In this document: in pieces, positions 1-64,000 of the stretch
Numbering within the stretch: the stretch's first letter is position 1
Layout of the letters: each line of letters begins with the position of its first letter
Assembly: GCF_004210375.1 (NCBI RefSeq)
Contig: NC_134830.1
Location: forward strand, 42,847,094 to 42,911,093
Length of the DNA: 64,000 nucleotides
Direction of reading: 5' to 3'
DNA from: Tachypleus tridentatus
Lineage: Eukaryota; Arthropoda; Merostomata; Xiphosura; Limulidae
Program-made: the position numbers and the translations under genes
The notes under the pieces: generated by a model
What the model saw: the letters and a program-made list of their open reading frames with translations, nothing else
What the model was told of the DNA's origin: nothing
Databases searched by the model: none

Positions 1-99
1 TAATTAGTTATTTGTTTAGTCTTCACAGAACTTACATAAATAACTCAGTGTATTAAAAAACACTAAAAAAGTTTAATATAGAACCCAATCTGGAAATTG
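1..99. repeat. Direct repeat, copy 1
   Basis: These 99 bases recur at 4490-4588 in the same orientation with one mismatch seen by eye (position 19, g versus a). The copy touches the window edge, so it may extend further left. Immediately after it (100-129) lies what looks like the 3' tail of a SINE-A, ending in AAAC units. The repeat does not resemble a coding sequence. It could be the end of a larger mobile element or a segmental duplication. Confidence 0.85.
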
Positions 100-129
100 C
101 AGCTTTTCGCGAATTTAAAAACAAACAAA

Positions 130-1873
130 CTAATTCTTAAATCGAAAGCTGAAATACTATCATCCTATTCTTAAACCAAGTTTGTAGCATTTATTCTAAC
201 TATCTAGCTTATTAAGTCTATAATCTCCAAGTATAATATTAAACGAATATCAAGGGGAAAGGTCCATGAGTATTTACAAGTATGCTGTTGAACTGGAGTG
301 CTGTATTTCATTTCTTCAACCATCTCTTTCTCGAAAATAGATGTTGATTTTGTGATGGGGTGGATGCTTGAGTTCTTTTAACTAGTGAGACTTTGTCATT
401 TTCAACTCATCGTTTTATTGTTATTCTAATGCTATTAAAATGACATTTTGGGATAAAAGGTTCTTTTTCGTAACCACAACCCTTACTTTATAAAAAAGAC
501 CCGATTGATTTGAGGCATGAGTTTTGGACCTTGCATCTTCCTGACACGCTGATGTGCAATTTTTCTGCTGAAGAGTGAAGACGTTCTTCTTCGAAATGTG
601 GTGTTCATTTCTATGTAGTCAAGCTGTTTAGATATCGACTCTTAGAAATAGCGGTTACTTCTCTCCCTATTCACCAATCACGTTTCGAAAGAATGTTACA
701 GGACCTGCCAGGGTAATTCGATTTTATGTGCAGAGCAGATTTTCCTATCTTATGTAACTGTAGCTTCAGAGCTTACTCTAATAGTAGTTTAATTTCTAAT
801 GTATGTGCTATTCATTGTTATATTTTTAATTTGTGAGCATAAACCATATCTTTTGTCACCTCGTTGCTCAGTGGCAGACCTGATGTTATTACAACTGAAT
901 AATCTTTATTTGTCTGATATGTCATCCATTTTTATTTACGAAAGACTCTGATTTGTATACTAATTCGAAAAAGAAACCCAGCAATAATTCCAAAACTATT
1001 CCAGTGTAAAAGTTAAATTTATAAAATAACAAATATTATTTAGATACCTGTGACTTTAGACATAAAGAAACTCTTAAATATTATGTAATATATTTTTTTA
1101 ATAATATTCCACAATCCTTGAAAATAAATCATCGATATTTTCAAACAGTCAATGAAAATAGTTTCACTTACAGATTTCCATTACAAAGTTGAAATGTTGC
1201 TTTGGTAAAAATAGTTGTTATATTCCATTCTAGATAGCAACACTATAGAGTTCACTATTTCGAGATTGTTAAAAAATATGAATTTTGTTAAAAAGTAAAG
1301 ATTTTTACCAATAATATCAAAAGCAGATCAATGTTTTAATGGTCTCCCTCGATTATTGAACAGTACGTTTGAAGGTTTATAACACTAGAATTAGGGGCTT
1401 GATTAGCGCAGCGTTTACAAAGCAGCGTTGTCTACTCAGAAGCTAAACGTTAAAGCAATACAATATTTAACAGTGGAACTAAACCTTTTCAAATTGTACC
1501 TGATTTTATCTTATTAAACTGTAACATATTTATTTGTTAAGATCGAAATTCGTGGTTGAAAGTGGTCAAGCATTTTTTTCTGGACAATAAATAATAATTC
1601 ATATATCTTGATTTCATTTTTAATTCTATTAAACAATACTTTACCATGACAATGAATTTCATTTGAAGTCAGTTAGGCTATATAATGTTGTTATTGAGAA
1701 CTGGGGTGATGAGGAATATTACACTATGTAACCAAATTTATACTTTTTCTTGTTCCTGGGCAGAAAGAGTTATTTTCCAATTGCTTATGCCTAAAGTAAA
1801 TAGAAACGACCTATTTTTCTCTTCAAACTTTGCTTTCGTGACCTGGGTAATGAAATTTTCAAATTTACCCATT
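130..1873. other. Intergenic, no gene seen
   Basis: This AT-rich stretch has frequent stops in all frames. I see no exon-like segment, no tandem array and no clear SINE copy in it. Confidence 0.6.
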
Positions 1874-1995
1874 TTCCAGAACATTCCAGGTAGAGTCAGT
1901 GCTGAGTAGCTAATAGAGAATTTTCTCGAACTTACATGAATGTTCAAGAACTTTCTAGAATGTTGTAGAACTAACGAGAATTTTCTAGAATTTTC
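1874..1995 (+). promoter_or_regulatory. Heat-shock element (HSE) array
   Basis: Heat-shock factor trimers bind alternating nGAAn/nTTCn pentamers. A first site at 1874-1886 has three perfect units (TTC, GAA, TTC). From 1918 to 1995 a GAA starts exactly every 10 bases (1918, 1928, 1938, 1948, 1958, 1968, 1978, 1988). In-phase TTC triplets lie between them at 1923, 1943, 1953, 1983 and 1993; only 1933, 1963 and 1973 are imperfect. That makes 13 perfect units of 16 in 78 bp. A TATA box follows 8 bp later. The arrangement is that of a strongly heat-inducible promoter and is far beyond chance. The factor binding itself is inferred. Confidence 0.85.
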
Positions 1996-2003
1996 CATAG
2001 TAA

Positions 2004-2011
2004 TATATATA
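2004..2011 (+). promoter_or_regulatory. TATA box of HSE promoter
   Basis: TATATATA lies directly downstream of the HSE array and about 70 bp upstream of the first readable codons of the gene-family copy at 2076. A transcription start around 2034-2041 would be expected from normal TATA spacing. No initiator could be assigned with certainty. Confidence 0.6.
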
Positions 2012-2075
2012 CAGGGGCTTACCACTCACCACTTTAGTTTAGTTCTAGCTGCCTAAGTGAACACATAGACCTACC

Positions 2076-2949
2076 TGATTTTATCAGAGATGGTATCAAG
2101 AAATTGAAAAAATTCTCCAGACGGATCTACTATGTATTTGGCCAATTTATCAAGACAAGTGCGAAAAAGTACTCCGTGACAACATCTGCTAAAACGTGTG
2201 AAGCCTACAAGACATATTTCGGCATGTCTTTCGGGGATTAAGACAAACCCTTGGCACCTTATTTTACCAGCGAGCACTACAAAAAAAAAAAAACTTTAGA
2301 AGGTAAGACGAACAACTTTTGCTTGCATGAATAGTAATATTTTATATTATACAAATTTTAGACCTTTTAAAATTTAAATATCTTTTAATTTTTTTAAATT
2401 TCCAAAAGTATAGAAAAAATATCACATAAAATATTTTGCATGAACTTCTTATACATTAGTTGTGGATGAAATAAAGTTATTCTTCATAATAACAATTTTA
2501 TTTTGCTCTTTTGCATGATAGTACAGGGGAAAGAGAGCCATGAAGTTTGCTATTCCATTCAAGCAATTGCTACTTCTGCATGGTGGACCCTTCCAAACGT
2601 CGAGCTGGCAAGAATGCATTATACAAGAATGCAGCTATTATGTATCCGGACCTTTCGTCATTCATCGCCCCAGTGCCAAATTGCCCTGAGCTCCCTGTAC
2701 CCACTCCGCCAGAGAAAAAGCAGACGTCCTCAAAAGAGAGCTGCAAATCAGAAGAGGAGGGAGACGTTGAAGATCCAGATTACAATTTCAGAGGTGCAGA
2801 AATCCATACTACCCCAACCAAAGAGACCTCAATGACTTGATTAGAGATCTTGGTCTAACAAGGTCGAATGTCGAGAGTATATATGGGAGCTGATACGTGA
2901 AAGTGATTTACATTACAGTCCCAAATTTCGAAAAACTACTCACTTCTAA
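2076..2949 (+). pseudogene. Internally deleted multicopy ORF family, copy 1
   Basis: This is a copy of a high-copy protein family that I know from many arthropod and cnidarian genomes as an uncharacterised, transposon-associated protein. The N-terminal part reads from 2076 (FIRDGIKKLKKFSRRIYYVF) through FGMSFGD, then a stop, then DKPLAPYFTSEH. A likely intron has its donor at 2303 (GAAG/GTAAGA) and acceptor at 2525-2526 (TACAG). The second part carries a CYFCMVDPSKRR motif, an acidic Ser/Glu stretch and RDLNDLIRDLGL. At about 2870 the reading jumps to the family's C-terminal end (YIWELIRESDLHY, then RKTTHF and a stop at 2947). The whole middle of the protein, several hundred residues in other copies, is missing. 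Frameshifts and the internal stop make this copy non-functional as a protein. An unbroken 68-codon reading frame on the opposite strand (2071-2277) is its antisense shadow. Confidence 0.75.
2303..2526 (+). other. Putative intron in family copy 1
   Basis: A GTAAGA donor at 2303 and a TACAG acceptor ending at 2526 separate the two halves of the N-terminal region. The interval is AT-rich and non-coding. An intron argues against this copy being a processed retrocopy. The frame across the junction is off by one, which fits decay. Confidence 0.5.
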
Positions 2950-3481
2950 ACATTTTTGTATAACTTTAGTATAAATACATATAAATCTTGGTTCATATAT
3001 TGTTTTATTCAGACCTTATGTAAATGAACATGTGCAAATTTTCCCGTTTTTACATAGAAAATAGATTAATTTCTAAATTTCATTATCCAATCCGCAAAAA
3101 CAATGTTTGAAGGGAATAATGGCCATTTTCTGTCCAGGAACAAAATTTGTGTTACATGCTGTTATTTTCAAAGAAATACTGAATAGGTTTGTGTTCAGAT
3201 GTTGCTTTTATATGAAAACCTGTGCTCTTCTCACGAAGTCCCGAAGTATCGAAGTTCCGTTTTATCCGATGAGCTCTCAAAGTTTCTTCTGAGCCACTAC
3301 ACTAATATAGCAAGATTCTCTTGCGCTTTATACATCTTGAATTACAGTAAATTCAAGTAACAAAGCTTTATACGCATATGCTTGCATTTGTTTTACAAAA
3401 TGTGGCCACTTAAAGCGTATTTTATTAATATAATATATTTAACCGTGCGCGTAATAAGTTTGATTATTTGAAATTAAACTT
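2950..3481. other. Downstream flank, no gene seen
   Basis: AT-rich flank after the stop codon of the family copy. An AATAAA-type signal was not clearly found close by. I see no other feature before the SINE at 3482. Confidence 0.5.
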
Positions 3482-3652
3482 GTTTGTTTGTTTTGAATTT
3501 CGCGCAAAGCTACTCAAGACTAGATGGAAGGTAGCTAGTCATTACCACCCACCGACAATTCTTACCAACAAATAGTGGGATTGATCGTCACATAATAACG
3601 CCCCCACGAATGAAAGGGTGAGCATGTTTGGTGTGACGGGGGTTGCAAAGAA
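3482..3652 (-). mobile_element. SINE-A, internally deleted
   Basis: On the minus strand this reads as a SINE-A with AAAC tail (3482-3494), the 3' segment, the central body with the CCCACTATTCGTTGGTAA-type block, and the start of the body. The tRNA-like head is lost and a block of the 3' half is missing. Confidence 0.8.
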
Positions 3653-3965
3653 GACAAAAAAAAATTGGTTGACAAGTTGGTTGCAATCATATCCATTAGG
3701 ATGTTTAAAGTTACAAAACATTTGTATGAGAAAAATTGCATCGTTTTACAAATGTTTCTTGTGGAGAATATATTTTTTATGTAATTAATACGTTGTCACA
3801 AAATTAACATAAATTTAAAACGAAAGCAACAAGTGAAAATTTTGTTATTAATTGATGTAAGTGCATCACTTTGAAAACTGTGAACTTCGTTGAATGTATA
3901 ACAAGAAACAATAAATGCAACGTAATTGCCTGGTTTTGTTGTTAAAGAAAACCCGTGTTTTAAAA
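3653..3965. other. Spacer between SINEs
   Basis: AT-rich sequence with no recognisable feature. Confidence 0.5.
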
Positions 3966-4222
3966 GGTTTTGTTTATTTGTTTGATTTGAATTTCGCGCA
4001 AAGCTACTCGAGGACTATCTGCGCTAGTCGTCCCTAATTTTGCAGTGTAAGACTAGAGGGAGGGCAGCTAGTCATCACCACCCACCGCCAATTCTTGGGC
4101 TACTCTTTTACCAACGAATAGTGGGATTGACCGTAACATTATAACGCCTCCATGGCTGAAAGGGCGAGCATGTTTGATGCGACCGGATTTCGAACCGACG
4201 ACCTTCAGATTACGAGTTTTAA
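3966..4222 (-). mobile_element. SINE-A
   Basis: Near full-length copy on the minus strand: oligo-T/TTTG tail, CGCGCAAAGCTACTCGAGG 3' block, central body, and most of the tRNA-like head with a B-box-like segment. Confidence 0.9.
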
Positions 4223-4489
4223 AAGAGCTCACTTAATTAAGTCATAATTAAAGACAGTTTTATACTGGTCCTTTTGTAAAACTAATATCGAATCGATCTT
4301 CTTACTGGAAAAGTGATCAAAACATTTCTTACTGTGATTTTATTTTACCTTTACTTCCCAAAAACAAGTTTTGGAATTATAAGTAATGCCACTTTCAAAC
4401 CAAACGTTTAAATATCGAACGTGAATTAAATATTTTAAATGCAATAAATTTTAGTTATTATAATTAATCTCAGTTTTCCATCGACTCTG

Positions 4490-4588
4490 TAATTAGTTAT
4501 TTGTTTAATCTTCACAGAACTTACATAAATAACTCAGTGTATTAAAAAACACTAAAAAAGTTTAATATAGAACCCAATCTGGAAATTG
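4490..4588. repeat. Direct repeat, copy 2
   Basis: Second copy of the 99-base repeat found at 1-99, same orientation, 4489 bp apart. Unlike copy 1 it is not followed by a SINE tail. That suggests the SINE fragment beside copy 1 is a later event, or that the repeat boundary is real at this point. Confidence 0.85.
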
Positions 4589-4635
4589 ACTCTTGTGTGA
4601 AAGTATTTCTATAGTGCGTATATAAGACAGCACCT

Positions 4636-4757
4636 TGAAGTTAAGCACAAAGCAACACAATGGACTATCTGTGCTCTGCCCACCAGGGGTATCGAAGCCC
4701 GAGTGCTAACGTTGGAAGTCCACAGACATGTAGTTGTGCCAGCGAGTGGGGAGCTTT
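4636..4757 (-). mobile_element. SINE-C
   Basis: Minus-strand copy of the ~120-bp tRNA-derived SINE-C, with the AAGCACAAAGC 3' block and a degenerate B box. Imperfect flanking repeats of about 26 bp (near 4607-4632 and 4778-4803, both containing ATATAAGA) look like an old target-site duplication. Confidence 0.8.
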
Positions 4758-5084
4758 TCGCAGCTGGCTATATATATTCCATAGTGCATATATAAGATAA
4801 CATCTCGTTATTGGCTTTTTTCAAAAACAACTTTAAAAAATAATATAAAAATTATATTTCAACTGGCTCATCATAAATTATAAAAATGAGCTGGACGAAT
4901 ATTTACAATCTCTGTTCTGTAGTTTTGAATTTGTGCTTTATTTAAATTACTAAGTTCCCTGTTTTACTTTCAGGACGACATCTTATAATTTATCTATCTA
5001 TTTTCGACGTCGTTCATGTCATTAGGTTAGTTAATAAAACTATATATATTTACTAGAATCGTTATATATGTGCTATGATTTTAT

Positions 5085-5200
5085 TTTGTTTTGAATTAAG
5101 CACAGAGCAACGCAATGGGCGATCTGCTCACAACGGGTATCTTAAACCCGGTTTTTATGGTTGTAAGTCCGCAGACATACAGCCGAGCCATTGGGGGGAC
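5085..5200 (-). mobile_element. SINE-C
   Basis: Minus-strand copy with the GAATTAAGCACA 3' block and the GTAAGTCCGCAGACATAC anticodon-arm region. Confidence 0.8.
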
Positions 5201-5213
5201 TTGAAAGTACAAC

Positions 5214-5336
5214 ATACGTGTGTGTGTTTTCTTATAGTAAAGCCACATCGGGCTATTTGATGAGCCCACTAAGGGGAATCGAACCCCTGATTTTAGCATT
5301 GTAAATCCGTGGACATACCGCTGTACTAGCGGGGAG
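5214..5336 (-). mobile_element. SINE-B
   Basis: Minus-strand SINE-B with a (GT)n-like tail, the AAAGCCACATCGGGCTAT block and a well-kept tRNA-like head with a B box (GGGGTTCGATTCCCC on the minus strand). It lies only 14 bp from the preceding SINE-C. Confidence 0.85.
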
Positions 5337-6144
5337 CATGATTTTTTGACAAATTGTCTGTACATGGTTTGGAAATTATAATGAATATTATAATTCATAA
5401 TTACAGTATTATATCGTTTTTTGCTTCTGTACTGTACGTATATTTAAAAAAAATCCTTCGCTGTATGTTTTTCTTTGAAACTTGAGTATCTTTTACAATC
5501 TTTGTAGCTTGAATTGCATAATCTTAATGTACGTAACCAGAGTTCTCTCTTTGGCTCTATTGATTTGTTGAATATATTAGATCGTGTGTTAAAAGTATAG
5601 TAAGATTTATTGTATGTATTACTGGAACTAGCTAATTCAAAACTGAGAATCATGGTTAATGTTTGTTTGGAACTTTCTACAAGTTGACAATATTTATTGT
5701 TATTCCAAACATTCATCCAAAGCATTTCTTCTTTTTTTCGCCATATTATGTAGGACTTGGTCTCGAGCTTATCTCTTATTGGATAATTTTTCGACTACGC
5801 GTGAAGCGAGGGTGTCTGGCCTCGATTTAAATTCCGTATGATAAAACTAACACAAGTGAAGAAAACACGTCGTATGAACTTACTATTATGAATAAGGAAA
5901 AGAGTAGGTTTGCTTTTCTCCTCTGAGAAATAAATGTTCCTACTTGGATAACATAGCAGTTAATACCGACACCCTTATAAATTATTACTTCAAAATATTC
6001 CAACTTGAAAATTGGGATATATTATTAAATACAGCCGAAGAAAAAACATTAACATTAGAATTTTTAGTTGTGTTTTTTAATTGGCAACAAACCAAGTTTC
6101 AAAGTTGAGACTAAACATTTGGAGCTGTTTCGTTACTTGTTACT
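5337..6144. other. Possible 5' flank/UTR of ADAMTS-like gene
   Basis: No repeat or coding exon is seen. If the start at 6145 is right, this region should hold the 5' untranslated sequence and core promoter. I cannot point to a TATA box or initiator with confidence. An in-frame stop (TAA, 6112-6114) lies upstream of the proposed start codon. Confidence 0.35.
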
Positions 6145-6170
6145 ATGAGAGCAAGAATAAACTATCCTTG
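6145..6170 (+). CDS. ADAMTS-like gene, candidate exon 1 (start codon)
   Basis: ATG with A at -3, then MRARINYP and two bases (TG) before a perfect GTAAGT donor at 6171. Exon 2 needs exactly one base to finish this codon and supplies G, giving Trp. The result is a short basic n-region followed at once by the hydrophobic core from exon 2, which is textbook signal-peptide layout. An in-frame stop lies 30 bp upstream. The phase match, donor quality and basic residues support it. The 19-kb intron and the shortness of the exon leave room for a chance match. Confidence 0.45.
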
Positions 6171-9100
6171 GTAAGTTTAAATTATCATTTGTCATATACT
6201 TTATTAAACAAGCTGTTAATGCTTAATTAACAACATTAATTTAATAACGAAGTTTGGGTAAAATTCTGAAAAAAACTGCCTGTAATTCATAGATGCAAAT
6301 CATTATTATTAAGATAGATTAATAAGACATCGTATTTCTGAATAGATTCAAATAACCACTGTCAGTTCGCTTGTAATCAGAATATAACATTGTTTGTTCG
6401 TTTCCTTATACATTACATTTATCAAATGTTTAATGATAATTATAAATACGTAATATAATTTTACTTTAGAAGTTAAATTCATGTTCATAATAAAAGCAGC
6501 ATTTTCAATAGAGCTAACATTTATTTTAGTGTAAATACTGAACATGTTTCAATGATTTTCAAGTTGTATATATGCATTATCTTTGAATTTAAACAATTGA
6601 ATATATACATATCGCTTATATTTCATCAAACTACCTTATGATATCTCGTATTCTGCGTTTCATCAGCTTGGTATATTTACGATACATTGAACTTGTATGT
6701 TTTTATGTTTATGGTCTAGTTCCATGCTGTACGCGATCGTTTTTCCTTTATGACAATAGAAATATTATCGCAGTGATTGGAAATATGTGTTGAATAAAAA
6801 TTATAATCATAGCTATATATTTGCATAATTTCTCAGTTTTGGTACTATATTTCAAATATTGTGATTTACAACATCTATTTTAGCTTGTAACTTATAAAGA
6901 AAACATTTATAAGATGACACATGAATGGTCTTCAAGCTTTCCTGCATGTTTATTGACTGATAAAGATATCTGTTGTCATAGTTGTAAGATGCTTCCCGCT
7001 TGTACAGTGGTAAGTCTACGGATTTACAACACTGAAATCAGGGGTTCGATTCCCGTCAGTGGCCTCAGCAGCTGGCCCGAGGTGGCTTTGTTATAAGAAA
7101 AACAAAAACAGTTGTAAGATTTGAGATGAAATTTGAATGTATTTTCTGAAATTTGGTCAATAACTGCTGTTACGACAATTTTTAACAAATTATAATAACC
7201 TCATTGTGTGTATTTTAAATATGATTCACTTTTCACAAAACTTACATCTCATATGATTAAATAAACATAAATTACCATAATATATGTTAACACTAATTTT
7301 TTTATAGATATGTTATTGACTAAGTTACATTTTTATTCATGAGGTTCTAAGGAGTTTAATTAAGATAATTATATGAGACAATTATTGAATACACTCAGGT
7401 TTCTAACTTTAATAGTTGGCCTCTTACTCAAAGTAAAGATACCTTATTCGTGCTTTGTTTCAGCTTAAGAAGCTGCAGTAACTAATTTTGTATCATTTTT
7501 ATATTTTTTAGATATTTTAATAGAACGACGAGTAGAAAGTTTTCTAATCGTTACTAGTTGTCAGTTTAAACCATATAAAGCACTTTTTAAAGAATGTCTA
7601 AAAAGTTATTATACAATCAAAATAAATAAGGTTATAATTTCCTAAACATTGACCTTTTATAAGTTATTTGATATTGAAATAAAATTAACTTTAGTTTAAG
7701 ATATTTCTGTCCGAATCAAATACAAATTCAACTACAACTTGTGAAATAAATTTAAAGTAAGTTAGTGTTTTAAAACTGCGATATAATATTGATATGTTTC
7801 AGTAGGATAAGCACCCCTAATAGCGATCTATTTTATTATTAAAAATATTTCGTATGTCTAATATTTATATTTTTGTATATTTGTTTAACCCTGACATAAT
7901 TAAGTCATTAAAAGTAACATCATAGAACATAGCATGAAATTTTTCAGTTGTTTATATGACAACTGCTCAATTTAAAAAAAAAATTGCAACACAAGTACCA
8001 CGTGGATTGCATGTGTATAAAGAACGACACATAAACACCAATAATTTAAACTTATTGTCAGAATTAATCCTTTCGACATCTGAAATAGGTGTTTTATGTA
8101 CAATTTTCTTCAGAGTGAGGCACAATATTTAACCAGAAATATTCTATTTTACGTTCCAGTATTAATTAATAAAACACAATTATTCTGGTTCTTTTATAGC
8201 AGATATTAACCCTTATAGTTCAATTCGACCTCTGATCAGTGGTACGCAAATAGAGTATTATTTCTTTGTGTTTAAGTTATAAACATACATTACGTATGTC
8301 AAAAGTCAGCAGGTGCGACTGTAACAGAAGATCTAGACGAAAAGCACCCTAATTAAACTGTGTTATAAATACACAACTTTCTTGTTCTGTGAGGATGTCC
8401 ACCGGTTTGTGTACAGCCATCAACTGTGGTTCTCGAAACTTCCAGGTGCATGCAGTTGAAAAAAAATAACAATAGATGAATAAATTTCTCGAACCTGACA
8501 ACGATTTCGGAACCATCGTTCAAACAGAGCTTAACTTTATTTAACCCTAACTCACTTAATAATTACGTATACTAACTAGTTTTACTTCTAAATGCGATTT
8601 CATTAAACAAACAACAAACTACAAAACAAGTGATTAAAAACTGTTAAATATATATGCAAGTTACACCTAACATTACACTCGCGTGTATAAGGTATGAAGT
8701 TATCGCTTACATTAACGCTATCAATTGCTTATAAAGTTCTTGTATTTCACATTTCAAGTCTACTTTGTATGACTACGAAACGTTGTAGAATAATTCTGTA
8801 TATTTGTATATATGTATATGCCAATATTATATTAGTATTTTAAAACATATAACACCCCTGTATTTCACATTTCACTACACGTCTACATGGTATGACCACG
8901 AAACGTCGTAAAATAACTCTGTCTGTTTGTACGTGTATATACATATGCAAATATTGTATTATCGACTGAGACGTGTTGTAAATAAAACCAATCAAACATA
9001 AAATAATGATGATGAAATTTTCAAAGAAAGACGGAACAATCCAGAAATGTCGTTTAAAACTAAACATAACAAACTTTAGGTAAAATAAATACATTTGTAA

Positions 9101-12100
9101 CTTCCTCTAAGCGGCAAGTCGAATATTTATATTGCTACAATTGGGTTTCGATACCCGTGGTAGGCACAGCACAGGTAATCCGTTGTGTAACTTTGCGTTT
9201 AACTACGGACAAACAAAATAATTGCAAATAGACAAAAAGCAGTATAAACGACTTGCTTTATATCCACAAAGCAGAGAACTTTATTTGTTAAGGTAGAAAA
9301 CGTTGCTTTACAAATGAAAACAATATTAACCAAACTGTTGGTTGACAGCAATAAAATAAGGGATGTGTATCCACTAACCATATTAACCAGAAGAAAACGT
9401 GGGCAGAGAAAAGACGTTAACCATAAATAATAACTAAACCAGAACGAACAACAACTTTTGAGTAACTAAAATAAGATATTGAAAAGACATCGACTAGACT
9501 AAGAAAAAAAGAAAAACAATAAGTTATTGATTGTCTCAAGCATATTAAAAAGAGGAACTTTATTTACCAAGATAGAACTACAAACATTTGACCAACTAAA
9601 TTGAAACACGTCAGATGTTTTAGAAATTCAATAAAACCTTAACTAACCAATAAAAATTTGCCACGCAATTGTGTAGGACCAGGGTGTAACAAACTGTAAA
9701 CGAAGAAAAAAGAGAATGGGATAAAAAAGAAACAAAACTTAAATTATCAAAATAATATACAAGAGAAACGTTGCGTATCCAATACCCACTCAACAGCTCA
9801 AAACCTTCACCATCCAATACAGAATAGTCAAAATAAACATTTAACCATTAGACACCAATGAATTTCGAATGTAAATTTTCTCATCAAAACAGGATAGTAA
9901 CCAATTGAGAGTAGCGAAAATAAAATTGTTTAATCGAAAATAAATATTAGAATAGCTGGGATACGAAACATGGGAAACATATGTTTAACAAAACAATAAG
10001 CAATAAATAGTGAAATATTTGAGCATATACTAAAATTATTGTTAGCAAATATAATGTTACCAAACAAGAATATGTTGAAACACAGATAACATAACAATAA
10101 GAAAATGTTCGATATGACAATAAATTTTTAACCCCCATAGTTTGATAACCAAAATCTGTGACACATACATGATAGCCTCCCCAGTGACTCTCACCGCTAG
10201 AAACAGGGCTTTGATACCCGTGATGGACAGAGCAAAGATAACCCATTGTGTAGCTTTGTACTTAATTCTAAATAAACAAACAAAAACATATGTGATAAAA
10301 AGCAGAAAATGTTAGTCATCCAAAACATAATAAGCTAAAAACTGTTCACAAATAAAAATAATTGTTTAATATTTTAAAACACATCGGAACAGGGAGAAAA
10401 CAATTATCAGATATATCAGAGCAATATCTACACGTACATATGAACAAGAGAAATAACTAGAAAGTGTTTGTCAACAGAATAAAAAAACACAAAAGTTGTT
10501 GCACTGCAACAGATATCAGTAAAAGTCTTTCAGTTCCAAATATTTAGCGATTTTATACTGTTTTTAATGTCTTTGTTCAGTCCTTAAACACTATAATTGA
10601 AAACATTTTGATCAACGAAACTCGCCTTCAAGATCTCATCAGTACAACCATGAAATGTTAGTTTGTGTGAAGTACCTTCAGATATTCATGATTTATTATC
10701 ATAGTTTGTTCTGTGTGAAGTGCCTTAAGATATTCATGGTTTATTATCATAGTTTGTTCTGTGTGAAGTGCCTTAAGATATTCATGATTTATTATCATAG
10801 TTTGTCCTGTGTGAAGTACCTTAAGATATTCATGGTTTATTATCATAGTTTGTTCTGTGTGAAGTGCCTTAAGATATTCATGGTTTATTATCATAGTTTG
10901 TTCTGTGTGAAGTACCTTCAGATATTCATGGTTTATTACTACAGTTTTACCCTTATTTTGTTTATAACTCAGCCATTTAGAAACTATTAATTGCCCCTGT
11001 AACATACATTATTTGATAATTTTAAAGAGATCATAAAAAATTGTATAGATAAAAAACTACTTCCATTAAGGATTTTCAATGATGTAAACAGTTTTGATCT
11101 TTAATTTCTTTTTTACATAATCTCTATCTTAGTGTTCAGAAACTTTTATAGAAATTAAAATTTCACTTAGAAAAGAAGTAAACAACACAAGCCTGAGACG
11201 GTTTTATTGTCTTAAAAGTTTCACGTATTCTACAGTAATTCCTGTACGCTGAATTCGAAAATGACATCCATTTTTGTTCATCGTGTATAGATTGTTCACA
11301 AAACCTCATATTCACTTTTACATTAGCGAATCATTTTCGTTGAAATCTGGTCATATTTTGTTATGCTTAAAATGTTGACAACCATTGGCTATAGATTTCT
11401 CTAGACCAATCGATCGCTCTAGAACCCAAACGTAACAAACACAATAATAACAAAATTTCATTGTGGTAAACGAAATATTTATTTGATTTAAGTAAGAGTT
11501 TTCATTCCAATTTATAAGACAAATCCTTACGTGATATGAAAAAATTAATATCATTTTTGAAATATGCGTAGCTGAATTATGGAAATTCGGTAATTAAAAT
11601 CAAAACAACTGTTATGATGTTTAAATTCGCAGGGCTGTGTTATCCTTTTTCAGAATTTAATTTTAAACGACTTACTTTGTATAAAATTTCAACAACTGTG
11701 GATTAATAATCTGAGTCCATAATTATAACAATAATGTTTGTAAATAATCATGGAATTAGTTTTTGAAGAAAACTACTATCTTAAGCTAGATATTTTTAAT
11801 AGTTTAAAACTCATATAAAACATATTACTATTTATTAATTATCAATATATATATACGTTTTCATATACATTTTATTATCTACATCTATACATTTTTCAGA
11901 ATAATGACGTCATTTACGTAAGACACTGCTGTTGTGTTTTCGGCGTAGATGAAACCAACATAACTAATTTTTGTATTGACAGTAAGGTTGGGGTAATCTA
12001 ACTTGATAGATGTCATGGTTAGTAGTTTACACAATTTAAGTGTAATAATTAATATATTTTGAAAAATAAACGGATGTTAATTGCAAACTATTTCTATCTT

Positions 12101-15100
12101 ACAAAACGTTGGTCAATCCATTGCACAGTCAGGTGGATAACGCACCAAACTTCTATTAACAAGATTGAGGATCAATCCTAATCAACTTAAAAATAGTTTT
12201 TCTTCAGGATTTTTCTGAAAACGACAACAGATTACGAGCGGAACGCGTTAATAATTATTTAGGGGTAGTTAATGAAATATCAATTATTAGGTTTCGGAGG
12301 ATTTTATAGATTATTAACCATGACAATGAATAATTTATTTTGTAGCCTTTCATTCATCTCTGTATTATTTGGTTTTGTTTGAAATTAACCACAAGGCTAC
12401 ACAATGGGCTACATTTGTTCTGTTCACTACGGCTATCAAAACTCAGATTTTAGTATCGTAAGTCCGCAGACATACAGCTGTACAACTGAGGGTATGGGGG
12501 GGGGGTTTGGAAATACAATTGTAAAGATAATGTTATATAAACTTCCTGAATTTCAATGTTTAAAATAAAGAGTTGCACATAACATTCCAGAACTTTAAGG
12601 TGTCTCATTATTCGTCTGTCGTAATTATTTAAACACTAAAAGCAAAAGATAGATAAAAACAATCGTTTGTGGTTTCAAAAGTATTTCTTGACTCTAGATG
12701 AAAACGTTGAAGTGATGTCACCGACGAGATAATGCTCCCACCCAAACATAGACGCCTTCGTCTATCAGTTGGAATGCACGCCACAATTTTCAAGATGTTC
12801 ATCTCAGTGAATTTACTAACACTTGACGTTTGTCGTTTCGTTATTCATAGACCCAACTAAAAAAAGAAATTTTCCATCAAATGCTTCCTGTTTTACTTCC
12901 TACTTTCAGCTATTTACTAAAAAAAAGAAGAAGATTATTCAGAGACTATTTCCGTTTGTTCTTAGATAAGACTTATGAACAGTTCTAAGATCACTGGTTT
13001 GGTAACTTTACTTATAATGCAGTTTGTTTTTGTTGTAAAGTCGAACATGATTAATTATAAAACTAAATTTGAATACCCTGCCCTATTACGACCTTAGAAA
13101 CACTTTCAAGAGGCTTAAAACAATGATTGAAGAGTATAGATAAACAAATTAAATTGAGAACCTAACCACTCGTGAACATCAAATTCCAAACATATCACCT
13201 TTTTCATGTTGCATTTAAGTTATTTGCAAACTGGTTTTAGTTTGAATTTGGCGCAAAGCTACACGAGGGCTATCTGCACTAGCCGTCCCTAATATAGCAG
13301 TGTAAGACCAGAGGGAAGGCAGCTAATCATCACCACCCACCGCCAACTCTTGGGCTATTCGTTTACCAATGAATAGTGGGACTGACTTAACATTATAACG
13401 CCCCCACGGCTGAAAGGGTGAGCATGTTTGGTGTGACGGCGATTCAAACCAGCGATCCTCAGATTACGTGTCAAGTGCCTTAACCACCTGGCCATGCTGG
13501 GCCTATTTGCAAATTAGACTTTAAAGTCAGATTATAGTAATGATAATTTTTATTCTTTTAAAGATTAAGTTATTTTGCACTACATACTGAACCGTTATAA
13601 TTTATGTTTTAATACGTTTTAAACCTTCCTAAGAAAAATTCCTCTTTTATTTGAATGATATCACCGTTTGATATTACCATAACGTATCTATTTGTTTTAA
13701 AGTCATTCTAGTAAGACAACAATATTAAATAGCAAAATAATAAAGTAAAGACAAAACACGCTGGAAGTGGTGATGCAGTTTGCTTATTATGCAACGTTAT
13801 ATGGATATGAGCTAAGTCTTACAAATGGAAAAAATATATATGCACCCTATCGTAATTTAAGTGAATTGTACCGTTAAAAACATATATTATTTATAAGTAC
13901 AAGCAGGCCGCGCTAGTAATTAAACAATAACATTTAAGAACGTTATTTGTGGACAGTTTAAACCATCTAATTTTGATTGGCTGTTCTTTTTCTATTCAGA
14001 GGTCATGTAGGCGAATTAGAGTAATGTCAAGTGATGACAGTTACTAATAGATTTTACAGATGGCGCGACAAAGAATGCTTTTTCTGTCTTATGTGGATAA
14101 ATGTGGTGTTATCCGCTACATGAAGCCATATGACAAATGTTATAGCCATTTTAACCCCTTATAGAAACATACAAAAAATTGTGAACGTTTGTATTTTTAA
14201 CTACGCGGAAATTTCGTGGCTTCTACGTGAAGAGCACTTCAGGTTTTGTCGTCTCTCTAATACAGCTTCAAGTGATAAGTTGGTATTTGTCGAGATAACA
14301 ATATTTTCGAATTAAGAGTTTTCCAAGTAATACGAATCATTTTCATTGTGTAATACTTTCTTCAATATGGAAGAAATATACTCCCAATGTGAGCCAGGTG
14401 GGTTAAGGCATTTGACTCGTAATCTGAGGGTCACGGGTTCGAATCTCCGTCGCACCAAACATGCTCGCCCTTTCAGCCATCTGGGCGTTATAACGTGACG
14501 ATCAATCCCACTATTCGTTGGTAAAAGAGTAGCCCAAGAGTTGGCGATGGGTGGTGATGACTAGCTGCCTTTGCCTCTAGTCTTACTGCTGCCCCCCGCT
14601 AGTATAGCGGTATGTCTCCGGATTTACAACGCTAAAATCAGGGGTTCGATTCCCCTCGGTGGGCTGAGCAGATAGCCCTATGTGGCTTTGCTATAAGAAA
14701 AACACAAACACACCTTACACTGCTAAAATAGGGACGGTTAACGCAGGTAGCCCTCGAGTAGCTTTGCGCGAAGTTCAAAAACAAACAAACAAAGTCCATG
14801 TGAAACAGCTATAAAAGTTTGCGAACGTACAATGCTAAAAGCCAGAGTTCGATTCCCGGCGATGAACACAGCAGATAGTCTAATGAAGTTTTGCTGAAAA
14901 ACAAACAAGAAAAAATATAAAAGACAACTAATATGTGTTTAAAATATTGGTGATGGTTTATTAATAAAGCAAACATTTACGTTATACACGTGTGTGTGTG
15001 TTTGTATAAAGTATATAACAATGTTTGAGATACTTTAATGATTGAATCTTTTTACAAGTGTGCTACATAAATTGGGTGGCTATTCGACTGATGTCAAATA

Positions 15101-18100
15101 CCGTTTCAAAAACCAAACATTATTTTTTTTTTACTTTTCACTGTAGTTGTTGGACTTGTTACTTAGGCATATTTATAAATACAATAGTACTGTCTGTTGC
15201 ATGTCCTTGTAACTACTTTGCAAAGTATCGATAGATCTTTATCAAAATTACTGTGTACGTTCATTAGATTCAAGGAAAAATACATACAAGTATTCAGTTT
15301 TCATATGACGTATTGCGGCTTTTATCAGTGTGTTTACATTTTTTACCACTATCCCACCTCATATGAATGAATCTTTACCAAACTTGGCATGAAAGTTCGT
15401 ACGGTCCAAGAGGAGATACATACAAATGCTCTATTTTACATTTCTTGTTCTGTAGTTTTTGTAAGCGATTTTTTACAATTCGATATAAACTTTTCATGTC
15501 CCAAAATAACGTTTAATTTATCATGAATATACGTAATTTCAGTCCAGGAGATGGGTAGTCCAGCTAGTGTATAGTTAAGGTATAAATAAATATTGTTATC
15601 TTGTGTCAAACCATTGTTGATTTGTTCTTTGCGGTTTCATGTTATTCGTTCATATAGTGATATTAAGTTTCATTTTCGGTTTGAGAATCTTCAAGAATAT
15701 GTTCTGAAAAATAAAGTATTCGATTCAAAATTTATAGAATGATTTAGTATTAATTATGTATCTCTTATTCTGTTTTAGTTTCGTAGCAATCAACCACCAA
15801 TATTTCGAGAATTGGTGTTGAAATTATGTAAATAACCTCAAGTTGTCGTTTAATCTGTCAAATGACTGGTCAATTTGTAGACCGTTGCTAATAAAATATA
15901 TATGGGATTTTCACTTTAAATTTTATCATAAGTTATTTCCACGAAACACTCAACGACTCTTTCTCATAGAACCCCCCAGTATCATGATGGTATGTCTGCG
16001 GACTTACAACGCTAAAATCCGAGTTTTGATACCCAGACAAAGCACAGATAGCCCATTGTGTTTCTTTGCACTTAACTTCAAATAAACAAGCAAAATAAAA
16101 AAATTCTCATAGGAGATAAAACTAAAACTACTTATAATACAAGAAGCGTGCTAAGATAACCCATGATCGTTACAACGAAGTAGAGTTATATTTATTATGA
16201 TTACAATGCTCAACAATTTATGCTTTTATGTACCAAATACGCGTCTTTCAGAAGGCTTGTTACTTACTTTCTTCAAATTCTATTAAATTATGTTAGTTTA
16301 CGTTTTACAGAAATGTTTTGTAATGTAGAAAGAGAATTCTAGTTACTTTGGTGGAAGTTACAACAAATAACTGTTCATATCTTTCTAATATAAAGTTACA
16401 ATAAAATTCAGCCAATGTTTAATTATCTCGCTGGGAAAAGGCAGAACTATTATACATGTTTCGTAAAACACAACTATCAGAATGGAAGTACTTCGTTTCA
16501 AATTTTGTTAAATTCTCCAATATGGTAAATCAAAGGACAGCATCTTTATAAACATATATAATATCCCAGTAGATCTTTCTTGAAAATAAGGACTCTCAAA
16601 TAGACGCATCCTTTTTCCGGCGAACATTTGTATTCAACAATTTAATAATATTTCGGACTAAAAGGCTTTTATGTTTAAGATTTATAATTGATATTGGCAT
16701 TTTCAAGCTAATTAACGTCCAATACAACGTATGGGCTGAGCAGCCGGATCAAAGATCCTTAGGTTTAGGATTAACCCTATATGTTTAACATGGAATTATT
16801 AAACCATAAGTAGGGCAGTCAGTATGAAAATTGATTGCCGAACAGATAGTTCGATTGTTTTTCCTTGGATGTACATATTTAAAGTTGATAGTGAGTTTAC
16901 ATTATCCAGGTTTCAAGCAGTTTTCAGTAAACATATAATTGAAGGAACATTTTAATCGTAATAATTAAAGACTTTAGAGCAACTTATTACAGCTACAGCT
17001 TTTGCATTTTTTTTTCAGGAAAGCATATAAGAACTAACGTAATACGTCACATTTCTTGTTACTGAGATATATGTATATATCACATGTTGTGGTAATATAA
17101 CAAAAAGCATTAATTAACTTCAGAACTGAAAAATACGTAAAGTGTTAAGAATGAACGTGATAAGTTATTACTGTAATAACTTTGTTCGTATAACAACATG
17201 AATATTAGGCCTATGACCTTTTCAAACACCTCATTCTTAATTTAGTTCGTGTTACATATTATAATTCATCTCGGACGAACCTTCAATTTATTACAACTTG
17301 AAGTGGCCTAAAACTGAGTAAGATAGTTCTTTGCATTTAGAAGTTAATTTAATGTTGATGTAAAACACATTTATGATATTTGACAGCAAGATTGATACAC
17401 ACAATTGTATGATATTTGACAGCAAGATTGATACACACAATTGTATGATGTTTGACAGCAAGATTGATACACACAATTGTATGATATTTGACAGCAAGAT
17501 TGATACACACAATTTTATGATATTTGACAGCAAGATTAATACACACAATTGTATGATGTTTGACAGCAAGATTGATACACACAATTTTATGATATTTGAC
17601 AGCAAGATTGATACACACAATTGTATGATATTTGACAGCAAGATTGATACACACAATTGTATGATATTTGACAGCAAGATTGATACACACAATTGTATGA
17701 TACTTGCCAACAAGATTGATACACACAATTTTCTTTCTTGATACAAATATAATTTGTTATTCAAACAATAATACAATTAGAGCCCGCGACCCTCGGATTA
17801 CGAGTCGAGCGCCCTAACCACCTGTTCATGCCGAATCCGATGGTATTTTGTATATTCGAAGATAAGAATAGGTAATACATTAACCATTAGCTGCCTTCTT
17901 TCTAGTCTTACACTGCTAAATTAGGGACGGCTGGCGCAGATAGCTCTCGTGTATCTTTGCGCAAAATTCAAAAAACAAATAAACAATCAAAATACTATAA
18001 CAATATGTAAACTTTAAAAAATAACTTAGTTATGCTCTATCTTACATACTTAGTTGCGTGTGTAGCTATGATCATACAAAGCGCTTATATTGTAATTTAT

Positions 18101-21100
18101 CTAGAGATTTAGAACAAGGAATATAAAATGATTACGAAATAAAACTGAACGCAATAACTAGTTCTGAAGTATTCAGTAGATACGACAGTTGTTTATAATT
18201 AGGAATAAAACTAACATTGAAAAAAGCTTAGGAAAACTATAGTTCAAACTAAAGTACACATATGTATCTCAGAACGGTTGGAAAACCTTATAAGAAAACA
18301 CAACATTCCAGTAAACATCAAATTTATTTAGAAAGCAGGTACAAAACTAAAATCCATACTATATAAAAATTACACTGACAAACACAACACCAACATTATA
18401 TATAAAATACAATGTAACAACTGCCACGATTTCTATACTGGAAAAACAAGCAGAAAAATGGAAACTAGATTCAAAGAACAAAAAAAAACACCTTCACACA
18501 TACTTAAACACTGCAAATCAAACAAACACAACATAACCGTAGAAAACACCCAGATACTAAGTAAGGAAACAAGCATAAACAAACGTAAAATCAAAGAAGC
18601 CCCACTTATACAACAACTCAAACCCAAATTAAACCAATATAAAGGAACACCCTTATACCTATATTAATTATTAACCTAACATCCACCTGCAACGCCCCCT
18701 ACAATCTCATACCAGTTTATACTCTCATCCCTAAGACATGTGTATGTCAACGGTCACATTCAAACTCTCTTCTTTCTTAACCTTAAGATGACCTAAGAAG
18801 GTCGAAACGTTGTTCTATCCTTATCAATAAAATTGTTAATACTCATACCAGCTGTTCTTAGATACATTTTTATTTCAAATGAGTTTCTTGTCATCAAGAA
18901 TAAACTACACATAATTTTGTAGTTCGGGATGATTATCTTAAACTAAAAAAACTCAGTTTTTCTTTCTTTTGGCAAGCCGTCAATGAACCGTATAGTATTT
19001 GTACTGTGAGATACTTGTACTTGCCAATAATACGTAAATGTATTTTAATTTCTGAAAATAATTCTTTAGGGTCTCGTGAATGTTAGGCTTATTTACAGTA
19101 ACAGTGGGGGTCACATGGATAAAGTTTACTCGTTACTACAGTGTAATATTACTGTCGCATGTCGTAATGCTCGTCTTCTTCCACTGGTATATGTTTGAGT
19201 TTTTCGTGAATTCCTGACCTGACATGAGTTTATCTTGATGTGGGCGTCTAGATTCATCTCACGAATAGTGGGTGGTAACCATTACGTGACATGCATAAAG
19301 CAGGTGGCTTGGATTCATTAATCCGCATGTCCAATTATATTCTCACTTCAATGTACTCTACTCATGATACCACGATATTGTTGTGGCACGACACATACTT
19401 TATCTCACTAGAAACAACTTATGCAACACGAGGTCTTTAGGAAGGTAAATTAACCAAAATAAAAACAATGCTCAGAATCCCTAACTCTAATTATCACAAG
19501 CATATGGTTGGGGCAGGGAAATGCTTCTATGTTGGTCAATGACATAACAAAACGTTCGTCAAAGACTTTTAATTTTTCTGTTTCTCTTCATAACGTCCTT
19601 CGTGTTTCTTTCGTGTTATTTTGTTATCTATAATATCACATTAATTTGTCTCTTTTATTTATTGTTAACCACTAAGCTATACAATGGGCTATACGTGCTG
19701 TGCTCACCATAGGGATCGAAACTTGTTTTCTAGTGTAATAACTCTGCAGACTTAACATTGTACTACTGTAAAAGGGGCATATTTTATTAAGAAATTATTA
19801 ACGACCGAATAATTTCGATATAGGCCCGACATGGCCAGGTGGTTAGGGCGCTTGACTCACAATATGAGGGTCACGGGTTGGAATCCCCTTCACACCAAAC
19901 ATGCTCGCCCTTTCAGCCGTGTGGGCATTATAATGTTACGATAAGTCCCGTATTCTTTGATATAACAGTAGCCCAAAGAGTAGTTGGCCTAGTCTTTCAC
20001 TGATAAATTAGGAACGGCTAACACACATAGCCCTCGAGTAGCTTTGCAGGAAATTTTAAAAAACCGCCACTATGAAATCGTGAACTATGGAATAAATGCT
20101 ATAAATTGCACTTGGTATGAATAAAGAGTGAGGCGTGCCGGGAGATAATAGTTTTTATATCGGTTTCACTTCTTACGAGTGAAATGTTTGACAGAATTAT
20201 GTTCTAGAACAGAGTGTGTTGAAAATCTTTATGAACAAAGTTTTTTTGTAGTCTTCAATGTGAAAACAAAAATAATATGCATGTATAATTTGTACAATCT
20301 GATTAACAGAATGTCTAAACTAATATTCAAGCATATTGTTTTTCACATTTCTTATTACGCTATCTTATAAATTAGAATCTACTGTTAAAAGATAAGATCT
20401 TCAGTATAATGAAGCGTAAAGTTCTAACGTCTAAAATTCATATCAGTTCCAACTGTTGTCTAAAAATGTTCAAATTCATTAACAGCTAATAGCTGCTACA
20501 AACTTCCTGTTTAGTACAAAAACTTAGCATTTACCTTTTTCATGTTAATCGACAGAAGTTTACTATAAAGGATAACGTTTCGAAGGAAAGGAAATCCTTT
20601 ATGATAAACTATACCGCACTATCTATGGCAGCAGTTTGACTATTAAGGGTTGACTGACATTTTGATAACATTACGATTCTCTGAGGTTTGACTCATATTT
20701 TTCTGTTTTAAGCGTAAAAATGATTTCAACTGATATTTCAGTAACATCAACGAGTTAAGATACTATGTCTGATTCATTTTTTCTATAAAACAGCGGTCAA
20801 CATTAAATTATAATCGAAATTATTCGTTATCAAATTATTGAGATATTAATTTGAACGATATTTTTATAATATCATATCATCAGGTTACAATGTCTGCTAT
20901 AAATAGCATGTATTTTATGGTTCATTATACGTCTAATAAAACGATTCATTTAGGTAATTTCATTCAAATATATATTTCACTAATTTCATTTTTTATGGTG
21001 TCTGTATCGTGCATTTTTAAACAAAAGAGAAATAAAACACAGAGGGAAAGCCAGACAGACTCTTCCATCTCAATTAGTAAAATAAAAAAAAAAGTCTCGT

Positions 21101-24100
21101 AACGTGTAATTCATATACTACAAACAGGTTTGTAATCATAGTTTGCACTCGTACACGTCTGCAACTAATTGATCACTAAAACCCAAGAAGCGTGAAGCAA
21201 ATGAGCTGTTATTCTATTGTTTACTACGAGATTTCGTATCTAATTACGAAGAAAGGTACAAAAGTCAACTACAGATTCAGGAAATAGAATGATTTCGTAT
21301 TCTTTAAAGTCATTTTATCTCGTTAAATTTTGTGGTATTATGAATCGTGACATCACTTTTACAGTTTAGCGCCTGTGAACAATACCAGTAAAACCTGTAT
21401 AATTTCTAAGGATCCCCGCTTAACGGTTTTTGGTTTTGAATTTCGTGCAGAGCTACACGAGGGCTATCTGCGCTAACCGTCCCTAATGTAGCAGTGTAAG
21501 ACAAGAGGGAAGGCAGCTAGTCATCGCCACCCTCCGCCAACTCTTGGGCTACTCTTTTACCAACGAATAGTGGGATTGACTGTAACATTATAACACCCCT
21601 ACGACTGAAAGGGCGAGCATGTTTGGTGTGACAGGGATTTGAACCCGCGGCTCCGTTTCTCCTTAGATTACGAGTCGAGCGCCTTAACCCATCTGGCCAT
21701 GCCAAGTTTAAATATGCTATTTTATATTCAGTTGTTTTAAAGCCATTAACAAATTTTATTTAATTTCTATTGTGAATATTGGTATAGAGGACATTTTAAT
21801 AAAAGTAATAAATGACCTTACAACACCACATTTTAATATTTTTCTTTAAGTGGACACTTAACGTTTCGCTTCATTGCTTCTACAGGAGCGTTTTAATAAA
21901 ACATAAACCGTATCTGACAGCGTAAAGCTTCATATGGTTTAAATAATGAACTATTATCGAATCTATAGGGTACATTTCCAGCTCCAACGTTTCACATATT
22001 AAGAAGTAAAGCTTATTGCTGAATGAATTACATTGTAAAGCGAAACGGTGAGCGTCCAATTAAAGAAAAATGGCAAACCTAGTGTAAAAGGGCTGTTTAT
22101 TTTTAATATTATAAAAAGTTAATAAATATTGGTTATTACTAAGTTAATGAAATAGGCGAACACTTAGACGTTCAGATCTTTCCTATCAAAATGAAAAAAA
22201 GAAAAAGAATCTTGACTTGTCTTTCCGGGACTTTTTTCGATCAGCGTTACAAATCTCATATCGTTAGAAAGGCTTTTGTTTGACAAGTCTGGATTTTGTA
22301 TAGGTTTTACTATTCAGAATAACGTTTCTATTTTGTGCTTAGTCAAACTTTTTAAAGCAACAAGTATAGTACATGGTGGAACAATAACGTTATTACCACG
22401 TGACGAGTGTCTTCGACTTCAAATTTAGTTTTTTTATTCGCAAAGTATTTCATACAAACAATACGTAGTCCGTGTGTAAATCCCTAAAAAATTAACATTA
22501 CATTAAATACAATTTTTATTGACTTTCTCGACTTACTTAGGTTTAAACGACGCATGCGGAGTCTATCCAAAACTGCATGCTTATCACTTTGTGAGCACGC
22601 TTTCAGACGCTTCTGCATAATTAGCTACGTTTGTATTCATTATAACCTTACATTTACTTTACTTTACCATAATTAATCTTCGTTTCGTTTCACAGGCTGC
22701 TATTGAAATTTTTTAGCTATTTTATTATTAGTATGGGTTTCATTATTTGGGTTTGTGAGTTTCTTTGTTTCAGCCCGTAAAACTGTTATATACTGAACGT
22801 TCGTAACTCTTTCATACTCTGAACACTATCATAAATACCGTTACTATATTGTTCACTTTATGTTTTTGTTTATCAAATAAAGTTACGTACGTGTAGTTTT
22901 TTAAATAAAGTTACCTCTACGTGATTTTATTTGTATAATATATAAACTATTTTTAAATCGGCCAGTATTTATCGATCGAGCACACAATACGTTCAGTAAA
23001 GCGTGACTTAAACGTTGTGCTTTAAAATGACAGAATAAGAAAATGTTAAAAGAAAGGTGTGAAAGCTTGTATTTTTGGTTTTTTATTTAATTTCGCGCAA
23101 AGCTACTCAAGGGCTATCTGTGCTAGCCATCCCTAATTTAGCAGTGTAAGACCAGAGGGAAGGCAGCTAGTCATCACCACCCATCGCCAACTCTTGGGCT
23201 ACTCTTTGACTAACGAATAGTGGGATTGATCGTCACATTATAACACCCCCACGGCTGAAAAGGAGAGCATATTTAGTGCGACGGAGATGCGAACCCGCGA
23301 TCCTCAGATTACGAGTCGCACGCCTTGACACACCTGGCCATGCCAGGCTGCGTGAAAGCTTCATTTTGTATTTTGAGAGTCGTGAGTAGTATACATTTAT
23401 TAATATAAAAGTCCTTTATTACTTCTGCATCATTGTAAAGAAAAGCTTCATCTTAAAGTGATGGCGTCGGACTTTTTAACATAAAGAAAATCTTAAATGA
23501 TGCTTTTATAGAGTCAATTTTTAAATCATAAGATGAGTGATAATTATCGTGTTTATAATTTAATTATATCTAATGAGATACATTTTGCCCAAGTACACGA
23601 AAAGTAGCTCACAAGCAATAAGCGTCAAGAACACTTCAAGTGGATCTTCGGTAGGTGGCGAGATATATATATATATATATATATATACATAATTACGGAT
23701 AGCCAAATAACGGATATATGTTCATTTGGAAAGGATCTGGATTCAGATAATACGTACACGAGTTTTCACATTTAATTTGTTTTAAAATAAGTAGTTTTTA
23801 AAGTGTTTTTTTTCGAATCAATTTCGTGTAGAAAAATGCACGTGATGTACGCTTTTTAAAATTGATAAAAGCTCCCAATACTTAACGCATGATCATGGCG
23901 ATATGGAAATGTTGTATGGTTGGGGAATAAGTCTGAATGAACAGACTGGTCTCTGTATAATGGCAAATTGTACTATTAATGCGTGTTATTATAGGATCCT
24001 CATTCTAAGATGATTTGTTCTGCAAATTCTAAGATCATTTGTTCTGCAGTGCACTTGGCCCTGGTTTCAGGCTTATGGGTGACACAACTTACAACATTGC

Positions 24101-27100
24101 GGTTTTTCGAGACTGTCCTTGAAGAAGAGAGTAGGGGGTTGACCGAATGGATGTGTGATATGCTTTTAGAATCTGCACTACATCAAAACCGAGTAACTTC
24201 AGGTACTAAAGATATCTGGAAATGTCTCAGAGGACTATCTGACATTACCTTGCTTATGAACATTATAAACTTGAACACGCAATATGAGTGCCAAAAATAT
24301 AGGTGCTATAATTATTCGTGCAATCAAATAAATGATTGAAACTTATTAGTATCAACGGTGAATTTCTTTGGAAAACAAAAGAAAAAGGGATATAAATCGA
24401 ATTGTCTTAATTATCGAATTATCGTAAATAATCGAGAATATATAGTATTACTTTACTAAGTCACGCAGTTTGAGCATTTGTGTATCATAAATGAATCACG
24501 TTGAGAACATCCTGGCTAAAATGCATATTAAAATGTTTAGCCATCAGTCTCACATGTGTTTGTGTGTCTTCAGATTTAGTCTATAAATTAATTTTTATAC
24601 ACAATTTTTATCTATGACATATTTATAACATTAACCTGTTGACTGCCAAGTATTTCAGCAGCTACAATACAACTCTAATGCTTCTTCATTTTGTAACTTT
24701 TTTCGTAACGTCATTTTGGATCAAAAGTGAAACAATTTGTAAGTAGGTCAAATACATTATGGTGCTGACATCTAGCGTTGAAGTTAGGTATTATTGAGAA
24801 CGAATTAACTCGTCCGTGGCACCGTGTTACTCGTTGGACGAGTTATCTCGTCTACGGCACTGAACAGGTTAAAATACGTTAGCAGAATAACTAACTTGTG
24901 AAAGTTCGACTGAATAAATGCTATCCTATCTTTCAAATAATATATCCACATATATATGCGCGCATTTACGTTCACATGTTTATTAGAATTTTAGCTTTTA
25001 TAGCCTATGAGGTATTTGTAGTTTAAACGTTTCATTTACATTAGTGATCACATGTTGTTGTTTTCATTAACAGCTATGTTGTGGCTCGCTATATATTGGT
25101 GTATTATCTCATTATTAATAGTCTTTTTCTCTACCTTTATAGGTGGATACTTTTAACGGTGGTGATCTTACAATTCTCCAACCAATTACTGTCAGCTGAG
25201 CATGTAAGTATGAAACGTTTAGAAGTGTAAACTGACAATTTTGCAAGTTAAACAGTTCAAGACATCTACTGAGTTAATTAGTATTCTAAACCAGTTCAGG
25301 CTATAAATTCATTATGGCATGAGGAACAAAAACAATTTTCTGAACAATTTCAGAAAGGCTTTGAACCTGAAAAGGCTCTTAGAAATAACCGCAAAATGGT
25401 AAATATTTTCCTCACCTGATATTTTCTATTTTAACCTTTTTTTTAATTTATGTGTGTGTGTGTGTTTTTCTTAAAGCAAAGCCACATTGAGCTATCTGCT
25501 AAGTCTACTCGAGGGGAATCGAACCCTTGATTTTCACGCTGTAAAACCGTAGACTTCCCGCTGTACTGGCGGGGAACTTTTTATTTTTAATTTGTAAAAG
25601 TCTCGAAAATTTTTGTTAAATCTATGCTACAGATAACAGTGAGTGGCAATAAATATAACTTCGCGTTTCTTTTGTTCTTAAGCACAAAGCTAGACTATAA
25701 GATATGCGTATGTTCTTCTCACCGCGGGTATCTAAATTCGATATTTTGTGTTATAAGCTCCTCAGACTTACCATGAATTCTAGTCGCAGAGCATGCTCGC
25801 CCTTTAAGCCGTGGAAATGTTATAACATGGCTATAAATGCTACAGTTCGTTGGCAAAAAAAAAGTCGCCCAAGAGTTGGCTGTGAGATGTGATGAGTAGC
25901 TGCCTTTCCTCTACCGATTTACTGCTATATTGGTAGCCCTCGTGTGTCTTATACCAAACCAATATTTACCACTGACCAGGAAGAAAGAAGAGATCTACTA
26001 AAGTCTGGCTCTCTAAGGTCGTCAAAAGACCTAAATTCAGATAACTGACTGATTGAGCCTCCGAGAACGTCTTTCCTGTTGTTGTTTGTTATAGAGTTTT
26101 GAAGTAGAGAAACCTTCGAAGTGTAAGTATTTATTACTAACGTGAACACCATTATGTGATTCAGATGCATAGATTAAAACAGTCCTGAAATCTAATCAGT
26201 CAACGCAATGCTCATTTCATTTCAGAAGTTTCCCTTACTTATATATTCATCATAACTAGGTATTTTATTAGGTTGTTTACTCTAAGTAATTTGATTTAAT
26301 TTTTGAATTTCGTGCAAAGCTATAAGAGGGCTATCTGCGCTAGCCATCCCTAATTTAGTAGTATAAGACTACAGGGAAGGCAGATAATCATCACCACCTA
26401 CCGCCAACTCTTGGGCTACTCTTTTACCAACGAATAGTAGAATTGATCGTCACATAATAACGCCCCTACGGCTGAAAGGTCGAGCATGTTTGGTATGACG
26501 GGGATTCAAACCTGTGACCCACACATTGCGAGTCGAGTGTCCTAACCATCCGACTATGCCTAACTAGGTGTTTTATTTGTGTATTCACCTGACTAGGTAT
26601 TTATTGGTTTATTCAATCCCAATTAGATATTTTATTAGAATGGTCCGCAAACACACTTGAAGGACACTATTTATTTGAACATGCAAGACAGAACAATCAA
26701 AAGATATGACTTCAGAGGCGTATTTGTGTTACTCAAGTACGTCATGCATCATATGTACTTTAACATAAATGTATCATTTTTCATTGAAATCGGGTCACAT
26801 TTTGACAAAATGTTGACAACCACTGGCTGTAGATTTCTCTAGACCAATCGCGACGTAAGAGTCTTATCGATAGTTCTAGAACCCAAACATAATAATAAAA
26901 AATGCTCGTTGTGGTAAACAAAATAATAATTTGATCTAAATAAGAGTTTTATTCTTTCAAATTTGTAAAAAAAATCGAAACAACTTTCACACTTACAGGT
27001 TTGTGTTATCTGTGAAAAGGTATTTTTAAATAATCCTGAGTAGATGAGGATTACCCCATTTATCATGAATTATTACCAAGTACTACTGCTTTGTAACAAA

Positions 27101-30100
27101 ATACATTCAAAATATTTTTTAACTTCTTGGCACAAAATTAATAAATAGAACGATTCAGAAAAAAATGTTTGTCGACCTAAAAAAAAAAGAAGCATTTAAG
27201 AATCGTTTCAAGAAACAATTTTGATCTTAAGAGTTAATAAAAATGTTTGTCTAATATTAATCTAAGCTTTCGGTTATAAAAAAGCATATGCGCATATGAA
27301 AGGTTTGGTATGAAAAGACCATATTCTTCACACACTCTTTGAACTGAAAGAATTACTCCAAGGGACGTTAGAGCACGTATAACAAAAATTCTTTGAAACA
27401 GATAACGCTTAAAATATTTAATAATAACTCTGGGTAAAGTAGGTCAAATATCGAGCATATGAAACTAGCTCAAAATAGAATCTTGGGGAATCGAATCCGA
27501 CAAAATTTGGAAACTCTCCAAGAATATCCATGTAAGTCCCTCAGCGTAATATAATCGTCCCGACATATTTTACCATAGTAGAAACATTAAATACATGTTC
27601 TTCCGTTTCTCAGCTTTAAAGAAGAGACTGTTTGAAAATTGGATATTTTAAAACTTATAGCATGCTCGAGCGCTGACGCAACGCGCCGTTCAGTACTTAC
27701 TCGGTTATTTTCATCATTATTAACTTTAGTGACGGCTATAGTCCCGTACGCAGAATGTTTAAAGAAAGATTTCTATTTTGTGAAGTCAATAGGCAACAAA
27801 AATTGTGCAAAGCGCAATCAGCATGCAAAACATGTTAATGCTAGGAGGTACTGGGGCATGTCCCCCAGAAAACGTATTTAAAAAAAATAGGTGGTCTTAG
27901 ATTAAGTATGGATGCAATTTTGCATGAAATATAACTTAAACAGTTGTATGGTTGTTCACATAAAATCAACAAACATTCAGATGAAAAGTCAACAAATCAC
28001 CATTCTGTTGTAACACTACATGTGAAGCTAGGCCTGAATTACCATAAATATGTATGTTTTGTGAGAGTAAAGTACTGTATTATCTACGTACAGAGTAATT
28101 ATTAATTGTTAAATTATACTACATTTAAACAACTCTGTAGATAATAATATATTAGTTGTTTTAATCACTGGCTGTCATTTACGTGCATGTGTGTACCATT
28201 GAAACAATATATTACCATGCTGTATTCTTTTGGGATGTTTTTCGGTAATAAGTTACATACAGCTTCAATGTTAGTAACAGTATCTTAATAATTGTGAACT
28301 AAAGTTAGAGCACTCAGAATACGCGTCGAGCGCCTTAACCATCGGTCTATGCTGGGCCTGCCAGACTTATGAATAAGTTTCACTCATCACCTCATTAGTA
28401 ATTGGTAGTTTATGTTTTATGAGGAACTTCTACCTTCTCATAGCATGATGCAGATAGTGAGTAATAGTTTCACATATCATTTTATGTGATTGAAAAATCC
28501 ATATCTGTTCTTTACGTTTCTAATTTTTTGACACGTAAAACTCACTAGTAAAGGTTAAGCCTAATGACATTGTACCCCTACACTCACAGGAATCTATTTC
28601 AGAGGTTTAGTTATCACTATAGAGTAAGGAGAAGGTGTTTTTCCAAAACAACAGAGTTTTTTCTTTTACATAAATAATTCAAGTAATTTACGAATATTCA
28701 AGTGTTTATTTGTAAAATAAGGAAATAGTTGGACCGTCAGACTTTGCAGACAAGGGTGGTCACTTGTTTCATAGTTTGTTTGAAGTTAAGCACAAAGTTG
28801 CACAATGGGGTATCTGTGATCTACCCACCACGGGTATTGAAATCCGGTATCTAACTTTATAAATCCGCAACATACCGCCATAGCACTGGTTGGTTGGTGG
28901 TTGCTTGATCGCCCATCGTAGCTCGCTCATGACCCTTTAGTTTTGTTTGTCTATATGTTTTAATATCTGGCACTTTCTTTTGTCATAATCGTCTGAAAAG
29001 TTGCTTAATTCACTTCAAACTCAACACACATTTCATAATTAGATTACCAGAATAAAATGTTTAAACTGTAAATTTTAAGCTGATGAAAACGTTTTTGTAA
29101 CAATATTTAAAATTAAGAAATACTGTTTAATTTTCAAATTAAGGATTCTTATCGAGAAAAGAACTAAGTTAACAACCTATACGCGTGGCTATTTAAGCAT
29201 TCGTATACATAAATGTATTCTAGATCTTTCAAACTACATAAATAAGTACAAAACAATACATAAATTACTATAGGAAAGTTTATATCACCTTGTTGGATTC
29301 TATGATCACTTTCTACTTACGTAACAACAACAACAAAAAATTGTAAAGCTATTTTAAACCTTTTAAAAATTATAATGATTCCGCATTGCATACAAGGATT
29401 TCGTGTGATTTAAATGTGGTAATAAAAACAAGGTTAAACATTTAAATGCATACTCAATTTGAAGTATAGACAGAGTGCTAGAACACAGCTGGAGACAGAT
29501 GTGTTTCTGATTCCATACGCGTGGTTTAAAAGGCGCCACTGTTCCTATGCTTCACATTTTTTACTTCACGTGACTTTATGTTTTACTAGTTGTTTCAGTC
29601 GCAATAATCCATTAAATTGAAAAAAAAGGACTAGTTAGAACGTGCCGACATAACCATATAGTAACCGTGTAATAGATAAAAAAGTTTTCAAACTAGAGTT
29701 TCTCCACATACCGAGTTTGTGAAACTTTTTGCAAACATTTTATAAACACAACGAGCATACAGACAAACTGAAACAATACATTTTAAAAATATTTCTACCA
29801 AACTCGGAAGCACAAATTGAGATCTGATAAAACAGGTAAAAACTATTATAAATCATAATTCTTAACGTTGTGTTTTTTTTTGTAAAATAGTTAGTAAATA
29901 ATCTTTGAGTACTGATAAATTTAATACACACAGAAATCCTTAACTATCTTTGGTGAACCAATTCCTAACACTTAATAACAAACTTTTTGTCGTTGTCATT
30001 ACAGTAGGTAACGAACCAGCATTACACTTAGTGTGTTACTTTAAATATCTCGTTGAATAATGTCTATTTGTAGAATTTATATTTTTTTAGACTTCATTCC

Positions 30101-33100
30101 ATACAAAGAAGACAAATGCATAAATAATAATACAAAATATTCTGACTTTGAAATAAATATTTTTAAAACATTTTCAGTGATATGACGTAAAACAGTTTGG
30201 AGAGAAAGAAAGATTTTAGTATTATAGGCTTGGTTTAGGGCCTCGCATGGTATGGTGGCTACAGCACTTGATTTACAATCTGTGGGTCGCAGGTTAGATC
30301 CCCTTACCGAACATATTTAACTTTACAGCCTTGAAGGCGTTATAATGTGGCGAATCGATACCACAATTCGTTAGTAGATTATTAGCCCATCAGATTACGC
30401 AAAGAAGTATATTTATTAAGCGAGGGAGGGGACTTGTTTTGTTTGTTTGTTTTTGAATTTCGTGCAAAGCTACACGAGGGCTATCTGCGCTAGCTGTCTC
30501 TAATTTAGCAGTGTGAGACTAGAGGGAAGGCATTAGTCATCACCACCTACCGCCAACTTTTGGGCTACTCTTTTACCAACGAATAGTGGGATTGACTGTG
30601 CCATTATAACGCCCCCACGGCTGAAAGGGCGAAAAGGTTTGTGTGACAGCGATCCGGACCCGCGACCCTGAGATTACGAGTCGAGTGCCTTAACCACCTG
30701 GTCAAGGCTGGTGTAAGAGATTTTGATAACTGTAATTATGACATAACCACTGTTATCTTTCACCTAATGGCCTAGCATGGCCAGGTGGTTAGGGTGCTTG
30801 GATGACAATCTGAGGAAGCGTATTTCAATCCCCATCACACCAAACATGCCGGCCCTTTCAGCCGTGGGGGCGTTATAAAGGTGAGGTCAATTCTACTATT
30901 CGTTTATAAAAGAGTAGTCCGAGAGTTGGCGATGGGTGGTGATGACTAGCTGCCTTCTCTCTAATCTTACACTGCTAAACTAGGGACGCCTAGCGCAGAT
31001 AGCCCTCGCGTAGCTTTGCACGAAATTGAAAAACAAACAAACAAACTTAATTTTAAACTATTGACCACAGAGAAGGTTGCACGTCAACTTTATAACGCCA
31101 TGCAACTGGTGGCATCGCCAGCTCCGAAATAAAGGGCGCCACTACAGGGTTTTTTTCGGTAGTTAAAGTAAGTATTCTTGAGACGATTTATTCCATATAG
31201 TCAAATTGTTTTATAAAAATATTTTATAATTGTATTTAACTTCATGCAACAACTTGCGAAACAATTCTGTGGTATTACTGATATTTAATAAAGAGCCTAA
31301 CGGATGACACACTCGATATTCTTATGTGTCTTAAATGGTAACAACACTAGTCTATTTACACTGTCATAAAACTGTATATAATATATATTACTCTAAAGAT
31401 TACTTAATCATAAAATATTAATATTTAAATAATATTTCTGTAAACATGTTAGGGAAAGAACGATATTATGAAGTATATCGAAGCTTTTTCTCTGAGATGA
31501 ACGAACAAGTGTAGAATTTAGTCTGGCATATTTACATTACAAATCTGTGAAAACCTCAGATAAACTGTGTTTTCTGTAATTGGCTAGATCATTGTATAAG
31601 CTGCGGTTTATAATTCGAACTAATATCTTAAATATTATACCCTGATAATTAGACTATTGAAACTGTAACTTGTTTACTTTTAGAATTTACGACATGAGCG
31701 CTACAAACGTCAACGTAATCTCCCTTTTTCATTTGAAAATGAAAATTTGGGAACACAAATTTCGTCGGAGGATTACGGTCGGTGGAGTAACTGGACAGAA
31801 AGCAGTGGATGTTCTAGAACATGTGGTGGAGGAATATCTCTTTTTACAAGAAAGTGCCTAAGCGATAGGTGAGACATCCATATAAACTTTTATTTATCTA
31901 TATTATATACGGCCAGGTGGGTTAAGGTGTGCGATTCGTAATCTGAGGGCCGCGGGTTCGTATCCCCGTCGCACCAAACATTCTCGCCCTTTCAGCCATG
32001 GGGGCGTTATAATGTGATGGTCAATCCCACTATTCGTTGGTAAAAGACTAGCCCAAGAGTTGGTGGTGGGTGGTGATGACTAGCTGCCTTCTCTCTAGTC
32101 TTACACTGCAAAATTATGGACGGCTAGTGCAGATAGCCCTCGGTAGTTTTGCGCGAAATTAAAAAAACAAACAAAGTATATCCTATACATTACATTTCTT
32201 CTTCTTTTTTAATCTTTGTTTAATTTATATTTTTGGATTTGAGAGCTGACGAAATCCATTCCTCTCTGAAATAATAAGATTTCATATGAAACTATGTATC
32301 ACGAAACAACTGTAGCAATAACTTTGTTTTTACTTAAAAATAGGACAACAGTTCTTTACATAAAGCTTGGTTTCATGGATGTATCAAACAATAATTAACA
32401 TTTTTTTTAGATACAAAGGCCAATAGGCTATCACTTTTAGGAAGATAAGTGTCACGAACTACGTGTAATTTGGATAAGCTATTAAATATAAAAATATATT
32501 ACTTTCCTTTTTTACGACGTTAAGTTAATGTTTATTGAGCCATTTTTCACTTTACAAACACGCTATTATGTATACATAAATGTGTATGGACGTGAGACCA
32601 TCTAAACTCTGAAGTTAGAGTGACCTTTGGATGATATTAACTTACAGATTATATCCCCAAGGCAAACTATACATGGCTCGGGTTAACACAGAAAGTTTAT
32701 TTTTGTTTTTTGTTTTTTTTTATTTCGCGCAAAGCTGCCCGAGGGCTATCTGTGCTAGCCGTCCCTAGCTTAGCAGTGTAAGATTAGAGGGAAGACAGCT
32801 AGTCATCACCACACACTGCCAACTCGTGGGCTACTCTTTTACCAATGAATAGTGGGATTGATCGTCACATTATAACGCCTTACCAACTGCCAACTCTTGA
32901 ACTACTCTTTTATCAACGAATAGTAGGATTGACCGTCACATATGACGCCCCCATGGTTGAAAGGGCAAGCATGTTTGGTGTGACGGAGATTTGAACCCGC
33001 GACCCTCATATTACGTGTCGAGCGCCCTAATCATTTGGCAATGTTGGGCCACACTCCCATTTATTCTGGAAAAATGACAAAAATTTTCCTTGACTTAGTA

Positions 33101-36100
33101 AGTTGTTATTGGCAGCCCACAACAGGTTTTTCAGACCTCTCTGCATCTCATTGTGGAGAACAAAGGTAAACTAACTTGTTCTGGTGAACCTCCAGGGAGG
33201 AATTCTCACAAATCCATTAATGTAGTGGTTCTGGTCTTCTTCTACGTGGTGCTCTGTTTAATTAATAGTTGTATTAATTTCCAATCATTCACTACGACAG
33301 AAAGATTTGGTTTGTTTCGAATTTCACGCAAAGCTACACGAGGACTATCTGCGCTAGCCTTCTCTAATTTAACAGTATAAGACTAGAGGGAAGGCAACTA
33401 GTCATTATCTCCCACCGCCAACTCTGCTACTCTTTTACCAACAAATAATGGGATTGATCGTAACATTATAACGCTTCCATGGCTCAAAAGGGAGAGCATC
33501 TTCTATGTGATGGGGATTCAAACCCCGGGACCCTCAGATTACGAGTCGAGTGCCTTAACAACTTGGTCATGCTGGGCTGTATGGCAGAAAGGAAATATAT
33601 TGTATGGGCTATCTTTTCCATTTTAGCACTCGACAATATCCGAAGGCCTAGAAAAAATAAAAATCTGTATAGTCTTGAAGGTTTTCTTGCATATGATTAC
33701 AATGTTTTTTGTTACTAAGGTTATATATGTTTTACCGATAAAATGCTCTTTGTCCAAAATTGTTTTTAATTTCTTTACAATCTCCGTATTTATCATTCTT
33801 CAAGACATTTATATCATGTTTGAAAGTTGACTACCAACTACCACTCGGTTTTGAGAAATAAAGATTATTTTATGTGTTCTGTCATCTAGTGTTAAATAAT
33901 AAAAGTACTTCTTAATTATAACGTATAGAGCCCGATTTTCGTTGAATAAAGTGATCCGTTGTCAAAAGCGTATCAAGTAAAAAACAAGAAGAAATATTCT
34001 AATACTCCAAAATTAATACTCAATATCACATTGACAAGATGGTCCCTTCTTTAATTCTATATTTTATATTAGATGTCACCAAGTGGCTTCTTGCAACTGC
34101 TGTCACTATATTTCTGGCTTTACTGCTGTTCTAAATTAGAAACAAAAATTAGTCATATTTCTTCATGATCGTTAACCTCACACAGTAGCATGCAGTTAAT
34201 ATATATCTATATCTATATATACTGCCTATATCGCGGTTTATGTACTGCTATTGTTTTCTTCATCAATCTCACACAAAGTTCCCTGTGACGTCATAACCAT
34301 AACTGATTGTTTACAGCTGTGCGAATACATGAGGGATCACTTCGTGTGTTGTGAAAGTGTTGACCTCTGAAACAAAACCATGTGTTATTTTGTAGTAAAA
34401 CGTATAAGCCACATTTGACGTGTCTCTTACCGTATCCTGTGTCATTAACTTTCTTTGATCCTGTTCAGCACAAGATTAAGAAAAAAATCTCATTCGAAAC
34501 TCTCTGTAAATAAATATGGATATCTAAAAGTTTCTTTCTGTAGCTTTAGAAGCTGAATACGTTTGGGACATTCCAGTGTTTGATGGGTATTTTAATAATA
34601 TTTAAAAAGCAAAGATTTGAAACTGTATTCGGTCCACAAAACTTCTAACATTTTCATTCTTTACGTAGGTCAATAGATATTTCTAATCTGTAACACAAGC
34701 AGATTTAGATTTTTATATAAATTGATTGACGATGTATTTATAAAAACTAGCCAATTTTTAAAATATTCGTAATAATAAAAATACGTAAGAAAAAAATTAG
34801 CAGTTCTCTCACACACGAAAAAACAAACACTATACAATGCTAGTGTTTTTAACAAGCGAACCTACTTTCCTCATGGGTAAAAATTACCTCCGCAGGAGAC
34901 ACATAAATCTCACAAAAGGAAAAAATACATCATACAATGTTAGTGTTTTTAACAAGCGGACCTACTTTCTTCATGGGCCGGCCCGGCATGGCCAAGCGTG
35001 TTAAGGCATGCGACTCGTAATCTGAGGGTCGCGGGTTCGCATCCCCTTCGCGCCAAACATGCTCGCCCTTTCAGCCGTGGGGGCGTTATAATGTGACGAT
35101 CAATCCCACTATTCGTTGGTAAAGAGTACCCCCAAGAGTTGGCGGTGGGTCGTGATGACTAGCTGCCTTCCCTCTAGTCTTACACTGCAAAATTAGGGAC
35201 AGCTAGCACAGATAGCCCTCGAGTAGCTTTGTGCGAAATTTAAAACAAACAAACAAACAAACAAATTCTTCATGGGTAAAAATTACCTCCGCAGGAGACA
35301 CATAAATCTCACAAAAGAAAAAAAAACACGATACAATGTTAGTGTTTTTAACACATGGGTAAAAATTATCTCCTCAGAAGACAGGTGTTTCTTTCCAAAG
35401 CTTTAGGGATTTGTCCTATTTTATTTAATCTAAAATTAATGTAATTACTTTGTTTTCAAGTAAAACTTGCTACCACAGTTTACAATGTCTTACTAATTCT
35501 TTATTTTATATATCGTAAACAATTGATATGGATATGCAAAATTTTATTCAAAATGATTAACAATGTTTCGATCACGTCAGGTCGTCATCTAGTTAGGAAT
35601 GAAATTTGAAAGAAGTGGAGACGTCAGTAATGATAGGGGGAAGCTTGTAGGTGGAGTTATAAATATTTATATATATTACATAGGGTGTTTGTGTTTTTTC
35701 TTATTGCAAAGCCACATCAGGCTATCTACTGAGCCCACCCAGGGGAATCGAACCCCTGATTGTAGTGTTGTAAATCCGGAGACATACCGCTGTGCTAGCG
35801 GGGTGCGTTACATACGGTAGTTTACATTAAGGAATAATTGGTATTGGTACAAAATTGTTCCTTTGTGTTGGTTTAATGTAGGTTTTGTTTACGTTCTAGC
35901 ATTACAAAAACTTCTTTAATTTGTCATTTGTTTCCTTTAATTTCTTTGCATAATTAACATGTTGGTATTTTCTGAGGTTATTCTGTCAATAATGATCACT
36001 TTTTCAATTCTCATTCTTAACAAAATGAAGACCTAAGGAGGTCGAAATATTGTTATTGTTTAGTGTTTTAAAATAAGAACATCTCTATCAGCTGTCTCAC

Positions 36101-39100
36101 TATAACGCCCCACGGCTGAAAGGGCGAACATGTTTGGTGTGACAGGGACTTGATGCAGTCTTGGAATGAGGGAATAATTCCAGCAAGTTCACGCCTCCTA
36201 TATCCTATTTACAATGATGTTAACCAGATGTGAAACACTTTCACAAAAACGTTTTGAAATATAATCCTGAATATAATTAAATAGAAATATATTGAACTGT
36301 ATTTATGGAATTGTAAAAATCGGTTGGTTTTATTGTCACAAAATAGCTTTAAAATCGTTCATTACATCTTTTAATAAAAGTAGTTTTATTTGCTGTCATT
36401 TGATTTTTAATTGTACGTTTTTCTTTAATTTAGCAATAATACCAAGCCTTGTACTGGACCTTCAAAGATGTACATATCATGCAATGTTCAGGTAAGATGT
36501 TTTTTTTTATTGACTGTCTTATTTCGCCCAAAAATATATGATCTTCGTCTAATGTTGTGTTGTTATTGTTCCCTTACCACATAATAAAACATCTCAATAG
36601 AAGTGGTGCATAATATAAAACAAATACCCATTAATTTTCTCGCAAATAAATCAGCTCAACCTTCTGGAAGCATTTGGCAATACCTTTGAAGTGATCAAAA
36701 TCTTGACATGGAAGTAATTTAGCGATAATTTTATTGCCCCCCACAAATATTATAAACACAAAAATAAGTAGGCATGCTAAAATTCATGTAAAGAGATTCT
36801 TAATTCGTCGTTATTAGTATCAGTTAAAATTACCTGAAACAACTGTTTTACAATTGAGTTATAGTTATTTTGTAATTAATTTGATTTAGAAGAATTTTCA
36901 CAGAATTTTTACTTATTTTAAAGGAGATTTCAAGTACAAGCTTATAAACTAAGACGATGCAAAGAGGACCTCTAATACCTAGCTTATATGCTTCAACACT
37001 TTAAGTTACTAATCTACTACATTTTGTTATCCTTTTATCAACTTTGGTAACTAATCTACTGTATCTTCTATTGCACAACTCTTTTGAAAGACTTGGATAT
37101 CCATTACTGACAATTGGTGTCAAGGGTTAGAACGTAGCGGATAAAAGAATGTCCAATTTGTCATGTTCTATAAAGTTCATTTTAAGAAGTTATATATCTT
37201 AGTGGACAATGTGTACTCATCATATTCTGCATCCTAGATTCCTTTAGTTTTACTTCACTTTTACAAGTCTTACAATTTTCGTAGTTATTTCAGAAGAAGT
37301 ACAGTTAGTTAGTCCAAAGGGAATATATTTAATTTTTGTTCCGTGTTGAAGTTTTAGCAATTACTCGAATAAAAAAAATGATTAGGCAAGTTGCTCATGA
37401 ATGTTAAGAGAAACTGCTCACATTAAGAAAGAACAGTTGAAAATGTTTTTCATGGTATCTCAGATCAATGGTGTTTCTCCCGTCTTCCACTGGTATTGTG
37501 ATAAGTCTACGGATTAGCAACACTAAAACCAGAGGTTCGATTCCCCTCAGTGGACTCAGCCGATAACCCGATGTGGCTTTACTATAAGAAAGTACACATT
37601 TACATACACCCACCTCCTTCAATTACTGTTTCTATTTATATTTTCGAGCACATTTTAGCGGGTGTAAATTATTATAAATCCACATGTATATGACGTAAGA
37701 GTGCATAAATTAATTTTATATACTTCTGAACCCTAATATACAACTTATAACTCTTTAAATATATTATCAAGGCAAATCAAGAATGTCTGCGGGTTTTGAA
37801 TTTGTTTGTTTGTTTTGGAATTTCGCATAAAGCTACTCGAGGGCTATCTGTGCTAGCCGTCCCTAATTTAGCAGTGTAAGACTAGAGGGAAGGCAGCTAG
37901 TCATCACCACCCACCGCCAACTCTTGGGCTACTCTTTTACCAAGGAATAGTGGGATTGACCGTCACATTATACACCCCCACGGCTGGGAGGGCGAGCATG
38001 TTTAGCGCGACGTGGGCGCGAACCCGCGACCCTCGGATTACGAGTCGCACGCCTCACGCGCTTGGCCATGACGGGTTTTGAATGCAAACCACTTGACTGT
38101 TGTTAGGATGACGTTTTTATACCCATGGATGCCACACACGATGACCATGATGTTATCATAACGCATCACATAAGTGTTGTGTTATTTTCCACGTTATTAA
38201 ATTGATCTATACAATGAGTTTCACAATAACGAGCGCGGTCAAGTAGCGTATTTGACCGTAGATTTAAGGTTCCATGTTCGCTCCTTGCCACTGCCATTGA
38301 AAAATAAAAAACATGCTCCATTATTTGGGGTGCATTATAAGAGTGTCTTCAAATCCAACTATTCGAATTAGAGTAGCTCATGAGTTGATGGTAGGTGTTG
38401 TTGTTTAGCTATCTCACCTCTGGTCTTTCGCTTCAGAAGTGCAGACGAGCACGTTGGTAAGAACTTTAACAAATCACAACATAGTATCAAATCGATTTAA
38501 GTCACGCGTACAAAATCAGGACACAAAGAGAACACAAATAAGAGCACCAAATCTCAAGAGACCAACACAAATCTACAAAACATATGAACAATAACTCAAA
38601 TCATACAAAACATATGCAACAATAACTCAAATCATACAAAACATATGCAACAATAACTCAAATCATACAAAACATATGAACAATAACTCAAATCATACAA
38701 AACATATGAACAATAACTCAAATCATACAAAACATATGAACAATAACTCAAATCATACAAAACATATGAACAATAACTCAAATCATACAAAACATATGAA
38801 CAATAACTCAAATCATACAAAACATATGAACAATAACTCAAATCATACGAAGAACACACGAACGCTCAAACACAACAAACTTAAACATAAAGTGAAACAT
38901 TAAGCAAAATAACATAAATATAACTAATGAAATTCTGGCTCAATGGAGAATACCCTAAACCCACGACCCTTTCGACCCTTTTAGGTCATCTTCAGGAAGG
39001 TCAAACGTTGTTCTCTCTTCATCAATAAAAGTGTTAACACCCATACCAGCCGTTCTGAGATACATTTCTATTTCAAGTAGGTTTCTCCTCATTAAGGAGG

Positions 39101-42100
39101 TATACATCGTCTGCGTTGTATTAAGTAAGGATTGAATCTACAGCATCTCTGTTTTAACAAATTTTTCAGAACAGTATGAGTTTTAACATGACAGCCTGCT
39201 TTGAACATTTTAGGTAAAACAGATATGATTACCTACAAAATACATCTTCTGCCTTCATGTTTCCAGCGCCTTCAATGGGACAACGGTAAATCTGCGGGTA
39301 AGATCCGGGCTTCAATTCCATGTAGTGGACACAGCGTAAAGCTTAATGTGTCTTTGGGCAAAACAGTGCCCAGCATGGCCAAGTGGTTAGGGCGCTCGCC
39401 TCGCAATCCAAGAGTCGCGGGTTCGAATCCCCGTCACACCAAACATGCTCACTCTTTCAGCCGTGGGGGCGTTATAACGTTACGGTCAATCTTTCTATTC
39501 GTTGGTAAAAGAGTAGCCCAAGAGTTGGCGATGGGTTGTGATGGCTGACTGCTAAATTAGGAATGGCTAGCGCAGTTGTGTAGCTTTGTACTCAATATAA
39601 ACACCTTTTCGGAACAATGGTGATTGAAAGGTCAAAGTGTTTGGATGTTACAGGTTTAACAGCTTATTTCAAAGAGCAGATACGTGGATTTTAGTTTTGC
39701 TAGTGATATGTGTTAACTTCTATTTGGTAAAATTACAAATGAATTTGTTACTTATGCAAATGTATCTTGGGTGATTAAGTCTTTAATTAAATTGCAGTAT
39801 ACGAGTTAAGTTAAAAACAATTAGGTTAACATTATATAAATTGCGGCCTGGCATGACCTAGCGCGTAAGGCGTGCGACTCGTAATCCGAGGGTCGCGGGT
39901 TCGCGCCCGCGTCGCGCCAAACATGCTCGCCCTCCCAGCCGTGGGGGCGTTATAATGTGACGGTCAATCCCACTATTCGTTGGTAAAAGAGTAGCCCAAG
40001 AGTTGGCGGCGGGATCGGGTGGTGATGACTAGCTGCCTTCCCTCTAGTCTTACACTGCTAAATTAGGGACGGCTCGGTGCAGTGGGCTAACAACCTGCTC
40101 ACTTAAATACTTGTTGAAGAATCCGCAAGCGATTGCGGCCATATGTTTCTAGATGGAATTTAATGGTGATGACTAACTAACTAACTGTATAAATTGTAAA
40201 AACAATCATACCAACATAATTTATTTTAACTTGATACGTGCGATTGGAATTACAACAATTTTTTTTTTCTGGTTCTTTAGAAATGTCCGGACAGATCGTG
40301 GGGTTTTCGAGAACATCAGTGTGCAAGCTTCGATAACCTCGCTTATAATGGAAAATATTATACTTGGGAGCCGTTTTACGACCGTAAGTGTAATCGCAAT
40401 TATTTAACTGGTTAAATACGAATTCACATGCAATCCAACCAATTTCGAGTCATTTTAGTTGAATAAAATTTATTGTTGAAAAATAAAAACATGTATAGAC
40501 ATGTCCTAAGGAGATTTATTATGAAATATTAGACAGAAGAATGAAACATAAAAATAAAATGTTTGACAAGTAATTATACATACAGAATAATAGAACGATA
40601 GCTGTATAATAATCCAAGTAACTAAAAGGCATCTGTAATGTTTGAAACAGCAATGTTTGAAAGCAGCTAGATACATAACACAGGCCTGCAAATTTAAACT
40701 TCATAAAAGTTGATTTGGTTTTAATAACGGATATTCTACAAATTAGAATAGTATCTATACGAACAACCTGTATAATTCAGATACGTAGATTTCGAAAATA
40801 ATATTCTTCTTTTTATATCGCGTAAGGATTCTTTTACAAATTGAGAAGAAAAATTCTTACTTCGATCAAATTACTATTTCGTTTGCCACAAAGAACTTAT
40901 TTTATTATTTTGTTTGTCAACAAAAATACAAACCAACTGAAGAAAATGGAAGAACATTGATGTCAAACAAATATGTATCCTCATTCATCCTGAATTTTTG
41001 TGAAATCTTCAGGAAACACCAAGGACCAAAATTACAAAAATATTTTCAATAAAATGTATGATAAATTTAAATAATTGGGTTGTAATACGAGCTTGAACGT
41101 TTATTTATTTCACTCACATGTTGACTATTTCCCTGAAAACCTCGGTACCGTCAGTGAAGAACATGGGGAAAGGTTTCATCAAGATATTAGGGAAATGTAA
41201 ATGATGCGTCTTTTAATCTCAAAGCAACGTGTTGTGGTCTTTCTTTCATGTATTGCGTATAGAACATCTCGTTTCACTGAGCAGCAGCAATCAGTCTTCA
41301 TGCTGTTCTTACACCATCCCTGATACAACATTTACATTTCCCTAATATCTTGATGAAACCTTTCCCCATGTTCTTCACTGACGGTACCGAGGTTTTCAGG
41401 GAAATAGTCAACATGTGAGTGAAATAAATAAACGTTCAAGCTCGTATTACAACCCAATTATTTAAATTTATCATACATTTTATTGAAAATAGTTTTGTAA
41501 TTTTGGTCCTTGGTGTTTCCTGAACATTTGTCAATAACATTTTTAAAGGTAATCCACGCTTCTTCTTCAACTTTTTTCGTTATCCTTTCGAATGTTCATC
41601 TGAATTCAATTTCCTAATCTAAGGCCCAACAAAAATATTTTCTTTAAGTTTTGTTTCTGATAGAGCTTGGAATTTTCCACATAGAGACTCGAAACAGTCG
41701 CCATCTTTGTCTAAGGCCTTTACAAACTGCTTCATCAAGCTCAGATTTTTGTAAAGTAGAAGTACTAGTACTGTTTTTACATCAACCAAGCTTTCACGTT
41801 CAATGTTTTTCGATCTTGGTATCAAGCTGTCTATGTTTACTATTGCTTTCTTATTCGGTGTTGATTTTGCGCTCTTCTGTCTTATTGACACCAATAAAAC
41901 AACATGGAAACTTTGTATAACCAGATTGTTGACTCGCCAAAATACAAAGGACTATTAACTTTTCACAATGTAGCCATTCATGTTCTTTGTATTCGATCGT
42001 ATTAAGAATAAGTTCGATATTTTAACATCTTTCTTTCAAGTGAACTGAATGAGCAATAGGAACAGTTGCATGTATGTTACTATTTGTAACGGAGGACAAC

Positions 42101-45100
42101 CTTTCAGACTTCTTTTGCAAGAATTAATGAACAATCGCCACTCACTTCATTCATAGGCTACAGCTTTTTGTTTGTTTGTTTGTTTGCTTGGAATTAAGCA
42201 CAAAGCTACACAATAGGCTATCTTTGCTCTGCCCATCACAGGTGTCGAAACCAAGTTTCTGGCGAATGAGTCCACAGATAAACCATTGTACCGCTAGGAG
42301 CAGACTGCAGCTTCTGGCATTTGTATTAATTCAGCAATGTTGTTGAAATAAATCAGTGAACCTTCTTGTGAAAAGTTTGGTATAAACTTTTTCTCACGAT
42401 TTCTGTATCAGTAAAATGATTTCCCTGGGGAAAGTAAGTTCTTACACCGAAGTCTGGACCCCCAAATCTCTCAAGAATCATTTGGAAGACCAAAATCTTT
42501 TACAAAATCACCAAATGTTTCAGGTTGAAAACGATTCCTATAATTATTTCTATTGACATCAGATTCATGATCAGATGAAACTGTATCAATAGCTTCTTTC
42601 CAGTGTAGTAGGTGCGGGTACATCAGGTCTTATAGCAGATTGAAGGTTTGGACAAAAAACTTACCTTTTATTTCGAATTTCATAGTCTTGCACGCACAAC
42701 ATACAGGATTTACTGTAGAACATGTAAATATTTCAAGACAATAAGACCATCGTAGGCCTATGTAATCAAACATAAATAGCGGTAATGGAAAGATGGTTTG
42801 AATGGTTTTAAATGTTTTAAATAATTTTATTAAGATTTATTTTTTGTTCTAGCCTCTAATCCGTGTGAACTGAACTGCAAGCGAAAAGGTGAAACCTCCT
42901 CACATTACCGTCTTGCTAATAAAGTTATAAATGGTACTCCTTGTAACAACGAATCCAAAGGTGTATGCGTAGATGGAGAATGTTTGATGGTAAGTAGATA
43001 TATGATAGGATAACAAATCAATGATATTACAATTATATGAAACACTCTACAACAAGTATTTTGACTGAAGTCTATGGAATCGATGTTCAATCAACTGATC
43101 AGACCAATATTTAATTTTCTTACATTGTGCATAAACTACCAAAGGCAGATGATACAATAACATTAGGAAAGGGAGCCAAAATATTATCAAAACAGTTAAC
43201 TATGCGTATGTCTTTCTTCTCGCAGAATTACACCCAATATCTTAGAATAAACTGAAACTTCTTGATCTCGTGATTGTCAAAATATTATTTAACAGAAAAT
43301 TCATAATGGTATTTCATTTCAGGAGTTAGTAAATACATATAATCTCGAATACATCCAATGCCTATCTTTTTAACTAAATCATAGATTAGTAGCTCTGATA
43401 TATATTTTTTACAAATAACATAGAATGCTAATGTTTCTCGGTTGATTTTAAATTGCGAAGATTAAGAAGATACTTCAAGAAATGTTTACGTGTTTGGTTT
43501 ATTTAAAGTTAACTCTTTGTCCGCATCGGGATTTTGATCTAGGAGACCTGGGAGGGTCAGTTTCTATTTAACTATTCAATCCCACTATTCGTTGGTACAA
43601 GAGTAGCCCAAGAGTTGGCGGTGGGTGGTGATGACTAGCTGCCTTCCCTCTAGTCCTACATTGCTAAATTAGGGACGGCTCGGTGCAGTGGGCTAACAGC
43701 CTACTCACTTAAATACTTGTTAAAGAATCCGCAAGCGATTGCGGCCCTATGTTCCTAGATGGAATCTAATGGTGATAACTAACTAACTAACTAATCTGTT
43801 AAAATATTATTAATTTACATAGGAGTTTTGGCTAGAATATTTTAAATTTAAAATATCTGCATGTAATATTCGTATATTAGAAGTAAAGGCTTAAAACATG
43901 TGGCATTTGTATTTGTACAACAAAGCATTGAGAAATTCTAAATACCAATATCTGAAAGCTTAATACGTTAATACATATATTGCATTCGGGTACTGAAACG
44001 TTGTGCAAGCATTCATATATATAAAGTTTATACATTTAATTGGTATAAAATATAAATGCCTTTTGCGTTACACAGAACAATATTGAAATGTATAACACAA
44101 ACAATATTTTCATACCAAAACGTTGTGACAAGTTTATAATGTTACGATATATGGCGTGTGTAAACTAAAGACATGGCCTCATGGTTTGAAGGCCTGACTC
44201 GCAATCTGATGGTTGCGGGTTCGAAGTTTCATCACCGAACATTTTCGTCCTTTTAGCCACTGGGGCGTTAATGAGTATAGATCAATCTCATTATTCGTTG
44301 GTAAAAAAAAAAGTAGCCCAAGAATTAACGGTGGATGGTTTTGACTAGTTTCTCTCTGTCTTGTCTATCTCTGCTAAATTAGGATTGGTTAGAGTAGATA
44401 GCCTTGATATAGTTTTGCGTAAAATTCAAACCAAACTGTAAATTCGAACTCTGTAGAAATTTTAATTCATGTAATTACTTGAGGATAAATACTTAATTAA
44501 TATAAGACTGTGGCAAACTTATTTTACGTTTTGTTCAGTGTATCAGTTATTAAATCTCACAGTTTTACATTATATTATAGTATCTCCACTCAAGGTTGCA
44601 TACTATAAAACACAATAAAATTATTGCTGTTGTTGTTTCTCTTCAGTGTTTATTAGTATGCAAATAGTATGTAAATCTGATAGTTTTACGTTATATTCTA
44701 GTATCTCCACTCAAGTTTGCATACTATTAAACACAAGAATCAAAGTTGCATACTATTAAACACAAGAATCAAGGTTGCATACTGTTAAACACAAGAATCA
44801 AGGTTGCATACTATTAAACACAAGAATCAAGGTTGCATACTGTTAAACACAATAATCAAGGTTGCATACTGTTAAACACAAGAATCAAGGTTGCATACTA
44901 TTAAACAACAAAGTTGCATACTATTAAACACAAGAATCAAGGTTGCATACTGTTAAACACAAGAATCAAGGTTGCATACTATTAAACACAAGAATCAAAG
45001 TTGCATACTATTAAACACAAGAATCAAGGTTGCATACTATTAAACACAAGAATTAAGGTTGCATACTATTAAACACAATAATCAAAGTTGCATACTATTA

Positions 45101-48100
45101 AACAGAAGAATCAAGGTTAAATACTATTAAACACAAAATCAAGATTGCATACTGTTAAACACTAGAAAGTTATTGCTATTCTTGTTTTTCACATGATGAG
45201 TCGCTACACCCAAGGGGTTACGAGCAGGTTTCCAGGGGAGCCACTATCTGTCTCCGCGAGTTTATATTTCTTTTTAGTCCTCAAAGTGTCTGAGATGTAT
45301 ACATATCATCTTTGTTATGAACTATGACGAACTATATTTTCACCCTTGTTAGAGGTAATGGTGGTGGGGGGGGATCGCGTCGAACAAAATCCGGGGTCGT
45401 CTGACAGATTCGGCTAAGAAGCACTGTTCTACACTGATGACTTGTTGAGTTTTGTATACGAAGACTTTATGACTTTGTTGCAGGTTGGATGTGACATAAC
45501 TGAGGGTTGGAAGGAGCAGTGTGGAATATGTTATTGGAATGGCAATGGTTGTGGCTTGGTTGAAGGAGTTTTCAACACAGTTTACCTACCAAAAGGTAAG
45601 ACCCGTCGTGTATTTACCTTGAAAAGACTGAAGTACTTTGATACTTCTATTCGATTCATATATTAACTTTAGGAAACTTATCAAATTATGTCTTTGACAC
45701 CTTAAAAATAGTTATTTTGACCTTAAAACATCTCTCTATCTCTTTCGCTTGTTGCTTTTCGACAATAAATAACACATACATTGGATACATTATAAGATCC
45801 TATTTATGTTTCTTGAGGTTAGTAAAACATTTAGTGCAACTAAACGTTATTTTCACTCTAAACTGTGACACTTCAAACCTATTTTTATAATATTCTAATG
45901 GTGTGTTGAGTAATTTGTAACGTCATGTTTCTTTGTTGTTAATTACAAAGCTATACAATAGCCTATCTTTGATATATGTAACGCAGGGATCGAATCACTA
46001 ATTTTAGCGCTATAACCCTAAAGTTACACCATCGGAGTCTGGATAGGAGACTGTAGCTGGTTGGAGTTTTCTAGGTTCCGTTATCATGAAAGATTGTAGA
46101 AATTATTATATTATATTGATACACTGAAAGGTTCGATTATCATACAATTTTCTGTGTCGTAATATGTAAGCATATTTCATTTTGGAACATTATGATTTGA
46201 GTAAACTGTGGTTATTTTTTGCAGGTTACAACAAGGTTATTCAGATCCCAGAAGGGACTATAAATATTAAAATATCTGAAACAGGCTTATCGCCGAACTA
46301 TCTGGGTGAGCACAGTAGGGTGGTTTTATACATCAGTAAATGATTACTGTAGAAAATTAAAGAAATATAATAGTCTTTTTTTAAAAATAATTTTGTGAGA
46401 CAGCAAAATGTATGCTACTCACTGGTCTGTTTAAACTGAACATGAGACTTCAAATAAGTTATTTAAAAAGTAATTTACATTGATTTTGTGTTTAATTATG
46501 TGCGCAGTTTCTCTTATGATGGCCGTAAGTGTTTATAATTATATACGTTCATTATGAGAGCCAATAATTTGTTATAAAATTAATCGGTTGAGAAAGCAGT
46601 TGTCCTTGTCGAAAGTATAGTGGAGCGCCATTAAGCCGCGGACCAGTAAACCGCGAAATCGCTTAAGCCGCTGTAGCAAGTCTTGTCCCAAAATTTTTGA
46701 TGTATTAAATCTACTACCTGGCTTTTTAAAGTTTCTCACATTCTCATTGTCTTTATAACTTCAAGGGATATTTAAAAAGGATTTGCTTTAATTTGGGAAA
46801 TAAATAAAATATATTACAATAGAAATCGACCGTTAATCTACCTTATCCGCTCTCTATGTCAGCTTTATGGAGGTCGCCATTGTTACCGAATCACACCTTT
46901 CCATACATTAAAGTTAATCCGCGGTAAATCCGTGAAAAAAGTGATCAATAATTAAAGTATTATTTTTAATTCCATAATTCGATATAATGATCACGCAATG
47001 GCCCGGATGAGGCTCCTCGGCGGAGCTGTTGGCAACTTCGGCTTTTCAGTCACAAAGGTTTAAGCCGCGGTTAAGCAGGTTGACCCCCAAATACCGCGGC
47101 TTAACGGCGCTCCACTGTAGCTTACACACATCTGAAGTATTTCTAATGGGCAGCAGTGGTTTTGAATAAAAGTCAAGGTTTCAGTTACTCGAGGTTTTAA
47201 AGTATCTGGTGTATCTGTATACGTTTAGTGAACTTATGTTTTATCATATTTATACTTATTAAGGCAAGAAGCTTGTGTCCATTCAAAACAGAAGTATTAA
47301 AATACACACTTCTCTCTAGCTTGTCTATCTCCTTGTTATGAATGTAGTATTTTCTTATTGTTATCGTAAAGATTTTTCAATAATTTGTATATTTTAAAAT
47401 CGCACACCCAGTTTTTGTTGTCGTGTCCTATACGTACATACCATGAATATAATTATGGGCCATATCTTATTTTTCTCATATTATTACTCTAGCCGTACGA
47501 AATTTGAATGGACACTACTATCTGAACGGCAATTGGCGAATAAATACTCCAGGAAACTATGCTATAGGAGGAACAAGTTTTCGTTACACAAGGAGGTCAG
47601 ATGGCCTCTCAAGTGTTGAGAATCTGGAAGCTTCAGGTCCAACGACAGAACCTCTTGTCATTATGGTGAGTGATAGGCCTTATACATTTTCTTAGCCAGC
47701 AGTTTTACTAGCATTTAACAAAGAAGAAATAGACCTCTTTACAATTCTTTAATCAACGGTTTTACTGACATACAATAAAATCAGAACTGAAGAGCTTTTA
47801 CATTTCCTTAGATAACAGGTTTACTAGCATTAAGTCCGGCAAGACCAGGTGGTTAAGGCACTCGACTCGTCATCCGAGGGTTGTGGGTTTGAATTCCCTT
47901 CACACCAAACGTGCTCGCCCTTTCAGCCGTTGGGGCGTCATAATGTTACGGTCAATCCCACTATTCATTGGTAAAAGAGTAGCCCAACAGTTGGTGGTGG
48001 GTAGTGTTGACTACTTTCCTTCCCTCTAGTCTTACACTGCTAAATTAGGGACGGCTAGCGCAGATAGCCCTCGTGTAGCTTTGCGTGAAATTCAAAATAA

Positions 48101-51100
48101 ACAATACTAGCATTTAAGATTGCACATAAAATAACTCCTTACAGTTCTTTACGTAATATTTGTTATTGGTATCTAGTACAGAAATAAAAAATAAAGAACT
48201 CTGTTAAGTATCATAGACTTTTTTAGCCTTTACTGTTATTCCATGCTCTAAGGTAACTGCTGCTCAAGTTCGTGTCGGTAATAATATTGCGTATCTGTTC
48301 AATGTTGTGTCACATATAATATAAAACAAGGCTACTTTTTGAACGTGGAAACATATTGTATCGATCAATACGATGTCTTTAAGATACATGTCAGCTATAG
48401 AAGAAAAAAATTACTGTGAAGAAGATGGGTTATTAAACAGCAACATATAAGATCTACACACAAAGTCGTTATCAACGTTTGAACACGTTTTAATCGCTGT
48501 TTTCGTTAAAAAACTAACTGATTACATAAAACGCACAAAATATATCACATGGAATTTTCTACACATTGTATTTCCATTAAAATCTGACAATTCAGGTTAA
48601 ATATGTATATGTAATTGAAAATTCTTAAATATAAGGTTTAGAGAAATTAACTATTCAATGAAGATTTACACGAACAGAGATGCATGTAAGTCATACATCT
48701 ACCAAAGTGTTTTGTTTGGTGGTAATTAAGCGACTATCTGTTGTCTGCCCACCACTGGTATCGAAATCGGATTTCTAGCAATGTGAGTTTGCGGACATAC
48801 CGCTGTGCCACTAGGGGGCTATCAAGGTGATGTCAAATTTAATAAACACGTTACTGGATGTGTGATAACGTCTGAAGTTTTGTCACTTCTTCAGTGATCT
48901 TGTTTAGAGAACAGTTTTAACTTTCATAATTACGCAAAATACGTTAATTGTTTGTTACACTTTTGGTAGTTCAAAATAAACCACTAGATGGCGCTTTAAA
49001 GTGAAACTTCAGTCAGCTTCACAAATGTACTGCAGTTACAAACAACTGTAATATGACACTACATCTGTTAACACTTATTTTTATTTATCCTCATTGTGCT
49101 TTCCTGCTCTGAAAGGCGTTTTTGTAACTGACAGTTTCTGGACTTTGAACCTGTGCTGAAACATGCATATATTATATAGCATGTATTATTAGTTTCGACA
49201 TGCTTGCTACAGTGATTCAGTAAAATGTGTTTAAAATATTAGAGTCGGCACGTTTTTAAAAAGACTGCTTGACTGATTGTTGTTGCATAGAGAATGTCTG
49301 TATTTTACAATGTTGATGTACAGAGAATGTCTGTATTTTAGAACAAAGTTTTGTTTAAAAATTTTTCAAAGCAGTTGTGTAGTAATATATTTCTTAATAC
49401 GAATAAAGGTCATTTAATTTATATACAATTTAATTTTTTTACCGATATAAGCTTTATCGACCGGCGTAATTCGTAGCCTTACCTGATGTTGAACTGATTA
49501 TCTAAATGGAAGACCACTCTGATCAAACAGTGACATTTGACTGTCGCACTTATAACGCATTCACAGTTCCGCTAACCTCGATTTTGTAGCAATACGACAT
49601 GAACCATTGACACTTGCACTCATATTTATCATGTTAATTACTAGGCTACACTCGAATCTGTATATAATTTAAAAAATTGCAGCTATATATTTTTTAATCA
49701 CTTTTAAAAATCTATGCATAAAGTGTATTAATTTTATGATTTTCAAATTCATAAAAATTGAAAATTTATTGTTGATTTATTTCCCAGCTTCTCTTTCAAG
49801 ATAACAATAGAGGAATAAACTATAGATATTTCTTGCCAACTACTTTCAACTTAAATGGATCAAATGACTTCACATGGAAAACTGGAGACTTCGGAGAATG
49901 TTCTAAAACGTGTGGTAATGGTAAGTTTCTATTTTGTCATAGTAAAATAACCTGTGTGGTGTCATCTTCTTTGGTGTACTTCACATAAAAATGTTTTTAT
50001 TTCAATACATTTCACTTTCAGAAATTTAAAGCTATTGAAAAATAACGTTTAACTGTTTAATGTGTCTCTTTAGATCAAATTAAGTCTTTTTCAATTCAAG
50101 GTTCTCAATGGGGGGGGGAATCTGGCAATAAATAAAGGATATTATACTAAAGGCTTAGCAAACGACACATCTCCTAACTTCCTTAGAGATCAACAAAGTT
50201 TCCCTGTAGCTCATGGTATGAGTTCAATTGTTACTGTTTATGCTGGCTACTTTTATCAATATTTTGTTAAACTGGACGATTTTATAAAATATCTCATACA
50301 TTGTGCTAACTATAATTGATAATAAGAAATGACTCTAGAGAATCATCTATTGTTCACTTAAGGTTTCTGTGAAATTGCTAAAGCAACGAAGTATAAGAAA
50401 CTTTATCTCTGGTATTGTATGTATGTGTGTTTTATTATAGCAAATCCCCATCGAGCTATCTGCTGAGTCCACCGAGGAGAATCGAACTGCTGAGTTTAGG
50501 GTTGTAAGTCCGTAGACTTAGTAGCACAACAGTATGTCTGCGGACCTCACAACGCTAAAATCCGGGTTTCGATACCCGTGGTGATCAGAGCACAGATATC
50601 TCTTTATGTAGGTTTGTGCTTAAAGTAAACAAACAACAGTAAAATTTGTATATTTCACAATGAACAAGAAAAATTGTTATGTTTGTAAATATCTGATCAG
50701 ACAAACTTTGAAAATATTTTAAATAGAACAGTGTCTCAGATATATATTTTATGTTAATAGCTTGTTTCATTGCCGTGTAACACCAAGACTCGACTTTCGA
50801 TGCTCGCGTTCGGTATTGTCCAGATAACTCACTGTGTGGCGTTTTATATTTTAAAACAAATATGATTAACTAATTCGTAATATATACACTCATGGAAGTG
50901 GTCCGGCGTACACATTTAAAGTTTATATTCATGTTTTACTTAACCCCATCTTTGTCATCAATAGTTTTACTGTATTTTCACTTAACCCCATCTTTGTCAT
51001 CAATATTTTTACTGTATTTTCACTTAACCCCATCTTTGTCATCAATATTTTTACTGTATTTTCACTTAACCCAATCTTTGTAATCAATATATTTTACTGT

Positions 51101-54100
51101 ATTCATAGGAGAGTTTTTCCTGTTATGCAATAATTCCATCCATTCAGACTACGAACTTATTTTTTTTTATAAATACGACAAAGATGTGTGCAACGAAAGG
51201 GTAAACGACTTACATTTGTACTCCTTAAAATAACATTGTTTCCTGCTCTATTTAGGTGTACAACTTCGGTCCGTGAATTGTGTCAGTAAAGAGAGGTCTT
51301 ATATGGTCTCAGAAGCTTTATGTGACATTTTCTCTAAGCCGTCCAATCACCGTTCATGTCATGTAGAATCATGCCAAGCAAGGTGAGGAACTCAGTGTTT
51401 AAGTTACTTAATCAGTGGTATAGGCAAGCCTTTAAAGTTGCCCGGGCACCATCGGGACATAATCTTATTACAGACATTTGTGTGTAGGTGTGCAGAATCC
51501 GCTCGAGCCTGCAGCCAAAGATACGTATAATGTTCTGGCCTTACATTGTTTGTATGTCCATTAAAGCACAGTATTTTATAAATAGCTAGCTGGAGTACTC
51601 ATCCTTTGGACGAGTGAAATAATAACTAATTTGTAACAAAGGATAGAAATTTGTGTTTATATTTTTTCTTTAACATAATAAACATTAAACGTGCAATGAA
51701 AATACATGTAGGTACCAATTCTGAAAACAAAAAGACATGCTGTTTTCAAGAATTATGTCAATATGATATTAGATGGGGAGACAAAGCCTTTATGACCTTC
51801 CTCATGTAATCCTGTATCATTGTATCAAGTGGTCCCCCACTGGTACAGCGGTAAGTCTTCAGATTTACAATGCTAAAATCAGGGGTTCGATTCCTCTCGA
51901 TGAACTCAGCAGATAGCCCGATGTGGCTTTGTTATATGAAAACACATACACATTGTACTAAGTTGTTCTAATTTGTTAGCTTTTCCAAAACCAGATATGA
52001 AATTAGATGATGGATTCATCGTCATGACCTTCCTTGAGTCACCCTGTATCACTGTGTCAAGTTCTGCTAATTGATCAAGAAATATAGAAACGTATAAGTA
52101 CAGATACACCCACCCCAACACAGAGGTATATTTACGTTTATTCACTTAGATAAGCAAGTTAGCCCACTATATTCAAACAAATCATTTAACTTTAGGCAGT
52201 AATGTTGCACTTAATTACGTACTAATACATGATACCGTCAGTTTGTTTTGTTTTTTTTTTGCACTATCCTTGGTGCAACAAACTAATTTTCGTGTTTTGC
52301 GTCTTTTATTGGTAGAGAATGTATTGTGACTCAAGCAGGTATTGACAAGGCACGTGCCCGTCCAGGCCCAGCTTTGACTACGTCATTCATCAAACGTCAG
52401 AATCAAATATTCTGCTTCCGTTTATTTAGCAGTCTTGTGTTCACCAAGTTTATTATTTTTAGTTTGTTACATCCAGGCATTTTAGTTAAATTGTGCATTT
52501 ACGCTCATATAATCATAGAAATATAAAGTTCAACATGTTACTTTCAGTCAGTATGTTTTATCTAAAATAAACAGTGACTTTCGCGCAAGGTTACTCGAGA
52601 GCTATCTGTGCTAGCCGTCCCTAATTTAGCGATGTAAGACTAGAGGGAAGGCAACTAGTCATCATCACCCACTGCCAACTCTTGAACTATTCTTTTACCA
52701 ACGAATAGTGGGATTGATCGTAACATTATAACGCCCCACGACTGAAAAGGTGAGCATGTTTTGGTGTGAGGGGGATTCGAACCCGCGACCCTCCGATTAC
52801 GGGTCGATTGCTTTAACCACCTGGCCGTGCCGGACCACTTTCAAAAGTATTCACCCACCCACACACCTACCCTCCCCGTGCAAGATTTCCACATTTTATT
52901 TCTCTCTGAGCTTACAATCATGAAACTTCCAAATGGGACTTTGTATTTAGAATCTACTCAATCTACTCCAAACTGAGAAAGCTAAAATAAAACGTTGATG
53001 TTAAAGTTCGATATTCAAAGAAAATTAGAATGTTGTCCGTTTCATAAATTTTCAATCCCTTTGCTATACAGCCCTAATTTCAGTTCAGGTGCAACGGATG
53101 AGTTTGAAAGGTCACAAAAGTAGTATAATGGTCTGTGTATAATCAAAGTGGTTTAGTTTGACTTCAGAATAAATAAATCTGTTCAAGCCACAACTAACAT
53201 AGTGATACAACAAACCAACAATGAAGACAAAGGAGCTTTCCAAATTTTTTTATGGATAAAGTGGTAGAGAAACACAGATCAGGAGTAGGTTACAAGAAAA
53301 TGTCAAAGTCGTTTATTAATCCTTTGAGTGTGGAAAGTCCATCACTGAGCAGTGATTGGGAAACTTGTTAGGATTACGAGGAAGGTGGATGTTGGAAGTT
53401 CAGGCAAATTTAAGAGGAAAACCTGATTGAGTCAGCCAAGAATCTAAACCTGGGTTAAAAATTCACGTTTCAGAACAACGACCTGAAGCATAAGATCAAA
53501 ACCTCACTGGAATGGTTTCAAAGGAAGTAAGTTAATGTTCTGGAGTGTACCAGATAAAGTTATGACTTGAATCCAATAAAATATTTATAGCGAGATTTAA
53601 ATTTTACTGTCCATCAACAATCTCCAACGAATTTTACAAAATTAGAGCAATTTTGCCAAAAAGAATGGACAAAAATTACACTATCCCTTGTGCAAAGTTG
53701 GCACAGACCTATCCAAAAAGACTGACAGTAATAATTGTTTCCAAAATTGCTTTCATCAACTAGTGACGTAAGGTACTAAATACTTATGCAATCAACAAAT
53801 TTCAGTTTACATATATTTTCTTTGCAGATTTTGCTGATATTCAAACTCTTTCACACCTAACAGCGTTAATTTTTTTCACTAGGGTTTTTAATAAAAACAA
53901 GTTCATTAAAACAATTGTTTACATTATTGTTATTTCATCAAAATATAACACTATTGGTATGGGGGGTGAACACTTTTGTGAGGAAATGTAAACAATTAGA
54001 ACTTTGTGAGCCCTTGACGAATACTTCATTAATTTCTATCTCTGTAAGGCAGTTTTAAATAAAGAAAATATATTCAACACTACATGTATGATACTGTGTA

Positions 54101-57100
54101 TATTATTAACAGAACAGACATAACTTATGGAAGTAAAACACACAATTATCCTGTATTTAAATTAAGCAGTAAGAAAACGAAAACAGCTTGTTACCATAGG
54201 TAAAACATTTTTAGTTTCCTTCAACTCAGTTGTTCTTTTCAGCAATTTTCCAAACAATATTAAATAATTTACTTTTATAATTATTGCTTTGCACAGTTCC
54301 TGTCCCGACACGGCCAATCTGTGAGTTACAAGTTCGAATACCCGTCACACCAAACATGCTCGCTCACCCTTTAAGCCTTACAGGCGTTATAAAGTGACGG
54401 TCAATCCTTCTATTCGTTAGCAAAAGAGTAGCCCAAAATTGGCTGGGGGTATTAATGATTAGCTGCCTTCCCTCTAGTGTTATACTGCTTAACTATGGAT
54501 GGCTAGCACAGATAGCCCTTATGTAACTTTGTCTGAATTTCAAAAACAAGCAAACACTAATGACTACACAAAAGCGACTTTTGTTATATATCATTTAAAT
54601 AATAAGTTTTTCTTATGTTTACGTTTTAAACACAGTTTAATTATATAATGGATTCTACCAAATGTTCTAATGCCGTATTCGTGTATCTTAATAACCATGT
54701 AATATAGAAAAAAACTATTTTCTCGTTTTAACTCTGTGATATCAGCTCATGAGGAGATTTGAAAAAGTGTGCGCTGGGCGACTCAAGAGAGTCATACCAA
54801 CTGACTCACAAACAGCTAGAGAGTTCTCTGACACTTTGAGAGTTTGGGTTTTAAAGACATTTTATATTAAATAAGACACACATATATAAAGTTTCTGAAA
54901 TGCTGGAACTCACCTTCACTTGCAGGTGCCAAAGCGACATTCCAGGTAAATCCCACGACACGGTTGGACAAAAGCATCTCACATATTCACTGTCAGTGGA
55001 TGTGTTGATTAACTCTTTTCCAGGGCTTAGCATGGACAGGTGGTTAGGACGCTCGACTCGTAATCTGAGGGTCGCGCGTTCTAATACCCGTCCCACCAAA
55101 CATGTTTGCCCTTTCAGCAATGGAGGCGTTATAATGTGACGGTCAATCCCACTATTCGTTAGTAAAAGAGTAGCTCAAGAGTTGGTGGTGATGACTATCT
55201 GCCTTCCCTCTAGTCTTACAATGATAAATTAGTGACGGCTAGCTCAGATAGCACTGTTATAGTTTTGCGCGAAATTCAAAACAAGCTATATACCATCTAA
55301 TATATAAATTAAGATAGGCTAGTTTTGCGCGAAACCCAACGAAGCAAAGAGTTGCTTAAGTGAATAGTTTACTAAAGTAACAAATTGAATTCCAATAAAA
55401 TATATGAATATCATAATACGCAAATTAATTTTAATAGTTACTTAAATTCCAACCTTCAGATGCACACACGAAAACCTCAAAACACTGATCACCAAAATAT
55501 TGTTGTTGGTTTTTGTTGTTAAGTACAAAGCTACACTGGCAATGGGCTATCTGTGATGTGCCTACAGTGAGCAGCTAAATTCGATTTTTAGCATCGTAAG
55601 TCCTTAGATTTAATACCAATGCACCTAAGGGAGGGTGCAATGTATTGGGAACAACATGTTTTGTATTGTATCACATAACTACCAATTTTTAATCCGCCAT
55701 ACGCACACACACACACACACAATTGGATTATGATATCTGTGGTGAGCACAGTTCAGATAGCACATTGTGTCGCTTCATGCTTAGCCATAAACCAAGTAAG
55801 AAATATTAATGTAATACTAATTCAGTAGACTAAATAATTACTTTTGTAAAATATTTAAATTTTACGATATGTACATTTCATGAGACCTACACCTCAATTT
55901 GTGTTTGTTCTAGTTGGCATGTAGGCGAGTGGGAAGCATGCTCTGGACCTTGTGGCCATGAAGCTCAACCTCGTGTTGTTTACTGTCAGAGGACGTTCCA
56001 GAACAACACCATCGTTATTGGTGACAAAGAATGCGAAGAAGATGCAGGACCCAAGCCAAACATGCTCCAGGCGTGTTCTTTGGGAAATCCTTGTCCAGAA
56101 TGGCATTATGAACCTTGGTCTCCGGTATGTAATACACAAGGTGACTTTCAAAGTCTTTGTTAGTTGTTTGGTATCAGTAATAACTGATGAATAACCATTT
56201 AGTGGATGACGCAGTTGATGTTGCTTTCATTATTAACCACTGTCACTGTACTGACACAGAGACGTATGTTTCACACATTTACATACGGTTGGATATGTTC
56301 AATGAGTCACCAAATGTGTGAAAATAATATATATATATATATTAATTTTTAATCATGTTTAGTACTTATAAGATCAGCTGCGTGTGATAATTCAGTTACG
56401 ATAATATTTAGGTTTTATCTATGGTGAAAGAAACTACTTTGAAAGTCATTCACTTGTAAACTTAAAATCAAAACAATGAATATATTTTCGCCATTATATT
56501 AAACACAGTAAAAATATTTTAAACTCTGCCAGATAAGTAAATCTTTCGGGTCTTGAGTTTAAAAAAACAGATTTAGCTGATGATGAACTAAGGCGATTAC
56601 AAATGCACAATTAGTATTTCTAGTTTGAACTTCAATTGGAAATGAGTGTCATTTTTATTATTTATTTCTTTCTCTAAAGAAAAATTCGCCTAAAATTATT
56701 TTGTTTCTTTCTAGCATTTGTTCTTTTTAGCCCCCTAGTGGCACTACAGTTTATCTGCGAACTTACAACGTTAGAAAGCGGGTTTCGATACCAGTGGTAG
56801 GCAAAGCACATATAGCCCATTATGTAGCTTTGTGCTTAATTACAAATAAACAAACACTTTTCAAATTTACAGAATTAATTTTATTGTATAGCGCCATCTA
56901 GTAAGTGACTATAATAGTAAAAGTGTATGTATGTATATGTATATGTGGGATCCGTGGAACCGTGAAAACAGTTACTAAGACTTACAGAAAAGATAAAATT
57001 CTCGGTAAACTGTTTCCTGAAGAGTGGCCTGTGAAGTCACAAAACCGGTAATCGCATATCATAAAAATAAAATAAGAAGATTATGATTTATAAAAGTAAC

Positions 57101-60100
57101 AGTCCGCTATATAAATAAAAGTTAAAACGATTATGAGACACCCCAACAACGGCACATTTTTATTCACAGTATAACCTGTTATTTTATAAATCGTTTTGTA
57201 TTGTCTATCTGAAGTTTATTTTGGGTTGAAAGGAAACCTGAAGGTTAAAACATCATTCATCTATTTCAGAGTTTCAGTTGTCTGCACAAGTTGATTTGTA
57301 ACTCTGTTATACATAAAATATAAAAATATAAGAATAGGCTCAATGTTTTTAATATAAATAAATATGTCTGAAGTAGCTCATATATGACTATTTTAAAAAA
57401 TGTTTAGTGTGATAAGCTGTGTGGGGAAGGTGTACAGACTAGGCGTGTCACATGCAGAAGAAATGGAACAATTGAACAAAGTCTGAACTGTGACGTGAAA
57501 CTTAAACCAGCAGAGACACAAATGTGTAACTTAAGACCTTGTGAGGGTCTAGAGTGGATTCTCTCTGAATGGAGTGAAGTAAGTGAAAATCGATACATTC
57601 TATTCTTTCACCCTTTCAGAAGTTAACTACTTGTCTTTATGTATATATGTACTATTAGAACTTGTTAATCCTAATGTCACAAGGCCCAAAGTGTGATTTT
57701 TAATCGAGATTAATTTAATGAGGCGATAAGAGCAAACAAGTGTGAAATGCGCTTAGGCATAATATATTTATCTCAGATCGCCCTAACTATTATTCTTACT
57801 GTTTGATAAATATTATACCTTTAAAAGCGATGGCTGAATTTCTTAATGTTGTTTTATATGATTCAAATAGAGTTAGATATAGTTGCACTGCGTGAGTACA
57901 TAATTAGTGTTACAGTAAAATGTGTAACAAAGATAGACTTTGCTACTGACAAAATGTGACTGAAGTAATCATTTCTGGCTGTTCAGATAAAAACTTAGTT
58001 AATTTGCAAAGGAGATGAAGCGGACAGCAACTGCTCAGTTCAGAGTGATATTTGTTGAAAACAATCTTGGAGGACTAATCTACAAAAATAAGTTATGTAG
58101 AAAGGTCCCTGTTACTATTAACTGCCCTCTGGCGCAACATCGATGGTTCGATTTCCAATGGTGGACAGAATGCAGGTAGCCTGTTGTTAAAAGAAACCCA
58201 ACAACAACGTTCTTTTGTAAGTAATTATTTCTCATTCAACCTATCTTTTTTCAATATAAATGTTCTGACATTAGGCTATAAATTGTGCCTGCCGCGAGGA
58301 ATCGAACCTCAAATATTAGCGTTGTAAGTCCCGAGATTTACCGCTGTCCCACCGAGGGACTCTTTATTATTACATAAACGTCATTGACATGATGATTTAC
58401 TGATGGACTATTGTAATAAGGTGGAAAGATATGTTTACTGGTGAGAAGAAAATACATTGTTAACAAGTTAGCTCCGACATGCCGGTGACAAGTTAGCTCC
58501 GACATGCCGGTAAGTCTGTTTTCTTTTTAAAGGGACACTTATTCATTTGGACACAACGGCTACGTATACAGATGAGAGTGGGACATCAAGGCAACATTTC
58601 TTTTCTAAATCCACCTATTTCTTCTTAAGTTTTATCAACATGATAGTTATATACATGATATAAAAATATATTAAGCAGATAACTTTGTTTAGACATAAAT
58701 GGATACAACGAAATTGTTATTTTGACATAGTGATTGTAAAAAAAGCATAAAAAGAATTTTAAAGCAAAATGTTATGTAAATTTTCCAACATACTGTTTCT
58801 AAAACAAATTACAAAACAAATAAATCAATTCACCATGAAAATAAAAATAATGAATAGTACAAAAGTAGTACAAAGTGACAGTCACTATTATAAGTACAGT
58901 TTGAAGTTGTATGACCTAATGTTTTTTATTGAAACAAGTAATGCATAGAGAAGGATTACCTTCACATTTATCACAGTAGTACGAACGTTTTTTTAGTTTT
59001 TCTGTCTGCATCTTTTGCTGTCATTGTCTTATTTCACTGTAGCAGCCAATGCATCTTTTACGAATTATTCTCTTAATCTTGTCTCTTTCAGTGTAAGTCT
59101 TCATAATGTGTTGTGTGTTGGCTCTTTCTGATGTTGTCCTTGGTGTTACTGTTGCTTGAACATTCATTTTCATGACGCAGTAATTCAATGATTGATTTTC
59201 GAAACTCATGTAATTGAATATTTTTGTGTGCTTTATTGAATAATTGTTTCTGTTTGTTTGTTTGTTTTTGAATTTCGCGCAAAGATACTCGAGTGCTGTC
59301 TGCGCTAGCCGTCCCTAATTTAGTAGTGTAAGACTAGAGGGAAGGCAGCTAGTCATCACCACCCACCGCCAACTCTTGGGCTGTTCTTTTACCAAAGAAT
59401 AGAAGAATTTACCGTCACATTATAACGTTCCCACGGCTGAAAGGGCGAGCATGTTTGGTGCGACAGGGATTATTGAATAATACCGAAGCATTTACCACTG
59501 CTGTATTTAGCAAAAACTTAAAAGAAATTTTATGATACCATCTAATACTATTTCTATGTGGCGAGAAATAACTGGACGTTTGATCGGATATGTCTATTCC
59601 TTGTTTTGTGGTATTGTAATTGAGAACCATTTCTGGTTTTTTAACATCCACATCATTGATTTTCAGACCAGCTTCCGTGAAACTCGGCCCATGCTTCGTT
59701 GATAACATAAAAGCATCACGTTTGCTCTTCCATTTTGCAGTCACAATTCCATCATCATCATTTTTTCCATTCTTTAGTTTTACACTTATAATTTCCTTGG
59801 GGTAAGTTCCCCTTTCTGTCGCTCGTGATGTTCCCACAAGGTTGGTTTGATGCTTTAGCAGTTGTTTGCTAAATCGATTGATGTATATAAATCATCTGTA
59901 GTGACTGTTCTCCCTGCATCTAGATAGTCTTTAGCAAGATCAAGGACTATTTGAGTTGCATGGGTGAATCCATCTTTTCCAGCAAAAACAGAGTTGGTTT
60001 AGGTGTAACCTTGGGGATAACATAATTTATGCTTTCAAACCATATTTATGTGTCTTCCCAGGATTATATTGATGAAACACTAGGCGACCTCGTCGTGGCA

Positions 60101-63100
60101 CCATTGTTTCATCTACTGCAATCCATTCACCTGAAATGTTAGCTCTTGTAAAATGTTTTTCAAGAATCTCAAGTAACCTTCTAATTTTCCTAAACGATCT
60201 CTCCCTACTATTTGATTATATGAAAAATGAACAAAACGTAGGAGTGTTTGAGACCTATTTCTTGATATTATTTGTGGTATATAAGAATTCCTGTAGAAGA
60301 GATCTTTCTGCCAATAGTAGGCTATCATTGGGTATCTCACACGTCCCACGTAAATAATACTTTCAAGAAACTTTTTTATTTCATCACAGTAAGTGTCTAT
60401 TTACGTGCTTACCTTTGTGTAACCAACTGCCTTAGTTTGGTGATAATTGATATTTGTTTGTTGAACTATAAGATCATAAATTTCATCACTGACCATAAGC
60501 TCAAACACGTTCAAATGCGTTATTGTAGCAATTATAGACGATGCGGGACATAGAGCAATAAATGAAAAAGTGTTTTTTTGATGGAACTGTTCACTGGGCG
60601 CCATCCATAAGGTGTAATGTACTGCTGGGCATTAGTTTAAGTTTCAGAATCTCTAATTTCAAAATCTTCAGATGTGATGGCTTTTTCGTCTTCTGAATCG
60701 GAAGTTTCGTTACTAGAAGGTTCATAATCTGAATCCTCATAACATCTATTTTCAGTATCTGAATGTTCCTCAATTTCCGAATAATCTTATCTTGGTTTTC
60801 ATTTTTTAGGGGCATAAAAATATTTACTGGCACGTCAGATTGGTTGTGACTCATGTTTCAATATATCTTATAGAAAAAATATTTAAAAAAATCTGAAAAA
60901 GAGAAAAAAATTATTATACATAGATTTATATGCCAAAAATGTTTTGCTTCTGAAATTCTAGCACTACCCATGGACTGGTCGTGTGGGAGAGTAAGACTAA
61001 ATGCATCCTTAGGTCCCAAGTGGCTCACCCATGGTTTGTGGGGCAAAAATGACCTTTGCAACGTCTTTGACTCATACATAACATGATATACAAATTTTCC
61101 ACTATTCCTAAAAAAGAAATTATAAAATGACTAGTGGGACCCTGGAAAGTATCAGCAGAATAGGCTTGGGAGCCAACGTGTTAACAATGTTCTAAATATT
61201 TTAAAGCTAATTCTCTCTTTACTAGACTAATATGAGTGTCTGATTAGAATAAGGTATAACACTTTGTTTCTTGGTTTACGTTAAAATTATTTCTAACGTT
61301 TTATGACTCTCACTAATTAAGAGAATTTAAAGTTTTGGCTTTACAAACAGTTACAATAATCTAACTAGAAGATGACAAGGAATTACTGCCTTAAGCATTT
61401 TAACTTATAATTATTTAACATCATAACAACAGAAAAGGCGACTGCTATAAAAACCAGGGGCACATGGCATCAGATGATTGTGTGTAAAGTCCATCTTCTG
61501 GGAAGATTATTTTATATATCTTATTTACAGCTATTTTTTATAACTTTCCCCCACAGTGTGACCACTCTTGTGGACCTAGTCTAGAGTCGAGGCACGCGCT
61601 CTGCAGTAACGAGTTTGGAAAGGTTTTTCCGAGAGAGATGTGTTCTGTAAATCGTACGCCTGAAGTGACCAGACCTTGCGGTGAACTGCAGCCGTGTGAA
61701 CCATTGTGGTTTTCTGCAGAGTGGACTGAGGTAAGAAGACAAAATTAAACCTGAAGTTTAAAAGCGAATTGTGACATGAACATTTTTGTGTTTTGTTTGT
61801 TTCTCTAATTTTAATAACGTGTTTAACAATGAACAGCCTTTTCTCCATATATTCTTATGCATGAACATTCATAGATCAATAGAAAGTCATTTGTTGTTTA
61901 TAAGCGTTTCTCGCCAATATTGCAGACGTCAATTCTGTATTTCCTCTAGTTTAACATTTATACTAACTAATCGATGCGAATCACATTTTTCTCTGCCGTA
62001 ACTAAACCTTGCTTATCAAAATAGTCATTATAAAAGAAAAGGAAACTGTGAAAGGTGTTCTCAAACATATATTTCTATATATCTTGTGTACACATAATTA
62101 AAAGACGTAAATTAGTTTGTGTGTGTATCCTTATATCTGGTGAATCGCTAAACCGATTGTCACAATGTCTGACATATATCTGGCCCACAGGAAATGATAT
62201 AGAGGTCAGATCTAAATGCCGACCTCTTCATGTGATCCTCTGAAGTCCTCTATTGTATTCACATGCGTACGTTATCTGGAGTATTTTAAAACAGGATATT
62301 ACGTTGAAACAGCAGCACACCATGTAATTTTTTTTTTTTTGCGTTTCCGTAATTTATTAGACCTTCGGAGTATTTTAACACTTCAAGTACGAGACTCATT
62401 TCTTTCATCAGTTTTAATAACTTCATCTGTTGTGTCCTGGTAGATAGAATATATCTGATTTCTGATTTTCTGTCGTCTCTCTGTGATTCGACAAAGTCTC
62501 AAACAGTACTCTCAGTTTTTATTTTCCTTCGCATCGTGATCAATCCCACCATTCGTTGGTAAAAAAGTAGCCCAAGAGTTGGCTGTGGATGGTGATAACT
62601 AACTGCCGTCCCTCTTGTCTTTCACTGCTAAAGTAGCAATGGATAGCGCAAATAGCCCTTGTGTAGCTTTGCGCTAAATTCAACTAAACCAAACCCTATT
62701 GTTTCGCGTAGCTTATTCTCAGTATGCAAGTACTATGTAATGTCTACAACTAGTGTAACCTCTCTTATGGACTACGTTTGGAGTTACGGTGAGTGGTCTG
62801 CGGTAAATGAGCTAATGTCGCTAATGGTGTAAAATATATTACAAGACAAAAAAAAATGAATAAATAAACGAACTGCTTTGATCATAAAGTTCAATATGAG
62901 GCAACTTTTCTCACCAAACTGTAAATGAATCTGGTAAGATATCAGTGTTGTGCAAAGAAAATTAAAATTCATATAAGAGTTTAATTACCTTTTGTTTGGT
63001 TGAATCTGTAGCTATTCCGTTAGTGATGTGGTTGGATCACATTCCTAGGTAGAAAGTAATGTGTAAAAAGTATATATCATTTTTCCTTTATGCCATACGA

Positions 63101-63602: not shown

Positions 63603-64000
63603 GTGGGTTGGAAATTATTTTATCAAATATTTATTCAAAATAATATCGATGCTTTGTTATATTCAATCAGTCATGCTAAAGTTCTACTTCATTCTTCTAC
63701 TATAAAAGTATTAGAACGTCTACTGACGATAACCCAGTTGATAAATCTCTATATCTAAGAACGTTTACAGTATAAATAGTTTTCAACATACGTAAGATCA
63801 AACACATTCAGTTAAGTTCTGAAACATTTCTTTATAATTTAGACAAGTTACATATTATAATAAGAGTTATCATATGTAACCTGTTTTTCATTCGTAATAT
63901 TATAATGTTCAGTGCAAGTTAAAGGCATTGCATAGACATTAAATTATACCAAATGTTGTAGCTTAATTATTGCTGTCCATTTAAGCTTAATTTGTTTTAA
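63603..64000. other. Start of intron 15
   Basis: AT-rich intron running off the window. No further exon seen. Confidence 0.6.

Follow-up and report, generated by a model that had tools for sequence, protein, structure and literature searches.

A heat shock element array inside a decayed transposon of Tachypleus tridentatus suggests that a RAG1-like transposon was once switched on by heat stress

In the 64-kb stretch of Tachypleus tridentatus DNA that was analysed (hereafter the window), an array of heat shock elements (HSEs), a TATA box, a leader and the start of a transposase gene follow one another inside the ends of a transposon, and this order is the layout of a heat-shock gene. We consider it likely that positions 1722-3161 are what decay and internal deletion have left of a cut-and-paste transposon of the CMCT clade (CACTA/EnSpm-Mirage-Chapaev-Transib, to which RAG1 belongs), that the array and the TATA box served its transposase gene as promoter, and that the element was mobilised under stress through heat shock factor (HSF). 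The arrangement suggests that a RAG1-like transposon was once switched on by heat stress. The features are listed in Table 1.

Table 1. Coordinates of the element, its promoter features and the second transposase copy in the window
Feature	Position	Strand	Basis
Left target-site duplication TTA	1719..1721	.	same trimer at 3162-3164
Left terminal/subterminal inverted repeat, starts CACTATGTAAC	1722..1876	+	inverted-repeat scan, end-anchored alignment
Separate three-unit HSE TTC-GAA-TTC, perfect	1874..1886	.	sequence reading, HSE scan
16-unit HSE array, 13 perfect	1917..1996	+	unit scoring in 5-base register
TATA box TATATATA	2004..2011	+	sequence reading
Transposase exon 1, broken by stops and frameshifts	2090..2302	+	profile 13-60 in one frame ~2125 to 2277; start/donor by eye
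Transposase exon 2, frameshifted; covers family positions 90 to 192/559 (N-terminal zinc-binding region, linker)	2525..2876	+	profile search
Right terminal/subterminal inverted repeat, ends ..GTTACATGCTG	3057..3161	-	inverted-repeat scan, end-anchored alignment
Right target-site duplication TTA	3162..3164	.	same trimer at 1719-1721
Second copy, same transposase family, 5'-truncated, frameshifted (positions about 154 to 557)	41218..42656	-	A1 hmmsearch

The heat shock element array and the TATA box

GAA is present at all eight of the 10-bp steps 1918, 1928, ... 1988, and the in-phase TTC between them is perfect at 5 of 8 places; over the whole array 44 of the 48 core positions match. This recount agrees with the preliminary description, which had reported eight GAA at 10-base intervals with in-phase TTC and 13 of 16 perfect pentamers. 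When the whole window was shuffled 100 times with a dinucleotide-Markov model, the top 16-unit score was 5, attained in 31 of the 100 shuffles, and chance was therefore ruled out as the origin of an array with 13 perfect units. Perfect three-unit HSEs number nine in the 64-kb window; seven of these, with the separate site at 1874-1886 among them, lie within 1874-1995 and the remaining two start at 8430 and 15685. The separate three-unit site that had been described upstream of the array is present and perfect, but it is out of phase with the 5-bp units of the main array. The TATA box was confirmed where it had been reported and begins 7 bp beyond the last pentamer. Promoters that respond to HSF have contiguous alternating nGAAn units, at least three of them, near a TATA box, and here there are 16 units, 13 of them perfect, with the TATA box in close succession. 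A 7-unit HSE pattern matched nine stretches (L001-L009) in the viral contig collection.

Within the array, G, A and A are each conserved at 8 of 8 places and T, T and C at 7, 6 and 7 of 8, and the spacers vary more. Since the cores are conserved and the spacers freer, the array reflects a constraint on GAA and TTC, as expected of an array bound by HSF, and not a plain 10-bp tandem repeat. At the level of decay seen in the coding part, 41.5 of the 48 core positions would be expected to match (P 0.20 for the 44 seen, a rough estimate from 28 positions). Preservation of the array is thus not significantly above that of the coding part, and nothing indicates that selection acts on it today. While the element was still active, its array was probably no less complete than now.

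The ends of the element and its transposase gene

An inverted-repeat scan of positions 1-4700 gave the arms 1802-1876/3057-3131 and 1750-1766/3127-3143. From 1722 the left end reads CACTATGTAAC.CAAATTT, also given as CACTATGTAAC..TTGTTCCTGG, and from 3161 the right end, reversed, reads CAGCATGTAACACAAATTT. The end-anchored alignment of the two ends scores 106, which none of 5000 shuffles reached (maximum 86) and which 32 of 20000 random anchored pairs from the window did reach, probably due to the many inverted SINE copies in the window. The local alignment of the ends is weaker, and 0.65% of 1,987 random placements attain the score of this local alignment. The inner end motif TTGTTCCTGGNCAGAAA occurs exactly at the two ends only, with one more place at 3 mismatches (0.74 expected), and the outermost end motif is not above chance (11 places at 3 or fewer mismatches against 12.66 expected). 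TTA flanks both ends in the same orientation, a duplication within the 2-5 bp of CMCT elements, and for this one insertion the probability that two random window trimers agree is 0.022. The termini of this one copy, CACTATG .. CATGCTG, have the 5'-CA..TG-3' form of the same clade. Taken together, these observations define an element of 1,440 bp with the HSE array, the TATA box and the gene all between its ends. Because the array and the TATA box are both inside the inverted repeats, they probably moved along with the element. A 99-bp direct repeat (99% identical, 1-99 and 4490-4588, 4,489 bp apart), with one copy right at the start of the window, encloses the transposon and SINE copies.

The preliminary description had placed the N-terminus of a protein downstream of the TATA box, and it is real: the element aligns to A1, an alignment and profile of 48 intact relatives with 559 positions, over 13-60, 90-164 and as far as 192, in order and in three frames. 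The start codon at 2090, which opens a sequence similar to the N-terminus of the intact relatives, and a likely splice donor (AG/GTAAGA at 2303) were read by eye against these relatives, as was the A+T-rich intron between the exons, and the start of exon 2 is approximate. In exon 2, hmmsearch with the A1 profile matched 90-164 (i-E 5.6e-11) and 126-192 (i-E 3.2e-5). The sequence carries stops and frameshifts and stops short of the catalytic domain; this is a dead, internally deleted copy in which the promoter, the N-terminal zinc region and both ends are kept. The earlier interpretation of the array and TATA box as a promoter ahead of a multicopy mobile-gene family stands, but the copy itself has no working product.

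The second copy matches the profile in two frames (E 7.3e-61 and 2.4e-47) from ~42584 down to 41218, with the upper end extended by eye, and a SINE-like insert divides it. Near this copy, whose 5' part is missing, no array was found when the window was scanned for HSEs. In 40000-44000 the inverted repeats detected were an internal inverted duplication of 212 bp and three weak pairs (20-31 nt), and we took none of them for transposon ends. The duplication repeats the 3' part of the copy in inverted orientation (97%, arms 40995-41206 and 41326-41537, 119 bp between) and could form a hairpin RNA. Neither the open stretch of exon 2 nor a 110-aa piece from the second copy matched any Pfam family.

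Elsewhere in the window, two Pfam DDE_Tnp_1_7 matches on the minus strand, at 59418-59891 and 60116-60400 (E 5.8e-12 and 1.4e-9), are presumably pieces of a piggyBac-type transposase, and an ORF at 18332-18664 (+), which matches GIY-YIG weakly (E 0.008, under the curated cut-off), is possibly a fragment of a Penelope-like element. The right part of the window is probably inside an ADAMTS-like host gene, because two open frames, 55834-56160 and 63333-63755 (+), have thrombospondin type 1 (TSP1_ADAMTS) domains. Tandem arrays lie at 17365-17730 (36 bp unit), 44711-45167 (29), 38564-38848 (30) and 10657-10938 (48). A SINE-like repeat (AATTTCGCGCAAAGCTACTC...), which we take to be a horseshoe-crab repeat, is present in numerous copies in both orientations, at 3480-4217 and in many other places. 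An Rfam scan at gathering scores and a tRNA scan of the whole window found nothing.

The transposase family

The family belongs to the RAG1/Transib-type (CMCT) transposases; its catalytic identification is made through the intact relatives and not the window copy. The catalytic and zinc signature D293, C312-x2-C315, H469-x4-H474, E488 is present in 48 of 48 aligned relatives, in a region that is absent from the window element, and the intact relatives have an RNase-H-like DDE catalytic domain and the RAG1/Transib fold. Catalytic and zinc residues were compared in RAG1 residue numbering. HzTransib and the RAG1 recombinase (PDB 6pqx, 5zdz), the latter being the enzyme that rearranges human antibody genes, have the fold in common with the family over about 360 residues, and the order and most spacings of these residues match, whereas sequence identity is just 11-13%. 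A further difference from these two is that the N-terminal zinc region of the family bears just a weak resemblance to zf-AD. This N-terminus (A1, residues 1-90 of P0004) has a CxxC...CxxC region that is possibly a DNA-binding or dimerisation part, and in the Pfam scan of A1 zf-AD is weak in 30 of 48 members (best 5.3e-4; the one member shown falls short of the curated cut-off). Each of the 24 remaining Pfam families, RAG1_imp_bd with one member at E 0.23 included, matched 1-3 members and was read as chance, and no CACTA family is among the 25 listed in that scan. A sequence search of solved structures gave no match up to E 1 with P0002 and one match at E 1.9 with A1, which was taken as chance; a BFVD fold search gave 0 matches at E up to 0.001, and no sequence-level tie of the family to any named CMCT lineage was found. 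Transib has a target-site duplication of 5 bp, whereas at the window element the flanking 5-mers TATTA and TTATT differ and 3 bp agree, in one insertion. Of the EnSpm/CACTA pattern, CAC..GTG with a 3-bp duplication, the left CAC and the TTA fit and the right end reads CTG, mutation and ancestry being indistinguishable in a single decayed copy.

Protein database searches returned 121 and 2,595 members, which bears out the earlier claim that a multicopy, transposon-associated family follows the promoter. Those listed among the 2,595 are without a Pfam domain. DNA relatives numbered 0 in the viral contig collection, both with the 110-aa fragment (30 pattern stretches) and with A1 (14 stretches), and 0 in the genome contig collection with A1 (54 pattern stretches).

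Alternative explanations, proposed mechanism and known systems

Plant CACTA elements (En/Spm) have subterminal repeats near their ends that are bound by the transposase, and the array could be of this kind and not a promoter. The element has CA..TG ends and is in the clade of CACTA, and the array is 195-275 bp from its left end. However, such repeats are disfavoured because the right end has no array (the best 6-unit score is 5 on the left against 2 on the right). Moreover, conservation follows the HSF-site pattern nGAAnnTTCn and leaves the spacers freer, and a TATA box and then a start codon come after the array. We therefore hold this explanation to be quite unlikely. An unlikely explanation, too, is that this one copy acquired the array later and on its own, through local tandem expansion or gene conversion with a promoter of a host hsp gene, in which case the array would be uninformative on the family. 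Against it, the sequence that follows the array is that of the transposase family, and the decay of the array is compatible with that of the gene, so that the array is not obviously younger; in its favour, a single copy was examined and the 20-bp period found by TRF (3.7 copies, 74% matches) fits a local expansion.

It is very improbable that the gene belongs to a host family of unknown function under a heat-shock promoter and not to a transposon. Named members are labelled 'uncharacterized' or 'hypothetical protein' by their sources and there is an intron-like interruption, read by eye, both of which would fit a host gene. On the other hand, the RAG1/Transib-type fold, the DDE/zinc signature shared by all 48 members aligned, the inverted repeats and target-site duplication around the window copy, the two degraded copies in a single 64-kb window and the 2,595 database proteins all speak for a transposase.

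If the array is a heat-shock promoter, as we think likely, then the 16 units, the TATA box and the short leader would together drive the transposase gene. In the simplest mechanism, under heat or other protein-damaging stress, trimers of the host HSF would bind the array side by side and, once bound, would fire the transposase gene, as with hsp70. Transposase made in stress would have mobilised the element in stress in the era of intact copies, and deleted copies with the promoter and both ends but without the catalytic domain could have moved in trans, carrying a strong HSF site with them. The sequence itself shows the anatomy of the element and its family, and from these we infer HSF binding, heat induction, transposition in stress and dispersal of the array. 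A broader proposal, which we make tentatively and with some doubt, is that HSF licensed an animal RAG1-like lineage in which stress would trigger RAG-like cutting and transposition, and deleted derivatives would seed 16-unit HSE arrays genome-wide as ready-made heat-shock promoters. It is a long-standing question whether stress drives transposition directly or merely loosens silencing, and an hsp70-like promoter on a transposase gene of the RAG1 clade would give a direct stress-to-transposition mechanism in animals. The family of 2,595 proteins also gains a likely function, that of a DDE transposase of the RAG1 clade.

The comparisons below draw on portions of the papers cited. ONSEN differs from the window element in being an LTR retrotransposon, from the plant Arabidopsis. 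What it shares is an HSE in its own promoter, to which heat shock factors of the host bind and which makes expression heat-inducible (PMC5056178). In Helitron1_CE of Caenorhabditis elegans the promoter region of the Rep-helicase gene has 14 HSEs and heat induction depends on HSF-1, and non-autonomous Helitron copies carry HSEs around the genome (Garrigues et al. 2019, PMC6927752). Like the window element it is a DNA transposon with its own transposase gene under a promoter of many HSEs (PMC6927752); unlike it, Helitron1_CE is a rolling-circle Rep-helicase element, whereas the window element, known from sequence alone, is of the cut-and-paste DDE type in the RAG1 clade, with inverted repeats. 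The CMCT clade comprises EnSpm/CACTA, Mirage, Chapaev, Transib, Plavaka, ESTA, Lanisha and RAG1 (Kojima 2025, PMC12730594). Its traits, a DDE transposase with C(2)C and H(3-4)H between the second D and E, CA..TG termini and a 2-5 bp target-site duplication, are common to the family or the window element, which ends in CAC..CTG as against CAC..GTG, and the portion of that account used here makes no mention of an HSE-array promoter (PMC12730594). CNEST of Cryptococcus neoformans, a transposon of the CMC supergroup like the window element, is mobilised more with heat, its insertions in three isolates being 22 to 83 times more frequent at 37 C than at 30 C, and its clade includes unclassified animal transposases (PLoS Genet 2026, PMC12810828). 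It differs from the window element in its 2-bp TA duplication, its length of ~7.2 kb and its 33-bp inverted repeats starting CACGG, and putative HSEs are given for the LTR elements TCN3 and TCN12 and not for CNEST (PMC12810828). Our searches of the open-licence literature turned up no CMCT or RAG1-like transposon for which an HSE-array promoter is described. HSF-driven transposons are already known, and a CMCT/RAG1-like transposase under an HSE-array promoter is new as far as we searched. An HSF-driven element of the RAG1 clade would be an instance of convergence with the nematode Helitrons, and with it one could test if elements of this kind rewire heat-shock responses.
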